A stretch of DNA of 64,000 nt from a bacterium (lineage in GTDB: Bacteria; Patescibacteriota; Gracilibacteria; JAUYGZ01): assembly GCA_030690415.1 (NCBI GenBank), contig JAUYGZ010000019.1, positions 124,001 to 188,000 of the forward strand. Reading direction: 5' to 3'. Under the pieces are notes generated by a model. That model saw nothing but the letters and a program-made list of their open reading frames with translations, did no database searches and had not been told where the DNA came from. Both the position numbers and the translations under genes were made by a program. Numbering within the stretch: position 1 is the stretch's first letter; each line of letters opens with the position of its first letter. Of this stretch, positions 1 through 64,000 are shown piece by piece.

Positions 1-1
1 C

Positions 2-97
2 CTCCTCAAAAAAAGCGAAATCCTCACAGCAGACCAGCTCCGTCAGGGCGCTGAACGAAAAGTTCCTTCAGCAGAATCTCAAGAATCCACGACTTAA
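2..97 (+). CDS. 3' end of an unidentified gene (partial)
   Basis: The frame is open from the left edge to TAA at 95-97 and gives about 31 C-terminal residues, Lys- and Glu-rich and then Ser/Gln-rich at the tail. The gene begins outside the window, so its function cannot be read. It runs in the same direction as the TraC-like gene 128 bases downstream. In related CPR loci small membrane proteins of the same secretion locus often lie just upstream of that gene, but nothing in this tail identifies one. Confidence 0.45.
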   Translation, partial: LLKKSEILTADQLRQGAERKVPSAESQESTT

Positions 98-105
98 CTC
101 CCACA

Positions 106-134
106 GTACAGATGTTTTGCCAAAACGTCTCTAC
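106..134. repeat. GTAC-AGACG palindrome family, copy 1
   Basis: An AGATGTTTTG arm (110-119) and its near-perfect complement CAAAACGTCT (121-130) surround a single C. The palindrome is flanked by GTAC on the left and CTAC on the right. The same arms and flanks recur at 35,736-35,764 inside comF, and a sister palindrome lies at 170-197. It sits between two genes and has no T-run, so it is not a simple terminator. Confidence 0.75.
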
Positions 135-140
135 CACATA

Positions 141-197
141 CACCCACCAACCCTCAACTCCCAACTCTTGTACAGACGCATAGCTATGCGTCTCTAC
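141..197. repeat. Heptanucleotide array plus GTAC-AGACG palindrome, copy 2
   Basis: Four 7-base units (CACCCAC, CAACCCT, CAACTCC, CAACTCT; 141-168) lead straight into a perfect 20-base palindrome with arms AGACGCATAG and CTATGCGTCT (174-193), again with GTAC on the left and CTCTAC on the right. The same combination of CAACTCC units plus palindrome is found inside comF (35,718-35,764), so the two parts may move or spread together. The element ends 28 bases before the start codon at 226. Confidence 0.75.
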
Positions 198-225
198 GCT
201 CTCACACCACTCAACCCCCATCCCC

Positions 226-966
226 ATGACAACTTCACCTGATCCAAATCAACCCAAAGATTCCGTGAAAGCACGACCTCCTCAGCAAAAAAGCGCCGCG
301 ACTCAGCGATTTTTACCGATTGCGGAAATTCATGACAACACGGTGGTTCTTAAAAATGGAGGAATTCGGGCAGTACTCCAAACCACCTCAGTAAACTTCA
401 ATCTCAAATCAGAAGAAGAACAAAACGCACTTATTCAGGGCTATCAATCTTTCCTGAACTCCCTGGAATTCCCCGTCCAGATCGTCGTGCGATCAAAAAA
501 ACTCGATATCGACAACTATCTCGAACACCTAGATGAGATCAAAGAACAACAGGAAAATCCTCTGCTCAAGCAACAGACCGCGGAGTACCAGGAGTACGTC
601 GAAAAGCTGGTCGAATACGCCGATATCATGGAAAAAAAGTTTTATGTCGTCGTTCCGGTCGATCCTCCCACAGGAACCAAAATCAGCTTTATCGACCGAT
701 TCCTGGGCCACATTTTTCCCAGCGATACCATAGCGAAAACGCGAACCCGTCAAAAAAACTTTAAAGACCTCAGAAAAAAACTGACCCAACGGGTCAACCA
801 GGTCGAGCAAGCCCTCGTGGGACTAAATATTAGGACCCAAGAGCTCAATACCAAAGAGCTTATCGAGCTTTACTATCAATCCTACAATCCCATCACAGCA
901 CGCCAGGAAAAAATTAACAAGCTCGAGAAAACCAACATCGAAGACTACGAGGAAGAAAAAAAGTAA
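226..966 (+). CDS. TraC-like domain protein (VirB4 N-terminal-domain-like)
   Basis: This 246-residue soluble protein resembles the free N-terminal TraC-like domain that precedes the ATPase of VirB4-type conjugation proteins; it has no Walker motifs. Residues ~25-60 show the family opening (LPIAEIHDNTVVLKNGG, then RAVL...SVNFNLKS), residues ~60-165 the central alpha/beta part (FPVQIVV...KKFYVVVP), and the last 70 residues are a Lys/Glu-rich helical tail ending in EEEKK. In CPR genomes this domain is usually encoded just upstream of a VirB4-like ATPase gene; here the next gene is on the other strand, so the ATPase partner must be elsewhere. It probably works at the inner face of a type IV secretion-like channel. 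The start has a CCCC-ATG context with no Shine-Dalgarno motif. The family call is from pattern recognition. Confidence 0.65.
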   Translation: MTTSPDPNQPKDSVKARPPQQKSAATQRFLPIAEIHDNTVVLKNGGIRAVLQTTSVNFNLKSEEEQNALIQGYQSFLNSLEFPVQIVVRSKKLDIDNYLEHLDEIKEQQENPLLKQQTAEYQEYVEKLVEYADIMEKKFYVVVPVDPPTGTKISFIDRFLGHIFPSDTIAKTRTRQKNFKDLRKKLTQRVNQVEQALVGLNIRTQELNTKELIELYYQSYNPITARQEKINKLEKTNIEDYEEEKK

Positions 967-968
967 GT

Positions 969-2033
969 TCATCTTTTCTCCAGAATATCCCCCCTCACCC
1001 GCATATCTTCCTGACGATCGAGCAGACAAAACAAGACAAAATACCCGAGAAAAAAGAAAGGAACCAGGAGTAGATACCACTGTTGATGGACCATCATCAA
1101 AAAGAAAAAGCCTGTAAAAACTGAAACCACGATGCCGATAAACACTCGTTGATCACCATAGGCTTTTTGATGGAGAGGAGAAAAGAGTCGCGAAAAGAAT
1201 CCCGAAAGAAATGGAATACGCCTGAATGAATGCTCCAAAAAAAACTGAGAAGCAAACACTGATCGCACCAAAAACGTTGTCAGAAACCCGAGAAGGAGAA
1301 CCCCCAGAAAAAACACAAATAACTCGTGGAAAAAGAAGTTTCTTGCCGAGAGCAGAGCAAGATCAGGTGATGACAAGGTATCACTCCAACTGAAGAGAAA
1401 AGAAACAAACAGCATCATAAGTCCACTCACCCAGACAAATTCCATGAAAATCTGAGGAGTATTCAGGTACGCAGTATCAACAAGTCGAATAAAGTACTGA
1501 ATCACAAAAAGAAAACTCATAAGCTCCAATAAAGAAATGAGAATATCAAATGCCATCCCTTCAAAAAGCAAGATCCACAGATAACTCAGAAAAAGAGAAA
1601 GAAGCGAAAACAAGATCACTCCCCAGGGCATGGAAAAAGAGCGTCGAAAAAGGCTCTTCAGCCGCTCCAGACGAAAGGTCACGACAGACCAGAGAGCAAT
1701 CCCCAGAAGAACCCCGACGGCAAGACCCCCATACACCAAAAGGTAAAAAACCAGCTGGGAAAGAAGGGCCGAAGCACTTCCTGCCTGAACCAGGTAAACC
1801 AATGACCAATCTGTACGATACACCACCAGAGACTCCAAAAAACCCGGAACCCACATGACAAAGGCACCCCATATGACAGCCACAATAAGAGCAGCCCCAT
1901 AATACCAGGACAATCGACGGACATTTCGAAAAAAAGAATACACAATAACCGCCAGAACCAGAGCAAAAAGCACCACACTTCCTCCTCCCCACCAGGGATT
2001 AGCCAGAAACCGCTCTAAGAGAATTTGCCACAT
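969..2033 (-). CDS. Polytopic membrane protein of unknown function
   Basis: The 354-residue product is dominated by long hydrophobic stretches separated by short basic loops, giving roughly eight or nine membrane helices over nearly the full length (first at ~18-36, last at ~325-343). The C-terminus is charged and probably cytosolic. I do not recognise a family. It is the last gene of a minus-strand series (13,645 to 969) of secretion/surface proteins, and its stop lies 2 bases from the stop of the convergent TraC-like gene. Position and topology would suit a VirB6-like channel component, but that is inference from context only. Confidence 0.7.
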   Translation of the reverse strand: MWQILLERFLANPWWGGGSVVLFALVLAVIVYSFFRNVRRLSWYYGAALIVAVIWGAFVMWVPGFLESLVVYRTDWSLVYLVQAGSASALLSQLVFYLLVYGGLAVGVLLGIALWSVVTFRLERLKSLFRRSFSMPWGVILFSLLSLFLSYLWILLFEGMAFDILISLLELMSFLFVIQYFIRLVDTAYLNTPQIFMEFVWVSGLMMLFVSFLFSWSDTLSSPDLALLSARNFFFHELFVFFLGVLLLGFLTTFLVRSVFASQFFLEHSFRRIPFLSGFFSRLFSPLHQKAYGDQRVFIGIVVSVFTGFFFLMMVHQQWYLLLVPFFFLGYFVLFCLLDRQEDMRVRGDILEKR

Positions 2034-2081
2034 AGAAAACCAATCCTAACAGTCTTAACAATCCCATAATTCCAATCCTCC

Positions 2082-4184
2082 TCATCCTCCTTCAACTATT
2101 ATTTCCGCTTGCTTCCGACTCACCTGCCCTGAACGGTCATAGACCTCCAGTGTAACGGTATGAGTTCCGGCTTGCTCAAACACATGGTCTGGCTTCACCA
2201 CTCGACTGATCTGACCATCACCAAACTCCCAGTAATAACGGCCTATCTGCCCTTGAGATAGAGACGCATCAAAGAAAACCTTTTGTCCCACCTGCGGTGA
2301 TACCGGATTAAACGTAAAATCAGCCTGAAGCTCGACTTCTCGAGCCACGATAAGGAATTCTTTGGAAGCCCTCTTCCCATCCTCTGTAAGCACAGAAACC
2401 GTGACCTTACTCTCCCCCACCTGGCTATACACATGAGTCTGACGAGCACTTCCGATAAGCTCCGGCGTCCCGTCTCCGAAGTTCCAGGTATAAGAGATAA
2501 TCTTGCTATCACCTGCCTGCGAAGCGGAAGCATCGAAGGTAACCTCCAATGGAATTGATCCGGAATAGCTGCTCACATCAACCTCCACCACTACCTCTGA
2601 GGTACCCACCTGAACGGTCAACTGAGCGGTTGAACTGAGGTCATCATCATCCACAACCGTCAACTTCGCTTCAAATGTCCCCTCCACGACATAGGTATGA
2701 GAAGCCTCAGCCACCAGAGAGTCATCGACGCCATCCCCATCGAAATCCCAGCGATACTCGACAATTGTCCCGTCGATATCCTTCGACTGACCGGCATCAA
2801 ACTGAAGCATGAACGGAGCACTTCCCGTCACTACATTTCCAGTGAGGTTTTGGTTTTTGAGTCGAATAACCGCTTGAGGAGTATTGGTCTGACGTTCAAC
2901 ATAAACGATCTCGGTGCCTTCAAGCTTCGTCCCACTGATGCCTACCGTAGTCAGATGAACCGTATATTCACCAGGATTGGAGTATTGATGCTGAATCGTC
3001 CTACCAGAAGCCAATGCGCTATTATCTCCAAAATCCCATTCATAGGACTGGATTCGTTCGCCAAGGTAGGAATTAGAGCCGTCAAAAGAAACCATAAAAG
3101 GAGCCTGTCCCTTCAGCCCCGGCCGGGCAATGATAACCGCCTCTTTCGTCCTTCCTCTGAGGAAATCAAGCGATAAGCGCTCCTCAACCTTCTCTCCATT
3201 ATTATCAGTTACCGTTAGAATAATCTCACGAGTTCCGACCTCTTCAAAAGACCAGCTGACCTTGGATCCCGTCTGATCCACCTGACCATCCGCGTCGAAA
3301 TCCCACTCATAGGCAATAATACTCCCATCCGGATCAACAGATTTTGAAGCATCAAAAGAAACCGTAACCGGTGCCTCCAACAGTTGAGGAGAGTACTCAA
3401 CATGAACCGTTGATCTCACATTAGCGATGGTAACCAAACTGGGAATAACGACTTCTTTTCCATCCGATAAAATCAATTTTACAGCAACATTATAGACTCC
3501 CGCTGCATTCCCTCGACTCGTATACCGATACTGAATATCCCGACCATTCCCATCATCAAAAACACCATCTCCATCCAAATCCCAGCTGTAGGAAACAATA
3601 CCGGACCGGATATAGACCTGTTCAATATCCCGGGCACTGAAAGTGATATCAATGGGAGCAGAAAGATTGATCGTAGTCGCGGGATCAGTCAGCACGACAG
3701 CCTGAGGACCACCGGAAAGCTGAAGCTGGGAAATATAAAAATAGAGCACGATCCAGATAAAAACAAAGAACAGAAAAAAGAGTCCTGAGACCAGGGCCAA
3801 GATCAAAGACCGTTTTTTCTTTTCCTGCTCAATTTTGGCGGAGGTCAGACGTCTAAAGAGTCCCACCAGAAAGAGAATAAACGCAATCAGTGACAGAAAA
3901 CCAAAGACCAAGCTCACCAGAGTCTGCAGGAGCTGCTGAAGTAAGGCGGGCTCAACTCCTAAAGCCTGAAGAATGGGATTATCCCCTCCCCCTTGAAGAA
4001 GCATCACCACCAAAAAAACCAGAAATAGAACAAAAAGAAAGATAAAAACTCCAATAAACGTAAAAAACAAACTGGTTCTGGATTTTTTTAGACCAACTGC
4101 GGGAGTCGTCTGGGGTGGCGAAACAGGAGTGCTTCCTCCCGGAGGCGTCACAGGATTACGAGACGGCATCTGATCATTGGCCAT
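2082..4184 (-). CDS. Membrane-anchored protein with six PKD domains
   Basis: The 700-residue product starts with a Pro-rich cytosolic segment (1-35) and three membrane helices (~38-65, ~85-110, ~125-150). Six PKD (Ig-like) domains of 85-95 residues follow, each marked by the family signature: SWDLDGDG, YEWDFDADG, YEWDFGDN, YRWDFDGDG, YTWNFGDG and YYWEFGDG. PKD domains are extracellular beta-sandwiches that act as spacers or adhesive modules, so the protein is expected to project from the cell surface. It lies 90 bases downstream of the 2,038-residue pilin-PKD protein on the same strand and probably belongs to its operon. Interacting partners are not known. Confidence 0.85.
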   Translation of the reverse strand: MANDQMPSRNPVTPPGGSTPVSPPQTTPAVGLKKSRTSLFFTFIGVFIFLFVLFLVFLVVMLLQGGGDNPILQALGVEPALLQQLLQTLVSLVFGFLSLIAFILFLVGLFRRLTSAKIEQEKKKRSLILALVSGLFFLFFVFIWIVLYFYISQLQLSGGPQAVVLTDPATTINLSAPIDITFSARDIEQVYIRSGIVSYSWDLDGDGVFDDGNGRDIQYRYTSRGNAAGVYNVAVKLILSDGKEVVIPSLVTIANVRSTVHVEYSPQLLEAPVTVSFDASKSVDPDGSIIAYEWDFDADGQVDQTGSKVSWSFEEVGTREIILTVTDNNGEKVEERLSLDFLRGRTKEAVIIARPGLKGQAPFMVSFDGSNSYLGERIQSYEWDFGDNSALASGRTIQHQYSNPGEYTVHLTTVGISGTKLEGTEIVYVERQTNTPQAVIRLKNQNLTGNVVTGSAPFMLQFDAGQSKDIDGTIVEYRWDFDGDGVDDSLVAEASHTYVVEGTFEAKLTVVDDDDLSSTAQLTVQVGTSEVVVEVDVSSYSGSIPLEVTFDASASQAGDSKIISYTWNFGDGTPELIGSARQTHVYSQVGESKVTVSVLTEDGKRASKEFLIVAREVELQADFTFNPVSPQVGQKVFFDASLSQGQIGRYYWEFGDGQISRVVKPDHVFEQAGTHTVTLEVYDRSGQVSRKQAEIIVEGG

Positions 4185-4253
4185 ATGAATGGTTTAGAAA
4201 TAATTCTTCATTCTTTATTAGTAATTTGCAATTTGTGATTCTTCATCCCCCCT

Positions 4254-4274
4254 CCAAACTCCGAACTCCCCTCT
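4254..4274. repeat. Heptanucleotide units between the two PKD genes
   Basis: CCAAACT and CCGAACT (4,254-4,267), followed by CCCCTCT, form a short run of 7-base units of the same CAACTCC-like family as at 148-168, 18,320-18,347 and 35,718-35,731. AATTTGC and AATTTGT at about 4,223-4,236 are another two-unit heptamer. They fill the gap between the stop at 4,275 and the next gene. Confidence 0.5.
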
Positions 4275-7200
4275 CTATCCCTTCAACCAATCCGGAATAG
4301 AACCACTTGTTCCGGATGGAGGACCTTTCCTAGCATCCTTATCCTCATTTTCAGTCGAGAGTCCAGAATCAATAGTCGGGGGATTGTCTTTCTTATCACT
4401 TAACTCTTGACTATCGACCTCCTCCCTATCGACCTCGTAAGAGTCTGAGCCTGTCGAAGACTTCTTCTGAGGCACCACTTCAACGACCTCAGGCTCTACC
4501 GGCTCAACAAAGGAAGGCGTTTCTGAAGACCCAACTGGCGTTTGTGGAATCTCAAGTTCCTCCCGACGTTGTCGAATGGTCCTGACCACCACAAAAACCA
4601 CTCCTGCGACCCCTAAAACGATCACAATTACGAAAATAATCCAGAAAATGGAGAGTCCTCCGGCATCGGGTATAATCTCAGAAACTGGAATCACCGGAGT
4701 AATATCTTCACCCGGTACCGGCACGATCTCTTCCTCAGCAACCCCATCTCCTGGCTGACGAATAGTCAAATCCTGATCAATTACAATGAGCTGCTGTTTC
4801 TGATCAATCTCACCCAGTTCATCCATAATGGTCAGAGTGACCTGATAAAGTCCGGCGATATCAAGCACCTTTACTGGCTCAGGAAGAGTGGAAATACCGA
4901 GGAGTTCACCATCTCTGCCTTCAGCCGCTTCTACAGATCCCGTCACCAGGTACCGGCCTCCAAAAGAAGAAATTACAAAATGCGTGATATTATCTTCCAC
5001 CCTTCCTTCAGAAACGAAGACCGGGACACCGGATGAACCGACCTGATAGAGCTTGGGTGAAAAGATGACGCCATTGAAGAGAATCTCTGCGTCCTGAGAC
5101 AGCTCAAGACTCTGTGACAATCCGGTATCATACACCAACGCGGTGTCCTCACCCTCAACGATAAACGTTTGATCAGAGAGCTCGAAAACGAGCGTCCCCA
5201 CAAAAGGCTGAGCCTGCTCATCCAGGAAGGTCGTTCCCTCCGTCACGCGAAGAACCAGATTCTGAGAGCCTAAGACAGCTTCACGAGGCATAACTCCTTG
5301 AGCGACGTCAGCGGCAGCCAAATCGAGAGAATGCTTTACCCACACCGAAGGCTGATTAAACTCTCGAACCCCAATCGTCAGATCATCTCTTTGTTCCCAC
5401 TGTTCCCACTCCAAAATATCCCCCACATTAAGTCGACGGAAACTCCACTCATAAGCAGTCAACTCTGGATTTAACGAAGCATCAATCGTAGAAGTATTGG
5501 TGAAGACTACTTCATTTTCACTCAAAACATACTCAAAATCCGCAACCGGAAGAGTAAGTCCACCCCGGATAAAGACGGTCTGAGTGTATTCTCCGATCAG
5601 CCCCCTCGCGGACACCGCCTCCAAAACCACCTCATATGCTCCCACCTGGGGATAAGCATGGCTGAAGGTAGGCTCAAAACTGATTTCATCCACCAATCCA
5701 TCTCCATCAAAATCCCAACGGTACTCTTGGACCGCCTCATCAGGGAAATGAGTCCCACGAGCATCAAAAAGAATTTCCTGCTGAGGCTCGGCAAAAGAGG
5801 AGCTCACGGTGAAGGTCACGACCGGAACAGTCTCCAAAAGACTCAGGACCGCATCCGGATTGTCGACCTGATTCAGATTGAAATCGGGTTTTTCATCAAA
5901 AGTAATATCCACTACGGCCGACTTTTCCTGACCATTGATCGCCACGACCGTGAGCTTGGCTCTGATCTGACCCTGAGTATCACGATACGTTGCCTTGAAT
6001 GAAGACCCGTCTTTCCAGGACTTGTGGGTTTTGTTATCGATATCATTATCCGTGATCTCATCACTATCACTATCGACAAAAATATTGGTATCCAATCGAT
6101 ACTCTTGAATCTGACCGGTCGATGTCAGTGAATTGAAAACCACGTCGGAGCTGGGAGGAGTCAAATACAATCGTCCATCGATATCATCTCGGGGAGGATT
6201 GGTCTTCAAAACCGCCTTCAGTTTGACGTCCAGTTTCGTCCCCAAAGGACCTCTTTCCTCCTGCTTGAGAAAGGGTATCCGACGAACCACCTGGTCACTG
6301 ACCCCAACTGAATCCCTGACTCTCAGACCAACCAAGACATCTCGGTTCCCTTCGAATTCGTGGATGGGAGTAATCAAAGCACTATCAGCATCATCATCAT
6401 TGATACCATTTCCATTCGTATCGATCGTGGTATCAAAATCCCAAGCATAGCTGAGATTTTTGTCCGGCAAGGCGGGATCGACTGTGGAATTACTGATGAA
6501 CCGAACCTGTACACCATCCTGAATAAAGATAAAAGCAGCTTCAGGGGGGACCGAATCAGCTCTGACGTGAAGCGTCATATCATACTGGGAGCTGAGACCG
6601 TTTTTGGTGACCTTGAGCGTTGGTCGGTACACCCCGGGCTGAGGGTACCGATAGTTCACCCTGGCACCAGATAAGTCTCGCTCATACTCTCCATCCCCCT
6701 GCACATCCCACTGGTAAGCGGCGGACGGAATAAACTCTCCCAAAGGATCTTTTGTCGTGGAACTGAAGGTGACCAGTTCGTTGACCTTCACCGTGCCTTT
6801 ATCGACGACAAACTCAGCAACAGGCGCGACATTCGGACCGTTCGTCACCACCAAAGGCTCACTGTCTCCCTCAGCCGTAAAGCTCGAAACCCGTGCCCCG
6901 TCATTATCTTCGATCTCCACCGCGAAGGAATAATTCGTCTGAGTACCTTCGACCCCTCTCGGGCCGATGACAAAAGTCGTCCGAGGAGCATCCGTCACCC
7001 GGGCATCCAGCTCCCGCCCACCCTGTCCCTCTTCATAATACCACCACCGATAACGCACCACCCTACCATCCGGATCACGAACCCCCAGAGCAGAAACACT
7101 GACGGTCACCGGAGTGACAATGAGTTGCTGAGGGGCAGAGTACCTCACGTCAGTAAGAAGGGGCGGCATATTGACCACTTCGATACTGATCGTCTCCGCC

Positions 7201-10200
7201 TGATCTTCCTGACTGGTGCTCAAATCCTGCACCGTCAGATCAACATCGATACAGCCTCCCTCCGTCAGCTCGTTAAATATCCGGGTAAAGCTTCGGCTGC
7301 GATAAATCTCATCAAAGTCTTCGATCTGCCAGAGATATGAGATCCCTGAAGACTCCCCACGAATACTCACCGATTTCCCGGCATCGAAGAGCACACTGTC
7401 TTTTCGGGTCACCTCGATACAGGCTGATTGCTCCAGATCCTGCTCAATTCCATTCACATAGACCTGTGTCAATGCTATAGGAGCGTTTTGAAGACCCACA
7501 CGAACCTGCTTGGTCAGAGAATTAATATTATTCGAACCATCCTCCACTTCCAGACTCACCTGATACTTACCCTGCCGGGCATACTTGTGAACCACAGGTT
7601 CCTTCACCGCTACCTGAGTATCTCCATCACCAAAATCCCAAAAGAATCCCAAAGCCTTATCACTCTGAGGCGTAAAGGTCACCAGTTCGTTGACATGAGC
7701 CCCCGGCTTATCAATGGTAAAATCAACCCCCAGAAGTGTCGTGACCTTCACGGTATCGAAGACGGTGTCACTCTGAGATCCCGTAAAGACCGTCAGACGA
7801 ACCTGGTGCTCCCCGAGGCTTTGGAATTCATAGAAAATACGGGCATCCGTACCCGCGTCCACCCGTTCATAGGTAAAAGGACCAGTGGCTCCCGCTGTAC
7901 GCTGCTGTAAAACAACCCCATCCACCTCCCAGGAATACGAAAGCACTGAGTTATTCAAGGGGAAATCTGGGTGAAAACTCTGGGAAGCGTCCAACAAAAC
8001 CCTCGCGGGACGAATAGTCTCCAAAAACGAAGCCCTAAACGAAGCAATCGGTGCCTGTTCACGAATAGAAATCGTCTTCGAAGTCTTATCAAACTGATTC
8101 GCGGCTCCTCCGGTTGAAACTTCGAGCATTACCTCGTAGTCTCCCGGAGCCGAAAACTGATAGCTGACCGTCTGCTGCTGGAAACTGGTAATCTCCTGAC
8201 TCGTCGTCCCTACTTTTTGCAAAATCCTGAACGTGTAATTGGCAATAGGAGAAGCAGACTGTGAAGAGAGTGCAGTAAAGGTAAATCCGGTACTCGTGGT
8301 CCCCGTCAGCCCAGGCTCAATCTGAAGCTGTGCGATAACATCACCAAACTGAAGATTTACCGTCCGCAGCACATCCCCTTGGGAATCCCTCGCCTGAAGC
8401 CGAACAAATTTTACTCCTGTGGGATCGGTATACTGGCACTGAAACTGCCAGTTTGATTGATTGCCCTGAAGAACAGCATTCACGCCATTCCCACAGTCAT
8501 AGTTGAGGAACTCAAAGTTTCCCTGACTCGTCTGAGAATCCCGAAGATCAAAGGTGACGGGAGCCTGTGTCCCGGCAAGAATCCTGACGGGCTGAGACCC
8601 CTGATCGTCCTCACCATTAACCTTCACCACCAAACTGGCCCGAGAAGGGTACACACTGATCCGTGCTGAACTAAGACCTGAGATGGCAGCATCGACATCA
8701 TTGGCTTCCGCCACTCCCGGATTGACGGTGTTGAACGTACAGGCACTCCTCACCAGGAGCTGAACATTGAAAATCCCTGAAGTCGTGAAATCATAATTGA
8801 AAAAGACTCCTGTCCCATCCGGAACACTGCTGGGCGAACTCAGGATCCCCCCTATCCCCTGACTAAAGTCCAGATTCTTATTGACGAACCAGAGATAGTT
8901 ATCATTCGAAACAGGACAGAACTCTTCATAAGGATCCTGAGTATCAGAAGCATCAAAATTGACTCGGAAAGCTGAACCATCGGAAGGCAGGGGCCCCTCG
9001 AAAGGACTCGCCTGAATCGAAGGACTCACCCTCTTAAAGGACTGCACAATGGATAAGAATTCCTGATACACGTCATTGAACGTCTCAAAATCACTAAAGC
9101 TCAGATCCGAGCTCATCTTATCCAAAAGCCGAACTAGCTTGCCAAAGGGATTACCGCTCGCATCATAACCACAATAATCCAACACATCTCTGGTCTGCGG
9201 AAGTGTGGCGCAAGTAATCCGGATAAAATTTTCCAGCTCATGAAAGTTGTTGGAAATCTGCCTCATGAGCAGATCACGAGCATCAGGCTGAAGCCCAAGT
9301 CCAAAATCCACCACGCCATCATTATCATCATCCGTATCGAGATCCTCTCTGAACACATCCAGGACAACAATCCCTCTAAAACGAGTCTGCGGGGTAACCG
9401 AAATATTATTGGGATTCCCGGGAGGATAGGCGGCAAAGAAAGCCTGTGAACACTCCTGGGTATCGATCAGCCCATCCGAGTCGCGGTCACAGTCCTCTGA
9501 ATCAGGTATACCATCGCCATCGATGTCACTGCTTCGCTCGTACTCCGCGCATCCCTGTTGAGCCAAAATATACTGGTCGTAAGCCGCCTTATCCGTCCGA
9601 TCGATCTGAATTTTAAGACGCTCAACATTCAGCACTTTGAACGACACGAAGCTGAGCGTATTGGAACAAAGATCAGAAACATCCGACACCCCATCACCAT
9701 CATCATCCGTGTCGTCTTGATCCACGACTCCATCATTATCGTCATCCGTATCTAAGGGATTGGCAATCCCATCAGAATCCGTATCCGGAATCACCTCGAT
9801 AGCCGAACACCCTGAATTATTGACAGAAAGACCGATGGGCGTACTGGGACAGAGGTCTCCGACCTCGCGAAGTCCGGTCAATAAGGGATAAATGAAATCC
9901 TTCCCTGTGGGGTCAAACAAACTCTCAAAAGTTTCAACGGGACTGTCTGAAGGGGAAATACTGCCGGGAGATCCCCCACCGGCGCCTCCTCCTTCCCCAC
10001 CTCCCACCACACCCACGAGAGCATTGACGATGGCATACGAAAGAAGAATGACGAGGATCCCCAGTGCGACATAAGTAATAATCGTCTTTGATTTGCTCGT
10101 CATCTCCTCATTCCCAAAATTCGCCACGTACATGATCCCCGCGTAAATGATGGCCGTAATCGCCACCAACCCCAGGAATCCGAGGACATAATTCGTGATC

Positions 10201-10391
10201 ATCACTACCAGGGTGGTCAAATCACCTCCACCTGACTGAAGTCCCTGAGCGTAGCCCGGGATCTCCGTGGGAGGGATAATATCAAAACGAACCTCCTGGG
10301 CGAAGACCTCGTAAACAATCTGGAAAAATCCGGATCCTGCCAAAAGGACGATAACAAGTGCGAGGAGAAGAAATTTCAGGGGGTTTTTCAT
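4275..10391 (-). CDS. Giant surface protein: pilin hairpin, TSP3 calcium repeats, PKD repeats, C-terminal anchor
   Basis: The 2,038-residue product begins with a signal peptide (~1-31). Residues 60-125 form a VirB2/TrbC-like two-helix hairpin with the connecting loop NFGNEEMTSKSK. Thrombospondin type-3-like calcium repeats follow (~202-240, ~290-320 and ~355-365; DTDSDG, DTDDDNDG, DIDGDG). The central ~1,400 residues hold many Ig-like/PKD domains (for example FFWDFGDGD, YRWDFDGDG, YAWDFD). Near ~1,910-1,935 there is one strong membrane helix, then a ~100-residue acidic tail that should be cytosolic. The hairpin closely resembles those in the three proteins encoded immediately upstream on this strand, so the protein may join the same membrane assembly while exposing a long adhesive stalk. 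The tail contains repeat-derived segments (KSSTGSDSYE; NEDKDARKG). Function is inferred from architecture alone. Confidence 0.85.
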   Translation of the reverse strand: MKNPLKFLLLALVIVLLAGSGFFQIVYEVFAQEVRFDIIPPTEIPGYAQGLQSGGGDLTTLVVMITNYVLGFLGLVAITAIIYAGIMYVANFGNEEMTSKSKTIITYVALGILVILLSYAIVNALVGVVGGGEGGGAGGGSPGSISPSDSPVETFESLFDPTGKDFIYPLLTGLREVGDLCPSTPIGLSVNNSGCSAIEVIPDTDSDGIANPLDTDDDNDGVVDQDDTDDDGDGVSDVSDLCSNTLSFVSFKVLNVERLKIQIDRTDKAAYDQYILAQQGCAEYERSSDIDGDGIPDSEDCDRDSDGLIDTQECSQAFFAAYPPGNPNNISVTPQTRFRGIVVLDVFREDLDTDDDNDGVVDFGLGLQPDARDLLMRQISNNFHELENFIRITCATLPQTRDVLDYCGYDASGNPFGKLVRLLDKMSSDLSFSDFETFNDVYQEFLSIVQSFKRVSPSIQASPFEGPLPSDGSAFRVNFDASDTQDPYEEFCPVSNDNYLWFVNKNLDFSQGIGGILSSPSSVPDGTGVFFNYDFTTSGIFNVQLLVRSACTFNTVNPGVAEANDVDAAISGLSSARISVYPSRASLVVKVNGEDDQGSQPVRILAGTQAPVTFDLRDSQTSQGNFEFLNYDCGNGVNAVLQGNQSNWQFQCQYTDPTGVKFVRLQARDSQGDVLRTVNLQFGDVIAQLQIEPGLTGTTSTGFTFTALSSQSASPIANYTFRILQKVGTTSQEITSFQQQTVSYQFSAPGDYEVMLEVSTGGAANQFDKTSKTISIREQAPIASFRASFLETIRPARVLLDASQSFHPDFPLNNSVLSYSWEVDGVVLQQRTAGATGPFTYERVDAGTDARIFYEFQSLGEHQVRLTVFTGSQSDTVFDTVKVTTLLGVDFTIDKPGAHVNELVTFTPQSDKALGFFWDFGDGDTQVAVKEPVVHKYARQGKYQVSLEVEDGSNNINSLTKQVRVGLQNAPIALTQVYVNGIEQDLEQSACIEVTRKDSVLFDAGKSVSIRGESSGISYLWQIEDFDEIYRSRSFTRIFNELTEGGCIDVDLTVQDLSTSQEDQAETISIEVVNMPPLLTDVRYSAPQQLIVTPVTVSVSALGVRDPDGRVVRYRWWYYEEGQGGRELDARVTDAPRTTFVIGPRGVEGTQTNYSFAVEIEDNDGARVSSFTAEGDSEPLVVTNGPNVAPVAEFVVDKGTVKVNELVTFSSTTKDPLGEFIPSAAYQWDVQGDGEYERDLSGARVNYRYPQPGVYRPTLKVTKNGLSSQYDMTLHVRADSVPPEAAFIFIQDGVQVRFISNSTVDPALPDKNLSYAWDFDTTIDTNGNGINDDDADSALITPIHEFEGNRDVLVGLRVRDSVGVSDQVVRRIPFLKQEERGPLGTKLDVKLKAVLKTNPPRDDIDGRLYLTPPSSDVVFNSLTSTGQIQEYRLDTNIFVDSDSDEITDNDIDNKTHKSWKDGSSFKATYRDTQGQIRAKLTVVAINGQEKSAVVDITFDEKPDFNLNQVDNPDAVLSLLETVPVVTFTVSSSFAEPQQEILFDARGTHFPDEAVQEYRWDFDGDGLVDEISFEPTFSHAYPQVGAYEVVLEAVSARGLIGEYTQTVFIRGGLTLPVADFEYVLSENEVVFTNTSTIDASLNPELTAYEWSFRRLNVGDILEWEQWEQRDDLTIGVREFNQPSVWVKHSLDLAAADVAQGVMPREAVLGSQNLVLRVTEGTTFLDEQAQPFVGTLVFELSDQTFIVEGEDTALVYDTGLSQSLELSQDAEILFNGVIFSPKLYQVGSSGVPVFVSEGRVEDNITHFVISSFGGRYLVTGSVEAAEGRDGELLGISTLPEPVKVLDIAGLYQVTLTIMDELGEIDQKQQLIVIDQDLTIRQPGDGVAEEEIVPVPGEDITPVIPVSEIIPDAGGLSIFWIIFVIVIVLGVAGVVFVVVRTIRQRREELEIPQTPVGSSETPSFVEPVEPEVVEVVPQKKSSTGSDSYEVDREEVDSQELSDKKDNPPTIDSGLSTENEDKDARKGPPSGTSGSIPDWLKG
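4433..4463. repeat. In-frame KSSTGS/DSYE element, short copy
   Basis: This 31-base stretch consists of CCTCGTAAGAGTCTG joined directly to AGCCTGTCGAAGACTT. The same two halves occur at 34,622-34,685, in the GT4 gene, separated there by 33 extra bases. On the minus strand it encodes KSSTGSDSYE in the cytosolic tail of the giant surface protein. The core CTTCGACAGGCT resembles small dispersed repeats seen in many bacterial genomes. Confidence 0.65.
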
Positions 10392-10408
10392 GGTTGTACG
10401 TGGAAGGA

Positions 10409-11425
10409 CTAAAACGTCGTAAACGCCAACAGCGTATTCACCACCGTATACGCAGAAAAAATAATGAGAATACCGATAATCACATATGTCATCATAGTCT
10501 TGGCCTTCGTATGCAGGTCTTCACTCGTGAAAGAAAGAATGTAAAAGAGACCTGCCGCGACAAACACAAAGACACTGACCACACTGACATACGGCAGAGT
10601 CGCATTGGTGTAAAACACAATCAAGTCACTCAGACTCGTCTCTCTCGAAACTCCAATGGGAGCCACATCCGGCGAAGGCACAGAAATCCCCTCACCAGTG
10701 TAGACGGGAGTAAACCCTCTAGCCGATTCCAATGCGGATTGAGCACTTGAAAGATTCTCAAGTGCTGATTTATACTCAGGAGTTTCTCCTTGATTCGTAT
10801 TAAAGACAGCAGGATTATAAGTTCTCTCCACTTCAGCCTGAGCCTCATCAACTGCCTGCTGTAACTGCTGAAGAGTTAAATTTACTGAACCAGTCCCAGA
10901 ATACCCACTCCCCGACGGATTATACCCCGTTTGACCGGTCGAAGAAATCGAACCACCCGTCGTAAATAGACTCTGCGAATCCGAACCCGAGGAAGAGCTC
11001 AAGGGACCTGCCCCGCCGATCGTGCCCAAGTACGAGCAACGCTCCGACCATCGCCGTGCGGCGCTCTCCGAAGGTGTTCCATTGACAATAATCTGTCCAT
11101 TTCGCTTCCCACGACAGAGCTCCTGATCCTGGACTTCTTCGGACACCCCATCGATGGTGGCCGCGCTCAGGATATTCTTGGAATTTAGCTTGCAGCGTAC
11201 CAGACCATCAACCCAGATATTGTGAACCTCATTGAAATGGTATTCCTTGTGAATAAGACATTCGTCGATAGAATCCGGATCCTTGCTCCCTGAAAATAGC
11301 CCTCCGGGCTGATCGTAGTTCACGGGATCATTACTGAAATCAAAAATCTGAGCAAGAGCAAACGGAGTCTGTACAAAAATGCTGAACAGAAGAATCGTCG
11401 CGACAAAATGAGTCAAAACCCGCAT
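10409..11425 (-). CDS. Exported protein with C-terminal VirB2-like hairpin
   Basis: The 338-residue product has a signal peptide (~1-25). A long Ser/Gly/Gln-rich exposed region with several Cys residues (~26-255) follows, containing a short coiled coil at ~180-230 (LQQLQQAVDEAQAEVERTY). A two-helix hairpin occupies 266-338, with the loop FTSEDLHTKAKTMMTYV and ending AYTVVNTLLAF. This places the pilin-like module at the C-terminus, whereas the giant protein downstream carries it at the N-terminus. The two genes are 17 bases apart and surely co-transcribed. The hairpin resembles TrbC/VirB2 pilins, but the large N-terminal region means it is not a simple pilin. Confidence 0.7.
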   Translation of the reverse strand: MRVLTHFVATILLFSIFVQTPFALAQIFDFSNDPVNYDQPGGLFSGSKDPDSIDECLIHKEYHFNEVHNIWVDGLVRCKLNSKNILSAATIDGVSEEVQDQELCRGKRNGQIIVNGTPSESAARRWSERCSYLGTIGGAGPLSSSSGSDSQSLFTTGGSISSTGQTGYNPSGSGYSGTGSVNLTLQQLQQAVDEAQAEVERTYNPAVFNTNQGETPEYKSALENLSSAQSALESARGFTPVYTGEGISVPSPDVAPIGVSRETSLSDLIVFYTNATLPYVSVVSVFVFVAAGLFYILSFTSEDLHTKAKTMMTYVIIGILIIFSAYTVVNTLLAFTTF

Positions 11426-11721
11426 GAAATTAGAAAAAAATTTCTCCGTTCAGCATAACAAAAGAACCTCAATTTCTAAAAAATCAAATGGTATGCAGAT
11501 CATATTGAGGAAACATCGTCTTCCTCATTTTCCTGTTTGTTGGCATTCCGACCGGAGTCGTGGGGTTCGTGGCTTGGAACAAAACAGAGGAATCCCTTTT
11601 CTGAATTCTTCACTAGAAACGGAATGGCTGGAGTTGGTGCAGGGACGAAGTCGAGGGGAGTCCCCTCTCCTTCCAGGAGAGGGTCAGGGTGAGGCGGAAG
11701 GGAGCCATTTCTTTTTTTAGC
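11426..11721. other. Intergenic stretch with CCCTCTCC palindrome
   Basis: No gene is visible here. At 11,663-11,683 there is a perfect 8-base inverted repeat, CCCTCTCC - TTCCA - GGAGAGGG, followed by TCAGGGTGAGG. This wording is that of small dispersed palindromic repeats found in many bacterial genomes; only one copy lies in the window. On the minus strand an extended -10 like element (TGtTATGCT, around 11,452-11,460) lies about 27 bases before the start at 11,425 and could be a promoter for that gene, though no good -35 accompanies it. Confidence 0.4.
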
Positions 11722-12648
11722 CTACGCCGCCAACACCGTCCTCAACAAGGTCGCCACAATCGTATATGCGCTGTATGCTACGAAGACTCCTATCACCACA
11801 TTTTTGAGGGTGGACTTTACCTTGCTCACCATATCTTCATTTCCGAAATTCCCCACCATCACGACCCCTGAAATCACGAAGGTCACAAAGATAACCACTC
11901 CCAAAAAACCCAAAATATAATTGGAAAGCCCCTGCAATTGCTGTTCGAACGCTGGAACATTGACACCTGCATATCCCCCCTGCCCAAAAATAATCCCATC
12001 GACCAGGGTCTCCGCGAGACCAATAATAATAATCCCCATGGCCGCATACCCGACGATTTTTTTCTGCTTGTTGATCTGATCCTCATCCCCCGCGTTAGCA
12101 ATCAATCGCATCGAGGCAATCACCAGCACCAAAATGGCAGCCGACCCTGAGAAAGAGAGAAAGAGTCGAACGATAGTTTTGATCTGAATGACCGCTTGAT
12201 TCGCCACCCCCAAGGCATCCTGTTCATTAAGCAGATAAACGCCCTCTCCCTGATAAAGGAGATTGTAAACAAAGCTCGCGGACAAGGAAAAGACCACCAG
12301 CCCAAGCATGATATACACCACATTCATCTTTTGCTTCGTCATCTCCTCGCTCGCGGATGACTGGGCAGTCACCAGCTGATATCCCGCAATAAAAAGCATC
12401 AGAACCGCAATTGATCCCAAAACGAGGGTCAATAAACCTCCCACTCGCTTCAACAAATCCTGAAATCCCTGTACTCCCGTACCAACCGTCTGTCCTCCAA
12501 TAGTGGTCAAACCCACATCCGGTAAATGCTTGATCCCTTCCACTTCATGCCCAAAAGGCAAGGTGATCTGATTAGCCAAAACCACCGGAGTCGCCACCAC
12601 GACGAAAAATCCAAACAATAGAGCGGTAACAAGCATTTTCTTGATCAC
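11722..12648 (-). CDS. Triple VirB2-like hairpin membrane protein A
   Basis: The 308-residue product has a signal peptide (1-25) and then three copies of one two-helix module, at ~65-132, ~155-220 and ~240-305. Each copy is helix, short polar loop with a Lys pair (EEMTKQKMN, DEDQINKQKK, NEDMVSKVKS), then helix ending in a Gly/Ala-rich pattern such as IGVFVAYSAYTIV. The third copy is nearly the same as the hairpin of the 2,038-residue protein (NFGNE-M-SK-K). TrbC/VirB2 pilins have one such hairpin and polymerise; a covalent trimer of the module is unusual. It lies 28 bases from the sister protein at 12,677 and in its operon. A role in a membrane channel or pilus base is inference. Confidence 0.7.
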   Translation of the reverse strand: MIKKMLVTALLFGFFVVVATPVVLANQITLPFGHEVEGIKHLPDVGLTTIGGQTVGTGVQGFQDLLKRVGGLLTLVLGSIAVLMLFIAGYQLVTAQSSASEEMTKQKMNVVYIMLGLVVFSLSASFVYNLLYQGEGVYLLNEQDALGVANQAVIQIKTIVRLFLSFSGSAAILVLVIASMRLIANAGDEDQINKQKKIVGYAAMGIIIIGLAETLVDGIIFGQGGYAGVNVPAFEQQLQGLSNYILGFLGVVIFVTFVISGVVMVGNFGNEDMVSKVKSTLKNVVIGVFVAYSAYTIVATLLRTVLAA

Positions 12649-12676
12649 AGATTTCTCATTAAGGACTCAATGGGAT

Positions 12677-13645
12677 CTAAGGACTTGGCGGAATCTCAAG
12701 CGGTCTTTCGGATGGCTCATTGGAAGGAGTCAGCGTCCTCCCCCCCGCCGCAAACTCATGAACAATCGTATACGAAGAAAAAGCAATCACCAGCCCCAGA
12801 AGTGAGCCAATAATGATATTGGTCGCCTTAGTCCCCCGTTCTTCACTCCCCGCGCTGAAGGTATACATGGCCCCTCCAATGACCAGGGTAAAAAGGAACA
12901 ACCCGCTCAAAGAAGCGAGAAAAAGATCCGTGACATTAGTAATCAAAGCAATACCACCTCCCACATTCACTTGTGTCACTCCGGGGAGAGTATTGATATC
13001 AAAAACCACATTGACGAGCGCCTCCGAAATCATGATCAGAAGAAAACCCACAAACCCATAAAGAAAGACCTCTTTTTCTTTAGTCGCCGTCTCTTCTTCC
13101 GGGCTGAGAAGAATCGTCGCTCCCGATTTCACGATATAAAAAAAGGCAATCCCCCCGAGAGTGTAACGAAGAAACTTCACAATAATACCCAACTGAACAG
13201 TAAAACGTGAGGCGGTAATACTCACATCACCTTCGGTACTGATAAAGGTCGTCGCACCAGAGCTGCCGGATTTATACAGTGAAAACGTTTCACTGAGATA
13301 TTGAGCCAAAATAACAAAAGCCACTCCCACCAGCACATACAGAAAGTTCTTCATGATCTGACTAAAACGCTCCTCCTCCCCTCTCGCGATAATCAGCTGA
13401 ATCCCAAATCCCGCGATGATGAAAACTAAAACAGGCCCCAAAAGCTGTTTAGCGGTGTCAAAAAGACCGTTGACAAAAGATACCACCCCAGCGGCTCCTC
13501 CCTGATCCTCAGCAACCTGAACTCCAGGAAAATTCGTCCCCAAAGGCAGCAAAGGAGTCCCTTGTGCAAACACAAAAGACTGGACAGAAAAATGAAGTCC
13601 GACCGTAATAAGCAAACCGAGAAAAAAGAGACGAAGGAGAGACAT
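12677..13645 (-). CDS. Triple VirB2-like hairpin membrane protein B
   Basis: First gene of the minus-strand surface operon. The 322-residue product has a signal peptide (~1-27) and three two-helix modules at ~60-124, ~153-216 and ~235-298, with loops RGEEERFSQIMKN, SPEEETATKEKE and SAGSEERGTKATN. The last module ends SSYTIVHEF, matching the AYTIV ending of protein A. A short Pro-rich tail follows. The divergence between A and B is large, so the duplication is old. The start ATG lies 22 bases from an extended -10 promoter on the minus strand, so the leader is very short, and there is no Shine-Dalgarno motif. Confidence 0.7.
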   Translation of the reverse strand: MSLLRLFFLGLLITVGLHFSVQSFVFAQGTPLLPLGTNFPGVQVAEDQGGAAGVVSFVNGLFDTAKQLLGPVLVFIIAGFGIQLIIARGEEERFSQIMKNFLYVLVGVAFVILAQYLSETFSLYKSGSSGATTFISTEGDVSITASRFTVQLGIIVKFLRYTLGGIAFFYIVKSGATILLSPEEETATKEKEVFLYGFVGFLLIMISEALVNVVFDINTLPGVTQVNVGGGIALITNVTDLFLASLSGLFLFTLVIGGAMYTFSAGSEERGTKATNIIIGSLLGLVIAFSSYTIVHEFAAGGRTLTPSNEPSERPLEIPPSP

Positions 13646-13663
13646 ATCAAGCTCAAATCATGC

Positions 13664-13678
13664 GAAATTGTATCAAAA
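13664..13678 (-). promoter_or_regulatory. Extended -10 promoter for the minus-strand surface operon
   Basis: Read on the minus strand, TGaTACAAT is an extended -10 element (TACAAT at 13,667-13,672) 22 bases from the ATG at 13,645. The -35 region is weak (ATGATG-like), as is common with extended -10 promoters. It is back to back with the secE promoter. Confidence 0.4.
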
Positions 13679-13705
13679 CCCACTCTCAGGGCATCATGTT
13701 TTCCC

Positions 13706-13734
13706 TTTACAAACCCCCCATACTCGACTATTCT
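13706..13734 (+). promoter_or_regulatory. Sigma70-type promoter for secE-nusG operon
   Basis: TTTACA (13,706-13,711), a 17-base spacer, then TATTCT (13,729-13,734). The expected transcript would start near 13,741, about 43 bases before the secE ATG. Confidence 0.55.
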
Positions 13735-13783
13735 CTTAAGTGCGGAAGGATCTCTACCGCCTTTTTAGCTTTGAACGATTCGT

Positions 13784-13975
13784 ATGAAAACTGCCATCAC
13801 ATTCCTGAAAGAAAGCGTGAACGAACTCAAGCTCGTCACCTGGCTCAAGCAGGAAGAACTCCTGCGTAAGACGATACTGGTGGTAATATTTGTTCTCATC
13901 AGCTCAATCCTCCTGGGAGTCCTCGACTTCGGACTTACCTTGGGTTATCAGAAAGTGCTCAATCTGGGAGCGTAA
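13784..13975 (+). CDS. secE: Preprotein translocase subunit SecE
   Basis: This 63-residue protein has the SecE layout: an amphipathic cytosolic N-terminal helix (FLKESVNELKLVTWLKQEELLRK, the place of the usual V-x-WP motif) followed by a single membrane helix (~30-55) with the typical end LLGVLDFGLTLGY. SecE clamps SecY in the Sec channel. It precedes nusG as in most bacteria, which supports both calls. The canonical Trp-Pro of the family is Trp-Leu here. The start is an ATG 43 bases downstream of the expected transcription start. Confidence 0.93.
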   Translation: MKTAITFLKESVNELKLVTWLKQEELLRKTILVVIFVLISSILLGVLDFGLTLGYQKVLNLGA

Positions 13976-14027
13976 TACAAACTCCTCATCATCTACCACT
14001 ACCTCCCAATAACCTACAACCACTCAC

Positions 14028-14765
14028 ATGACTGAAGAAGAAACCACATCAGAAAAGCCTCAGGAAGAGCACAGCCAGGAAGAAATCTCTCAAGGCGAAG
14101 AAACCAATCAATCTGAAGAAAACACTCAAACTGAAGAGAGCAATGAATCCGAAAAAAGCTCCTCCTTTATGGAGCTGGGCGTTGATTTTCTTGACAAGAA
14201 AACAGCACTTAAAACGTCCACCGGAAAACAAGCCAAGGGTACCGGACGAAACTGGTATGTCATCCATACCTATTCAGGATACGAGGATGCCGTTGAAAAA
14301 GCACTCCGACAACGAATCGAATCCTTGACTATGCATGACTTTATTTTTGATGTCATTGTTCCGAAAGAAAGCACGATTACCATCAAAAAAGGTGAACATG
14401 TGACCGAAAAGAAACGCCTCTTCCCCGGATACGTCCTGGTGGAAATGATCGTAACCGATGAAAGCTGGTACGTCGTCCGAAATACTCCAAATGTGACCGG
14501 ATTCGTCGGATCCGGGACCATCCCCGTTCCCATCCGTCCGGAAGAATTTGACGTCATCCAGAAGCATCTGAAGAAAGAAGAGCCCAAATTTAAGATCGAC
14601 TTCACCGTGGGCGAACCCATTATCATCGCTGATGGTCCATTCAAAAACTACGAAGGACTTATCGATTCCATCGACGAAAAGAAAGGGAAACTCAAAGTCC
14701 TGGTCACCATTTTCGGCCGCGAGACCCCTGTTGAGCTGGATTTTGTACAGGTAAAGAAAAAATAA
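14028..14765 (+). CDS. nusG: Transcription termination/antitermination factor NusG
   Basis: NusG binds the RNA polymerase clamp, suppresses pausing and couples to Rho or the ribosome. Residues ~75-190 are the NGN domain (NWYVIHTYSGYEDAVEKAL; KKRLFPGYVLVEM; WYVVRNTPNVTGFVG), and residues ~195-245 the KOW domain (VGEPIIIADGPFKNYEGLIDSID). The protein is 245 residues, longer than the usual ~180, because of an acidic N-terminal extension of about 70 residues very rich in Glu, Ser, Gln and Thr, probably disordered. Gene order secE-nusG-(unknown)-rplK-rplA matches the common bacterial cluster apart from the inserted gene. Confidence 0.96.
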   Translation: MTEEETTSEKPQEEHSQEEISQGEETNQSEENTQTEESNESEKSSSFMELGVDFLDKKTALKTSTGKQAKGTGRNWYVIHTYSGYEDAVEKALRQRIESLTMHDFIFDVIVPKESTITIKKGEHVTEKKRLFPGYVLVEMIVTDESWYVVRNTPNVTGFVGSGTIPVPIRPEEFDVIQKHLKKEEPKFKIDFTVGEPIIIADGPFKNYEGLIDSIDEKKGKLKVLVTIFGRETPVELDFVQVKKK

Positions 14766-14809
14766 CGGCAGGAGGTCCCCTGCCGGAGCAATCTCCTGAA
14801 CTGAGACTC

Positions 14810-15355
14810 ATGAACGTGAATCCCAAAAAATCCTACAGCCTCACGGTCCTTATCTTCGGCCTCTTGACGATGGGCCTTTTCACGCTCGACCTCCAATCCT
14901 CTGACACGAGCTCCTCATCTCCCCTAAACCGAACGATTAAGTCCTGGTTTACCTCACAAGCACTTTCGGCAAGCCTCCTCAAAAACACCTCACTCAAGGA
15001 ACAACAACTCATTTCAAAAGGAATCAGTAAAGAATTTTTCTCCCCCTACCTCAATCTCCCCGAAAAAACATCCGCTGAGATTTCTCAGATCGGTACGAGC
15101 TCCATACTGGTCTCTGAAGTTCGGACCTCAAATCCCACAGAACTGGTCAAATATCTCACCAACCAGCAAAGCAGTCTCTACCGATTTAATAAAATCAATC
15201 AGGAAACCTTTTACCTCAACCAGATCCCTGCAGAAAAGAAAACCTCCAACTACCTGGGCATTGTCATCAATGGAATCCTCTATGGTTTCCAATACCAACC
15301 ACTGGACCACCCAAAAGTCCTCGAAATCATTGACGCACTCCAGCAAACTAAGTAA
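14810..15355 (+). CDS. Unknown membrane-anchored protein inserted between nusG and rplK
   Basis: The 181-residue product has a short basic N-terminus, one hydrophobic helix (~11-28) that acts as a signal anchor, then a soluble alpha/beta region. I do not recognise a family. In other bacteria nusG is normally followed directly by rplK, so this gene is an insertion into the ribosomal operon. It sits 44 bases after nusG with a start context ACTC-ATG. Its co-transcription with translation genes could be incidental. Confidence 0.6.
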   Translation: MNVNPKKSYSLTVLIFGLLTMGLFTLDLQSSDTSSSSPLNRTIKSWFTSQALSASLLKNTSLKEQQLISKGISKEFFSPYLNLPEKTSAEISQIGTSSILVSEVRTSNPTELVKYLTNQQSSLYRFNKINQETFYLNQIPAEKKTSNYLGIVINGILYGFQYQPLDHPKVLEIIDALQQTK

Positions 15356-15377
15356 AATCCCTTCTGCGCTAAAACCT

Positions 15378-15455
15378 TTATCGTGCTCATACTCATAGTC
15401 CTAACAGTCCTTCCGAACCATCCTTATAGTCTTTATCGTCCTTATCATCCTTCTT
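15378..15455. repeat. 9-bp TTATCGTCC-type array before rplK
   Basis: A pyrimidine-rich array of degenerate 9-base units, clearest at TCCTTATAG TCTTTATCG TCCTTATCA TCCTTC (15,421-15,453), ends 3 bases before the rplK ATG. Related arrays precede dut, ftsK and the PBP gene, and others are translated within genes. The array occupies the place where a ribosome binding site would be. Confidence 0.65.
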
Positions 15456-15458
15456 CCA

Positions 15459-15881
15459 ATGGCCAAACTCGTCAAAAAGATTAAACTTCAGATTAAGGCA
15501 GGCTTGGCTAATCCTGCTCCTCCTGTAGGGCCGGTGCTTTCACAAGCGGGAGTCAATATTCAGGATTTTTGCGGTCAGTTCAATGATCAAACCAGAGACC
15601 GCATGGGACAAGTTGTACCGGTCGTCATCTCTGTCTTCGATGACAAAAGCTTTACGTTTGAACTACGCGAACCACCGGCGGCCAATCTGATCAGAGAAAA
15701 AATTAAGCTCCAAAAAGGATCCGGCGAACCAAACAAAAAAAAGGTTGGAAATATCACCCGAAAGCAGCTGGAAGAAGTTGCTGCGGTAAAAATGAAAGAA
15801 CTGAACGCCCATGACCTGGACGCAGCCGTCAGTATTCTGGCCGGTACCGCCCGCTCTATGGGAGTCACTGTCGAAGGCTAA
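15459..15881 (+). CDS. rplK: 50S ribosomal protein L11
   Basis: A full-length L11 of 140 residues. The N-terminal domain has [19 protein letters not shown] and [14 protein letters not shown], and the C-terminal rRNA-binding domain has [14 protein letters not shown] and GTARSMGV. L11 binds the GTPase-associated centre of 23S rRNA and is the target platform of thiopeptides and RelA. It is followed by rplA as usual. The start lies 3 bases after the 9-bp repeat array and has no Shine-Dalgarno motif. Confidence 0.98.
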
Positions 15882-15902
15882 ATCATACTTAATGTCGTGG
15901 GA

Positions 15903-15919
15903 GCCCCGCTTAGCGGGGC
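15903..15919. promoter_or_regulatory. Perfect hairpin between rplK and rplA
   Basis: GCCCCGC - TTA - GCGGGGC forms a perfect 7-bp stem with a 3-base loop, 22 bases after the rplK stop and 26 bases before the rplA start. It has no T-run, so it is not an intrinsic terminator. It could tune the level of rplA or be the L1 autoregulatory site, which in many bacteria lies in the L11-L1 leader, but the L1 recognition features are not evident. Confidence 0.4.
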
Positions 15920-15944
15920 GTTCGCACCACTAACCCCCCATCTC

Positions 15945-16688
15945 ATGGATAAAAAAACCCCCTTTGTAAAACCAAAACGAAAAGCTGGAGAGAAAAAAAG
16001 AGGTAAAAAATACAGGACGGTAGCCGGAAAACTTGACCGACAAAAACTCTACGGGTTGGAAGAAGCAGTCACTCTCCTTGCTGAGACCTCCACAACGAAG
16101 TTCGACAGCTCAGCGGAAGTTCATATGAATCTTGGGGTCGATCCCAAACACGCCGACCAAATCGTTCGAGGAACCTTGGCAATGCCCAATGGGACCGGAA
16201 AAAACGTGAAGGTCATTGCCTTTGTCGATGAAGGAAAAGTAAAGGAATGCAAGGCCGCCGGAGCCAGTGAAGCCGGATCCGCTGATCTGGTCGACAAGAT
16301 CGCCAAGGGATGGCTCGATTTCGAAGTGGCAATTGCCAGCCCTGACCAGATGAAAAACCTGGGAAAAATCGCTAAAACGCTCGGACAAAAAGGCCTCATG
16401 CCCAATCCAAAAGCCGGGACAGTCACGCCTGATCCCGCTAAAACCATTGAGGAAATCAAAAAAGGACGAATCGAGTACAAAACAGACAAAGAAGGGAATC
16501 TGCACAATATCTTTGGAAAAGTTTCCTTTGGCGCTGACAAACTCCTGGAAAACCTGAAGAGCTATCTCAAAGCCGTCAGAGAAGCGAAACCCGCCGGGGT
16601 GAAAGGAAACTATGTGCGATCTCTTACCATCACCACGACCATGGGGCCGGGGGTGAAGGTAGAACCATCGGAGATATACAAACAATAA
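15945..16688 (+). CDS. rplA: 50S ribosomal protein L1
   Basis: L1 forms the mobile L1 stalk that helps release tRNA from the E site. The two-domain fold is recognisable: KFDSSAEVHMNLGVDPKHADQ, then RGTLAMPNGTGKNVKV, LMPNPKAGTVT and the C-terminal ANGNY-like KPAGVKGNYVRSLTITTTMGPG. I chose ATG 15,945 (247 residues). The in-frame GTG at 15,897 would translate the hairpin at 15,903 and extend the protein by 16 non-family residues. The first ~25 residues are Lys-rich and longer than usual. rplJ and rplL, which often follow, are not here; dut follows instead. Confidence 0.95.
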   Translation: MDKKTPFVKPKRKAGEKKRGKKYRTVAGKLDRQKLYGLEEAVTLLAETSTTKFDSSAEVHMNLGVDPKHADQIVRGTLAMPNGTGKNVKVIAFVDEGKVKECKAAGASEAGSADLVDKIAKGWLDFEVAIASPDQMKNLGKIAKTLGQKGLMPNPKAGTVTPDPAKTIEEIKKGRIEYKTDKEGNLHNIFGKVSFGADKLLENLKSYLKAVREAKPAGVKGNYVRSLTITTTMGPGVKVEPSEIYKQ

Positions 16689-16689
16689 A

Positions 16690-16805
16690 GAAGGACGATA
16701 AAGACAATCAGGATTATAAGGACTATAAGGATAGTCCTGATGAAAATCTTTAGTTTTCTCTTTATCATCTTTATCCTCTTTATCGTCCTTATCATCTTTC
16801 TTCCT
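16690..16805. repeat. Inverted pair of 9-bp arrays between rplA and dut
   Basis: A purine-rich array (AAGGACGATAAAGACAATC..., 16,691-16,731) is followed by a pyrimidine-rich array (CTTTATCATCTTTATCC..., 16,759-16,797). They are largely complementary and could fold into a long imperfect hairpin. A tighter hairpin, AGGACTA - TAAGGA - TAGTCCT, lies at 16,719-16,738. The pyrimidine array ends just before the dut start. The inverted arrangement recurs at 54,527-54,668. Confidence 0.6.
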
Positions 16806-16806
16806 A

Positions 16807-17244
16807 ATGACCGTCAAAATCCAGCGCCTCGACAAATCCCTCCCCCTTCCCGTCTACGAGACAGAAGGATCTGTCGGATTTGATCTCATCGCTCGCGAAA
16901 CCACCAGCATTGCCAAAGGAACCATCGAGCTGATCCCCGGAAACGTGATCGTAGAGACTCCTGAAGGCTACATGCTTGTCGTAGCTTCGCGATCCTCAAC
17001 ACCCCGCAAGAAAGGCCTCACACAACCCCACGGCATTGGAATCATCGACCAGGACTACTGTGGCCCCTCAGACGAGATCAAGATCCAGATGTACAACTTC
17101 TCCGACCATGACGTCAGCATTGAAAAGGGCGAAAAAATAGCCCAGGGCGTCTTCGTGAAGGTAAACAAGTTTGAGTTTGAAGAAGTAGACCAGGTTAAGG
17201 AAGGATCAAGGGGGGGGTTTGGATCGACGGATAAGAAAAGCTAA
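16807..17244 (+). CDS. dut: dUTP diphosphatase (dUTPase)
   Basis: Hydrolyses dUTP to dUMP and pyrophosphate, keeping uracil out of DNA and supplying dUMP for dTMP synthesis. All five motifs of the trimeric family are visible in order: VGFDLIA, ASRSST, GIIDQDYCG (with the catalytic Asp), the GEKIAQGVF strand, and the C-terminal P-loop-like SRGGFGST that closes over the substrate. Length 145 residues is normal. A dCTP deaminase is encoded at 41,787, so both steps from dCTP to dUMP are in this window. The 3' end overlaps the convergent PIN gene by 4 bases. Confidence 0.95.
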   Translation: MTVKIQRLDKSLPLPVYETEGSVGFDLIARETTSIAKGTIELIPGNVIVETPEGYMLVVASRSSTPRKKGLTQPHGIGIIDQDYCGPSDEIKIQMYNFSDHDVSIEKGEKIAQGVFVKVNKFEFEEVDQVKEGSRGGFGSTDKKS

Positions 17245-17666
17245 TATTCTCCGAGAGGGATAACGTGCTTTAGTCCTTTTGTCTTTTGGTAATACTTCTC
17301 ATCTAATGTGACAAAAGTCCCTTTGGTGACAAGAGCAAGTGCGTGATAACTCGCGTCATAAAAGGAAACCGGATAAGTCTTAATGATCTTAAAAGCCTGT
17401 TCAATGATTGATTCGGTTAAACCATGATGAGTACAAAGCATTTTATATCCATGGTATTCTTCCAACGTTTTTACCGCATCAAGCGGCCGTACCCGACTCA
17501 ATCGATTACAGATCTCATAACCCCAGAGAGTCGGGACTAACAAATCTATTTTCCCCAAAAAAGCATCCTGAAGAAAAGCTCTCGACATTTCCATTGACTC
17601 AGTTTCATCTAGAAGAACTGACAAAAAGATATTGGCGTCAGGAATATACAGTTTCTTAAAGGCCAT
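17241..17666 (-). CDS. PIN-domain ribonuclease (VapC-like toxin)
   Basis: A 141-residue PIN-domain protein. The acidic active-site residues expected of VapC-type Mg-dependent RNases are present: Asp in YIPDANIF (~10), Glu in LWGYEICNRL (~52), and the pair Asp-Ala-Ser-Tyr in SFYDASYHALA (~102), with a final Asp in TLDEKYY. It lies 9 bases after a small gene for a basic DNA-binding-like protein on the same strand, the normal antitoxin-toxin order. The likely activity is cleavage of tRNA or rRNA when freed from the antitoxin; the target is unknown. Confidence 0.8.
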   Translation of the reverse strand: MAFKKLYIPDANIFLSVLLDETESMEMSRAFLQDAFLGKIDLLVPTLWGYEICNRLSRVRPLDAVKTLEEYHGYKMLCTHHGLTESIIEQAFKIIKTYPVSFYDASYHALALVTKGTFVTLDEKYYQKTKGLKHVIPLGEY

Positions 17667-17675
17667 AAGAGAAGA

Positions 17676-17939
17676 CTAGTGAGATTTGCGATCCTCTCTG
17701 AGCCATTCCACGACTTCCTCAGTCGTCGATGTTCCTTTCAATCTCTCCCTCGCCTTCATCAATGCTTCATAAGCTTTTTCTCTCTGATGTTGACTCATCT
17801 GATTTTGAATCAACTCTTCAATCATCAGGCTTCTTTTCCTTTTGGGAAAAGTACGAATATAACTTGCCGTACCAGGCTGAACAGAGAGAACGATACGAAC
17901 AGTGGAAACTCCGTCATGCTTTGATTGCTGCTTTTTCAT
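17676..17939 (-). CDS. Antitoxin partner of the PIN toxin
   Basis: An 87-residue basic protein with a short beta-strand region (VSTVRIVLSVQPGTASYIRTF) followed by helices (KRSLMIEELIQNQM), resembling ribbon-helix-helix antitoxins. The C-terminal acidic helical part (EEVVEWLRED) would wrap the toxin. I start it at ATG 17,939 (MKKQQSK); an upstream in-frame ATG would run through the promoter/operator palindrome. It is followed after 9 bases by the PIN gene. Family assignment is by context and general pattern, not by a strong motif. Confidence 0.65.
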   Translation of the reverse strand: MKKQQSKHDGVSTVRIVLSVQPGTASYIRTFPKRKRSLMIEELIQNQMSQHQREKAYEALMKARERLKGTSTTEEVVEWLREDRKSH

Positions 17940-17947
17940 AATGACAG

Positions 17948-17980
17948 TTTTTAGTGACACTATAATAATACCACTAAAAA
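17948..17980 (-). promoter_or_regulatory. Operator palindrome over the antitoxin promoter
   Basis: Perfect 9-base inverted arms TTTTTAGTG (17,948-17,956) and CACTAAAAA (17,972-17,980) surround TATTATTATAGT on the minus strand, which contains the likely -10. The site starts 9 bases upstream of the antitoxin ATG. This is the layout expected for autoregulation by the antitoxin-toxin complex. Confidence 0.55.
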
Positions 17981-18016
17981 ACAGCACATTCAAAGTGAAA
18001 AATGGTCATTTTATTG

Positions 18017-21000
18017 TCAGAACCGCTCTACCTCCACCCCCTGATAATAATACTCAATAATTTGCCGATAATTTTCCCCGGCAACTGCTTTTTGTGTGGC
18101 TCCATACCCGCTTAACCCCACCTGATGCCCACATGCCTGAAACCCCGACCGGGTCGGATCATCCCCCAGGGGATCCGGGACCGACTGAAAGACAAATCCA
18201 AACTGCTGAAAATACTCATTATCCGGCCATGCCTCAGTTGCCGATTTGGTCCGATCCCCATCCGTACAGGAAAAATATGCCGCCCTCAAAACCTTTTCGT
18301 TCCTTGAAACATTTCTCTCCGAACTACCAACTCCCAACTCCGAACTCATCATCACCACCTCCCCTGCGGTATCACGCAAAGCCTGCTGCCATTTCGGAGA
18401 TCGGGATTCAAAATTGTAGCCCACATATTTTTGGAATATCGCCGGACTATCCGCGGCATTGTAGGGCTTCCCCGGAAACTTTTCGTAACCCCCGATCAGA
18501 TAATGCAGCGCGTAACTGCGGGCTAACACGGCAATCACCTTCCGCTTCTCTTGGGGCTGGTCATCAGTTTCCGGAACCTCAGCAATACCCTTCATATAGT
18601 CATCTAAGCTCAGCTCATTGATCGCAATCAACTTCCCCCCATCCGAACGGAACTCAAGAACAGAACGGAACATATTATCATTGATCCCTGTGCCGAAAGT
18701 CCGAATCCGATCCCAGTTCTTGAACTCGAGATAGGGAGCATCGACGGCCCGAATCCTAAAAACGGTCCCATCCGAAACAGTGTCTCTCAATATCCGAAAC
18801 AGCTCTCCACCTTTTTTTTCAACAATCCGAACCGTCTTACTATCCCACACGATAAACTTTCCCGACGAGCTGATCTCTAACTCATCCTGATCCACCTCTG
18901 TCAGCCAGACTCGAACCGGCGGAACCTGAACAGACGTTGCCTGTACTATCTCTTCCGGAACAGTTTTATCAATAGCTTGATGTTCCTTATCGTCTTTTTC
19001 ATCCTTGTCGACCTTATCCTCATTCCTGCGCCCCTCAACCTCAAACTGGATCTTCCCTCCCTTCACCCGAACCTTGGTAGTCCCCACCACAGGCTCAAAC
19101 TGATCACTGGTCGTGCGGCTCAAAACTCTGGACACCTCCAGATCAATCAAAAACCTTCCAATTGATCCCGGCATAACCATCTCCTCACTCAAAAACCCTG
19201 CAAGCTTACGTTGCTTCCAGCTCAGGGCAGAAAAATCAGCCGTATCTGAGACCATTAAGGCTATCTGATCGACTCCCTCACGATACCAAGGGACACTTCC
19301 CGTGTTTCGAAGCTCCACCCATCCCTGATACATTCCCTTCTCTTGCGGAAGCTGCGTTCGACTCTGTCCCACATAATCTGCTGTCAAACGCACCTGTCCA
19401 TAAGTACGCAGAGACTCCGTGAAAGACACCATCTTCTCAACTGATCGAGGCCAGTTTATCCAGCCAGGAGGCTGATCCAAACCCACGTCACCCTTCACCG
19501 TCAGCTTTCGATCTCCATAGGCAGCCTGCAATTCCACTGGGAAAACGACCGTTCCTCCCATGACCACGGGAACCGTTATGAGCTGTTTTCCCCCTTTCTG
19601 CCCCAATCGAAACCACACCGAATTCGCCTCCCAATCAAAATTACTGGTATTTTCAACCCGAAAATCCACCATTTGTAGAAAGCCTCTCGCCACTCTCGCT
19701 CTCCGTTCGAGAGGTGCTATATCCGCTAAGAACCTGGGAGACTCAACCGGCACATTCACCACCAGACTCCCTCCTTTCAAACCTCTCTCACCACTCACTA
19801 TCGGCAAGAGCTGAAGTACGTATCGCCCCTCTTTCGTCTGCTCGGGAAGATCAAGCTGAAACTCCTCCTCCTCTCCAACGGCCACCGTTTTATCCAGACT
19901 CAATCGAACTCCTCGAGGCAATACCTCGACATTATTCCCCCGTCCCGTCACCTCACGAATCTGCAGCCGATCATCTCCCTCAGGCAACCAATCAAAATTA
20001 CTCGTATTTTTCAGCCTTATCTTCAAAGCCCTTTTTTCACCCAAAAGCAAAGGATCATCTCCACCATCGAAACTCAACACCTCATACTTATACACCGGTT
20101 TTCTCACACGATAACTCACGCTAATGGTTTTATCTTGTTTGACCCCATCAATAATCAAGCCCATATCGATCTTCTCCCGACCAAAATCAAAAGCTGCCTG
20201 AATGGGAACCTTGATCGTGACATCTCTTCCGGAGATGACCGATAATCGCTCCGAGGTATAAAACACTCTGCGAGGATTCCCATCATAAAACTCAATCGTA
20301 TTCCAGACATTCGATCCGGTATTTTTAAGGGGAACAGAAAGCTCAAACAACTGAAGTGGATTCACTTCCGGTTCAATCGGTTGAGATGCTAGCTGATAAG
20401 CCACCGCATTGACCACGGATGAGACACTTCCCGCCACCGCGACTCGAAGACCCGGCATCTCTTCCTTCAAATGAGTACCCGGACAAGCCGTGGCCCCCTG
20501 TCCGATAAAACCCTTGGTCACCTCTCCCATCTCAGCATGGGTCACAATGTTGGGAATGATAGACCCTCGAAATGAGGATTTCCCGAGAGGGTTAATGTGA
20601 TACACATCAGTCAAATACCGGACAATCTGTACAAGCCCCTCAAAAGTTTTTTGAGGAACCCCTTGCTCTACAAAGTTCCCCATTACCGAAACACCCACCG
20701 TGCTGGTATTTTGACAGAGGACATGTGCTGCAACCACATTGAGCCCCCCAGCTCGCCCCTCGTATACATTCCCATCAGGATCCACTAAATAATGATAACC
20801 AATATCACCCCATCCTCGCGATTTAGTGTGATAGACGTAGATAGCCCGTACCGTCAGAGGATAATCCCGACTATCTATCCTCTCATCACTATTCACATCT
20901 TTCACATGCTCCGCCGTATGATGAATGACAATTTTTTTGACTGAAGCCGAATACTCCCGTGGCCATAGAAGAGAACGACCCTGTTCATCCTGATAGGAAA

Positions 21001-21583
21001 CCTGTCCGGTCTGCTGAAACTGACCCGGATAAGCCCGCTCAATGGGGGCACAGACATTGACACTACTCGCACTGCTTTCATCTGGAGTGGCATCTCCCTC
21101 AAGACTCGGGGAATAAGTCACCATCGACTCATCAGCTCCCCATTCCCGACGAGAAATAATCCGAAACCCGGAAGGAGTCGCAGATGACTGGGAAAGAGCC
21201 AAAGGATCAAGACTCGCCACAGGCTCAGCATCAGAAACCTGAATCAAAGAAACCCATACATCAACGTCATGATCTGAGCGAAGCGAAAAAGCCACCACGG
21301 AAGAGGCAAAGATCAAAGCTGATCCCTCCAGGTCTTCTTCTTCTCTCTCCAAAGACTGCCAGCTCCCCCACTCCTTATGCTCCAAAAACCTTACCTGGAT
21401 ACCTTCTACCTCACTTGCCCCAAAAGCCTGAAAGGAAAAAGGAGCCTCAGAAACACTTTCCAACCCCTTCTTCAAAGAAATCTGCAAACGCTGATGCTGA
21501 GACCCTACAGCCTGCGCGGAAGAAATCCCACCCCAAAGCAATATCATCATCACAGCACCCGAAAGCATCCATCTCTTCACCAT
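18017..21583 (-). CDS. Exported amidase-SpoIID fusion (peptidoglycan hydrolase)
   Basis: The 1,188-residue product has a signal peptide (~1-25). A zinc amidase domain of the Amidase_2/PGRP type (~210-385) has ligands at His221/222 (VIHHTAEH), His349 (IVTHAEMG) and Cys367 (ACPG), plus the Tyr of GYHYLVDPDG. Several Ig-like segments follow (~400-900). A SpoIID/LytB domain (~950-1,188) has SLDDYMKGIAEVP, VIAVLARSYALHYL and the C-terminal HQVGLSGYGA. Amidases strip stem peptides from glycan strands and SpoIID cuts stripped strands, so one polypeptide could do both steps in sequence. In spore formers the two jobs are split between SpoIIP and SpoIID. Two repeat-derived insertions are translated: KVDKDEKDDKEH near ~870 and ELGVGSSE near ~1,085. 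It probably trims septal or surface peptidoglycan. Confidence 0.88.
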   Translation of the reverse strand: MVKRWMLSGAVMMILLWGGISSAQAVGSQHQRLQISLKKGLESVSEAPFSFQAFGASEVEGIQVRFLEHKEWGSWQSLEREEEDLEGSALIFASSVVAFSLRSDHDVDVWVSLIQVSDAEPVASLDPLALSQSSATPSGFRIISRREWGADESMVTYSPSLEGDATPDESSASSVNVCAPIERAYPGQFQQTGQVSYQDEQGRSLLWPREYSASVKKIVIHHTAEHVKDVNSDERIDSRDYPLTVRAIYVYHTKSRGWGDIGYHYLVDPDGNVYEGRAGGLNVVAAHVLCQNTSTVGVSVMGNFVEQGVPQKTFEGLVQIVRYLTDVYHINPLGKSSFRGSIIPNIVTHAEMGEVTKGFIGQGATACPGTHLKEEMPGLRVAVAGSVSSVVNAVAYQLASQPIEPEVNPLQLFELSVPLKNTGSNVWNTIEFYDGNPRRVFYTSERLSVISGRDVTIKVPIQAAFDFGREKIDMGLIIDGVKQDKTISVSYRVRKPVYKYEVLSFDGGDDPLLLGEKRALKIRLKNTSNFDWLPEGDDRLQIREVTGRGNNVEVLPRGVRLSLDKTVAVGEEEEFQLDLPEQTKEGRYVLQLLPIVSGERGLKGGSLVVNVPVESPRFLADIAPLERRARVARGFLQMVDFRVENTSNFDWEANSVWFRLGQKGGKQLITVPVVMGGTVVFPVELQAAYGDRKLTVKGDVGLDQPPGWINWPRSVEKMVSFTESLRTYGQVRLTADYVGQSRTQLPQEKGMYQGWVELRNTGSVPWYREGVDQIALMVSDTADFSALSWKQRKLAGFLSEEMVMPGSIGRFLIDLEVSRVLSRTTSDQFEPVVGTTKVRVKGGKIQFEVEGRRNEDKVDKDEKDDKEHQAIDKTVPEEIVQATSVQVPPVRVWLTEVDQDELEISSSGKFIVWDSKTVRIVEKKGGELFRILRDTVSDGTVFRIRAVDAPYLEFKNWDRIRTFGTGINDNMFRSVLEFRSDGGKLIAINELSLDDYMKGIAEVPETDDQPQEKRKVIAVLARSYALHYLIGGYEKFPGKPYNAADSPAIFQKYVGYNFESRSPKWQQALRDTAGEVVMMSSELGVGSSERNVSRNEKVLRAAYFSCTDGDRTKSATEAWPDNEYFQQFGFVFQSVPDPLGDDPTRSGFQACGHQVGLSGYGATQKAVAGENYRQIIEYYYQGVEVERF
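18320..18347. repeat. Four heptanucleotides inside the amidase-SpoIID gene
   Basis: CGAACTA, CCAACTC, CCAACTC, CGAACTC in tandem. On the minus strand they encode part of SSELGVGSSER, an insertion in a loop of the SpoIID domain. Confidence 0.6.
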
Positions 21584-21698
21584 AGGTCATTTAAAATGGG
21601 CCATCAGTATGCCTCTACAAGGCAGTAGAAAAAACTCTTTTCACTCGTCAGAGATTAGAGTTATGCTCTCTCTGTATTTCACCTTTCACCATACTCCC

Positions 21699-22133
21699 AT
21701 GTCAATTCAAGATGATCAGAACTCACCGTCCTCATCGGATTTCGAAAAAAAAATCAAACAATACCAGGAAACTCCCATTGACAAAAAAACACAAACAGAA
21801 CTGAATCAACCCTTCCGCTCCGGAACTCGGACCCTTAACAAGGAAGACAAAAGCTTCCTGGACAATCTGATAAAACACATTGAATCAAAGGATATCGACC
21901 TCTATAAACCCAACTCTATCCTGAATCAGGAAGTCTATAACCAGCTCAATGGTGAAAAAAAAGCCCAAGCTGACACCTTCGCAAACGCCACCCTCGCCCT
22001 CATCAGACAAGTCAACTCCCTCTACCAATCCGACCACTCCAACGACAGCGAAATGATGATCAATATGGTGCGGGACCTCCGCATGAGGACGGAAAAACTG
22101 GAAAATAAGCTCGGAAACGTATTGAAAATATAG
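21699..22133 (+). CDS. Small helical protein of unknown function
   Basis: A 144-residue, highly polar, Lys/Glu/Asp/Asn-rich protein with no signal peptide or membrane helix and predicted to be mostly helical. A C-terminal coiled-coil-like stretch (VRDLRMRTEKLENKLGNVL) is visible. I start it at ATG 21,699, which has the CTCCC-ATG context typical of this genome; in-frame ATGs upstream (21,609 and 21,663) lie in the divergent promoter region. It ends 12 bases before comEC and may be co-transcribed with it. No family recognised. Confidence 0.55.
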   Translation: MSIQDDQNSPSSSDFEKKIKQYQETPIDKKTQTELNQPFRSGTRTLNKEDKSFLDNLIKHIESKDIDLYKPNSILNQEVYNQLNGEKKAQADTFANATLALIRQVNSLYQSDHSNDSEMMINMVRDLRMRTEKLENKLGNVLKI

Positions 22134-22145
22134 GGTCCTACAATA

Positions 22146-23756
22146 ATGAGAAATTCCCAAGCCTTCCTCCTCTGCCTTCTCCTTTTCTGCGCCGGTATCG
22201 CACTCTACCAAACCGTCCCCTACCAACCCAAAACCTACCTCTTGGGCATCTTTTCCGGCGGCATACTCATGACCCTCCTCTGGTGCCTCAGCCACAACAA
22301 AAAAACACTCTTAGCAGGATTTTTTTCTCTCGCCTTCCTCTTCGGCATCTTCCGTGGACAATCAACGCTCCACATCACAACACCCGGAACCGTCGACTAC
22401 TACACCAGTGAGGAAAAAAACTCCATCACCATCACCGGAACCATCGCCGAAGAACCCGACATTCGACGGGACAAGGTCTACTACACTATCCAGACGGATT
22501 CAATCCTCATCCTCGGCGAAGAACCAGCAACCAGTAACCAGCAATCAGACTCCTCCCCCTCTCCCATCTCCGGCCACCTCCTCATTTCGACCGGCAAGTA
22601 TCCCAAATACCACTTCGGAGACAAACTCAGCATTACGGGACACCTCCAAAAACCAGCTGTCTTCGATACCTTCGACTACGCGGGATATCTCTCCCGCTAC
22701 AACATCTATGCGGTCATGTACCGTCCAAGGATATTGCTGACATATACATCATCCTCCTCATCCTTATCGTCCTTCCTCCTCAGCAGCTTACTGCACATCA
22801 AGGGCACTTTCGAATCCCACCTCAACCAAACCTTCTCCTCCGAACCCTCCAGCTCCTTCATGGCAGGACTCCTTCTTGGTTCCCGAAAGGGAATACCAGA
22901 TCAGCTTGCCGAAGACTTCCGCATCACCGGACTCACTCACATTATCGCCATTTCCGGCTACAATATTACCCTACTCGTGAGCATCCTAATGGCTCTCTTC
23001 AGACCGCTCGGCAAACGACTTTCGATCCTCATCTCAGCCATCGGGATCATTGTCTTCACGCTTTTTGTCGGCGCCTCAGCGGCCGTGGTCCGAGCCTGCA
23101 TAATGGGCCTCATCGCTCTCCTCGCCCTCAATTCAGAACGCAAAGGAAGCATCACTCTGACACTGCTCATGACCGTCACCCTCATGATCGGATACAATCC
23201 CAAAATCCTGGTCCACGATATCGGATTTCAGCTCTCCTTCCTCGCCACCATGGGCCTGATCTACGTCTCACCCCTGATCGAACCCTATTTTCGATGGCTT
23301 CCCGCCTCCTTCGCCATACGAGAAAGCATCCTCCTAACGACATCCGCACAGATCATGGCTCTCCCCGTCATCCTGTTTAATTTTCAAGCCCTTTCCATCG
23401 TCTCTCCCCTCAGCAATCTGCTCATCGCAGGTCCCATCATCCCCCTCGCAATGCTCTTTGGCTTTCTCGGAACCGTCGTCAGCTTCGTCTACCTCCCCCT
23501 CGCAAAGCTCATTGCGTTCCCCGCCTTTCTGCTGTTGAAATACATCGTCAACATTATCCAGCTGACAGCCCGCATCCCCTATGCTTCCATGGATGTAACC
23601 TGGTTTTCGAAATCCCTCTTTTGGATCTACTTTGCTGCACTGACTGGAGTCTTGCTGATCACCTGGAAAAAAAGACACCGCATAGATCAGCGCATCACCC
23701 ATCATCGGCTTGAATTCCAGCACCTCATCATCCAAAAAATCCACCTCACTATTTGA
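22146..23756 (+). CDS. comEC: ComEC/Rec2 DNA-uptake channel
   Basis: ComEC forms the inner-membrane channel for transport of single-stranded DNA in natural transformation. The 536-residue product has N-terminal membrane helices (~5-70), an OB-fold DUF4131-type region (~85-190: ITITGTIAEEPDIRRDKVYYTI, GDKLSITGHLQKP), and the polytopic Competence domain (~230-510) with the hallmark GLTHIIAISGYNI near 260-275. The C-terminal metallo-beta-lactamase domain of the B. subtilis protein (776 aa) is absent, as in many short homologues. Two low-complexity insertions come from repeats: EEPATSNQQSD from four heptamers (22,523-22,550) and a Ser/Leu run (TSSSSSLSSFLLSSLL) from a CTCCTCATCCTTATCGTCC stretch near 22,750. 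Confidence 0.9.
   Translation: MRNSQAFLLCLLLFCAGIALYQTVPYQPKTYLLGIFSGGILMTLLWCLSHNKKTLLAGFFSLAFLFGIFRGQSTLHITTPGTVDYYTSEEKNSITITGTIAEEPDIRRDKVYYTIQTDSILILGEEPATSNQQSDSSPSPISGHLLISTGKYPKYHFGDKLSITGHLQKPAVFDTFDYAGYLSRYNIYAVMYRPRILLTYTSSSSSLSSFLLSSLLHIKGTFESHLNQTFSSEPSSSFMAGLLLGSRKGIPDQLAEDFRITGLTHIIAISGYNITLLVSILMALFRPLGKRLSILISAIGIIVFTLFVGASAAVVRACIMGLIALLALNSERKGSITLTLLMTVTLMIGYNPKILVHDIGFQLSFLATMGLIYVSPLIEPYFRWLPASFAIRESILLTTSAQIMALPVILFNFQALSIVSPLSNLLIAGPIIPLAMLFGFLGTVVSFVYLPLAKLIAFPAFLLLKYIVNIIQLTARIPYASMDVTWFSKSLFWIYFAALTGVLLITWKKRHRIDQRITHHRLEFQHLIIQKIHLTI
22523..22550. repeat. Four heptanucleotides inside comEC
   Basis: AACCAGC, AACCAGT, AACCAGC, AATCAGA in tandem (28 bases) encode an Asn/Gln/Ser-rich loop in the OB-fold region. 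They belong to the AACCNNN heptamer family also seen at 32,692 and 38,385. Confidence 0.65.
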
Positions 23757-23780
23757 CAGAATGAGATCCAGTGATACTAT
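23753..23780 (+). promoter_or_regulatory. Strong sigma70 promoter after comEC
   Basis: A consensus TTGACA (23,753-23,758) overlaps the comEC stop codon. After a 16-base spacer comes TACTAT (23,775-23,780) preceded by TGa, an extended -10. It should drive the gene at 23,827 with a leader of about 40 bases. Confidence 0.6.
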
Positions 23781-23826
23781 GTCGCCTCATTTATAAGACC
23801 TTTCCCATTTTTTTACTGGAAACAGT

Positions 23827-24882
23827 ATGGCAAACACTGATGATCATCTTGTGCGAAGCGACGAATACAAAAGCTTCAGTAATCTCACCCCCGAAGAGCT
23901 CGATGAAGTAAGAAGAATAGCAGAAGCAGAAGCAGTACCCTTAACAACAGAACACTCCAACGGTATTCAGAGTCATTCACCTGCCAAATCATCCTCAACA
24001 CTCGAGCGTAGTTACTTAGATATCATCTACAAGATAGCAATCATCCTCGGGATCGCCTTCCTGGTTGAAAGAGAAATCACAAAAGAACCACAATCAGAAA
24101 CAACAAGCTCTGACCAACAGAGAGTAAAACTCCTGGAGTCAGAAGTAAGTAAAATTCGAAGTTTACTCGAAAATGAAATCGAGCAACGTATAAGAACCGA
24201 AAACAGAGCTGTGCAAACATCACGCAATGAAGACACGGATCGCCTCAAACCCCAAGAAAAAACGCCCCTTCCCGGAAGAAATGACTGGAATGTTATTGAT
24301 TTACCAAAACCAAGCCCTCCCACTCCACCAGAAACAGGAATAGAGGAAATAGAGAAAATAATAGTCACCGGCTCTCGTATCAGAAAAGCCGACCAATATC
24401 ATGGCTTCGATAATGGCTTGGATAATGGAATCAATCCCCCTTCTGATAACGGCATGATAGAAACTGAAACCATCCCTTCCGAAAAAAAGAAAGATTCAGA
24501 ACCGAAAGCGATGGTTCAAACACCTGCCTCCACCTCCGTCCCCACTACCATTTCAAGTGAAGAATCAACAGAAGAAGAAAATCAACAAGCACCTTACCCC
24601 ACTCCTCAAATCGGACCTTATATCATACCGAAAAAGGAGAGTTTGAATCCTGAGAAAGAAGACGATGGATTAGATTCGGACACTCTGAGCTCAAAGAGAC
24701 TTCAAAAGATGAGAGAACTCTTCAAATACTTCATGCAAAAAAACAAGATCAAAAAATCATCCTCTCCAAAAAAAGAAATAAAAAGAGCTAGAACATTAGA
24801 TGAACTCCTACACAATCCTCCCCTATTCATAGTTCGTGATTCAAGTCGAAGACGAGAGCGAGGATTCCCAAGATTCGGATAA
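23827..24882 (+). CDS. Single-pass membrane protein with disordered exterior and TonB-box-like motif
   Basis: The 351-residue product has an acidic cytosolic N-terminus, one membrane helix (~62-78, IIYKIAIILGIAFLV), a short coiled coil (~95-125) and then a long low-complexity region rich in Pro, Glu, Ser and Lys. Residues ~178-190 read EKIIVTGSRIRKAD, which is strikingly like the N-terminal EEIVVTGSRI motif of TonB-dependent receptors, yet no beta-barrel follows. The C-terminus is basic. No family recognised. It has its own strong promoter (23,753-23,780), and its codon use is more AT-rich than comEC or ftsK. Confidence 0.6.
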   Translation: MANTDDHLVRSDEYKSFSNLTPEELDEVRRIAEAEAVPLTTEHSNGIQSHSPAKSSSTLERSYLDIIYKIAIILGIAFLVEREITKEPQSETTSSDQQRVKLLESEVSKIRSLLENEIEQRIRTENRAVQTSRNEDTDRLKPQEKTPLPGRNDWNVIDLPKPSPPTPPETGIEEIEKIIVTGSRIRKADQYHGFDNGLDNGINPPSDNGMIETETIPSEKKKDSEPKAMVQTPASTSVPTTISSEESTEEENQQAPYPTPQIGPYIIPKKESLNPEKEDDGLDSDTLSSKRLQKMRELFKYFMQKNKIKKSSSPKKEIKRARTLDELLHNPPLFIVRDSSRRRERGFPRFG

Positions 24883-24888
24883 ACATAA

Positions 24889-25029
24889 GAAGCGCCTGAC
24901 GCATGATCACCTGAGAAAGATGAGGTGAGGATCTCTAATCCTCCTCACGGAGACCATAGATCCTGTCCGGAACCGAAGTCCTAGAACAAGATCATTATCA
25001 GACGCTTCATACTATTGTACTCCTTTTTT
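24889..25029 (+). ncRNA. Candidate structured RNA upstream of ftsK
   Basis: The left arm at 24,889-24,908 pairs with the right arm at 24,990-25,008 (GAAGCG/CGCTTC, CTGA/TCAG, ATGATC/GATCAT, with small internal loops), closing a ~120-base rod. Inside is a strong hairpin, GTGAGGAT - CTCTA - ATCCTcCTCAC, an alternative pairing (GGATC with GATCC, TCTC with GAGA), and a competing CACCT/AGGTG hairpin. Six T residues follow at 25,024-25,029. Ends-paired rods of this size are typical of SRP RNA or 6S RNA, but the SRP apical motif is not in the right place and I cannot assign a family. The strand is inferred from the T-run. Confidence 0.45.
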
Positions 25030-25110
25030 AATCGAAAATCAACGTTCGATAAAGGGAAATTTATGATAGAATCAGCTTTGTGTTGAAGACGATCCGGAGA
25101 AGAATCCAAC

Positions 25111-25152
25111 CTCATCGTCCTTATCATCATTATAGTCCTTATCGTCTTTCCC
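25111..25152. repeat. 9-bp array before ftsK
   Basis: Degenerate TTATCGTCC/TTATCATCA units (CTCATCGTCC, TTATCATCA, TTATAGTCC, TTATCGTCT) run up to 1 base before the ftsK ATG at 25,154. They take the place of a ribosome binding site. Confidence 0.65.
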
Positions 25153-25153
25153 T

Positions 25154-27427
25154 ATGGCCACCCGTCGACGACGGACCACTCCACATAGAAGAACCGTCTC
25201 CAGGCGCCGAGTGACCCGACGAAGCTCCAGAAGAAGACGAAAAAGCATCCAGATAAGGCTTTCGGAACACGTTTCTCGAGAGATCTGGGCTATCTTTTTC
25301 CTGGGATTTACGGTCATCAACTTCCTCTCTCTCCAGGGAAACGCGGGAGGGTTTGGAGAGATCTGGAACCACAGTGTCATTACTCCCGTCTTTGGGGCCC
25401 TAGCGTACGTCGTTCCGGCCTTTTCACTCCTCATCAGCCTTACCCTCTTCTTCAGCAAGAAAATCAGTTTTGAACTCGGACGAGTACTGGGCATTGCCAT
25501 GCTCTGTATCAGCGTACTGGGCATCGTTCAGCTCTCCGCTCCCATCGAGAGCATGTTCGAAATGGCGCCTCAATACGGAGGATACGTAGGCTTTACCTCC
25601 AACTTTATTCTCTACCTCCTCTTTGGATCTACCGGAGCAGCGATCGTCCTGGTCGGCACAGCTCTCGTTTCATTACTGATGGTCTTCAACATCTCCTTCT
25701 CTGAGCTGTTTGGTTTCTTTAAAGACGCCGTAACCGGCGATGAGAAAGAAGAAAAATCGGGAAAATTTAGTACGAAGGTCAAATCAGCCTCTGCTGATAC
25801 AGAAATAGAAGAATTTGAGCTCAACATTGTTCGCGCGGACCAGGAAAACGAAAAAAACAATAATAAAGCCAAGCGAATCGTCCCCATCAGTGAATCAGAA
25901 AATATAAAACCTGCGACTGAATCAGCTCCCGCCTCAGCAGAAGACGAAAGCTCGCTCAACTCACGCTCGGAAGACTACTCCAACTACCGCTTCCCTGAGC
26001 TTTCCTTCCTGAGCAACGACGCAAAAAACAAGGACTACGGAGACGATCTCCTCGTTCAAAATGCGGAAATTATCCGCCGTAAATTGGAGCAATTCAGTAT
26101 CCGGGTCACGATGAAAGACGCCCATGTGGGCCCCACCGTCATTCAATACACCCTCAAACCGGCTGAAGACGTGAAGATCTCCAAGATCACCTCTCTCAAA
26201 AACGACCTCGCTCTGGCACTCTCCGCCCAGGCCATTCGTATTGAAGCTCCCATACCCGGAAAGGGACTAGTCGGTATTGAGATCCCCGCACACCACAGAG
26301 CCATTGTTCAGATCGGAGGCATTATCAAATCAGCTACCTTCCAAAATCATACCGGATACCTCAGCCTCGTCCTCGGACGAGACGTTTCCGGACTCCCTAT
26401 GGTAGCTGACCTCACCGAAATGCCTCACCTCCTGGTAGCAGGACAAACAGGATCAGGAAAATCTATTGGAATCAATTCTTTCTTGATTTCCCTCCTCTAC
26501 CAGCACTCACCTGAAACCCTCCGCATGATCCTCATCGATCCGAAACGCGTCGAACTCACCAACTACAATGGTCTCCCACACCTCCTCACGCCCGTGATCA
26601 CCGAGCCGGATAAAGCGCTGCAATCCCTCAAGTGGGCTGTCTCAGAAATGAATCGACGGTACAAAGAACTGGCCCGACATGGCAAGCGAAACATTGAAGA
26701 ATACAACAAAACCTTCCCTCACAACCGCATGCCATTCATCGTCCTAGTCATCGACGAACTGGCTGATCTGATGATGGCCGCTTCAAAAGAAATCGAAGCA
26801 ACCATCTGCCGACTAGCACAAATGGCGAGAGCAACGGGAATTCACCTCATTATCGCAACCCAACGACCTTCAGTGGATGTCATTACCGGTCTCATAAAGG
26901 CGAATATCCCCACTCGGGTAGCCTTCACCGTCGCGACGGGGGTCGATTCTCGAACCATTATCGATGGCATCGGAGCTGAAGATCTGCTTGGAAAAGGAGA
27001 CATGCTCTATATGGCCAGCGATATGGCAAAACCACTGAGACTACAGGGCTCATATATCTCCACCAAAGAAGCCGAAAAAGTCATTCACTTCATCAAGCTA
27101 GAAAGTCCAACTGGAGTCAAATACGACGACAGTATCACCGAAGAACAAAGAGATGTGATTATCCCCGGTCTCGCTCCTTCGAAGAATTCACAGGGAATCT
27201 CCGGCGACTCAAACAGTGATCTTGAAATGGCTATTCAAGCCATCAGAGAGGGGCAAAAAGCCTCCGCTTCGTTTCTCCAGCGCAGATGCAGCTTCGGCTA
27301 CGCGAAAGCAGCGCGAATCCTGGACGAACTGGAAGAAATGGGGCTTGTTGGCCCCTCAAACGGTGCCAAACCACGAGCCATTTTTATCAGCAAAGAGGTA
27401 GCAACGGACGCCGAAGAAGCAGTATAA
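25154..27427 (+). CDS. ftsK: DNA translocase FtsK/SpoIIIE
   Basis: A membrane-anchored, ATP-driven double-stranded DNA pump that clears chromosomes from the division septum. The very Arg-rich N-terminus (1-35) is followed by four membrane helices (~45-190), a short linker (only ~110 residues), and the alpha/beta motor domains (~300-670) with Walker A GQTGSGKS at ~430 and Walker B FIVLVIDELADLM at ~525. The C-terminal gamma winged helix (~690-750: ASFLQRRCSFGYAKAARILDELEEMGLVG) would bind polar KOPS-like DNA sequences. The 757-residue size is that of the short, SpoIIIE-like class. The gene follows a 9-bp array and a possible structured RNA. Confidence 0.96.
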   Translation: MATRRRRTTPHRRTVSRRRVTRRSSRRRRKSIQIRLSEHVSREIWAIFFLGFTVINFLSLQGNAGGFGEIWNHSVITPVFGALAYVVPAFSLLISLTLFFSKKISFELGRVLGIAMLCISVLGIVQLSAPIESMFEMAPQYGGYVGFTSNFILYLLFGSTGAAIVLVGTALVSLLMVFNISFSELFGFFKDAVTGDEKEEKSGKFSTKVKSASADTEIEEFELNIVRADQENEKNNNKAKRIVPISESENIKPATESAPASAEDESSLNSRSEDYSNYRFPELSFLSNDAKNKDYGDDLLVQNAEIIRRKLEQFSIRVTMKDAHVGPTVIQYTLKPAEDVKISKITSLKNDLALALSAQAIRIEAPIPGKGLVGIEIPAHHRAIVQIGGIIKSATFQNHTGYLSLVLGRDVSGLPMVADLTEMPHLLVAGQTGSGKSIGINSFLISLLYQHSPETLRMILIDPKRVELTNYNGLPHLLTPVITEPDKALQSLKWAVSEMNRRYKELARHGKRNIEEYNKTFPHNRMPFIVLVIDELADLMMAASKEIEATICRLAQMARATGIHLIIATQRPSVDVITGLIKANIPTRVAFTVATGVDSRTIIDGIGAEDLLGKGDMLYMASDMAKPLRLQGSYISTKEAEKVIHFIKLESPTGVKYDDSITEEQRDVIIPGLAPSKNSQGISGDSNSDLEMAIQAIREGQKASASFLQRRCSFGYAKAARILDELEEMGLVGPSNGAKPRAIFISKEVATDAEEAV

Positions 27428-27444
27428 TCAAGCCCTCTCAGACT

Positions 27445-27490
27445 CTTAGCGGTCTTTATAGTCTTTATCCTCCTTCCCCATCGAGTCCTT
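27445..27490. repeat. 9-bp array between ftsK and the PBP gene
   Basis: Units such as TCTTAGCGG, TCTTTATAG, TCTTTATCC and TCCTTCCCC follow the ftsK stop by about 18 bases. The region has the same pyrimidine-rich composition as the arrays before rplK, dut and ftsK. Confidence 0.5.
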
Positions 27491-27518
27491 CCACTTTAAA
27501 AATCGGCTCCTTCACCAC

Positions 27519-30500
27519 GTGCGTAAGAAAAAGCAGCTGCTGAGCACGGGAAAAAAGCAGAAGAGTGTGTTCAAAAAAATCATGATCATTTTTGGAATTC
27601 TTTTTGGCGTAGGACTCCTGGCAATCATAATCATGGTCAGCTCTATCCTCTCTCAGATCCCGGACATCCCCAGTCATTTCGACAATATCCAATCCACTAT
27701 TATTTACGATCGCGATGGCAATATCCTGTACACCATTCATGGAGAAGAAAACCGAAAAGAAATCCCTCTGAGTGAAATCCCCAAATACGTGGTGGACGCG
27801 ACCATAGCCATCGAGGATGACCAATTTTTCCAGCACCATGGATTCGATGTCGGAGGGATCGTGAAAGGATTTCTCTCGGAATTTCTAAACATTGGAAGTC
27901 GACGCGGAGGCTCTACCATCACCCAACAGCTCGTCAAAAACACCCTGCTCACCAACGAACGAACCATCATGAGAAAGGTCAAAGAACTCCTGCTCTCCAT
28001 CCAGCTCGAACGTATTTTCAGCAAAAATGAAATCCTGTCCCATTACCTCAATACCATCCCCTATGGATCCAATGCCTACGGGATCGAGACGGCAGCCCGA
28101 ATTTTCTTCAACAAACACGCTCAGGAGCTGACCCTCGCGGAAGCAGCCATCCTTGCTTCACTGCCCCAGGCTCCCTCCAGATACAACCCCTATGGAAACG
28201 GAAAAGATCTTCTCATGGGATCTTTCGATGAAGAAGGTAACTATGTTTCTGGAAGAAAAGACGTGGTTCTCAAACGAATGGAAGACCTGGGATACATCAC
28301 CTCGGAAGAACGGCAACAGGCCTTCGAGGAAGCCTCTCAAATCACCTTCCAGACCTACCGGGAAGACATCAAGCACCCCCACCTCGTTCTCTACGTCAAA
28401 GAACTCCTGGAAAACAAGTTTGGTAAAGATGCCATCGAAACAGGTGGTCTGCACGTTTACACCACTATCGACCCCAAGCTCCAGGACCTGGCCGAGCAGA
28501 CCATTACTGAAAAAATGCAAACTTATCCCGAGAAATACGGAGCCACCAATGCCGCTCTGTTGACCGTAGATACGGAAAATGGACACATTCTGGCCATGGT
28601 TGGATCCGCAGACTATTTCAATGAAGAAATCGACGGAAATGTGAATGTGGTCTTCCGACACCGCCTCCCCGGATCTTCTTTCAAACCCTTCGTCTACGCG
28701 ACCGCCTTTGCGAAAGGCTATTCCCCTGCCACGATCATCTACGACCTCGAAACCGACTTTGGGAACGACTATATTCCAAAGAACTACGACGGGAGTTTCA
28801 ATGGCCCCGTATCAGCCCGAAGAGCCTTGGATTATTCGCTCAACATCCCGGCAGTAAAAATGGCCTTCCTGGCAGGAGTCGATAATGTTGTCGAACAAGC
28901 AAAAAAAATGGGACTCACGGACCTTATCAACGGCGATCAGTACGGAACTTCAATAGGACTGGGAACGGGAGAGGCGACACTCTATCAAATGGTCACTGCC
29001 TACTCGGTCCTTGCCAAGGGCGGCAAAAAAATTGCCTTTACTCCCATTCTCCGGATAGAAACCAGCGATGGCCGGATGATTGAAAGCAACGAGGAAGTCA
29101 TTCCTAAATCCCTGGAAGTGCTCGATCCTCAGATAGCCTACAGCATCAACCATATCCTTTCCGACAAATCTGCTCGGCCGCCCGGATGGGACGCCCTTCA
29201 GCTTCCGGACCAGATCAACGGGGCAAAAACTGGCACCTCAAACAAGCGCATCAAACCCGGCAAGGATGCCGATGCCATAAAGCCCCTCGACAACTGGACC
29301 TTGGGATATACGACAAAAGTCGTCACGGGAGTCTGGGTGGGGAACAATGACGGCAGCCCCCTCAAATACAATGCTTCCGGCCTGAATGATGCCGCTCCCA
29401 TCTGGAAGACCATCATGATGGAGGCAACCAAAGATGACGAACTTGAGGAGTTCCCCAAGCCTCAAGGCATCAATTGGCTCAGGGTATCACGCCGAAGTGG
29501 CCTCCTCCCATCAGAATACACCCCGGAGGAAGACATCGTAGCGGAACTGTTTACCTCCTTTAATACTCCAACGGAAAAAGACCAGACCTTTTTGAAGATT
29601 AAAATCGACAAGGTCTCCAAAAAACTCCCGACAGAATTTACTCCTGAGGAATCCATAGTAGATGCCCTCGTGGCGAACTTTCACTCGCTCAATCCATCCG
29701 ATCCAAACTGGGAAAAACCCGTCAAGCTCTGGGCAGAAGAATTCATCAAAAACTATGATTCCGAAGCCATTGTGCTCAGTGAGCTCCCAACCGAGTACGA
29801 CGATGTCCACACCGAAAATGCTGTCGTCCCGGAAATCCACATCATCTCACCGGAAAACAGAGCTTCTGTCCCCTCTGGAATGATCGAAATACACGTCGAC
29901 ATCAATGCTCCCAATGGGGTGGAAAAAGTAGAGTACTACATTGACCAGAAGCTCAACAAAACCGTCACGGAGTACCCCTACACCGGAAAGATTCGTATCG
30001 CCAGAAGCAGCGTTGGTGACAGCCTCCGTATCGGAGCCACCATTACGGATGGACTCTACCTCCAAGGATCGGATGTCATCAACATCACCATCAGTGACGA
30101 AGCCGACTCAGAGCCTCCAGAAACTGAGATTACGTATCCCGGTGAAGGAGCCATTTTCCCTGCAAACACCACCCTCACTATCCAGACAACATCACGCGAC
30201 AATATTGGAATCGAGTCTGTGGAATTTTTCCTCGACGATCGATCCCTGGGCAAGGTATCCCGCCCCCCCTACAACCTATCCTTCGAAATACCGAATGAAA
30301 TCGCCGGACACAGCATCACCATCATCGCTCAAGATGGAGAAGGCAACAAAGCTCAAGACCAGGTGAATATCAAAGTAGAAGAAGATTCAGGAGCTCCAAG
30401 AGTGGACACCCAGTTTAATTTCCCCAAAGCAAACTCAACCTTTCCCAAAGGAAAGTCCATCAACTTCTTCTTTCAGATCAGCAACCTGGAACAACGCAGT

Positions 30501-30707
30501 GCAAGCTCCATTCAGGTCAATGCGCTAAACACGGACACTCAGCTCTTTTCCAGCATCTATCAGGTAGTCTCGGAAGGAAAAGCCTCCGAAAACTATTCCT
30601 TCTCATGGATTCCAGAGGCAGCTGGACACTATGAATTCACCATCAAGACGACAACAGAGACTGAGCGCGTCATGAGCTCCGACCCGCTCCAGATCACGAT
30701 CGAATAA
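27519..30707 (+). CDS. Class A penicillin-binding protein (PBP1A family) with Ig-like C-terminus
   Basis: A bifunctional peptidoglycan synthase. It has a basic N-terminus and one membrane helix (~20-45). The GT51 glycosyltransferase (~60-235) has IAIEDDQFFQHHGFD (catalytic Glu near 94), GGSTITQQLVKN, LLLSIQLER and LNTIPYGSNAYGIE. The transpeptidase (~330-640) has SxxK in GSSFKPF (~384), SxN in YSLN and KTGT (~569). About 300 further residues form Ig-like modules of the kind that bind wall or act as spacers. I use GTG 27,519 (MRKKKQ). At 1,062 residues it is long for the family owing to the C-terminal additions. It lies in the same direction as ftsK 91 bases downstream, a septal/wall pairing. 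Confidence 0.94.
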   Translation: MRKKKQLLSTGKKQKSVFKKIMIIFGILFGVGLLAIIIMVSSILSQIPDIPSHFDNIQSTIIYDRDGNILYTIHGEENRKEIPLSEIPKYVVDATIAIEDDQFFQHHGFDVGGIVKGFLSEFLNIGSRRGGSTITQQLVKNTLLTNERTIMRKVKELLLSIQLERIFSKNEILSHYLNTIPYGSNAYGIETAARIFFNKHAQELTLAEAAILASLPQAPSRYNPYGNGKDLLMGSFDEEGNYVSGRKDVVLKRMEDLGYITSEERQQAFEEASQITFQTYREDIKHPHLVLYVKELLENKFGKDAIETGGLHVYTTIDPKLQDLAEQTITEKMQTYPEKYGATNAALLTVDTENGHILAMVGSADYFNEEIDGNVNVVFRHRLPGSSFKPFVYATAFAKGYSPATIIYDLETDFGNDYIPKNYDGSFNGPVSARRALDYSLNIPAVKMAFLAGVDNVVEQAKKMGLTDLINGDQYGTSIGLGTGEATLYQMVTAYSVLAKGGKKIAFTPILRIETSDGRMIESNEEVIPKSLEVLDPQIAYSINHILSDKSARPPGWDALQLPDQINGAKTGTSNKRIKPGKDADAIKPLDNWTLGYTTKVVTGVWVGNNDGSPLKYNASGLNDAAPIWKTIMMEATKDDELEEFPKPQGINWLRVSRRSGLLPSEYTPEEDIVAELFTSFNTPTEKDQTFLKIKIDKVSKKLPTEFTPEESIVDALVANFHSLNPSDPNWEKPVKLWAEEFIKNYDSEAIVLSELPTEYDDVHTENAVVPEIHIISPENRASVPSGMIEIHVDINAPNGVEKVEYYIDQKLNKTVTEYPYTGKIRIARSSVGDSLRIGATITDGLYLQGSDVINITISDEADSEPPETEITYPGEGAIFPANTTLTIQTTSRDNIGIESVEFFLDDRSLGKVSRPPYNLSFEIPNEIAGHSITIIAQDGEGNKAQDQVNIKVEEDSGAPRVDTQFNFPKANSTFPKGKSINFFFQISNLEQRSASSIQVNALNTDTQLFSSIYQVVSEGKASENYSFSWIPEAAGHYEFTIKTTTETERVMSSDPLQITIE

Positions 30708-30735
30708 GTTGCGATCCTAACGAATATATTCGAAT

Positions 30736-31716
30736 CTACGGGAGTGGAGCATCGATATATCCAGACCCAACGATAACCTCAATACCGGCCTTCCTCATCA
30801 TGTCAACAATCGGCTGCATGCCAATCGAATCCGAAGCCATGTGATTGGCCACCACGGTATTCAAACGGTGTTTTTCAGAAAGCTCCCGATGTTTGCGGGA
30901 CATATGCATATCGATAGTTGTCCCGACACCGGCAACATTGACGGCAAACTCGAGAATATCAGGATTCCCCTCGGTACCACCCGTAAACCCTCCAACAATA
31001 ATTTTCCCCGCTCTGGAGTTGGGAGAACCAACCTGGATATCCACAGGACGCTCAAAGTGATGGGAAGCTTTTTCATAGGCTGGGATCTTCATCAAGGCAT
31101 CAACAACTTCCTGAAGCGTGTGAGGCATGGCTTTTTCAATAATTCGGGTGATTGTTTGAAAGGCATTATTATCGGCAACCGTATGACAACAAATCAGTGG
31201 GATATCGAGCAGTCGCGCGCTGTCCATGGTGTGATGAAGATTATCGCCGTGCACACTGATTTCAACATCTCTGACGCGGGACGCCAGAATTTTTTCTGTA
31301 ATATTGACCGGTACTCCGGCCTGACGCAGCACTTCCACCTGGATATCATCCATCACGCCGGCAAGTCCCCCGAGAGCATACCCTTCCGGATGATGAGCCA
31401 TCGCTAAATCAATGGGCTTTTTTCCTTTGGAAACCCTCAGCTCGTTCAGCTGGGAAATAAGAACAAGATCTTCCGTACCAATATCAATACCCACAAAAAC
31501 AACTCCCACCTTTCGCTTGTGTTCACCGAAAATAATCCGGGTATCATCGTAGGGATTCCAAAGACGATCACGGAACAATTCTTTCTCCGCTGTTGTCTTC
31601 AGTTTCTTATAGGCTTCAGTGCGGGACTTCATAAATCGCTTAATGTCCGCGGCGGACCGAGGGTCAGCTTTTTTACCTATCTCAACCACTTTCTTGTAAA
31701 GTTCCTCAAGAGTCAT
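30736..31716 (-). CDS. NIF3-like dinuclear metal protein
   Basis: A 326-residue protein with traits of the NIF3/YbgI family, metal-dependent proteins of uncertain activity sometimes listed as GTP cyclohydrolase type 2. Likely metal ligands are in DLAMAHHPEG (~105), HGDNLHH, the DMHMSRKH segment and the C-terminal NTVVANHMASDSIG. I start it at ATG 31,716 (MTLEELYKKV); upstream in-frame ATGs add hydrophobic residues out of family character. The N-terminal ~75 residues are helical and not typical of YbgI. It is convergent with the PBP gene. Confidence 0.65.
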   Translation of the reverse strand: MTLEELYKKVVEIGKKADPRSAADIKRFMKSRTEAYKKLKTTAEKELFRDRLWNPYDDTRIIFGEHKRKVGVVFVGIDIGTEDLVLISQLNELRVSKGKKPIDLAMAHHPEGYALGGLAGVMDDIQVEVLRQAGVPVNITEKILASRVRDVEISVHGDNLHHTMDSARLLDIPLICCHTVADNNAFQTITRIIEKAMPHTLQEVVDALMKIPAYEKASHHFERPVDIQVGSPNSRAGKIIVGGFTGGTEGNPDILEFAVNVAGVGTTIDMHMSRKHRELSEKHRLNTVVANHMASDSIGMQPIVDMMRKAGIEVIVGSGYIDAPLP

Positions 31717-31746
31717 AAACAATATATTAGAGTTAAAACGTATCAA

Positions 31747-31839
31747 ATGGATCCTATCATAGGTTATTTTATGGAACAAAAAAACCAATCACCTCTTGAG
31801 CAAGTGGTAATTCCGCATATACAAGGCTATAACGCATGA
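31747..31839 (+). CDS. Possible 30-residue small protein
   Basis: A short open frame (starts MDPIIGYFMEQKN, ends IQGYNA) lies in the gap upstream of pepA, overlapping the divergent leader of the NIF3-like gene. There is no ribosome binding site and no recognisable family, so it may be chance. The rest of the gap up to 31,944 is pyrimidine-rich and contains CCAACAGTCCCAATAAG-type degenerate repeats. Confidence 0.15.
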   Translation: MDPIIGYFMEQKNQSPLEQVVIPHIQGYNA

Positions 31840-31944
31840 CAAGTCCTCATCATTCATCTAAACTCATCACCAGAAAATAAGAAATATCCCTATCTTCTTA
31901 ATCCCAACAGTCCCAATAAGCCCCGTTCCTCCTTATCCCCCCCC

Positions 31945-33462
31945 ATGAGAATCACCACCCACAGCAAATGTGACCCCATCAATCCCACCATTATCGGGCT
32001 TTTTGAAAACGAAAAACCGGACTCCGGACGCTTGGGAAAATCGCTCGCGGAACTCATTCAAAAACACCAAAAACAAAAAAGTTTTTCCGGAAAATCAAAC
32101 GAATCCGTCAGCACTCACCTCAGCAAGGGTGAGAAACTCCAGAAGGTGATCCTCTTCGGATTAGGAGAAGAAAACAAGCTCCATGAAACCAGTACCCGAA
32201 ATTTTGGAGCAAAAATGATCAGAGCATCAGCTGATTTTCAGCAAAAAGAAATCAACATCTCCATACCTCCAGCTCTTCAAAATCATCTTCAGGCTCTCGC
32301 AGAAGGATTGATCATGGGCAACTATGACCCAGCTCTCTACAAAACCGATGAAGAAGCGAAAAAAAAGGGAGAGAAAAAAACAAACACCATCAACCTGATC
32401 TGCACAGACTGGAACACCGATCAACGAAGCCGGCTTGAAAAAGGAAAATCAGTTGGAGAAACCGTGAATTATATTCGAACTCTCGTCAACAGCGCCCCTG
32501 ACCAGCTCAATACTGAGCAGCTAGTCCGGGAGATAAAACTGACTGCGAAAGAAAACCAGATGAAGGTGACCGACTTCGACAAGAAGAAACTGGAAAAAAT
32601 GAAAATGGGTGGAATCCTCGCGGTCAACCGGGGATCAGCAGAACCAGCCCACATGATGGTCATCGAATATAACCCAGCTCCCATCTCCGACAACCGAAAA
32701 CCGAAAACCGAAAACCCCCTCCCCATCGTCCTGGTCGGAAAAGGGATTATCTTCGACACCGGAGGGATCAGCCTCAAGCCATCAACTCACCTCTCCGACA
32801 TGCAGCTGGATATGGCAGGCGCTGCGGTAGTCCTTGGAGTGTTTAAGTTGCTCAAACAATTCGACATCAAGCGAAGAGTCGTCGGCATCATCCCCATCAC
32901 CGACAACGCAATCGGGAATACGGCCTACAGGCCATCAGAAATAGTCACCACCTACAGCGGAAAAACCGTTGAAATCCTGAATACTGACGCGGAAGGACGC
33001 ATGATTCTTTCCGACGCGCTCTACTATGGAGCCACCCAATACAAACCCGAATACATGATTGATTTCGCTACTCTCACCGGGGCTTGTATGGTCGCCCTGG
33101 GATTTCGAACCGCTGGCCTCTTCGGAAATGACGAAGAACTGCTGGATAAACTGAATTCATCCGGAAAAAACACCGACGAAGGCCTCTGCGTCATGCCGAT
33201 CACGGACGCGGATGAGAAAGGCATAGAAGGACAGCTCGCGGATCTCGCCAATATCGCGCATGATCACGCCTACGCCGGGGCCTCCAGAGCGGCCGCCTTC
33301 CTGAAAAACTTTATCACGGACACAAAATGGGCCCACATCGATATCGCCGGCACAGCTTTCACGAAGAATCCAAAAGACTACGAGACCACTATGGCCACCG
33401 GATTCGGAGTAAGAATGATGATAGATTTTTTTGAGAAACTGCCCTTCTCAGTTAACGAATAA
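31945..33462 (+). CDS. pepA: Leucyl aminopeptidase (peptidase family M17)
   Basis: A dizinc exopeptidase that removes N-terminal residues from peptides, normally a cytosolic hexamer. The C-terminal catalytic domain (~255-500) has VGKGIIFDTGGISLKP (Lys and Asp ligands), MQLDMAGAA (Asp), the M17 signature NTDAEGRMILSDAL (~345) and the HIDIAGTAF end. The N-terminal domain (~1-180) is weaker. Length 505 is normal. In the catalytic domain, before the first metal ligand, an insertion SDNRKPKTENP is encoded by three AACCGAA heptamers. The start has eight C residues before ATG. Confidence 0.95.
   Translation: MRITTHSKCDPINPTIIGLFENEKPDSGRLGKSLAELIQKHQKQKSFSGKSNESVSTHLSKGEKLQKVILFGLGEENKLHETSTRNFGAKMIRASADFQQKEINISIPPALQNHLQALAEGLIMGNYDPALYKTDEEAKKKGEKKTNTINLICTDWNTDQRSRLEKGKSVGETVNYIRTLVNSAPDQLNTEQLVREIKLTAKENQMKVTDFDKKKLEKMKMGGILAVNRGSAEPAHMMVIEYNPAPISDNRKPKTENPLPIVLVGKGIIFDTGGISLKPSTHLSDMQLDMAGAAVVLGVFKLLKQFDIKRRVVGIIPITDNAIGNTAYRPSEIVTTYSGKTVEILNTDAEGRMILSDALYYGATQYKPEYMIDFATLTGACMVALGFRTAGLFGNDEELLDKLNSSGKNTDEGLCVMPITDADEKGIEGQLADLANIAHDHAYAGASRAAAFLKNFITDTKWAHIDIAGTAFTKNPKDYETTMATGFGVRMMIDFFEKLPFSVNE
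32692..32716. repeat. Three AACCGAA heptamers inside pepA
   Basis: AACCGAA occurs three times in tandem plus AACC (32,692-32,716), encoding Asn-Arg-Lys-Pro-Lys-Thr-Glu-Asn between family-conserved beta strands. Three heptamers equal 21 bases, which keeps the frame. Confidence 0.7.
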
Positions 33463-33478
33463 TTCCAACAAATCACCC

Positions 33479-33506
33479 TTGACTCTCCTAAAAGAGTATA
33501 TAAAAT
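33479..33506 (+). promoter_or_regulatory. Sigma70 promoter after pepA
   Basis: TTGACT (33,479-33,484), a 16-base spacer, TAAAAT (33,501-33,506). A transcript would start near 33,513, just upstream of the leader at 33,528. Confidence 0.55.
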
Positions 33507-33527
33507 AGTGCCGATTTAAGCTTCCTC

Positions 33528-33590
33528 ATGCGTCCCACATCCGTCGTCAACGTCGTCGTGGTGAATTCTCCTCCTGGAGGGACGATGTGA
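33528..33590 (+). CDS. Candidate Val-rich leader peptide (20 aa)
   Basis: ATG at 33,528 and TGA at 33,588 enclose a 20-codon frame reading MRPTSVVNVVVVNSPPGGTM. Six of seven consecutive codons are Val (GTC GTC AAC GTC GTC GTG GTG). This resembles the IvbL type of leader peptide in which ribosome stalling at Val codons controls a downstream terminator. The downstream gene has no visible link to branched-chain amino acids, so the role is open. Confidence 0.35.
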   Translation: MRPTSVVNVVVVNSPPGGTM

Positions 33591-33613
33591 TGAGTGCCTG
33601 AAACAGACTCCTC

Positions 33614-33641
33614 AAACCGCCCCTCACAGGACGGTTTTTTT
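33614..33641 (+). terminator. Intrinsic terminator of the leader/small RNA
   Basis: AAACCGcCC - CTCACA - GGaCGGTTT with a run of T (33,635-33,641). Confidence 0.75.
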
Positions 33642-33661
33642 ATATCTTCACCCCCTATCAT

Positions 33662-34060
33662 ATGAAATCATCAGAAACTCTCAAACCCCAAACACAAACT
33701 GAGAATTATGAAGGAATCCTCATGGAACTCAATCTAAGACTGAAAACACGGGAAAGACAAGAGATCCTTACCAGTACTCAGTCCGTCATTCATTATGCCA
33801 AAACACTCATCACAACACTGCTCAGTGTAGAAACTCCTCTCGAGAAGAAAACAATACGGGAACTCTATGAAGAGATAACACGGTATGCCGCACAAGAAGT
33901 GCGCCATGAATCATATCTGGAAATAGGTAAACCAACATTAGATGATCTCATGAAACCCTTTGAAGCCATCCGAACTCTCATACCAGAGCTATTTCCAACT
34001 GAAAAGCTCCCTCCGCAATCCACCCAGCAAACTGAGTATCGAGAGGGTATAGAGCTTTAA
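33662..34060 (+). CDS. Small helical protein of unknown function
   Basis: A 132-residue soluble, mostly helical protein with no signal peptide and no recognised family. Charged residues dominate (YEGILMELNLRLKTRERQE; LEKKTIRELYEEITRYAAQEV). Its only unusual trait is the position: the ATG is 19 bases after an intrinsic terminator and behind a promoter plus Val-rich leader, so expression may depend on read-through. It ends 1 base from the stop of the convergent glycosyltransferase gene. Confidence 0.6.
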   Translation: MKSSETLKPQTQTENYEGILMELNLRLKTRERQEILTSTQSVIHYAKTLITTLLSVETPLEKKTIRELYEEITRYAAQEVRHESYLEIGKPTLDDLMKPFEAIRTLIPELFPTEKLPPQSTQQTEYREGIEL

Positions 34061-34061
34061 T

Positions 34062-35228
34062 CTATGGCTTCAACAAACTCACCATACCCTCCACACACCT
34101 CTCCCAGGAGAATTTCCCCACCCTCTCTCCTCCTTTTTTCACCAAATCACTCCGCAGCTTCTCATCCTCCAACAAACGCTTCAAAGTTTCCAAAATCGAT
34201 CCTACAGACAGAGGATCACAAAAAACAGCCGCATTTCCAGCGACTTCCTCCGTCGCGGAACCTCGCGAAGTAAGCACTGGAACACCCGCGTCAAAAGCCT
34301 CCAAAATGGGAATCCCAAAGCCCTCTACGAGACTCGGATACGCAAAGACAAGGGCTCTCTCCATGAGACCCCGAACCACCTCCCGATCCTGATATCCCGC
34401 CAGATACACCCGCTCACGAACAGGAGAGTCATGCACGTACTCCTTGATCCTTTCAGCACCATACCCATTCCCACCCACGAGCACCAACTTCAGCTTCGGA
34501 TACTCCCCTGCCAGGCGCTCAAAAGCCTGAACTAATCGCAGTTGATTTTTCCTCACTTCCAAACGCCCCACACTGAGAATAAAATCCCCTTCGATAAAAT
34601 CTCTCCTCACATCCTTATCGTCCTCGTAAGAGTCTGTCATCGACTCCGAGGTCGCTCTGACTCGAGGAGAGCCTGTCGAAGACTTATCGACCTTCCGATC
34701 AAAACCATTCCACACCACCGTCACCTGCTTCTCATAAATCCCCAGGATATCCACCACATTCTTTTTGACCGCCGCGGACACCGCGATCAACCGAGCCCCC
34801 TTCCTCTTCGCCCACCAAAGAACAAACCGCTGATACATACGCTGAAACCAGGTGTAAGCCTGCGGAATCAACAGAGCCTCTACCCCATGGACTGTTAAAA
34901 ACGACCGTCGGGGAAGAACCAAAGGGAGGGCATGAGAAGGAATAAAAAGTACATCAACCCGCCACCTCAGCAACTCCCAACTCAGCCCAACAAGGGTCCA
35001 CAATCGCCTTCGCTCAATCAGCTTCACCTGAGGTGTTTGTTGACCGGAAGTTTCAATCAAATCCAAAAGTTGCCGCACTTGTCGGGCATTTTTGACATAC
35101 AATCGAACTTCCTCATAGCCCAGCCGATCGGCCTGACGAACCAAGCCTTCGACAATACGGTCGGTATAGAGCTCCACCCCCGTCGGCTGATCAGCCGCAT
35201 AGCGGGAGCAGTCAATTCCCAGTATCAT
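34062..35228 (-). CDS. GT4-family glycosyltransferase
   Basis: Retaining GT-B glycosyltransferase of the large GT4 family; transfers a sugar from a nucleotide sugar, likely to a surface glycan. The C-terminal domain shows FILSVGRLEVRKNQ (~205), KLVLVGGNGYG, VYLAGYQDREVVRGLM and the nucleotide-binding SLVEGFGIPILEAFDAGVPV (~295). I start it at ATG 35,228 (MILGIDCSRYAADQPTGVE), because the family begins there. A repeat-derived insertion of about 29 residues (KSSTGSPRVRATSESM..., DSYEDDKDVRRD) sits between the two domains. The acceptor is unknown. Confidence 0.88.
   Translation of the reverse strand: MILGIDCSRYAADQPTGVELYTDRIVEGLVRQADRLGYEEVRLYVKNARQVRQLLDLIETSGQQTPQVKLIERRRLWTLVGLSWELLRWRVDVLFIPSHALPLVLPRRSFLTVHGVEALLIPQAYTWFQRMYQRFVLWWAKRKGARLIAVSAAVKKNVVDILGIYEKQVTVVWNGFDRKVDKSSTGSPRVRATSESMTDSYEDDKDVRRDFIEGDFILSVGRLEVRKNQLRLVQAFERLAGEYPKLKLVLVGGNGYGAERIKEYVHDSPVRERVYLAGYQDREVVRGLMERALVFAYPSLVEGFGIPILEAFDAGVPVLTSRGSATEEVAGNAAVFCDPLSVGSILETLKRLLEDEKLRSDLVKKGGERVGKFSWERCVEGMVSLLKP
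34608..34685. repeat. In-frame repeat insertion in the GT4 gene
   Basis: CATCCTTATCGTC (9-bp family, encoding Asp-Asp-Lys-Asp) abuts the KSSTGS/DSYE element: CCTCGTAAGAGTCTG (34,622-34,636), 33 bases with self-complementary CTCCGAGG and CTCGAGGAG parts, then AGCCTGTCGAAGACTT (34,670-34,685). The outer halves are identical to those at 4,433-4,463. The insertion lies in the interdomain linker. Confidence 0.65.
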
Positions 35229-35266
35229 ATCAACAGTTAGTCTCGCCAATTATAGAGCAAATACCC

Positions 35267-36013
35267 ATGAAAAAGATAAAAAACTTTTTCCTTGACCTCT
35301 TCCTCCCCCGACAGTGCATAGGCTGCAAAACCAATGACACGTGGCTCTGCAAGAGCTGCTTCAAGCTCATCAAGCCCAACAGCAAACAAGTTTGCTATAT
35401 CTGTCGTAAGAACTCTTACTTTGGACAGACTTGCGCAAGCCACCTCAATTCATTAAGAAAGCTCAATCGGCTTCTCGTCGCAGCCCATTATTCCGCCAAC
35501 CCTGTCCTCAAAGATGCCATCCACGCACTCAAATACCAACGCCACCCCGAAGACATCGCGGATAAGCTCGGCCAACTCTTGCTCCAAACCCTCCAGTCCA
35601 ACCTCACCGAACCTGCCAATAGCATTGAAATCATCCCCATCCCACTCCATAAGAAACGACTCAAAGAACGCGGTTTCAACCAGGCTGAACTCATTGCGCA
35701 ATCTCTATCCTCTCCCCCAACTCCCAACTCCCACCGTACAGACGTTTTGCCAAAACGTCTCTACCCCACTCTAAACACTCAACTCTTAACCCGCTCCCGC
35801 TACACCACTTCCCAGGTCCAAAACAAGTCTCGGGAAAACCGACTGGAAAATCTCAAAGAAGCTTTTTCACTCAGCCAAAAACCAAATCCCAGAATAATTT
35901 ATCTCCTCATCGACGACGTCGCCACCACCGGATCCACCCTAGAAGAATGCTGCCAAATCCTCAAGGAAAATGAAGCTCAAGAAGTCTGGGGCTTAGTCGT
36001 GGCTAGAAACTAA
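35267..36013 (+). CDS. comF: ComF-type phosphoribosyltransferase-like competence protein
   Basis: ComF-family proteins assist DNA uptake and bear a zinc finger plus a phosphoribosyltransferase fold. Here the N-terminal four-Cys finger (CIGCKTNDTWLCKSC, then CYIC; ~13-50) is followed by the PRTase domain with HALKYQRHPEDIADKL, IPIPLHKKRLKERGFNQAELIA and the PRPP-binding loop YLLIDDVATTGSTLEECC (~210-225). Where relatives have about ten residues after the AELIA helix, this protein has about twenty extra, encoded by CAACTCC heptamers and a GTAC-AGACG palindrome (35,718-35,764) read in frame. It ends in a 4-base overlap with the convergent purC gene. Confidence 0.88.
   Translation: MKKIKNFFLDLFLPRQCIGCKTNDTWLCKSCFKLIKPNSKQVCYICRKNSYFGQTCASHLNSLRKLNRLLVAAHYSANPVLKDAIHALKYQRHPEDIADKLGQLLLQTLQSNLTEPANSIEIIPIPLHKKRLKERGFNQAELIAQSLSSPPTPNSHRTDVLPKRLYPTLNTQLLTRSRYTTSQVQNKSRENRLENLKEAFSLSQKPNPRIIYLLIDDVATTGSTLEECCQILKENEAQEVWGLVVARN
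35718..35764. repeat. Heptamers plus GTAC-AGACG palindrome, copy 3, inside comF
   Basis: Two CAACTCC units (35,718-35,731) are followed by GTAC, the perfect 10-base arms AGACGTTTTG (35,740-35,749) and CAAAACGTCT (35,751-35,760) around one C, then CTAC. The central 25 bases match copy 1 at 106-134 almost exactly. The element is translated as HRTDVLPKRLYP. Confidence 0.8.
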
Positions 36014-36975
36014 AGATAACGCTTCAAAACCTCCTCCACACGCTCCTTCACTTCACCCTCAGGCAAAACATACGACTGCCCCGTAATCCGCTCATAGGTC
36101 TCGATATAACGCAATGCAACTTCAATCCGAAATTCATCCGGCATTTCAGGAAGCGGTTCCCCACTGTAGGGATCACATCGCTCCGTATACCAGAGGCGCA
36201 GAAATTCTTTGTCAAAGTTTTCCGGCTCCTGTCCAGCAGCCAGACGGGACTCGTAGATATCCGCCTTCCAAAAACGAGACGAATCGGAGGTATGAATTTC
36301 ATCGATCAGAATAATGTTTCCCTGCTCATCCTTGCCAAACTCGTACTTGGTATCAACGAGAATCAAACCTCCCTTCTTTGCCAATTCTTGACCTCGGGCA
36401 AAAAGCGCAAAGGTGATTTTTTCCAACTGCTCCCATTCCTCGGCAGTTGCCAACCCCAGCCTGACAATTTCCTCGGCGGAAATTTTCTCATCATGCTCAT
36501 CCGACTTCGTCGTGGGGGTAATGAGTGGCTGAGGAAATGCCTCATTTTTTTTCATCCCTTCGGGAAGAGTGTGACCGCAATATGTCCGTTCACCATTTTC
36601 ATAAGCCTTCCAGGCAGAGGTCGACGTGGACCCCGACAAGTAGCCTCGAATCACCATTTCAATCCGAAAAGGCTCAACATTTCTACAGACCATCATGTTC
36701 GGATCCGGAACATCCAAAAGGTGATTGTTGACGATATCCCTGGTCCGCTCAAACCACCAAGCTGAAAGCTGATTAAGTGCCTGGCCTTTAAGCGGAATCA
36801 TCCCCAAGACCTGATCAAAAGCGCTCTGACGATCCGTCGTGACCAGGATCCGTTTCCCATCCTTCGTCAGGTAATTATCTCTAACCTTTCCCTTGTAAAA
36901 GGATTGAAAACCCTCCACTGAGGTTCCATCCAGACAATGAGAAAGATACGGCTGTATCTGTTCAACTGTGATCAT
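36010..36975 (-). CDS. purC: Phosphoribosylaminoimidazole-succinocarboxamide synthase
   Basis: SAICAR synthase, step 8 of de novo purine synthesis: joins CAIR and aspartate with ATP. Visible motifs: YKGKVRDNY, LVTTDRQSAFDQVLGMIPLKGQ, VIRGYLSGSTSTSAW, TPTTKSDEHDE, LVDTKYEFG and LIDEIHTSDSSRFW. The ~321-residue length is that of the longer, eukaryote-like form. I place the start at ATG 36,975 (MITVEQIQPYL); an ATG 9 bases upstream is also possible. No other purine-pathway gene is in the window, and many CPR bacteria lack the full pathway, so it may work on a scavenged intermediate. Confidence 0.94.
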   Translation of the reverse strand: MITVEQIQPYLSHCLDGTSVEGFQSFYKGKVRDNYLTKDGKRILVTTDRQSAFDQVLGMIPLKGQALNQLSAWWFERTRDIVNNHLLDVPDPNMMVCRNVEPFRIEMVIRGYLSGSTSTSAWKAYENGERTYCGHTLPEGMKKNEAFPQPLITPTTKSDEHDEKISAEEIVRLGLATAEEWEQLEKITFALFARGQELAKKGGLILVDTKYEFGKDEQGNIILIDEIHTSDSSRFWKADIYESRLAAGQEPENFDKEFLRLWYTERCDPYSGEPLPEMPDEFRIEVALRYIETYERITGQSYVLPEGEVKERVEEVLKRYL

Positions 36976-37034
36976 AAAAAGCAAGAAATAGCGAGTACTC
37001 GTACCTTACCAAGGAACCATTGGATTACAACCCC

Positions 37035-37063
37035 TTGACACGGATAAGAAAGGAGACTAGACT
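37035..37063 (+). promoter_or_regulatory. Promoter of the Phd/VapC operon
   Basis: TTGACA (37,035-37,040), a 17-base spacer and TAGACT (37,058-37,063), followed by TTAGT TTAGT TTAAT direct repeats just before the antitoxin start, a plausible operator. Confidence 0.6.
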
Positions 37064-37081
37064 TAGTTTAGTTTAATCTCA

Positions 37082-37327
37082 ATGAACATGCAAACCGTAA
37101 ACATCCACGCGGCTAAGACACAGCTCTCCCAGCTCCTGCTCAAGGTTGAAGGTGGTAAGACGATCCGTATCTGTCGTTATGGGAAGCCGGTTGCGGACCT
37201 CATCCCCATACAGGACACCAAGAAGAAAAATAACCGCTTCAAAAAACACCCCATTCTCAGCAAAATCATCATCCATGGTGACATCACAAAGCCACTCCCC
37301 CCTGAAGACTGGGGAAACCTCATATAA
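37082..37327 (+). CDS. Phd/YefM-family antitoxin
   Basis: An 81-residue type II antitoxin. The N-terminal DNA-binding fold shows the family pattern VNIHAAKTQLSQLLLKVEGGKTIRICRYGKPVADLIPI; the C-terminal ~40 residues are basic and would bind the toxin. The toxin gene starts 13 bases downstream. The promoter with TTAGT repeats supports autoregulation. Confidence 0.9.
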   Translation: MNMQTVNIHAAKTQLSQLLLKVEGGKTIRICRYGKPVADLIPIQDTKKKNNRFKKHPILSKIIIHGDITKPLPPEDWGNLI

Positions 37328-37340
37328 ACTCGAATAGAAC

Positions 37341-37727
37341 ATGTTCCTCCTCGATACCTGCACTCTCATTTGGCTCGCACAAAAAAAAGACAAACTTTCA
37401 CCAAAAGTAGAAAAACTTCTGGGATCAAATGAAGAATTACTCTTTGTTTCAGTCGTTTCCGCACTTGAAATCGGACTCCTTCATCAGAAACAAATCATCG
37501 AATTTTCAAGTCCTCTCTACCATTGGTGGACTCAACTCTTGGAGTTCTACGAAATTCAGGAAATACCAATCTCGAGCACTACCGCAATCCGATCAACAAC
37601 ACTCCCACTTCACCACAAAGACCCCTCTGACCGAATCATCATCGCCACAGCGATCGAAAAGGGACTTACTATCTTGACCCCTGATAAACATATCCAGGCT
37701 TATCCGGAGGTAACAACCATCTGGTAA
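37341..37727 (+). CDS. VapC-like PIN-domain toxin
   Basis: A 128-residue PIN RNase paired with the Phd-type antitoxin. Active-site acids are visible: Asp in LLDTCTLIW (~5), Glu in SALEIGLL (~43), and Asp residues in HKDPSDRIIIATAI (~92-96) with Thr-Pro-Asp near 113. The pattern is that of the PIN group usually found beside Phd/YefM antitoxins. It likely cleaves RNA to slow translation; the target cannot be read from sequence. Confidence 0.9.
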   Translation: MFLLDTCTLIWLAQKKDKLSPKVEKLLGSNEELLFVSVVSALEIGLLHQKQIIEFSSPLYHWWTQLLEFYEIQEIPISSTTAIRSTTLPLHHKDPSDRIIIATAIEKGLTILTPDKHIQAYPEVTTIW

Positions 37728-37741
37728 AAACAATCTCCCAG

Positions 37742-38161
37742 CTATAAAAACTCCAGAGACAGGACTCTACCAACACTTTCCCGAACCCGACTCAAGAGAT
37801 TTTCCTGTTCAGTGCGACCAGAAGGACGATCATATCCCAAGTGAATTTCGCTGCTTTGAGAGCCATATCGGACACTACAAGCCCTGCCCCTTCTATCCCC
37901 TTTTTCTATCATTCCGGCAGCAAGAAATATTTCCCCATTTCTTTTGGCAAATTCAGCTATATCAGCATGGTGATATGAACCGTGCTGAACAGGAAAGACA
38001 TAAAGCTTCTCTATCTCCTCTCTGATCCCCGTGACGACAAACTTCGCCACCAGATCAGGCGGAGAAAACAAGGAATCCAGAACCTCCTCCGCCCACTCAT
38101 GGGAAGGATTCGGGTATTCAAGGATGAAACCATTTCTAGTGTCACAGAGAACGAATTCCAT
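37742..38161 (-). CDS. Hypothetical protein with His/Asp-rich centre
   Basis: A 139-residue soluble protein without signal peptide or membrane helix. Possible nucleotide- or metal-related features are the Tyr-His-His-Ala-Asp segment (~62-67) and several Arg in the C-terminal half, but no family is recognised. It is convergent with the VapC gene 14 bases away and has its own AT-rich upstream region. It may be an accessory gene. Confidence 0.5.
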   Translation of the reverse strand: MEFVLCDTRNGFILEYPNPSHEWAEEVLDSLFSPPDLVAKFVVTGIREEIEKLYVFPVQHGSYHHADIAEFAKRNGEIFLAAGMIEKGDRRGRACSVRYGSQSSEIHLGYDRPSGRTEQENLLSRVRESVGRVLSLEFL

Positions 38162-38384
38162 AGAAAAAATAAAAAGGACTTATGTCCCCCTTTTTGCTCT
38201 CTCCAGTGAGGAAAGAGTCAGCATTTTAATCGATTGTTAATGATTTTCAAGTAAAAGATGTCATAAAACACCTTAAACACATGTCAATACCCAGAACTGC
38301 AAAAACATCCATTTTTGCGCTATAATAAAGGGATTCTGGTTTTCTGGCAGCTGGTTCTTGGTTCTTGAAAAATCCATCATCAGC
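38162..38384. promoter_or_regulatory. Intergenic region with a TATAAT promoter for the TraG-like gene
   Basis: A consensus -10 TATAAT lies at 38,321-38,326 with only a weak -35 (CTGCAA-like, 38,297-38,302). Two GGTTCTT heptamers follow at ~38,353-38,366, in the opposite sense to the AACCAAT heptamers downstream. The rest of the region is AT-rich and holds no gene. Confidence 0.4.
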
Positions 38385-38416
38385 AACCAATAACCAATAA
38401 CCAATAACCAATAACC
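38385..38416. repeat. Four AACCAAT heptamers abutting a start codon
   Basis: AACCAAT is repeated four times (38,385-38,412), then AACC and immediately the ATG at 38,417. The array fully replaces any ribosome binding site. Confidence 0.8.
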
Positions 38417-40951
38417 ATGCCTTTCCTCGGCAATTTCGAAACCGAATTCTGGCCAACCCTACTGAATTGGACTCTCCTGATTCTGGGAGTCTATATCCTT
38501 TGGAAATTTTTGATATGGCTTGCCAGAATGCTGCATGGCATGTGGGAAAGCCGTCAAAAGGTCTTTATTCGGATCAAAACGCCTCGTTCAGAATCACAAA
38601 AAGATAAGGAAAAAGAAACCGAAAAGGACTTTAAAGAACGAGTCGCCATCATGGATGGGATCTATCGATCACTCTACGAAATCCAGGAGCTCAACCTCTG
38701 GAACCGTATCCGAACGCTTGTTTGGCAAAACGACTACGCCACCTTTGAGCTGGTCTACGATAAAGGCCTCATTCACTTCTATATCGTGACCCACAAGCGC
38801 TACAGCGAGCTCCTGCAAAAACAAATCACCAGTATTTATCCTGACGCTGATGTCGCTGAAGTGAAGTCCTACGACATCACCCCAAAAGGCTCACGAGTCA
38901 AAGCCTACTTCATGTATCTGGCCAGACTAACCTATTTCCCCATCCGAACCTATAAAAACATGGGCAATGACCCGCTCAATGAAATGACCAATGTCTTTTC
39001 AAAACTCAAAGAAACGGACCGGGCAGCCATTCAGATCCATATCAATCCCCGGAATCGGGCCTGGAACAAAGAAGCCAAAGCCGTCGCGGAGCGACTCTTC
39101 AAAAAACAAAAAATCGGATTTTACTACACCTTTTTCCGAAAAATCCCCATCCTGGGATTTATTGCCTCCATTTTTCAAGGTATTTTCGGAGTTATCATCA
39201 AAGGCGAGTCCCCAACAAGCGCGCCCGGCGCCAACAGTGGGGATAGCTACATCCGGATGCTGGCCACAGAAGAGGAAAACCTCAAACAAATGGGAGAAAA
39301 ATCAAATCAGGAAGGTTTCGACACCACCATTCGTATTGTGGCCAGCGCAGAAAGCTCCGCGAGAGCGTCTCAAATTTGCGACTCCATCGTCCTGGGTTTC
39401 AATACCTTCAGCAACCAGGGATCCAACTGGTTTCAGAATCGACGAATAGTGCCCATCGACCTCATCAACAATTTCCTCATGTTGGTAAATTTTAAGATGC
39501 GACTTCAAGCCTATGGTGAAAAAACATCCATCCTCGTCCCGGAAGAGCTGAGCTCTCTCTTCCACATCCCCACCAGCCGCTACAACTACACCCCCATCAT
39601 CGACTGGCTGGAATACAAGGTATTGCCCCCTCCCACGAATCTTCTGAAAGAAGGCATTTTATTGGGAAATAACGTCTACCAGAATAAAAAAACCCCTATC
39701 TATATCGCGCCCAACGACAGAACCCGACACATGTACATCATCGGTAAATCCGGCTCCGGTAAATCAGCTCTGATCAGCTACATGGCAAGGCAAGATATCA
39801 AACAAGGCAACGGCTGCTGCGTCATTGATCCCCACGGAGACCTCATCGAGGACTGTCTGAAATACATCCCGAAAGAACGAATCAAAGACGTCATTCACTT
39901 CAACCCTTCCGACCAGAACCGACCAATGGGGCTCAACATGCTCCAGGCCGACGACCCCGCCCAAATGGATATGGCCTCTTCACAAGCCACCGAGATCTTC
40001 ATCAAGCTTTTCGGAGACGAAATCTTCGGACCTCGTATCCAACACTACTTCCGCAATGCCTGTCTCACCCTCATGGAAGACAAAGACGAAGGTGCCACGT
40101 TGATCGATGTGCCTCGAATCTTCGTCGATGAGGAATTTATGAAATACAAAGTTGCGAAGGTAAAAAATCCCGTCGTAAAGTCCTTCTGGGAACACGAGTA
40201 CGCCCAGACCGGAGAACGGGAACGCCAGGAAATGATTCCCTATTTCAGCGCGAAATTCGGTCCCTTTATCACGAACAGCATCATGAGAAATACCATCGGC
40301 CAGCCAAAATCGGCGTTTAATTTCCGAAATGCCATGGACGAAGGAAAAATCCTGCTGATCAATCTCTCCAAAGGAAAGATTGGTGATCTCAACACCCAGC
40401 TCCTGGGACTGGTCTGCGTCGCCCAACTCCAAATGGCCGCCATGAGTCGCACCGATCTTCCGGAAAACCAGCGAAGACCCTTTTATCTGTACGTGGATGA
40501 ATTTCAAAACTTTGCCACTGATAGCTTCGCGAGCATCCTCTCGGAAGCCAGAAAATACCAGCTTGCTCTCATCCTCGCCCACCAGTACATCGGCCAGCTA
40601 ACCGTCTCCCGATTTGGAACGACCAGCACCGCCATCAGGGACGCCGTCTTTGGAAATGCGGGCTCCATCCTAGCCTTCAAAATCGGCGCGGAAGACGCGG
40701 AATACATGGCCAAGGAGTTTGCCCCGGTACTCTCAGAACAAGACGTAATCAGTATTTCGAACTATAAAGCCTACTGCAAATTGAGCATCAACAACGCTCC
40801 TTCACGACCCTTCAGTGTAGAAACCATCTGGGACCCCTCCGGGGCCAATGAAAAAGGTGCTCAAATCGTCAAAGAATACTGCAGCCTGAAGTACGGCCGC
40901 AAACGGATCTTCGTCGATCAGGAAATTGAAGCAAGGATAGGGATCACATAA
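38417..40951 (+). CDS. TraG/VirD4-like type IV secretion ATPase
   Basis: An 844-residue membrane-bound ATPase related to conjugative coupling proteins. One or two N-terminal membrane helices (~15-40) are followed by a ~380-residue region with alpha/beta modules (IRIVASAESSARASQICDSI). The motor domain has Walker A IGKSGSGKSAL (~442), CCVIDPHGDLIEDCL, a Walker B-like FYLYVDEFQNFATDSF (~690) and ILAHQYIGQL. Such proteins pump DNA or protein into a type IV secretion channel. It is 25 kb from the surface operon at 1-13.6 kb but could power it. It is preceded by heptamers with no Shine-Dalgarno motif. Confidence 0.88.
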   Translation: MPFLGNFETEFWPTLLNWTLLILGVYILWKFLIWLARMLHGMWESRQKVFIRIKTPRSESQKDKEKETEKDFKERVAIMDGIYRSLYEIQELNLWNRIRTLVWQNDYATFELVYDKGLIHFYIVTHKRYSELLQKQITSIYPDADVAEVKSYDITPKGSRVKAYFMYLARLTYFPIRTYKNMGNDPLNEMTNVFSKLKETDRAAIQIHINPRNRAWNKEAKAVAERLFKKQKIGFYYTFFRKIPILGFIASIFQGIFGVIIKGESPTSAPGANSGDSYIRMLATEEENLKQMGEKSNQEGFDTTIRIVASAESSARASQICDSIVLGFNTFSNQGSNWFQNRRIVPIDLINNFLMLVNFKMRLQAYGEKTSILVPEELSSLFHIPTSRYNYTPIIDWLEYKVLPPPTNLLKEGILLGNNVYQNKKTPIYIAPNDRTRHMYIIGKSGSGKSALISYMARQDIKQGNGCCVIDPHGDLIEDCLKYIPKERIKDVIHFNPSDQNRPMGLNMLQADDPAQMDMASSQATEIFIKLFGDEIFGPRIQHYFRNACLTLMEDKDEGATLIDVPRIFVDEEFMKYKVAKVKNPVVKSFWEHEYAQTGERERQEMIPYFSAKFGPFITNSIMRNTIGQPKSAFNFRNAMDEGKILLINLSKGKIGDLNTQLLGLVCVAQLQMAAMSRTDLPENQRRPFYLYVDEFQNFATDSFASILSEARKYQLALILAHQYIGQLTVSRFGTTSTAIRDAVFGNAGSILAFKIGAEDAEYMAKEFAPVLSEQDVISISNYKAYCKLSINNAPSRPFSVETIWDPSGANEKGAQIVKEYCSLKYGRKRIFVDQEIEARIGIT

Positions 40952-40953
40952 AA

Positions 40954-41661
40954 TCACTCATACCCCCTCAACCGTTTCCGCTGAACCTTCCAGTCCGGCA
41001 TCTTTTGCGAAACCAGATTCCAGAAGAGGTCTGAATGATCCGCATATCGAAGGTGAGCCAGCTCATGCACGCACACGTAATCCAGCAACTTCGGCTCCAC
41101 CAGAAGCAGCTTCACCGACAGCATAATAATCCCACGCCGCTTATCACAGCTCCCCCAGCGGCTCATGACCTCCCGAAGACGAACGACAGAAAACTCTTCC
41201 CCAATCCACCCCACTCTCAAATCATTCAAACGCTGCTTCAAAACCTCTCTTTGATCCTTCACGAGAAATTTCCAAAGAGCCAATTCCGCCTCATCAGCGT
41301 CAAATTCCCGCCAACCAATCGGAACCAATACCATAAGCATATTTCCTATTTTTTGAATTTTACATTTTTCATTGTGCGTTTTCTTCACCTGAATCCGATA
41401 GTCAACCCCGGTACTGAGCAGGATTTCCCCTTCTTCAAAAACAGACCTCAACGACAAAGCAATCTTCTCTTTCCCCTTGCCCCACTCCTTCATCATCTTT
41501 TCAAGCAAATCATCGATGTGCCGCTGCTGCTCCCGTCGCGAAACCAGATTCGAAATCCGCAAAACGATCTTCCCGCTGCGAATCCTCGCCGTCGAGCTGC
41601 GCTGGGAATGATAGGTGATCTGAATCGGAATTTCAGGAGAAGTGTGACTCATAGTTGACAA
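40954..41661 (-). CDS. YgjP-like zinc metallopeptidase
   Basis: A 235-residue protein of the YgjP/DUF45 group of M48-like peptidases. The C-terminal half has the expected [19 protein letters not shown], then [22 protein letters not shown] with the HExxH zinc motif (HELAH) and the third ligand region. The first half is a beta-rich domain with Arg/Lys patches. Substrate unknown. The gene is convergent with the TraG-like gene (2-base gap), and its start region overlaps upstream sequence of dcd. Confidence 0.85.
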
Positions 41662-41723
41662 AAATTCATCGTAAGTTTACAGCCCAGGAAAAAAAGGGCA
41701 AAATTCAGTGTGGAAAATACAGT

Positions 41724-41739
41724 GGAGAGTATACTCTCC
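41724..41739. promoter_or_regulatory. 16-bp perfect palindrome upstream of dcd
   Basis: GGAGAGTATACTCTCC is its own reverse complement. It lies between divergent genes, 47 bases before the dcd start. It could be an operator or a repeat relic; TATACT within it resembles a -10. Confidence 0.4.
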
Positions 41740-41745
41740 CAGTTC

Positions 41746-41780
41746 CTACAATCTACAACCTACAAGCTACTCCCTACAAC
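41746..41780. repeat. Five CTACAAC-type heptamers before dcd
   Basis: CTACAAT, CTACAAC, CTACAAG, CTACTCC, CTACAAC in exact 7-base register, then CTAGCT and the dcd ATG at 41,787. The array takes the place of the ribosome binding site, as before the TraG-like gene. Confidence 0.8.
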
Positions 41781-41786
41781 CTAGCT

Positions 41787-42377
41787 ATGATCCTCTCCGA
41801 CCTCACCCTCCGCCAATACCTCTCCGACGGCACTATCACCGTCGAACCGCTGCATGATTATCAGATCCAACCGGCCTCCATCGACCTGCGCCTGGGCAAC
41901 CACTTCCTGGTCCTGGATCAGCACAGTATGGAGGTCATCACCATGGACACCCCCATCGAGTACCGGGAAATGACCAAAGAGGAAATCATCATCCCTCCCC
42001 AGTCCTTCATCCTGGCCACCACCATGGAGTTTATCAAGCTCCCGGCCAATATGACCGCCTTCGTGGAAGGCCGCAGCTCCATCGGGCGCATGGGACTCTT
42101 TATCCAAAATGCCGGATGGGTCGATCCCGGATTCGAAGGCGAAATCACCCTCGAGATCTTCAATGCCAACTCCCTCCCCATCAAGCTCAGCAGCGGAAGA
42201 CGTATCTGTCAGCTCGTTTTTGCCCAAATGGATCAGGCCACGAATAATCCCTATCAGGGTAAGTATCAGGGGCAAAGGAAGGCGAGGGGGAGTGAGGTGA
42301 GGAAAGACCCTGAATGGGAAAAAACAGCAACAGGCGTCATCTCAATACCCCAGCCAAAAGCCCACTCCAAAATATGA
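41787..42377 (+). CDS. dcd: dCTP deaminase
   Basis: Deaminates dCTP to dUTP, feeding dUTPase (dut, 16,807) and thymidylate synthesis. Start ATG 41,787 ([12 protein letters not shown]) fits the family; an in-frame ATG further upstream would translate the heptamers. Motifs: [29 protein letters not shown] and [15 protein letters not shown] with the catalytic Glu, then [14 protein letters not shown]. The C-terminus [15 protein letters not shown] is matched by a decayed copy at 43,182. Length 196 is normal. The stop overlaps the next start (ATGA), implying coupled translation with the NYN gene. Confidence 0.95.
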
Positions 42378-42907
42378 AAACAGATCATCTACACAACAAC
42401 CTCGCTTTTGTAGACGGGCAAAATATCCATATGGCTACCCGATCGGCTGATACACCGTGGCACATTGATTTGGCACGGTTTCGAGTCTATTTGAAACAGA
42501 AGTATCATGTCGAAAAAGCATACTACTTTTTGGGTTTTGTTCGTGAAGAATATCAGGATCTGTACGACAACATTCAGGAATCCGGATTCATCCTGAAATT
42601 CAGGGAGCATCATTCGGCTATGATTGGTAAAAAAAAGGGAAATGTGGATACGGATATTGTTTTCGATATTATGAAAAAATTGTATCGAAAAGAGAAATTC
42701 GATAACGTCATTCTCGTCTCAGGCGACGGGGACTACAAAATGCTGGTCGATTTTTTGATCGAAGAAAGGCGCTTCGAAAAGATACTCTTTCCGAATTTTA
42801 AAAAAGCTTCCTCACTGTACAAACAGATCACAAGAAAATACTGTGATGGGTTGGACAGAGATGGAGTGAAGGAAAAAATAGCAAAAAGAAAAGGGGGCCT
42901 TAGGTAA
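42374..42907 (+). CDS. NYN-domain (LabA/PIN-like) nuclease
   Basis: A 177-residue protein of the NYN/LabA family, PIN-like RNases. The acidic active site is visible: Asp in AFVDGQNIH (~13), Asp-Thr-Asp in [16 protein letters not shown] (~93), and [14 protein letters not shown] (~116). The start is ATG 42,374, overlapping the dcd stop. A Lys-rich tail follows. The overlap suggests it is expressed with dcd, but a functional link to nucleotide metabolism is not evident. Its lower GC and its place between dcd and a decayed dcd 3' end suggest insertion. Confidence 0.88.
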
Positions 42908-42928
42908 TTAGCCGTTCGGGTCCCTTTT
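42889..42928 (+). terminator. Terminator-like hairpin at the end of the NYN gene
   Basis: AAAAGGGGGCC (42,889-42,899) pairs with GGGTCCCTTTT (42,918-42,928) with one mismatch, the 3' arm ending in four T. The 5' arm is inside the coding end. Confidence 0.55.
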
Positions 42929-43181
42929 CGTCGTGATGGCTTTATATTATCAAAAAGTGCTCATATAGTCAATACTGCAAGCCCATGAGACCATGACTGG
43001 ATCACAACACAAAATCTAACCAATTTTCCTGATCAACAAGCTCCCATGAGGCTTCTGGATACTATTCACCCTATATTTGGATGATAAGGATTTTAGCTAT
43101 CATATCAGCTAAATTAATGCAAATTTGGCTAACAGCAATAGCCAAGCTATTATTTCCCTCCACTTTATTCCCTCAACGACA
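42929..43181. other. Intergenic region with two hairpins
   Basis: No gene is visible. Two well-formed hairpins lie close together: TTTAGCT - ATCATATC - AGCTAAA (43,092-43,113) and TTGGCT - AACAGCAAT - AGCCAA (43,125-43,145). They are not followed by T-runs and could be an RNA element, a protein site, or relics beside the decayed dcd end. Confidence 0.35.
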
Positions 43182-43237
43182 AACAACCCCTACCTGGGCA
43201 AGTACCAGGGGCAGAGGAAAGCGAAGCTCACATCTAC
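43182..43237 (+). pseudogene. Decayed 3' end of a second dcd
   Basis: Fifteen codons (43,182-43,226) read [15 protein letters not shown], against [15 protein letters not shown] at the end of dcd; 13 of 15 residues match. Of nine codon differences seven are synonymous, so the two copies diverged while both were under protein-level selection. The upstream part of the second copy is gone. The relic abuts the 3' end of the DUF4256 gene. Confidence 0.7.
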
Positions 43238-44074
43238 CTAGACCCTTAGCGAGCAGCGGAAAGCGCAACGAGAATCGTAAGTGATCACATCAGGCTGAAC
43301 CACGTAGGCACTACCAGTTACCTGAAGCCCACCGAGCGCATCGCCCGCCTTTAATACATCTTGTGACGTCTTTAGCCATACCCATGGCGTCTCATCCATA
43401 GGGATTTGTAGACTGTTTCCAATCATTTCATAATCTTCAGGAGACATCAGTTGGGCCCCCATTTCAGAGGCTTTTGTTACAGCCTGCACGTAACTCACGT
43501 TCCTACGACTTGAGACTTGCTTTGACAAATCTCCAAAGATGAAATTTTCTCCTTCCACTTTATACAGATCAGGAGCACCTCCCGATTCTTCCATAGCCTT
43601 CAAGGTATCGATTTTCTCAGGATGCGCGGTCAGTTTCATTGCAATTTTGCTCCATTCCACGCCATCCCTATTAGCAATACGGTATTCATTGCGTTCATAC
43701 CTTCCTTTGAGCATTGCCATAAAAGCAACTTGCTCTGGGGAAAGCTCCGTGGAATAAGCTAATTCTGCTTGTACCACTAATGCTGCTTCTGCCTCAGCTT
43801 GAGCTTGTTCTAGCATAGAGAACCTAACCTCCATTCCTGATGCTTTCAAAACAGCTTCTACAAGTGCAAGAACTTCATTTCTCTTTCCCCGTAATTCCAG
43901 ATCTAATTGAATAGTTCCTCTGTTCAAAACAGCTCGTGCAACCGCAGCTTCAACTCCTGCAGAGACAGCAGCTCTTTCAGCCACTTCTACAGCTTGGTCT
44001 TTAAGCTGAACGTTATTAGTGGTCAATGATTCGGCTTTTGACTGAGAGGCATCTTTTCCTGTTTCTGCTGACAT
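43238..44074 (-). CDS. DUF4256-family protein
   Basis: The 278-residue product has a helical, Ala/Glu-rich N-terminal extension (~1-110) and then a DUF4256-like domain (~115-278): MLKGRYERNEYR, DGVEWSKIAMKLTAHPEKIDTLKAMEESGGAPDLY, NVSYVQAVTKASEMGAQLMSPEDYEMIG, and WVWLKTSQDVLKAGDALGG, ending CAFRCSLRV where relatives end near RGFRGSLRV. Function of the family is unknown. The domain lacks some residues between the last two blocks compared with other members as I recall them. It has its own promoter. The stop overlaps the edge of the dcd relic. Confidence 0.75.
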   Translation of the reverse strand: MSAETGKDASQSKAESLTTNNVQLKDQAVEVAERAAVSAGVEAAVARAVLNRGTIQLDLELRGKRNEVLALVEAVLKASGMEVRFSMLEQAQAEAEAALVVQAELAYSTELSPEQVAFMAMLKGRYERNEYRIANRDGVEWSKIAMKLTAHPEKIDTLKAMEESGGAPDLYKVEGENFIFGDLSKQVSSRRNVSYVQAVTKASEMGAQLMSPEDYEMIGNSLQIPMDETPWVWLKTSQDVLKAGDALGGLQVTGSAYVVQPDVITYDSRCAFRCSLRV

Positions 44075-44108
44075 AATTGGGATGGTTATGACATGACGAA
44101 GAGTGGCC

Positions 44109-44136
44109 AGTTTATGTAATATTTACGTATTGTCAA
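44109..44136 (-). promoter_or_regulatory. Promoter of the DUF4256 gene
   Basis: On the minus strand TTGACA (44,131-44,136), a 16-base spacer and TAAACT (44,109-44,114) precede the ATG at 44,074. Confidence 0.55.
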
Positions 44137-44168
44137 GTCGGTCGGTTACCAGATTTCAATTTCCACCC

Positions 44169-45197
44169 TCATCCGCCCTCTTCCCCCAACACCACCAGCT
44201 GCCCACACCCCCCATCAATCTCCCTCCCCAAACTTTTTCGAATTGTGGAAAGAATGCCGGCCTTTTTCAACCGTGCCTGGAAATCCAGCGTCCTGGCCTC
44301 TGAAGCCCTGTTGTAAGCCAGATTATTCACCTCGTTCCAGGGAATCAGATTGACCTTATAACGGTCAATGCCCTTAAGAAACCGAGAGAAAGCCTCCACA
44401 TCCTGCGCCCCGTCATTCTTCCCCTCAAGCATCAGGTACTCAAAAGTCAGGTAATGATTCCGATTGCCATACCGCAGCAGATACTGCTTACACCAGGCCT
44501 GAAGCTCATCTACGGGACGCTGATTTGCCACCGGCATATGTTCAGCTCGCTTCGTTTGATCCGCGTAATGCAGCGATATCGCCACCCGGACATCCGGCCA
44601 CGATTCATCCTCTAAGATGCGATCCATACCCCTCTTCACCCCCACCGTCGAGACCGTAACCTTCGTCTTACCGATCCCCATATGGTCAACAAATGACCAC
44701 ATGGCATCCCGGACCGCATCATAATTATTCAAGGGCTCCCCCATGCCCATCATCACCACATTGCTCAATCGCCCCGATACATGAGGATTCGTATGCAAAA
44801 ACTGTCTCCAATAGCGCATTTGATCGACAATCTCATCAACCGTCAAATCACGGGAAAAACCCATGGTCCCCGTCGCGCAAAAATCACAGGCCATCGCGCA
44901 GCCAACCTGGGAGGACACACAGGCGGTCCAGTCTCCCTTGGAATTAACCATTAGCACCGATTCAATCAATTTACCATCATCCAAGCGAAAAAGTCCCTTA
45001 TGAGCCGTCTGAGAAGCTTGAAGCCGAACACTCGTCAGACTCATCCAGGGGAATTGAACCTTAAACTCTTCCCTCATCCCCTTCGGGAGCGTCGTCACCT
45101 CATCCCAACCGGAAATAGCAGGGTCAAACCAGGCTGTTCGGATTTGCTGCTGGCGAAAACGGGGAAGATTGGACTCAGAAAAAAGTTGGCTGAACAC
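44169..45197 (-). CDS. rlmN: 23S rRNA (adenine2503-C2)/tRNA methyltransferase RlmN
   Basis: Radical-SAM methyltransferase that methylates C2 of A2503 in 23S rRNA and A37 in some tRNAs. The radical-SAM cluster motif CAMACDFCATG (CxxxCxxC, ~100-110) follows SSQVGCAMA. Other family blocks are MGMGEPLNNYDAV, TVSTVGVKRGMDRI, RVAISLHYADQTKRAEHMPV, LTFEYLMLEGKND and the C-terminal GGCGQLV with the catalytic Cys. Length 342 is normal. It is transcribed alone on the minus strand. Confidence 0.96.
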   Translation of the reverse strand: MFSQLFSESNLPRFRQQQIRTAWFDPAISGWDEVTTLPKGMREEFKVQFPWMSLTSVRLQASQTAHKGLFRLDDGKLIESVLMVNSKGDWTACVSSQVGCAMACDFCATGTMGFSRDLTVDEIVDQMRYWRQFLHTNPHVSGRLSNVVMMGMGEPLNNYDAVRDAMWSFVDHMGIGKTKVTVSTVGVKRGMDRILEDESWPDVRVAISLHYADQTKRAEHMPVANQRPVDELQAWCKQYLLRYGNRNHYLTFEYLMLEGKNDGAQDVEAFSRFLKGIDRYKVNLIPWNEVNNLAYNRASEARTLDFQARLKKAGILSTIRKSLGREIDGGCGQLVVLGEEGG

Positions 45198-45512
45198 AAG
45201 ACTTGGTAAGGAACAAGTCCAGAGTATAGCGCGAAACTATAATCAATTCCAGAGCTGGGGACACTTAGGGGTCAACGGCTCAAGATTGGGTGCGACGGGA
45301 TTTTCTGAGAAAACGAACAATATCACCCTTTCTGAGAGATCTTTTAAGCGGAAGATTTTGAACGGAACTCAAATCCTTATGAGAAACTTCCTTTTTCACC
45401 CGTTGAGATAACATCAAACAAGAAAAATTACCCAAAAGTCCACGCATACATCACCATTCACAGCCCAACTGAGGAAGTGTTGCACCACACCTCATCCCGA
45501 GAAAAAGAAATC
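45198..45512. other. Intergenic region containing a decayed gene end
   Basis: No intact gene is visible. The part near 45,220-45,250 may hold the rlmN promoter (TATACT on the minus strand), without a good -35. The part at 45,428-45,508 contains the relic described separately. The remaining sequence shows nothing I can interpret. Confidence 0.4.
45428..45508 (-). pseudogene. Decayed 3' end of a second dipZ-like gene
   Basis: On the minus strand the last codons read YAWTFG-stop (45,428-45,448), exactly as at the end of the DipZ-like gene (46,963). In a 24-base comparison the two sites differ at two positions, and codon differences such as TAC/TAT and ACG/ACT are synonymous. Further upstream a KISFSRDEV segment weakly parallels KLFFLSEHDQV but an in-frame stop and gaps interrupt it. 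Confidence 0.55.
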
Positions 45513-46844
45513 TTAATTCTCCTCAAGAACCGGACCACTTACTCCCAAACCAGCTGAGTTCAATTGGAAAGGTTGTGCGTAAAAAGTTGGCCCACCAAGC
45601 CAAGTGACCATTACCGTATTGTGTGACAAGAGGTGTAGAGTAGGCGCAGATTCACCAGAACCCGTAGAGGTAATTTTAAATTCGTTTCCCAACCTACTGA
45701 GATTGGAATCAAACAGCTGAGCCTTGATGTCCTTGCCATCTGACCATGTCATAAGAGTAATTCCAGACGGAAAAGTAAGAACAGCTGTTCGCCGTACTCT
45801 ATCATTATTATAATTCCCACTCACAATATTATACCCCCGAACAATAGGAGTCGAATTAACAACAAAACTTGGTTTAAGAACTCCATTAGGAGTCACATAC
45901 TGGGCATCGGATTTCTCTCCAGTCCCCCCCACTAAGAGAAAACTCCCGTCTGTGCTCAACACGCCATTCAGTCTTCCATAACTACTTTTACCTGGTGCGG
46001 CAGGGGGGGTTAAGTTGACTTTAGATCCGATATCTTGCAAAACAACCGATCCGTCATAAAGGATTACCTTGGCATAGGCACTCGTATCGAGTTTAGTCTG
46101 CCACGCAATCAATATCTTACCATTATTCACGTCCACCGTTGGACTATGCTGAAAAGTCAATCCATTATCCGCATTATTATTAACCTTTATTTCCGTAGTT
46201 CCTTGGTTGTTATTAAAGGAATACATTCTCATATAGACATCTGCCTGACCCACCGGCTGTCCCGGAGCTGGCTGACCATTATAAGCAATAGCATACATTC
46301 CCGTAGAAGGGTCACCGTCAACAGAAGGATTAGAGTAAGCCATTGATTTGTTACTAGTTATTGCAACCTTAGCACCTTGTGGAAGAGGAGCTGACTGACT
46401 CGTCAATCCTGGCAAAAAGGACCTTTTAAAAATCTGTCGAGTCCCCTGGGAAACACTTCCCTGGGGAACCCACACAACCACAAACTTACCCAACGAAGAC
46501 ATAAATACGCTTGGAGAATCCGCACCATTGGTTCTCTCATCATCAATCTTAAATGGGCCCCCAACCGGATTACCCTTCGGATCAAAAAGCTGTCCAAAAA
46601 GAGTCGAATCACTAAATGCAACCCAGACAGCAATAGAGTTTCCATCAGGAGCAGTAGAAACCGCATGATAACCATAAGTATTAATACCAGATGCAACTAT
46701 TTTTGGTGCCCCCAAAGCGTTAAGAGAATTTGAGTTTATGGGCGCCACGATGCGCGTCTGAAAAAACCGCTCCCTCACAGGCCCCACCAATATCAAAACC
46801 ACTACCAAAAGAATACCAAAAATAAGAAAATAGCTTTTTTTCAT
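45513..46844 (-). CDS. Exported beta-rich repeat protein
   Basis: The 443-residue product has a signal anchor (~1-22) followed by repeated 45-60-residue beta modules that suggest a beta-propeller: STAPDGNSIAVWVAF, LGKFVVVWVPQ, NGKILIAWQTK, GITLMTWSDG, HNTVMVTWLGG, each followed by a pattern like GQLFDPKGNPVGGPF. Proteins of this shape are often surface-bound and of unknown ligand. The gene lies between the intact DipZ-like gene and a decayed copy of its 3' end, so it may have been inserted there. AT content is higher than in its neighbours. Confidence 0.65.
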   Translation of the reverse strand: MKKSYFLIFGILLVVVLILVGPVRERFFQTRIVAPINSNSLNALGAPKIVASGINTYGYHAVSTAPDGNSIAVWVAFSDSTLFGQLFDPKGNPVGGPFKIDDERTNGADSPSVFMSSLGKFVVVWVPQGSVSQGTRQIFKRSFLPGLTSQSAPLPQGAKVAITSNKSMAYSNPSVDGDPSTGMYAIAYNGQPAPGQPVGQADVYMRMYSFNNNQGTTEIKVNNNADNGLTFQHSPTVDVNNGKILIAWQTKLDTSAYAKVILYDGSVVLQDIGSKVNLTPPAAPGKSSYGRLNGVLSTDGSFLLVGGTGEKSDAQYVTPNGVLKPSFVVNSTPIVRGYNIVSGNYNNDRVRRTAVLTFPSGITLMTWSDGKDIKAQLFDSNLSRLGNEFKITSTGSGESAPTLHLLSHNTVMVTWLGGPTFYAQPFQLNSAGLGVSGPVLEEN

Positions 46845-46962
46845 ATCCTATTATGGAAAGAAGAAATAAACGGAGCACATAGGCAAGAATCTCACAAAAG
46901 AGAGAAAAATCAAAGAGTATAATCTCGACAAGGAAATGTGATGTTTAGTCATACTTTTTCTA

Positions 46963-48756
46963 TTACCCAAACGTCCACGCGTACAGCTCCACCCCCGAAC
47001 CCTGAAACTTCAACTCAATCGTATGCTCCTCCACCTGATCATGTTCGGACAAAAAGAAGAGCTTAAAATCATCAACCATCATCGAATCATCGAGCAACTC
47101 CCCATCTAACCAGACTTCGAAAGGCACCGGATCTCCCTGAAACCCCATCACCAGATTCGCCTGCCTGGCTCCATACATCAGGCCAATCGAAGCCTGCGAG
47201 CTCTGACTCACGACCTTTTCCCCATCAAACTTCCAGTCCCCCGTCAACCACCACTGATTCGTCTTGAGATCCGCAGGCTGAAAATAATGAGACCCTGCCG
47301 TGGAGACATCCTCCAGTGAAGCAAAAACCGCTTGAGAACTCCCAAAAGAAGCCAAAGACCCCGCTATCACATGCCGCTCTGTCCCCAAATAGGTTTCGCC
47401 CGTCATGATACCCCGACTGGGCACATCCACCTGAGAAAAATCAAGAGTGGGCTTCACTGATTTTCCTTCCGTCAGCAGATACTGAATCACCTCTTCCGTC
47501 TCCTCGTACCCCCCTTCGCCAAAATGCGTATAGCGAACATGACCCGACTGATCGATCAGATACTTCGCGGGCCAGAATCGATTATTGTAAGCCCTCCAAG
47601 TCTTGAAATCATTATCCTGAAAAACCGGATACTCGAGAGCAAACTCCTTGACCTTGGCCTGAACGTTTTCAAAAACATGCTCGAAAGCAAACTCCGGCGC
47701 GTGAGCTCCGATGATCACCAGTCCTTGATCAGCATACTGCTGATGCAGAGCCTTCAGAGCCGGTAAAGTGCGGATACAATTGATGCAGGAATAGGTCCAG
47801 AAATCGATCATCACCACCTTTCTTTCAGCCTGAAGCTCCGCAAGCGTGAGTGGAGGACTATTGATCCAATTTTGAGGGTCCACCAACTCAGGAGCCGGAT
47901 AATTCACATTCAAGAGTTTTCGAACCCGCTCCGCTTCAGGTGAAAGATTTCCCGGCATCACCTCATCCAGCATCCCGGGATCTTTTGAAACCTTCTTCAC
48001 CATATCCATGTCCCTTTCCGTGACATCAAGCCCGTCATCATACGACTCCACGAGAGCCTGATCAAACTTTGTAAAATCGATGTATCCATTATTGAGCAAA
48101 TACAGCTCGATTTTCTTATCTACTCCTGAGAGCACCAGTACTCCCACCACGATCAGGAGCAAACCAAGTCCCCTGCGAAACCAGGATGAAGGATTCGCGA
48201 ACCACCGGAACTTTCGCATGATGCGCTGTCCTCCATAGCCGATCAGGAGCAAGGGAAGAAACAATCCCAGAGAATAAAACAGTAAAGCCGTAACGCCCGT
48301 CACCACACTTTGTGGCAGAACAACGGCCAATATCAGCGCATAGGTCGGAGAACAACTCGCGAACACCGGCCCCAAAGCAGCTCCCAACAAAACAAGTCCC
48401 TTCGATCCCTGAACCTGAGAAGCAGAACTGATGAGCTGCTGACTTTTTTCAAAGCCCAGCTTGATTGAAATCCAGGTCCAGGTATCGGGGAAGAGCAGTG
48501 TGAGTCCGAAGATGAGCACGACCACCCCCGCTACAGCTGTCCAAAACCCGGACGGAACCATGATCAGCAAGGTGCTGACTTTGAGCAGCAAGGTAAAAAC
48601 AAAAATCGACCCAATCAAGGATCCGGCGATAATCACAGGTCTCCATTTACCCCCACCGGACCAGGCTCCACCGAGGAGAACAGGGAGAATGGGAAGAACA
48701 CATGGGGTGAAGACTGTCAAAACACCCGCAAAAAAAGCAATAAGAAAAAGAGACAT
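46963..48756 (-). CDS. DipZ-like protein: CcdA membrane domain, thioredoxin domain and C-terminal beta domain
   Basis: A ~597-residue redox protein laid out like mycobacterial DipZ. The N-terminal CcdA/DsbD-type membrane domain (~1-215; first helix GVLTVFTPCVLPILP with the reactive Cys) carries electrons across the membrane. A TlpA-like thioredoxin domain (~295-440) has the redox pair in YSCINCIRTLPAL (~323-326). The C-terminal beta domain (~470-597) resembles a carbohydrate-binding fold (GLMYGARQANLVMGFQGDP). It should reduce or isomerise disulfides of exported proteins. The start could also be GTG 48,792, overlapping the stop of the PilB-like gene; I prefer ATG 48,756, close to the first helix. 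The end of the gene is duplicated as a relic at 45,428. Confidence 0.88.
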   Translation of the reverse strand: MSLFLIAFFAGVLTVFTPCVLPILPVLLGGAWSGGGKWRPVIIAGSLIGSIFVFTLLLKVSTLLIMVPSGFWTAVAGVVVLIFGLTLLFPDTWTWISIKLGFEKSQQLISSASQVQGSKGLVLLGAALGPVFASCSPTYALILAVVLPQSVVTGVTALLFYSLGLFLPLLLIGYGGQRIMRKFRWFANPSSWFRRGLGLLLIVVGVLVLSGVDKKIELYLLNNGYIDFTKFDQALVESYDDGLDVTERDMDMVKKVSKDPGMLDEVMPGNLSPEAERVRKLLNVNYPAPELVDPQNWINSPPLTLAELQAERKVVMIDFWTYSCINCIRTLPALKALHQQYADQGLVIIGAHAPEFAFEHVFENVQAKVKEFALEYPVFQDNDFKTWRAYNNRFWPAKYLIDQSGHVRYTHFGEGGYEETEEVIQYLLTEGKSVKPTLDFSQVDVPSRGIMTGETYLGTERHVIAGSLASFGSSQAVFASLEDVSTAGSHYFQPADLKTNQWWLTGDWKFDGEKVVSQSSQASIGLMYGARQANLVMGFQGDPVPFEVWLDGELLDDSMMVDDFKLFFLSEHDQVEEHTIELKFQGSGVELYAWTFG

Positions 48757-48788
48757 GTGAAAAAAGGGAAAAAGACCTCCCCAGTATA

Positions 48789-50321
48789 TCACGATCGAAC
48801 CACCGCCAACACCGCATCAACCGTTGTCTTCCCCTCTAACACCTTCAAATATCCATACTGCTCCATGGTCATCATCCCTGCCCTCACGGCTTCGGCCTGC
48901 ATCCGAACCTCATTGCCTTCATCACGGATAATAATTTCCCGAATCGCCTCATTCATTTTCAGGACTTCCATGACACCTACCCGACCCTTGTACCCCATGC
49001 CGTCACAACGCTTGCAAGCTCCGCCATTCCGATAGGCTTTATAAATTTGTGCCGTTTTCAAAGCCTTCTCAAACTCGAGCTTAACCGCGTCACTGGCACT
49101 GGAAAAAGCCGGAACCATCTGCTCCTGGACTACTCTCTGAGCTTCCGGATGGGGCTTGCGACAGTCAGTGCAGACCCGCTGAACCAGGCGCTGGGCAACA
49201 ATAAAAGCCAGGGCGTTCGCCGCCATATAGTCCTTGATCCCCATCTGAATCAGACGGGAAATAGAAGCTACTGCGGAATTCGTATGCAAAGTCGACCAAA
49301 CCACATGTCCTGTCAGCGCCGCGTCAAGCGCCGTCTCAGCCGTCTCCAGATCCCGCATTTCCCCCACCATGATCACATCCGGATCCTGTCGCAGCAAAGC
49401 TCGTAACACCCGAGCAAAATCTAAACCGATATCATGCCGAACCTGAGTCTGATTAACCCGGGCAACTTCCGCCTCAATCGGCTCTTCAATAGAACAGACA
49501 TTCTTCCCCGATCGATCCGTCTCCTGAAGAACAGAATACAGGGTCGTCGTCTTTCCCGATCCCGTGGGTCCCGTCACTATGTTAAATCCATACGGCAAAG
49601 CAATCGCCTCATGAAAAAAAGGACGATTGTAGGGATGAATATCAAGCATATCGAGATTACACTTGCTCACATCCGCCATTTGTCGGAGCACCACTTTTTC
49701 GAGCTGTTCATTCTTTTTAGTCACCGGATTGAATGAGATACGAAACTCATAATTCTTGCCATTGTGTACAAATGGCACACGACCATCCTGAGGAACCCTG
49801 GATTCATCAAGACGACAGTAAGAAAGGGTTTTCAATCGGCTCACCATCCCTTCATAGATACTCTTCCGGGGATCAATAATCATATCTCGACATTCTCCAT
49901 CAATACGAAAACGAACCCGGGAAACAAGCTTATGATCCACTTCATCGAGATCGATGTGAATGTCCGAAGCATCCATATCGATGCATCCTCCTAGAACTCT
50001 CTGAAGCTGCTCATTCGCATCACCGTCAATCAAATCCCAGGTATGACGAGACTCCACCGGTTTGGAAACGATTTCCTGCTGAGCATCAGGAACCGAATCT
50101 TCAGAACGCTCCTGCTCCAGTCCAGCACGAGTCACAATCTGATCAACCGTCGACTGAAGAGAAGGCTGCTGCTTCAAAAGCACCTCTAATGCAGAAATCT
50201 GCTGCTGATCTGCCACCTGCTTCAGCATCCCCATCTGCTGTTCATTCAAAACACCCCTTTGCTGAAAAAATGCAAGAACCTGATCCGATACGGCGGTACT
50301 ATAGATCATCTTTTTTCTCAT
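48789..50321 (-). CDS. pilB: PilB/GspE-type pilus assembly ATPase
   Basis: Secretion ATPase that drives extension of type IV pili or related systems. The 510-residue product has an N-terminal helical domain (~1-85), an N2 domain (~95-215: DMDASDIHIDLDE, GMVSRLKTLSYCRLDESRVPQDGR) and the catalytic domain with Walker A GPTGSGKTTTLYS (~250), DPDVIMVGEMRDLETAETALDAALTGH and a His box STLHTNSA. A zinc site has two Cys pairs (CTDC ~381, CKRC ~433). Downstream genes for coiled-coil proteins precede it in the same operon. No prepilin gene is visible here. Confidence 0.94.
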   Translation of the reverse strand: MRKKMIYSTAVSDQVLAFFQQRGVLNEQQMGMLKQVADQQQISALEVLLKQQPSLQSTVDQIVTRAGLEQERSEDSVPDAQQEIVSKPVESRHTWDLIDGDANEQLQRVLGGCIDMDASDIHIDLDEVDHKLVSRVRFRIDGECRDMIIDPRKSIYEGMVSRLKTLSYCRLDESRVPQDGRVPFVHNGKNYEFRISFNPVTKKNEQLEKVVLRQMADVSKCNLDMLDIHPYNRPFFHEAIALPYGFNIVTGPTGSGKTTTLYSVLQETDRSGKNVCSIEEPIEAEVARVNQTQVRHDIGLDFARVLRALLRQDPDVIMVGEMRDLETAETALDAALTGHVVWSTLHTNSAVASISRLIQMGIKDYMAANALAFIVAQRLVQRVCTDCRKPHPEAQRVVQEQMVPAFSSASDAVKLEFEKALKTAQIYKAYRNGGACKRCDGMGYKGRVGVMEVLKMNEAIREIIIRDEGNEVRMQAEAVRAGMMTMEQYGYLKVLEGKTTVDAVLAVVRS

Positions 50322-50865
50322 CAGGATGAATCACGCTTGCGACACCCAAAAATACCTTCCCATCTATGGATTGAGGATGAAAATAAACCTGGCCATCAGA
50401 AGCCTTTAAATATGCATATGATTGACCATCCAGGACTGCGGAAAAACCATCTTCAGATCGTTCAACCACTTGCTCGACTGTCATTTCACCCAACTTGTTC
50501 TGATACGAAAAATCTTTTAGAGATAAGGTAAAAAAAACGGCCCCCCGTGCAGAGCCATGAAACAAGCCTCCTTCTACAAAACCCTTGTAATCCATCAGCA
50601 TATTCCGTTGATCATCAAGCAGGTCCCGCTGCTCAAGCCTTTCCTTCATCTCAGTGGAAATCTGTTCAGTCTCTGCCTTCAGATGTGTTATCCGTTCCTC
50701 ATACTCCACTATGAACTGACGTCTGCTCCCCACTTGAGCTTCCTGTTCCAGGACCACGTCATCCACTTGCTGATAGGCATAATCCAGCTCTTCGAGCAGA
50801 ACCTTCATTTTTCTCACCAGGTCCTGCCGGTTTAAGGATCTCAAAACCAGATCTTTTTGAGGCAT
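50299..50865 (-). CDS. Coiled-coil protein upstream of pilB
   Basis: The 188-residue product has a coiled coil (~15-105: LVRKMKVLLEELDYAYQQVDDVV...; EERITHLKAETEQISTEMKERL) followed by a small beta-rich C-terminal domain (~110-185). No membrane helix. The 3' end overlaps the PilB-like gene by 23 bases, pointing to coupled translation and a shared role. It may be an assembly or regulatory partner of the ATPase; the family is not recognised. Confidence 0.7.
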   Translation of the reverse strand: MPQKDLVLRSLNRQDLVRKMKVLLEELDYAYQQVDDVVLEQEAQVGSRRQFIVEYEERITHLKAETEQISTEMKERLEQRDLLDDQRNMLMDYKGFVEGGLFHGSARGAVFFTLSLKDFSYQNKLGEMTVEQVVERSEDGFSAVLDGQSYAYLKASDGQVYFHPQSIDGKVFLGVASVIHPDEKKDDL

Positions 50866-50868
50866 AGT

Positions 50869-51381
50869 TTAGAGATAATCAAGTAAGTCATCAGACTCTT
50901 CAGCCAACAGACTGCTGTCATACAGATGCTGTTTTTTCGGCAAAGCAACCGGCTCAGGCAAATCGATGGTGATATTCGTCAGATCGGGAAGAGCCGGAAC
51001 ATAAGAAAGCTCAAGAGGATCAGGAGGAAGCTCAACAGCAGCCTGTCCCTGATCGAGCTCCAACCAAAAAGCCTTGAGACGCTCCGAATCGGAACAATCA
51101 ACATTCAAAGACTCCCCCGTTTCCAGGTGAACACTCTGCCCTGTCTGCTGTCTCAGCTCATCCATTTGTCGCTGAAGATCAGACATCTCAGCACTCACCG
51201 CTTGTTGATCCCGCTGAAGAGACTGATATCGTTTCGAGAACAGCTTTCCCTTCAATATCAGCTCCCGGACAAGAATGTCCTTATAAGCCTGTTCCGGATT
51301 ATCAACCATTACCGGTAAAGAAAGCTCCCCATTCGACCGCTGCCATAATGCCATCTGAGAAACCAGATCACGCAAATCCAT
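50869..51381 (-). CDS. Coiled-coil protein in the pilB operon
   Basis: A 170-residue soluble protein, helical, with a central coiled coil (~50-80: RYQSLQRDQQAVSAEMSDLQRQMDEL) and an acidic C-terminus with Pro-rich linker. It lies 3 bases upstream of the 188-residue coiled-coil gene, so it is in the same transcription unit. No family recognised. Two coiled-coil proteins with one PilB suggest a dedicated pilus-like complex whose pilin genes are outside this window. Confidence 0.65.
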   Translation of the reverse strand: MDLRDLVSQMALWQRSNGELSLPVMVDNPEQAYKDILVRELILKGKLFSKRYQSLQRDQQAVSAEMSDLQRQMDELRQQTGQSVHLETGESLNVDCSDSERLKAFWLELDQGQAAVELPPDPLELSYVPALPDLTNITIDLPEPVALPKKQHLYDSSLLAEESDDLLDYL

Positions 51382-51408
51382 AATAATGGTGATGATGAAA
51401 GCTTTATA

Positions 51409-51999
51409 TTATTTCGTTGTTTTGAGGACAAAAAAGGTCACCACGAGTCCCATCAGAGCGAGAGGAATAAGAATCAACCATACTGATGGAGAAGGACCCA
51501 CTTTGACATCGAGAGGAGAAACCGTCGTTGCCGTGGTAACAGGCTCAGTTGGAGTCAAAGTCGTAGGAGCCTCAACAGCCGGTGGCTCTTCAGCAACTGG
51601 AGCTGAGGAACCGCTGGAAAGCTGAACCTGCTTACTGACCCCATCAACCACAACCGTCATCGTGACAGGCGAAGCCACGAGAAAAAATCCGTACTCGTAG
51701 AGCCCTGCAACATTCCTATTATTCAGATCACAAGCATCATACTCGGTAGAATCTGAACAATCGGTTAAAAGGGGGTCTTCAACGCTTGAGGCTTGATCGA
51801 AACTGATAGTAGGAACCTTTCCTCCCAGGGGACTTCCATCCGCGTCCTGAACCTCGATCGTCACCAGGATCTCATCCTCCAAATCCACCTTATCAGGGAC
51901 CGTAAGCTTCACCTGATGAGTTGCCTGAGCGGCAGCCAACGGCGAAAAAACAAGAAAAGAGAAAAATCCGATGATCAAAACTGATACGAGTCGCTTCAT
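51409..51999 (-). CDS. Signal-anchored Ig-like protein with C-terminal membrane helix
   Basis: The 196-residue product has a signal peptide (~1-25, MKRLVSVLIIGFF), a single Ig-like domain (~28-125: VKLTVPDKVDLEDEILVTIEV) with two Cys, a Thr/Pro/Val-rich stalk (~130-165) and a C-terminal membrane helix (~170-190, WLILIPLALMGLVVTFFVL) with a Lys tail. I start it at ATG 51,999. It would be a surface-exposed, membrane-anchored domain. It is the first full-size gene of the pilB operon, preceded by a small membrane peptide with ATGA overlap. Confidence 0.7.
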   Translation of the reverse strand: MKRLVSVLIIGFFSFLVFSPLAAAQATHQVKLTVPDKVDLEDEILVTIEVQDADGSPLGGKVPTISFDQASSVEDPLLTDCSDSTEYDACDLNNRNVAGLYEYGFFLVASPVTMTVVVDGVSKQVQLSSGSSAPVAEEPPAVEAPTTLTPTEPVTTATTVSPLDVKVGPSPSVWLILIPLALMGLVVTFFVLKTTK

Positions 52000-52115
52000 A
52001 AAAAGAAAATTATGAGTACAAAAAGAAGAGCAGAAAAAGGCCATAAACAAAAAAGACAAGCATCATCAGCAGAAGAGAGTTCTTGATCCACCATTCCGTT
52101 CGTCCTTCGTTCATA
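51996..52115 (-). CDS. Possible 39-residue membrane peptide
   Basis: An ATG at 52,115 opens a 39-codon frame with a polar N-terminus (MNEGRTEWWIKK) and a hydrophobic C-terminal half (FCLWPFSALLFVLIIFFL). Its TGA overlaps the ATG of the next gene (ATGA), the arrangement of coupled genes. A TTGACA-like -35 on the minus strand lies at 52,172-52,177. The peptide is too short for family recognition. Confidence 0.35.
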   Translation of the reverse strand, partial: YERRTNGMVDQELSSADDACLFCLWPFSALLFVLIIFFL

Positions 52116-52196
52116 CCTCAAAAGGAGAAGACCATTTTCAACCAAGCAAACTTAGGGTTTTTTGACGAATTGTCAATTATATTCTGAAGAAAATTT

Positions 52197-53183
52197 TTAT
52201 ACAATCTTCTCCTTCCACCAGTTCTCATGATCCTGGTACCACCTCAACGTATCAGCAAGTCCCTGCTCAAAAGGAATGAGAGGACTCCAGGACAGCTCAG
52301 CCCGTATTTTCGAACAATCCAGTGCATACCGCCAATCATGTCCGGGGCGATCAGAGACGTACTCAATCCAGGACTCATCTTTCCCCATTAGGGACAACAA
52401 AGCTCGAATAACTTCCACGTTGGAGTATTCCTCAGCGCCGATACAATACGTTTCACCAATCTCACCCTTCAGGAGAATCAGCTCGAGAGCTCGACAGTGA
52501 TCCTCCACATGAAGCCATTCCCGGATATTCTGTCCCGTCCCATAGAGCGGAACCTTTTTTTCCCGAAGAACATTGGTAATGGCAAAAGGGAGAAGCTTTT
52601 CGGGAAACTGATAGGAACCGTAGTTATTAGAACAATTGGAAATGGTCACAGGCAAACCATAAGTCTCATAATATGAACGAACCAGATGATCGGAGGCCGC
52701 CTTCGAGGCGGCGTAGGGCGAACGGGGAGCATAAGGAGTCGACTCGGTAAAGGGAGCATCCTCAGGTCCCAGAGAACCAAAGACTTCATCGGTGGAAACA
52801 TGGTGAAACCGAATCTTGCCATACCTGAGAGCCACCTCCAGCAAAACCTGGGTGCCCAGCACGTTTGTCTTCACAAAGGGAGAGGAATCCCTGATAGAGC
52901 GATCCACATGAGTCTCCGCCGCGAAATGAACCATGAGGTCAGGCTTCGGCAGGCTTTCGTAGACTCCCGTAAAAATCTCATGAAGCAAGGCCTCATCACA
53001 GATATTGCCCTGAACGAAATGGTAACGATCCTGATCCTCCAGCTCAGCCTGACTTTCCCGACAGCCCGCGTAGGTCAGCGCGTCAAAATTGATAATAAAA
53101 TCTTCAGGGTGATGCTTTCTCCAATACCGAACAAAATTAACCCCAATAAATCCTGCCCCGCCGGTAACAAACAATTTTCTCAT
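52197..53183 (-). CDS. rmlB: dTDP-glucose 4,6-dehydratase
   Basis: Converts dTDP-glucose to dTDP-4-keto-6-deoxyglucose on the route to dTDP-rhamnose and related deoxysugars. The extended SDR family features are visible: NAD motif TGGAGFIG (6-13), FAAETHVDRSI, HHVSTDEVFGSL (catalytic Thr/Asp/Glu), and YAASKAASDHLVRSYYETYG with Tyr-x-x-x-Lys. I start it at ATG 53,183 (MRKLFVTGG); the upstream in-frame ATG precedes the nucleotide-binding motif by an extra 17 residues. It heads a minus-strand set of surface-glycan genes. Other rml genes are not in the window. Confidence 0.95.
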   Translation of the reverse strand: MRKLFVTGGAGFIGVNFVRYWRKHHPEDFIINFDALTYAGCRESQAELEDQDRYHFVQGNICDEALLHEIFTGVYESLPKPDLMVHFAAETHVDRSIRDSSPFVKTNVLGTQVLLEVALRYGKIRFHHVSTDEVFGSLGPEDAPFTESTPYAPRSPYAASKAASDHLVRSYYETYGLPVTISNCSNNYGSYQFPEKLLPFAITNVLREKKVPLYGTGQNIREWLHVEDHCRALELILLKGEIGETYCIGAEEYSNVEVIRALLSLMGKDESWIEYVSDRPGHDWRYALDCSKIRAELSWSPLIPFEQGLADTLRWYQDHENWWKEKIV

Positions 53184-53253
53184 GTAGAGGTTCAACAAGC
53201 CCTCATAATCTAACCACTTCTCAGCATTCAGCAAATAAAAACAAGAAAATCCT

Positions 53254-53685
53254 TCATTTCAACACACTCGCCTCCTGTTGAAACACCGTAGGATCAAAGG
53301 TCAGATGCTGCGAAGCATATGGCATGAGATGGAGAAGAGAAGCGGCAATGATCAACATCATGAATTTCTGAGCCCATTCCCGATGGTAGAGCAAGCCAAA
53401 AGCCAAAAGAAACTGGCCTCCCATAAGTGTAATCACCACCATCCAGGAATAATAGTCCAGATCTCCCGAAAGCTTTCCTTCCATGACCGATGCCGAAACC
53501 GTCACCTCAGCCAGCACGGGATCAGCCTGGATCGTCACCGGAACCTGATCGAATCTCCCCTCTTCCAAAATGGAGGAGAAAGCCATATTTGAGGCATCCG
53601 GAAGATAATAACTGGCCAGAAGCACCACTGTAATGGAGACATAAACAATGCTCAAAGCGATATACAGTCTCGATTTTTTCCCCAT
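53254..53685 (-). CDS. Small membrane protein of unknown function
   Basis: The 143-residue product (from ATG 53,685, MGKKSRLY) has an N-terminal membrane helix (~8-27), an exposed domain (~30-75) and two further helices (~78-98 and ~106-124). No family recognised. It lies among glycan genes on the same strand, so it could serve surface polymer export or be unrelated. Confidence 0.55.
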   Translation of the reverse strand: MGKKSRLYIALSIVYVSITVVLLASYYLPDASNMAFSSILEEGRFDQVPVTIQADPVLAEVTVSASVMEGKLSGDLDYYSWMVVITLMGGQFLLAFGLLYHREWAQKFMMLIIAASLLHLMPYASQHLTFDPTVFQQEASVLK

Positions 53686-53707
53686 AATTAAAATAACGAT
53701 CATTTCA

Positions 53708-54523
53708 TTATACCAAAAATGAGCCCCAAAAACCAGCCCCGCCTCCCCCCGACCCCCTCCACTTCCAAAAATACTGCAAAGCGCTCCTGAAATGAATCCA
53801 AAAGGTCTTGGAAAATGGCCACCAACCCTTCTGACTCAAGCGTTCATGCGCGTGCAAAAAAATCGAATCGGGGTAATACCACACATCATGTCCTGCCACG
53901 TGAACCCGACGACAAAGATCCGTATCTTCAAAAAACAGAAAAAAACGAGGATCAAATCCTCCAAGCTCCAGAAAACGCTCCCTCTTCATCAGCATGGCTG
54001 CCCCGACCAGCCAGTCAACCTGAGTCGGCACGCTCAGATCCCTGTCTCTCATGAGATAATGACGAGCCCTTTTCTTGAAACCCGGCAAAAATTCAACCCG
54101 TTTGACCACCAGATCGATAAACCGGGGAAATCGACGACAAGATTCCTGGATGACTCCCCCTTCATGGACCAACTGAGGACCAATAACCCCGAACTCCGGC
54201 AATTCTTCAGCAAAGCTCAGAAGAGACTGAAAACTGTCCTCATCCACTTCCAAATCCGGATTACAGATAAAGACATACTCCCCCTTCGCCTTCTGGACAG
54301 CCTTATTTTGAGCGGCACCGAAGCCCTGATTATCCCGAGAATGGATGATATACATCATTCCCCCAAATTTCTTCTCAAGCGATCGCAACTCTTCCTCCTG
54401 TCCTCCATTGTGAACCAACACCACCTCAAAGAGACATCGGGGAGGATAGTCCGTCAAACTCTCCAAAAAACGACGAAGTTCCTTTTCCGAATGATAATTG
54501 ACGACACAAATGGAGAGTTTCAT
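53708..54523 (-). CDS. GT2-family glycosyltransferase (rhamnosyltransferase-like)
   Basis: Inverting GT-A glycosyltransferase of the WbbL type. From ATG 54,523 it is 271 residues: MKLSICVVNYHSEKELRRFL, LVHNGGQEEEL, NQGFGAAQNKAV, the metal-binding DxD-like CNPDLEVDED, and GGFDPRFFLFFEDTDLCRRV, a hallmark of this group. It likely adds rhamnose or a similar sugar to a surface polymer, in keeping with rmlB upstream on the map. In-frame ATGs further upstream translate a 9-bp array (MIKTIRMIRMIRR...), so I reject them. Confidence 0.88.
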   Translation of the reverse strand: MKLSICVVNYHSEKELRRFLESLTDYPPRCLFEVVLVHNGGQEEELRSLEKKFGGMMYIIHSRDNQGFGAAQNKAVQKAKGEYVFICNPDLEVDEDSFQSLLSFAEELPEFGVIGPQLVHEGGVIQESCRRFPRFIDLVVKRVEFLPGFKKRARHYLMRDRDLSVPTQVDWLVGAAMLMKRERFLELGGFDPRFFLFFEDTDLCRRVHVAGHDVWYYPDSIFLHAHERLSQKGWWPFSKTFWIHFRSALQYFWKWRGSGGGGAGFWGSFLV

Positions 54524-54526
54524 AAC

Positions 54527-54668
54527 GAAAGGACGAAAAGGATGATAAGGACGATAAAGACTATAAAGAAAGTAAAATTTTAGACTGTAATTCCTAAGAG
54601 AATTTCCTATCCTCCTCATCGTCCTCCTCCTTATCATCCTTATCATCCTTATCGTCTTTATCATCCTT
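54527..54668. repeat. Inverted pair of 9-bp arrays, partly translated
   Basis: A purine array (AAGGACGAAAAGGATGATAA..., 54,531-54,568) is followed about 40 bases later by a pyrimidine array with four near-exact units TTATCATCC, TTATCATCC, TTATCGTCT, TTATCATCC (54,631-54,666). The two can pair as a long hairpin. The second array is coding on the minus strand and gives the Asp-Asp-Lys tail of the DUF2304 protein. Confidence 0.75.
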
Positions 54669-55031
54669 CCCCAACGCCCTCTCCCGCGTCATCTCCACAA
54701 TCTTCCTCTCCAACTCCTCTACCTTCACGAAAAGTCGAAAGAATCCATAGAAAAGCATCACAAAACCAAAAAAGATCAGCACATTCACACCGCTTTTAAT
54801 GCCCACAACAGGAGGAAGATAATCCAAAACCGAGGGAGCCCAGGCCACGAATCCAATCCCAATCCAAAGCACTGTCCAGAGCAAAAGTTCACGCCAGGTC
54901 TGCATTCGACGTCGGTAGAGCGAAAGAGCCCTGAGGACCATCAGGAGGCTGAAAAGAGGGGTGAGGAGTGAGACGAGGGAAAAAGAAGACAAGGGGGAAA
55001 TCAAAAAACAAACACGCTCAGTATATATCAA
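54594..55031 (-). CDS. DUF2304-family membrane protein with Asp-Asp-Lys tail
   Basis: The 145-residue product has three membrane helices (~10-32, ~48-68, ~76-99) and a helix VEELERKIVEMTRERAL, the arrangement of DUF2304 proteins. These often lie beside GT2 glycosyltransferases and may act as partners or flippase-like helpers; here a GT2 gene lies directly downstream on the same strand. The last ~30 residues are [17 protein letters not shown]..., coming from a 9-bp array, which other family members lack. The tail probably has no conserved function. Confidence 0.75.
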   Translation of the reverse strand: MIYTERVCFLISPLSSFSLVSLLTPLFSLLMVLRALSLYRRRMQTWRELLLWTVLWIGIGFVAWAPSVLDYLPPVVGIKSGVNVLIFFGFVMLFYGFFRLFVKVEELERKIVEMTRERALGKDDKDDKDDKDDKEEDDEEDRKFS

Positions 55032-55202
55032 AGGATAACACCAAAAAATCTTGACATTACTATGTCATAATCAACCGTCCTTGACGGCCCTCAAAAGATC
55101 ACAGTTGAAATAATAAATAATACAATCTAAACTAGATTTGTTACAGTAAGCTTCATCGGCACATAATTAAGCTATAATTTATTAAACATTTATACATATT
55201 TT
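55032..55202 (+). promoter_or_regulatory. AT-rich promoter region of the 55,203 gene
   Basis: A consensus -10 TATAAT lies at 55,173-55,178, about 25 bases before the ATG, with a weak -35 (CTTCAT, 55,151-55,156; 16-base spacer). An inverted repeat TGACAT - TACT - ATGTCA (55,052-55,067) and a short hairpin CCGTC/GACGG (55,075-55,087) also lie here. The whole stretch is markedly AT-rich. Confidence 0.45.
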
Positions 55203-56606
55203 ATGAAGAAGTCCATCATTATGGCATTGGCTTTCATCAGCATATGTCTCCTCTTCCTTGAAAGAATCTCGACAGACATTGAAGCAAGAGCAAATTCAGA
55301 CAATACAGATCAATTGCAGTCGTTTTATAACGAAAGACTTCTCATCATAGGAGAAATAGAAGAACGTGAAAAGAGAGACTTGAGAAGAGAAATTCGTGAA
55401 GCAAGACAGGAATACCAAAGACAAAAACGGGAATGCCGCCAGATTGAAACAACAAAAGAAATAATGAACTGTGTGAAAGAAACCAGTCAACAGGCACAAC
55501 AAACCATTCGGAACCTCAGAAAAGAACAGAGAGAGGGAAATAAACTCAAAAGAACACTGGCAAAAATAAACAAATCAATCAAAGAACTTCAGGATAGTGT
55601 CAATCAAAATGATGAAAACACGGATAATGAAGAAAATAATCAAAATGAATTCATTACCTTGATCACCACGGGATATGAAAAAGAAATTATCGGAGCGGAA
55701 CAATTAGTTGCAAAAATAAAAATAACAAACCCCTACGACTATCCGATATCGCTTGTTTCTTTTCAGATCAATTGTTCCGGATCCTGGATTGACCAGCCAA
55801 ATGCAAAACAATACGACTTTCGAATAAGACGAGATGGGGTGAATCTTTTTGGCTTTAAACGATCCGATTCCGGCAACCAGGACTGTTCAAAAACTCCCAC
55901 TTTAACACTCGATTACCCAATGATCATTAGTGTGAAAAGAAATGCGGAACTTTGGATATATTACAATACGACTATAGAACTCATTGGAGAAAAGAATCTT
56001 CAAATGATATTCCCAAGAAATGGATTTATTATTCAAAACAACGAAACACATGAAAATATCCTTACCTCTACACCTGTCATACAAGGCCCCGAATTCGTAT
56101 CAAAGAATAACAATGAAGATTTTCCTGAAAAAATAGCGGAAAATATAACGATAAAGAGTATTAACAAAGGAATTGGAACTCTGATTACGAGTTCTCACCA
56201 ATTAGTCGCGCAGGTCCAGATAACGAATACAAACAGCGAACCAATTAGTCTTCGATCCATGCAATTTAGATGCACCGGATCATGGACAAATATCGCAGGA
56301 GTAGTTAATAACGATACCAGTATATTGCTGAACGGAATAAACGAACTGAACTTTTCACGATCTGATGAAAGCCATAAAAACTGTACTCAAGGACCTATCG
56401 TGACTTTCCAATCTCCTCTCAGTATCAATGGTTTTTCTGAAATTGAATTATGGCTCAACTTCGACACAATGAATGAAAATGCGGGTTCAGCAAACCTCTT
56501 CTTCCAAATAGAATTCCCAGAAAAAGCGTTCCAATTTAATGACAATAACAACGAATATTTTCGAAGCAACAATCATAATCTCTACGGACCTGTTCTGGAG
56601 TCCTAA
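55203..56606 (+). CDS. Exported protein: coiled coil plus two tandem beta domains
   Basis: The 467-residue product has a signal peptide (~1-30), a long Arg/Glu/Gln coiled coil (~50-150, with Cys at the CRQ and NCVKE positions) and two homologous ~150-residue beta domains (~160-300 and ~315-465). Matching blocks are EQLVAKIKITNPYDYPISLVSFQINCSGSW / HQLVAQVQITNTNSEPISLRSMQFRCTGSW and NQDCSKTPTLTLDYP / HKNCTQGPIVTFQSP; each domain has two conserved Cys, a likely disulfide. No family recognised. Codon use is far more AT-rich than in adjacent genes, a sign of horizontal transfer or relaxed selection. Confidence 0.65.
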   Translation: MKKSIIMALAFISICLLFLERISTDIEARANSDNTDQLQSFYNERLLIIGEIEEREKRDLRREIREARQEYQRQKRECRQIETTKEIMNCVKETSQQAQQTIRNLRKEQREGNKLKRTLAKINKSIKELQDSVNQNDENTDNEENNQNEFITLITTGYEKEIIGAEQLVAKIKITNPYDYPISLVSFQINCSGSWIDQPNAKQYDFRIRRDGVNLFGFKRSDSGNQDCSKTPTLTLDYPMIISVKRNAELWIYYNTTIELIGEKNLQMIFPRNGFIIQNNETHENILTSTPVIQGPEFVSKNNNEDFPEKIAENITIKSINKGIGTLITSSHQLVAQVQITNTNSEPISLRSMQFRCTGSWTNIAGVVNNDTSILLNGINELNFSRSDESHKNCTQGPIVTFQSPLSINGFSEIELWLNFDTMNENAGSANLFFQIEFPEKAFQFNDNNNEYFRSNNHNLYGPVLES

Positions 56607-56916
56607 ACGCAACACAACGGGCAGCCTGGAAACGGGTCCGGAAAACGAACCTGGGAACGGACCTGGAAACGGACATGTAAACAACCAAAACCAGGGACAA
56701 GGAGACCAGAACCGGCAAACACGGGGAAATGAATTTGAACACCACCTCATCGATCGCCTCAACAGGATCGAAGAACGTCTTCAGACCAGCAAATTCTGTG
56801 GAAGAATAGCAGAAACAGAAGCAAGAAGAGAATGCTATCGGACAAAACGGGATGAACTCAGGCAGCAAAGACTCGAAAAAAAGAATGATCAGTTGCCGCT
56901 AGAGCAAGCTCCCTGA
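56539..56916 (+). CDS. Low-complexity protein overlapping the previous gene, or its shifted continuation
   Basis: A 125-codon frame begins within the last 68 bases of the previous gene in the +1 frame. Its first ~25 residues are shadow-like; then comes a Gly/Asn/Pro repeat (ENEPGNGPGNGHVNN) and a coiled coil with Cys residues (RLNRIEERLQTSKFCGRIAETEARRECYRTKRDELR). The coiled coil resembles that of the previous protein, so a single frameshift near 56,590-56,606 could have split one longer protein. Otherwise it is a separate gene with an unclear start. Confidence 0.45.
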   Translation: MTITTNIFEATIIISTDLFWSPKRNTTGSLETGPENEPGNGPGNGHVNNQNQGQGDQNRQTRGNEFEHHLIDRLNRIEERLQTSKFCGRIAETEARRECYRTKRDELRQQRLEKKNDQLPLEQAP

Positions 56917-56946
56917 GAAGAAAACACCGGAACGTAGACCCTGCTC

Positions 56947-56980
56947 AAAACCTCCCCGACACCAGTCCGGAAGGTTTTTT
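56947..56980. terminator. Bidirectional terminator between convergent genes
   Basis: AAAACCTcCC - loop - GG-AAGGTTTTTT (56,947-56,980) forms a stem with A-rich and T-rich flanks, fitting termination of the plus-strand gene before it and, on the other strand, of the GT2 gene. Confidence 0.75.
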
Positions 56981-56989
56981 CTCAAAAAT

Positions 56990-57685
56990 TCACTTCATAA
57001 GGCTCCGCACCACCAACCTTGCCACCATGTCCAAACCAACAGCAAAACTCTGCCCCTTTGACAAAGTGTACAAGTTGTACGTAACAGAGATAGGAACCTC
57101 TTCTACTCGCCACTTATTCCAAGCAGCTTCACGAAACACATCCGTACACCATTCATAGCCCGGAGTCTGAAGAGAAAGGTCATCCAGGGCCCTCTTTGAA
57201 AAGCCCTTCATACCCGATTGACTGTCCGTCACCCAAAAACCCGACAGGAGAAAGTTTAAAATATTGGCGAAAAAATTAGCCAGTCGTCGGGCAAGAGGAA
57301 TCACCTGATTTTTTTTGAAGCGGCTTCCATTCACGACATCGACCTCTCCCTTTTCAAGCACCCTCATCAGGAGTTTCAAATCTTCCGGAGAATGCTGTCC
57401 ATCCCCATCAATAGTCAGGACCATCTCAGCCCCCCTCTTCCTGGCAAATTGAAGCCCCGTCTCGAGAGCCGCTCCCACTCCGCAATTCACCTCATGCCGG
57501 AGAAAAAACACTTTTTCATCATATTCAGGAAATTCCTTCAAGTCGAAATAAACTTTTTCATCACTTCCATCATCGACCACAATCACTCCCGATCCGGTCT
57601 CTTGAGCGACCTTTAAAAGTGCAGGAAACCACTTTTCGAAGACCTTTCCTTCATTGTAAACAGGAACAAGAATACATCGTTTCAT
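56990..57685 (-). CDS. GT2-family glycosyltransferase (DPM1/DolP-mannose synthase-like)
   Basis: A 231-residue GT-A glycosyltransferase resembling polyprenyl-phosphate sugar synthases: CILVPVYNEGKVFEKW, VIVVDDGSDEKVYF, NCGVGAALETGLQFARK, the metal site TIDGDGQHSPED, and the catalytic-loop-like VNGSRF. No membrane helices are obvious, so it is the soluble or peripheral type. It likely makes a lipid-linked sugar donor for surface glycans, in line with rmlB, the other GT2 and DUF2304 nearby. Confidence 0.88.
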   Translation of the reverse strand: MKRCILVPVYNEGKVFEKWFPALLKVAQETGSGVIVVDDGSDEKVYFDLKEFPEYDEKVFFLRHEVNCGVGAALETGLQFARKRGAEMVLTIDGDGQHSPEDLKLLMRVLEKGEVDVVNGSRFKKNQVIPLARRLANFFANILNFLLSGFWVTDSQSGMKGFSKRALDDLSLQTPGYEWCTDVFREAAWNKWRVEEVPISVTYNLYTLSKGQSFAVGLDMVARLVVRSLMK

Positions 57686-57750
57686 GAGATTCTCTCAAAT
57701 TTGCGAATAAAAAAAGTACTCATAAAGCCAGTGAAAAAGCCATGATTCGC

Positions 57751-57779
57751 TTGCACTCTAGACCAAAAAAGAAAATAAT
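57751..57779 (+). promoter_or_regulatory. Possible promoter of the giant surface protein
   Basis: TTGCAC (57,751-57,756), a 17-base spacer and AATAAT (57,774-57,779), leaving a leader of about 95 bases before the ATG at 57,880. The -35 matches consensus at only three positions. Confidence 0.4.
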
Positions 57780-57879
57780 GCTAAAAGAATTCAAAAGGAC
57801 ATAGACATAGGGAGATTTCTCTGTGGTCGAATTCCTTTGTATCAACCGAAACCATTACATCTTTTAACACCATTTTCCC

Positions 57880-60402
57880 ATGGCAAAATTGGTTCGCCGA
57901 GGCCTTCGTGTCCTCCCGGCTTTATCCATAGTAGCGATGCTCGTCCTCACGGCCACGCTGAGTTTTTGGAATACCTCGCAGGCTCCGCCGGCGTTTGCGG
58001 CTGATGATAGTATTACTATCAATAGCACAACCCTCGCCCTCCAAACTGATACGGAAACAAATAGCATCGCCGATATTGGCGACACTATCAGGATTACTGT
58101 TGATTTATCGAACACGGATGGAGGATATGGAGCTGCTGGTACAACTGTTACCGCAGACCTCCAAGCATACGGAGGAGGAGCAGCTGAGAATGTTCCAGGC
58201 ATCACTGATACCGGAGGGACAAATGACATCTTCCAATTGGACTTCGTAGTGTTGTCTGCTGGAGGAAGCGGAATTGATGTAGCAGGAAACAATGCTGCCT
58301 CTGCAGTAACTGTTACTGCAGCTGATACAGATGAATTAGACGGAACTGGAAGTGCCAATCCAAGCCAAGCCAGCAACAATATGACTGAAGCAGTTGATAC
58401 AATTGCACCTCTCGTCACTGACGGAAACATCTCCATCGCCGGAGGTTCCGGTACCGCCGGAGCCTACATCACCGGTGACACCGTTACCGTGACCTGGGAC
58501 GCTCAGACCGATGGAACAACTGATGTCGCTTCTGCTGCCGCTGACCTCTCCGCTTTCGGTGGTGGGGCTGCTGTGGTTATGACTGATACCGTCGCTTGTG
58601 GAGAAACCAATGCCGATAATGTCTGGGAAGCTTGCTACACCCTCGTTTCCGGAGCTATCGACGGTACGACCCTCAACGCTACCGTAACCGCTACAGACGA
58701 TGCCGGAAATGTAACCGGTCCTGTTGCCGATACCACTGACGCCACTGTTGATAACATCGCCCCCACCGTCACGGACGGCAATATCTCCATCTCAGGAGCC
58801 ACCGGTACCGGTGGTGCGTACAAGATCGGTGATACCGTCACGGCCACCTGGAATAATACCGCCGGTGGTGATAACAATACTGATACCATCGCAGGCGTAA
58901 CGGTTGATTTCTCCGCCTTCGGTGGAGGCGCCGCTGTTGTCGCCTCGGACGCCGCCGATACCTGGACGGCTACCTTCACCATCGTTGCGGGCGCAATTGA
59001 CGGCACCACGTTGAACGTCTCCGTTACGGCTACCGACAATGCCGGAAACACCACCACAACCGCTGACACGACCGACGCCACTGTTGATAGTATCGCCCCC
59101 ACCCCAACCGATGCCAACATTACCGTCACAAAAACAGAAAACGCGGGTGACGCGGGTGTCGCTAATACCACCGATGTCATGACCGTGGTCTGGGACGCTG
59201 CCACGGATACTGATACCGATGTTGTTTCAGGAAGCGCTGATTTCGCTGATTTTGGGGGTGCCTTGGTTGCCTTGGAAGATGATGGTGCCGGCGGCACCTG
59301 TGACGACACTCTCGCGGGTGACGATATCTGGTGTGCTACCTACACCCTCATTGCAGGAGCCATTGATGATACTGATAATGACGTGACCCTCACCCTCGTC
59401 ACGGACGACGCGGGGAACGTTGCCGGTGATGTTACGGACGGTACTCAATTTTCTGTCGATAATATCGCTCCTACCCTCACAGCAGGAACTCTTATTGCTG
59501 ATCAAACCGCCTGCACCGGTACAGCTGGTGTTTGTATCATTGGCGACACCATCACCTTTACATGGGACAACTCAGCTACCGGAGACAATAATGCTGACAT
59601 TACACTGGTCAGTCAGGTAGACTTCGACCTTACCAACTTCGGAGGCACAGCGACTGAAACTCCGGATAGTGTCGCGTTAGGCATCTTTACCTTAGACTTT
59701 GTCGTCCTCGCTGGAGATGACGATGGGACCCTCAGCTTCTCCGCTACCGTCACCGATGATGGCGGCAATACTGCCGGTCCGGTCGCATCCACTGACCAGG
59801 CTCCTGTCGATAACATCGCCCCAACAGTCACAGCAGTTGATTTTGCCACCACAGCTGCTCTCGGCATTACATTTAATTCAGTCACACTCACGTATTCCGA
59901 AGCCATCACCCTTTCCACCGATGCCGGCGGAGACGGTGATATCGTGGGAGGCGCCAGCGCGGCCAGTACCGCTTCGATGGGCGGAATGACCACTGCCAAG
60001 ACCCTCGAAGGGATCGGGACATGGGATGGAGCCAGTGATATGACGACCAATGCCGCGGGAGACAACACCGTAGCTCTCAATGCGGGATCAACTATTGTGA
60101 CAGTAGTCTTTAATACTCAGGCTGGATCTTTCTTCGACAGTGGGACTATAGCGCCGACAACACCCACCTTCACGCCCACCTCTGATGCCACCGACATCAC
60201 TGATGATGCAGGAAATCCGGTAAACACGGCAGTGACTCCTGTCGCGACCAACGGTACCGCCTGGGACGTCACCGTACCAACCATTCTCAACACTTACTCC
60301 TGCGACACCGACGCTGACGCCGATATCGACCGTATACAGGCAACCCACAGCGAAAACATGCTTGATTCCTTCTTCATTGAATACCGCCACCGGAGGTTGT
60401 GA
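57880..60402 (+). CDS. Giant S-layer-like repeat protein, N-terminal part (to apparent frameshift)
   Basis: The 840-residue frame has a signal peptide (~1-40, ending near PPAFAADDS) and then tandem Ig-like repeats of about 115-120 residues. Repeat starts fall at ~58,410, 58,759, 59,095, 59,466 and 59,819, each opening with a variant of IAPTVTDGNISI and closing with ATDNAGNTT-like and DATVDNIAP. Composition is very rich in Thr, Asp, Gly and Ala and almost free of Lys and Arg, as in S-layer and adhesin proteins. The start has TTTTCCC-ATG. The frame ends in TGA at 60,400, but the downstream +1 frame carries on the same kind of sequence, so this is probably one protein broken by a 1-base insertion near 60,371-60,378. 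Confidence 0.8.
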   Translation: MAKLVRRGLRVLPALSIVAMLVLTATLSFWNTSQAPPAFAADDSITINSTTLALQTDTETNSIADIGDTIRITVDLSNTDGGYGAAGTTVTADLQAYGGGAAENVPGITDTGGTNDIFQLDFVVLSAGGSGIDVAGNNAASAVTVTAADTDELDGTGSANPSQASNNMTEAVDTIAPLVTDGNISIAGGSGTAGAYITGDTVTVTWDAQTDGTTDVASAAADLSAFGGGAAVVMTDTVACGETNADNVWEACYTLVSGAIDGTTLNATVTATDDAGNVTGPVADTTDATVDNIAPTVTDGNISISGATGTGGAYKIGDTVTATWNNTAGGDNNTDTIAGVTVDFSAFGGGAAVVASDAADTWTATFTIVAGAIDGTTLNVSVTATDNAGNTTTTADTTDATVDSIAPTPTDANITVTKTENAGDAGVANTTDVMTVVWDAATDTDTDVVSGSADFADFGGALVALEDDGAGGTCDDTLAGDDIWCATYTLIAGAIDDTDNDVTLTLVTDDAGNVAGDVTDGTQFSVDNIAPTLTAGTLIADQTACTGTAGVCIIGDTITFTWDNSATGDNNADITLVSQVDFDLTNFGGTATETPDSVALGIFTLDFVVLAGDDDGTLSFSATVTDDGGNTAGPVASTDQAPVDNIAPTVTAVDFATTAALGITFNSVTLTYSEAITLSTDAGGDGDIVGGASAASTASMGGMTTAKTLEGIGTWDGASDMTTNAAGDNTVALNAGSTIVTVVFNTQAGSFFDSGTIAPTTPTFTPTSDATDITDDAGNPVNTAVTPVATNGTAWDVTVPTILNTYSCDTDADADIDRIQATHSENMLDSFFIEYRHRRL

Positions 60403-63400
60403 TGGAGCCGTGGACGACACTGATGCCGATGATGACAAAGTCCGCTTTGATCTCACCACGGGCATTGCCGGCACCGAAGCCGCCTTCCTGCACCACGTCA
60501 CCGCCGGAGCCCGCGACTGGGCCGGCAACAGGCTGGCGCTGGGCGACGGACTGGGAACCGAAAACGATCTGGCGCTGCCCCTGATCCTTACCCGTACCTA
60601 TTCCGATGACAGCAATAACGGATCCGTTGACCGCTTGACCCTCACCTTCTCAGAAGCCGTCACCTGGAGCGGAGCTCAACCTACTCAGTGGAATGTTGTA
60701 GCCAATAACCTCACAGGACTCGGAGGGGTGACTGCGGTCGCAGGAAGCACGACATCCACACTGGTCCTCACCGTAGGTACCACCACGGACATCACGGGAG
60801 TAAACGGACTAACAGAACCAACTTTACAGTACTCCAAGCTAGGAGATGCTTCGGACAGAGTCCGTGATTCGGCTCTTAATCAACTCGCCACTGAAGACAG
60901 TTCTACGAGCATCACCGACGGCGCCGCTCCCGTCATCACCACGAGCACGATCAAGTACGTTGACACGAATAATAACGGAATAATCGACCAACTCATTCTC
61001 ACCTGGACTGAAAACACCACCTTTACCATGAATGGCGACGACTGGGCCTTCACCACACCGGGTGATGTCAACCTGGCAGGCGACTTCCTTGTGGGCGACT
61101 GTACCGGATCCACGACTTCCACCGTCACCTGTACCGACCTCAATAACAGCAACCTGACCGCGGACGCCAATAAGACCGGAAAACAAACCGCCGGTGGCTC
61201 TGAGCCTGTTTGGGAGTACGATGCTGGAACTCCTGGCAACATTAACGATGATAATGGCAACAACACCGTTGCCTTCACAAAAACCCTGGTCGACAACGCG
61301 CAGGCTCTCGTTATTGTTCGCGTCACGAAGGACACCGATCAGACCGACGGAGCAGCCGGCATCTTCAACGGAACCATGGACGGTATCCTGGCCACCTTCA
61401 CGGAGGCCATGGACGCTTCTACCGCTTCCACCTTTGAATTTTCCATCACCAGAAATGATGGCACTCTGCTCACAGAGAGCTATGCCGACACCACCGATGA
61501 TACGACTCTCTTCTTTGGCTGCAGCGACTGTCCCACCAACAACACCTCTGATCTTCTCAAGCTCCAGGTAACCAATGGAGCGGGTGGAATCCAGGATCTC
61601 GCCGGTGTGACGGCTCTGACCGAGGGCTCTCACGTGGCTGCCACTGATGAAGCCCCACCTTTCATTCTTACCCGAACATATCAGGATAGCGGCAATGACG
61701 GTTCAGTCGACCGGCTCGTCCTGACCTTCACGGAGAACACCCTGTGGAACGAAACCGATCCGTCACAATTCGATATTCAGGAAGAAGATCTCACTTCATT
61801 TACGGGTGTCTCCACGGTGAGCGACTCCGGCACGACCATCCTCACCCTTACGGTGAACGCGACCTCGAACCTCACGGGAGTCAACGGAGGGAATGAACCA
61901 ACACTCCAATACACTCAAAGTGGAACCCCTGCCAATCACCTACAGGACAGCGCCGGCAATTCAACCGCCAATGAAGGAAGCACCACGGATATCACCGATG
62001 GCGCGGCTCCGGTAAACATCGCCACAAGCTATGTGGACAGTGACAATGATGGAAAAGTCGATCAATCAGTCTCCACCTGGACGGAAGACACCACCTTTGC
62101 CATGGCTGGCGCCGACTGGGTCTTCACCACGGCTGGCGATGTCAATTTGACGGGAGACTTTGCCCTCGCGGAATGTGCCGGAACCGGCTCAACCAACATC
62201 ACCTGTACCGACGTCGGCACAGGCACCATGGACGCCGACGCTGACAAGACGGGTCTCCAAACAGTCGGAGGAACTGAACCCGTCTGGACCTACACCAATA
62301 ATTCCGGAAACGTGAACGACGGCAATGGAAACAACACCGTCGGATTTGCTAAGACCTTCATCGACACAGCAGAAGCTATCATCGTATCTCGTATCACCAA
62401 GGATACCGACAACGTTGAAGGAGCCGCGGGGACCGAAGACGGAACCATGGACGGAATTCTTGCCAGCTTCTCGGAAGTCATCGATGTTTCAACCATTGGA
62501 ACCTCAGACTTTGAACTCACCACGAACGCTGGAGGAGCTCTCACGGAAGACATCAATGACACGACCGATGATCTCACCATCTTCTTCCAGTGCACCGACT
62601 GTCCCGCGGGTGACACGAGCGACCTCCTCAAACTCCAAATAACGAACGGAGGAACAGGAATCCTAGACTACAATGGAAACGTCTCAGGGGGTGGAGGAAC
62701 AGGGATTCAGGTCTTCACCGAAGGAGCTTCAGTAGCCGCCACGGACGGAGCCAATCCCTTCATCCTTACTCAGTTCTACAGAGACAGCAGTGACGACGGG
62801 ACGACAGAACAACTGGAAATCAACTTTTCTGAAATCGTCACCTGGAACGCCGGTGACCTCGACCAATGGACTCTGGTCAACAACGACCTGACGGACTACG
62901 ACGACGACGGAACTCCCGAATCACTCGTAGGAGGCAGTGGATCAGGCCAGTTGACCCTTTCCACGACGGGAACCACCGATCTGACGGGTGTCTCAGGTGG
63001 TATCGAGCCAACACTGGAATACATACAGAGTGATACAGCCGGAAACCGAATCCTCGATGCGGCAACCAACGAACTCCAGGATCGGACTGATACCCCCATC
63101 ACCGATGGAGCCGCTCCGGTCGTCAAAGTGAATACCATCACCTACGAAGACGCCAACAATGATGGAACCATTGATCAAACCGTCTCGACTTGGACTGAAA
63201 ACACGATCTTCACCATGGCATCCGCCGACTGGGATTTCGGCACGGCTGGTGACGTCAACCTCACCGGCGACTTTGACAATACGGAATGTGCCGGTTCTGG
63301 AAGTGACACCATCACCTGTACTGACGTTGGAGCAGGAGACATGGATGCCGACACTGACAAAACAGGTCTCCAGACAGCAGGAGGTGATGAACCCGTTTGG

Positions 63401-64000
63401 GACTACACGAACAACGCCGACAACGTCAACGACGGCAACGGAAATAATACCGTTCCCTTCTCCAAGACCCTCGTCGACAATGCCCTCCCCGTCGTCATTG
63501 ATGCGGAGCTCGACTACAATGACGATCAACTCGCCAATGCCCTCGTGGTCAACCTGACCGAAATCGTCGACTCCAGCTCGACTGACGAAAGCAAGCTGCA
63601 CATCAATGACATCACCGGAACCGACGATGTCAGTGTGAGTACAGCCACCACAAGTGCTGATGGAACCAGTAATACCTTCCCTCTTACGGAAGCTGAACGA
63701 GTAGCCGCATTAGCCATCTCTGGAGTCGCGGGTGGTGATGCCGGAGCTGTCGTCCTCGATGTCGACGCACTCGCTTTCCTCGGTCTCGACGGACTCAACA
63801 ACAGCACTGATGACAACAACGTCGTCACCGAAACAGGAGATAGCAAAGATCCGAACCTCACCAGCTGGCAGATTGATTTTGATCTCCAAACCGTAACCCT
63901 AAACTTTGACGAAACGATTGATGCCAGTACTCTCGATGCCACTCAAATCACCCTCCAAAACCTGGCTACCGCGACCTTTGCAACCTTTACCTTTACTGCG
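60377..64000 (+). CDS. Giant S-layer-like protein, continuation in the +1 frame (partial)
   Basis: From about 60,377 the +1 frame is open to the end of the window (about 1,208 codons) and reads as the natural continuation: TATGGCDGAVDDTDADDD..., then large repeats of about 360-370 residues. Three copies start at ~60,956, ~62,030 and ~63,143 with variants of YVDxxNDGxxDQxxxTWTE, DWxFxTxGDVNLTGDF, a Cys pair (CAGTG...TCTD), and DKTGLQTxGGxEPVW. These align with bacterial surface proteins that have calcium-binding Asp/Asn loops. The acidic composition matches the N-terminal part. The C-terminus lies outside the window, so the anchoring mode is unknown. Confidence 0.78.
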   Translation, partial: MNTATGGCDGAVDDTDADDDKVRFDLTTGIAGTEAAFLHHVTAGARDWAGNRLALGDGLGTENDLALPLILTRTYSDDSNNGSVDRLTLTFSEAVTWSGAQPTQWNVVANNLTGLGGVTAVAGSTTSTLVLTVGTTTDITGVNGLTEPTLQYSKLGDASDRVRDSALNQLATEDSSTSITDGAAPVITTSTIKYVDTNNNGIIDQLILTWTENTTFTMNGDDWAFTTPGDVNLAGDFLVGDCTGSTTSTVTCTDLNNSNLTADANKTGKQTAGGSEPVWEYDAGTPGNINDDNGNNTVAFTKTLVDNAQALVIVRVTKDTDQTDGAAGIFNGTMDGILATFTEAMDASTASTFEFSITRNDGTLLTESYADTTDDTTLFFGCSDCPTNNTSDLLKLQVTNGAGGIQDLAGVTALTEGSHVAATDEAPPFILTRTYQDSGNDGSVDRLVLTFTENTLWNETDPSQFDIQEEDLTSFTGVSTVSDSGTTILTLTVNATSNLTGVNGGNEPTLQYTQSGTPANHLQDSAGNSTANEGSTTDITDGAAPVNIATSYVDSDNDGKVDQSVSTWTEDTTFAMAGADWVFTTAGDVNLTGDFALAECAGTGSTNITCTDVGTGTMDADADKTGLQTVGGTEPVWTYTNNSGNVNDGNGNNTVGFAKTFIDTAEAIIVSRITKDTDNVEGAAGTEDGTMDGILASFSEVIDVSTIGTSDFELTTNAGGALTEDINDTTDDLTIFFQCTDCPAGDTSDLLKLQITNGGTGILDYNGNVSGGGGTGIQVFTEGASVAATDGANPFILTQFYRDSSDDGTTEQLEINFSEIVTWNAGDLDQWTLVNNDLTDYDDDGTPESLVGGSGSGQLTLSTTGTTDLTGVSGGIEPTLEYIQSDTAGNRILDAATNELQDRTDTPITDGAAPVVKVNTITYEDANNDGTIDQTVSTWTENTIFTMASADWDFGTAGDVNLTGDFDNTECAGSGSDTITCTDVGAGDMDADTDKTGLQTAGGDEPVWDYTNNADNVNDGNGNNTVPFSKTLVDNALPVVIDAELDYNDDQLANALVVNLTEIVDSSSTDESKLHINDITGTDDVSVSTATTSADGTSNTFPLTEAERVAALAISGVAGGDAGAVVLDVDALAFLGLDGLNNSTDDNNVVTETGDSKDPNLTSWQIDFDLQTVTLNFDETIDASTLDATQITLQNLATATFATFTFTA
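60956..64000 (+). repeat. About 1.1-kb tandem repeats in the surface-protein gene
   Basis: Three direct copies begin at 60,956, 62,030 and 63,143 (spacings 1,074 and 1,113 bases). Similarity is highest over the GGxGACGTCAACCTxxC and ACAAGACxGG segments and falls off at the third copy after ~63,480. Divergence between copies shows they are old duplications. Confidence 0.7.

What the first reader, a model, noticed from the sequence alone, without database searches (positions are those of the whole stretch)
10409..13645. Eight VirB2-like hairpins in four adjacent proteins, six of them as covalent trimers
Seen: the proteins at 11,722-12,648 and 12,677-13,645 each hold three tandem two-helix modules with a Lys-bearing polar loop. 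The proteins at 10,409-11,425 and 4,275-10,391 each hold one. The loops NFGNEDMVSK and NFGNEEMTSK and the endings AYTIV/AYTVV tie them together. Known: TrbC/VirB2 pilins are single hairpins that polymerise. Inference: this may be a CPR-specific envelope machine in which pre-joined pilin trimers and pilin-tipped giant adhesins co-assemble, with the TraC-like (226) and TraG-like (38,417) proteins as partners. I know of no described system with this architecture.
Basis: partly seen in the sequence, partly recalled or inferred. Interest (0 to 1): 0.8.

Follow-up and report, generated by a model that had tools for sequence, protein, structure and literature searches.

The report
Pre-joined triple pilins in dependent bacteria
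A whole class of tiny, probably host-dependent bacteria (Gracilibacteria, including Peregrinibacteria) carries two neighbouring genes, each joining three building blocks of a known secretion pilus end to end, often beside a giant sticky protein that carries the same building block, which suggests a reshaped version of their type IV secretion machine.

Summary
Proteins 12677-13645 and 11722-12648 each hold three VirB2-like hairpins (Pfam T4SS_pilin PF18895, three stretches each, over the curated cut-off). Proteins 10409-11425 and 4275-10391 hold one each, and the PKD protein at 2082-4184 carries a weak ninth. The pair is not a local oddity. Adjacent 3+3 pairs occur at all 38 class loci examined (two loci are 4+4), with a strong profile match in 175 of 193 class genomes, most misses being one family. 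The six positions keep their identity across families, and 18 of 38 loci have a hairpin-bearing giant downstream. Named relatives are Ca. Peribacteria and Peregrinibacteria. Other Patescibacteria carry the same hairpins mostly as arrays of separate small genes; the published Southlakia array has six and is essential. So this is the patescibacterial type IV secretion pilin set in a covalently fused form, with giants anchored by the same hairpin. The T4SS is known; I found no description of this fused, class-wide architecture. Other parts are scattered: PrgI and TrsD beside the operon, VirB4 near dnaA, a VirB6-like protein elsewhere. Co-assembly, a pilus, or pilin-tipped adhesion are inferences. 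One-to-one descent from the six-gene array was tested and not supported.

The parts
12677..13645 (-). Protein A, 322 aa: predicted signal peptide plus three VirB2-like hairpins, first gene of the operon
   Evidence: Pfam PF18895 three stretches, E 9e-15; 33 of 33 A-type sequences aligned across the class, the window's included, match PF18895
13289..13468 (-). hairpin A1 (residues 60-119)
13010..13183 (-). hairpin A2 (residues 155-212)
12758..12937 (-). hairpin A3 (residues 237-296)
   Evidence: genome PF18895 hit
11722..12648 (-). Protein B, 308 aa: predicted signal peptide plus three VirB2-like hairpins
   Evidence: PF18895 three stretches E 4e-23, TrbC/VirB2 PF04956 over cut-off; AlphaFold2 model shows three helical hairpins, pLDDT 68
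12265..12432 (-). hairpin B1 (residues 73-128)
11998..12177 (-). hairpin B2 (residues 158-217)
11749..11931 (-). hairpin B3 (residues 240-300)
   Evidence: single-module AlphaFold2 model pLDDT 89.4
10409..11425 (-). Protein C, 338 aa: predicted signal peptide, about 250 aa extracytoplasmic region, one C-terminal hairpin (274-331 = 10433-10606); orthologue seen only in the window's own family (L055; a single-hairpin 307 aa protein sits at the same place in L057)
4275..10391 (-). Giant, 2038 aa: predicted signal peptide, one N-terminal hairpin (64-123 = 10023-10202), calcium-type DxDxDG repeats, PKD domains, C-terminal TM (1918-1936) followed by a charged tail
2082..4184 (-). PKD protein, 700 aa: one N-terminal TM, a weak VirB2-like hairpin (88-142 = 3759-3923), six PKD stretches; orthologues follow the giant across the class
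969..2033 (-). Polytopic membrane protein, 354 aa, about 9 TM, unknown; seen at the same place in the sister genus (L055, L183)
226..966 (+). TrsD-like protein, 246 aa: VirB4 N-terminal domain without the ATPase, convergent with the operon
   Evidence: NCBIfam NF041427 TrsD 9e-13 and NF045975 VirB4 1e-13, both below the models' own cut-offs
1..97 (+). 3' end of PrgI/VirB3-like gene (412 aa; starts 1.1 kb before the window, L017:17859-19097)
   Evidence: Pfam PrgI PF12666 E 1e-9
38417..40951 (+). VirD4/TraG-type ATPase, 844 aa, possible coupling protein of the system
   Evidence: PF10412 E 1e-13, PF12696 E 1e-5

Best explanation
These are the VirB2-like pilin components of the Gracilibacteria type IV secretion system, rebuilt by fusion. 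Proteins A and B are exported (predicted signal peptides) and sit with their ends outside and all six Lys/Arg-bearing loops inside, as VirB2 hairpins do. The most likely working is that A and B assemble together, so that six non-identical hairpins in fixed order form the repeating unit of a membrane conduit or short pilus. It would be energised by VirB4 (split into the TrsD piece here and the ATPase on contig C1), with PrgI/VirB3 and a VirB6-like platform. The giant PKD proteins carry one hairpin of the same kind at their N-terminus, which lets them plug into or dock on that assembly and present a long adhesive stalk to the host cell. Shown: hairpin homology, triple fusion, positional conservation of the six hairpins, class-wide pairing, the regular giant and PKD neighbours, and presence of VirB4 and a VirB6-like protein in most genomes. 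Inferred: topology (from residue statistics), co-assembly, conduit or pilus function, adhesion and tethering.
For: PF18895/PF04956 matches. Loops are rich in K/R (2.74 per 14 aa) against linkers (0.64 per 14 aa), as expected for loop-inside hairpins. The single module folds as a long two-helix hairpin, pLDDT 89. Positions A1..B3 find the same position as nearest neighbour in other genomes in 13-15 of 18 loci. Adjacent pairs at all 38 class loci examined; profile match in 175 of 193 class genomes. Giant downstream in 18 of 38, PKD-700 after it, secE/nusG/rplK beside it in about 17. TrsD and PrgI adjacent in the window and the sister genus. VirB4 in 39 of 40 class genomes. Elsewhere in the phylum the same hairpins lie in arrays next to TrbL/VirB6-like genes, and a Saccharibacterial array is essential for epibiotic growth (PMC10633639, PMC12857230).
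Against: The pair is not beside virB4 or virB6 in this class, so membership in one machine rests on homology, on PrgI/TrsD adjacency in one family, and on co-occurrence. One complete class genome (G018) has the pair and giant but gave no VirB4 match. Foldseek gave no significant hit to any solved pilin, which is expected for two helices but is no support. Some giants have a second, C-terminal TM anchor. No filament has been shown for any patescibacterial T4SS in what I read.
Confidence: 0.58

Rival explanations
1. A and B are not pilins in action but a fixed, non-polymerising membrane pore or platform that evolved from fused pilins, doing a VirB6-like job at the base of the machine.
For: Six TM helices per protein in fixed order with conserved positional identity is more like a channel protein than a polymerising subunit; many class genomes also keep a separate lone single-hairpin gene that could be the polymerising pilin.
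Against: No TrbL/VirB6 match in A or B. A separate VirB6-like 8-TM protein is found in 36 of 40 class genomes, including this one, so the platform role appears taken.
Confidence: 0.22
2. The operon is a surface-adhesion module that borrowed the pilin hairpin as a membrane anchor and has no working link with secretion.
For: In much of the class the pair and giant sit beside secE/nusG/ribosomal genes, not T4SS genes; the giant and PKD proteins dominate the locus.
Against: Triple fusion in two proteins is hard to explain as an anchor; PrgI-TrsD abut the operon in the window's family; pilin arrays in related classes lie next to VirB6-like genes.
Confidence: 0.15
3. On origin, not function: the three-hairpin pair is the fused, one-to-one counterpart of the six-gene pilin array of Saccharimonadia.
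For: Six hairpins in both (PMC12857230; arrays of exactly six in L119, L149, L151, L153, L167).
Against: Gene order is not collinear: the collinear assignment ranks 589 and 503 of 720. Array sizes vary from 5 to 10, and P4-P6 of the Saccharimonadia are close to each other, pointing to separate expansions.
Confidence: 0.15
4. The modules are unrelated membrane helices that resemble VirB2 by chance.
For: Two-helix hairpins are simple; matches of C and D alone are below Pfam cut-offs.
Against: A and B pass cut-offs, 33 of 33 A-type sequences match PF18895 and 15 also match TrbC, and other polytopic proteins give no hits.
Confidence: 0.02

Closest known systems
Patescibacterial T4SS with VirB2-like pilin arrays (Southlakia epibionticum SEML1_0006-0019; Quinonero-Coronel et al. 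2025, PMC12102498; Wang et al. 2023, PMC10633639)
   Same: Same hairpin family (PF18895/PF04956), same partner set (VirB4, TrsD, PrgI, VirB6-like), several divergent pilins used together
   Different: There the pilins are separate small genes near virB4; here six hairpins are fused 3+3 in two proteins, away from virB4, with hairpin-bearing PKD giants downstream
TrbC/VirB2 conjugative pilins (Pfam PF04956)
   Same: Predicted signal peptide, two-helix hairpin, positively charged cytoplasmic loop; B passes the Pfam cut-off
   Different: Canonical VirB2 is one hairpin per chain; three per chain with distinct sequences does not fit simple repetition of one identical subunit
VirB6/TrbL platform (PF04610)
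   Same: Polytopic T4SS membrane protein of similar TM number
   Different: No sequence match; a separate VirB6-like protein exists in the genome
PKD-domain giant surface proteins, e.g. those of Vampirococcus lugosii (PMC8080830)
   Same: Very large PKD-bearing membrane proteins proposed to bind the host
   Different: Here the giant carries a T4SS pilin hairpin; the passages of that paper read here do not mention one

Membership tests
T4SS_pilin / TrbC-VirB2 pilin family | Sequence match to the family profile over its curated cut-off | tested here: met
   Met for A and B: 54.9 and 81.8 bits against 26.6 for PF18895; B 28.8 against 27.9 for PF04956. C (19.5) and D (16.3 bits) are below the cut-off on their own, while a relative's giant (L128) passes, E 5e-11
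T4SS_pilin / TrbC-VirB2 pilin family | Two long helices with a short polar, basic loop | tested here: met
   Single-module model H3-38/H43-79, pLDDT 89.4; loop K/R enrichment
T4SS_pilin / TrbC-VirB2 pilin family | Structural match to solved conjugative pilins | tested here: inconclusive
   No Foldseek hit with E <= 0.001; Aeropyrum conjugation pilin 8dfu_0 is rank 38, TM 0.64/0.62, E 3.8
T4SS_pilin / TrbC-VirB2 pilin family | One hairpin per mature subunit | tested here: not met
   Three hairpins in each of A and B; single in C and D. They are therefore described as a fused variant of the family, not as canonical VirB2
T4SS_pilin / TrbC-VirB2 pilin family | Polymerises into a pilus | not testable with these tools
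   Needs microscopy or biochemistry
Patescibacterial (MPF_FATA-type) T4SS | VirB4 ATPase, TrsD, PrgI/VirB3 in the same genome | tested here: met
   VirB4 L018:13695-15830 over the NF045971 cut-off; TrsD 226-966; PrgI L017:17859-19097
Patescibacterial (MPF_FATA-type) T4SS | VirB6-like platform protein | tested here: met
   8-TM 945 aa protein L193:3488-6325, matched by a VirB6-like profile at E 4e-17 over the TM core only; no Pfam TrbL hit
Patescibacterial (MPF_FATA-type) T4SS | Pilin genes near virB4 | tested here: not met
   The pair lies on contig C27, VirB4 on C1; scattering of TrsD and VirB3 is reported for Gracilibacteria (PMC12102498)
VirB6/TrbL | Match to PF04610 | tested here: not met
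   No hit at E <= 1 for A or B
Type IV pilus (T4P) pilin | Match to an N-methylation/type IV pilin profile | tested here: not met
   No such Pfam or NCBIfam hit in A, B, C or D

The most novel reading that the evidence does not exclude
Gracilibacteria have a type IV secretion conduit whose repeating unit is a pseudo-hexamer of six non-identical pilin hairpins supplied by two covalent trimers, into which giant PKD adhesins are inserted through a further hairpin. This would be a hetero-oligomeric pilus or pore with built-in host-binding stalks, and a symmetry unlike the five-fold VirB2 pili (the five-fold comparison is from general knowledge).
Probability: 0.33. Interest if true: 0.82.

Novelty: new variant of a known kind. 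Interest (0 to 1): 0.6.

Why it matters
The Patescibacteria T4SS is, in the one species tested, essential for life on a host, yet nobody knows what it moves or whether it makes a pilus. A lineage that fixed its pilins as two covalent trimers with six conserved, distinct positions suggests that the pilins are used together in a defined order and stoichiometry. That is directly testable: the two proteins could be co-expressed in laboratory E. coli and imaged. The hairpin on the giant adhesins suggests a physical link between host binding and the secretion conduit, which would explain how attachment and transport are coupled.

Tried and rejected
(1) Fused orthologue of the six-gene Saccharimonadia array: number matches, collinearity fails; the best assignment in both directions is A3,B3,A1,B1,A2,B2, but it rests on a few bits and is not claimed. 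(2) Pair replaces VirB6: rejected as the main reading because a VirB6-like protein was found in 36 of 40 class genomes. (3) Hexamer rule (always six hairpins per array): rejected, arrays outside the class vary from 5 to 10. (4) Fold search of the whole trimer model (pTM 0.47) and of the single hairpin against PDB and viral models: not informative. (5) Sequence search of PDB with trimer and hairpin profiles: no relatives. (6) Named loci by scanning genome contigs: an alignment of 16 diverse sequences had no conserved patch and the window protein alone found none; a three-sequence alignment gave two class members and two Saccharibacteria. (8) PADLOC: A, B and C have no hits; hits of the ATPase and TrsD look generic.
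Full report
Observation. The window (bases 124,001-188,000 of contig C27 of a 1.45 Mb genome) contains on its minus strand a run of genes: A (12677-13645), B (11722-12648), C (10409-11425), a giant (4275-10391), a PKD protein (2082-4184) and a polytopic protein (969-2033). Pfam finds T4SS_pilin (PF18895) three times in A and three times in B, over the cut-off, and weakly once each in C and the giant; B also passes the TrbC/VirB2 cut-off. An iterated hairpin profile confirms 3+3+1+1 and adds a weak ninth hairpin in the PKD protein, supported by an orthologue and by direct similarity of that region to lone pilins. Unrelated polytopic proteins at the same loci do not match. The own profile was trained partly on these sequences; the Pfam matches are independent.

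Anatomy. A and B have predicted signal peptides (sequence inspection) and three hairpins each. In 72 triple-hairpin proteins, the 213 intra-hairpin loops hold 2.74 K/R per 14 residues against 0.64 in the linkers, which fits termini outside and loops inside, the VirB2 topology. One loop Lys is nearly invariant in 100 aligned hairpins. AlphaFold2 gives three helical hairpins for B at modest confidence (pLDDT 68, pTM 0.47) and a confident two-helix hairpin for a single module (pLDDT 89). Foldseek does not discriminate such simple folds. The giant has a predicted signal peptide, one hairpin, acidic DxDxDG repeats, PKD domains and a C-terminal TM. In other class members the C-terminal TM is present in some and absent in others, in which case the hairpin is the only predicted membrane segment besides the signal peptide.

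Distribution. A single-sequence search hit 28 of 30 relatives. Neighbourhoods of 18 and then 20 further class loci all show two adjacent multi-hairpin proteins: 3+3, with 4+4 at two loci (L061, L064); at one locus (L144) only two of the three hairpins of one protein are detected. In 18 of these 38 the next hairpin gene downstream is a giant of 1074-2059 aa (the L131 giant is cut at the contig edge; in the window and L055 other genes lie between), usually followed by the PKD protein with three N-terminal TM helices; about 17 lie beside secE/nusG/rplK. A profile of B matches 175 of 193 class genomes at E <= 1e-18, and 16 of the 18 misses belong to one family, f11, whose sampled members have a divergent VirB4. 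Such a match does not by itself prove the 3+3 form in every genome, since it can also be reached by arrays; the 38 loci read in detail are the direct evidence. Named members found by scanning public genomes are Ca. Peribacteria and Peregrinibacteria, so the class is taken to be GTDB's Gracilibacteria (inference; several members have TGA inside frames). Across 18 loci each of the six hairpin positions finds the same position as nearest neighbour in another genome in 13-15 cases, so the six are distinct, old and kept in order.

Outside the class. In other Patescibacteria the same hairpins occur mostly as arrays of separate small genes, with sporadic two-, three- and four-fold fusions (L106, L105 and L109 with four, L117 with three; L117 matches TrbC at 8e-17). 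In Saccharimonadia-like genomes the array stands next to a TrbL/VirB6-like gene and often numbers six. Published work describes these arrays (2-11 genes, PMC12102498), six divergent pilins in Southlakia epibionticum (PMC12857230), and their essentiality (PMC10633639). I tested whether the fused hairpins are the array in the same order; they are not collinear (rank 589 and 503 of 720). Independent expansion and fusion is more likely, or an old reshuffling that sequence can no longer resolve.

The rest of the machine. PrgI/VirB3 and a TrsD-like VirB4 N-terminal domain lie end to end with the operon here and in the sister genus. The VirB4 ATPase lies on contig C1 close to dnaA and lacks that N-terminal domain. 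PMC12102498 reports that TrsD and VirB3 are not near virB4 in Gracilibacteria, and that VirB6 homologues are scarce in Microgenomatia and absent in Gracilibacteria. A VirB6-like profile nevertheless finds a candidate in 36 of 40 class genomes, here an 8-TM protein of 945 aa, matched over the TM core only and without a Pfam hit. This makes it unlikely that A and B simply stand in for VirB6.

Mechanism. The best-supported reading is a T4SS whose VirB2 role is played by two covalent trimers that assemble together, with giants and PKD proteins attached through hairpins of the same kind. The homology, fusion, order and co-occurrence are shown; the topology is inferred from residue statistics; assembly, transport and adhesion are inferred from the families. 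Rivals are a fixed pore derived from pilins and a pure adhesion module; both remain possible.

Novelty. The T4SS and its pilins are known; the 3+3 fusion kept across a class, and pilin hairpins on giant PKD proteins, were not described in anything found in the library. It is a new variant of a known kind. Limits: the literature library holds open-licence papers only, automatic domain databases may already list multi-hairpin architectures, and counts depend on the sampled genomes.

Noticed in passing
L193:3488-6325 (G000 contig C12): A VirB6-like 8-TM protein of 945 aa in this genome, and similar matches in 36 of 40 class genomes, although a published survey reports VirB6 absent in Gracilibacteria.
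   Followed up: partly
L018:10403-15830 (G000 contig C1): The VirB4 ATPase gene lies about 2 kb from dnaA, as reported for other Patescibacteria, and lacks the N-terminal domain that is encoded separately at window 226-966.
   Followed up: partly
L105:1292-2536, L106:3786-4880, L109:4669-5817, L117:4387-5307: Four- and three-hairpin VirB2-like fusions in Patescibacteria outside the class, inside arrays of single-hairpin genes (L117 stands alone in the stretch read).
   Followed up: partly
L115:3259-11578: Outside the class, a 1931 aa protein with a pilin hairpin plus Big_5, TIG and fn3 domains and 109 Cys, next to an 853 aa hairpin protein: the giant-with-hairpin idea is not limited to PKD stalks.
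   Followed up: no
L169-L182 (e.g. L171:9595-10017): A lone single-hairpin gene of about 127-146 aa is present in each of the 14 class genomes looked at, not near virB4 at those loci; a candidate for the polymerising pilin.
   Followed up: partly
57880-64000 (+): Two large ORFs (840 aa and more than 1213 aa, running off the window) without Pfam matches in a stretch of higher G+C (54-55% against about 47%).
   Followed up: no
18017-21583 (-): A 1188 aa protein that combines an N-acetylmuramoyl-L-alanine amidase domain with a SpoIID domain.
   Followed up: no
L061, L064 (genomes G009 and G021): The pair carries four hairpins per protein instead of three; the extra N-terminal hairpins of the two genomes, which belong to one family, are orthologous to each other.
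   Followed up: partly
family f11 of the class (e.g. G012, G023, G432): The only family that mostly lacks the strong match to the fused pair; sampled members have a strongly divergent VirB4 (40-43% identity), several with TGA codons inside frames.
   Followed up: no
L017:11174-11569 and 16219-16599: Two related ORFs upstream of the PrgI gene, one of them a 23S rRNA intervening-sequence protein (PF05635).
   Followed up: no
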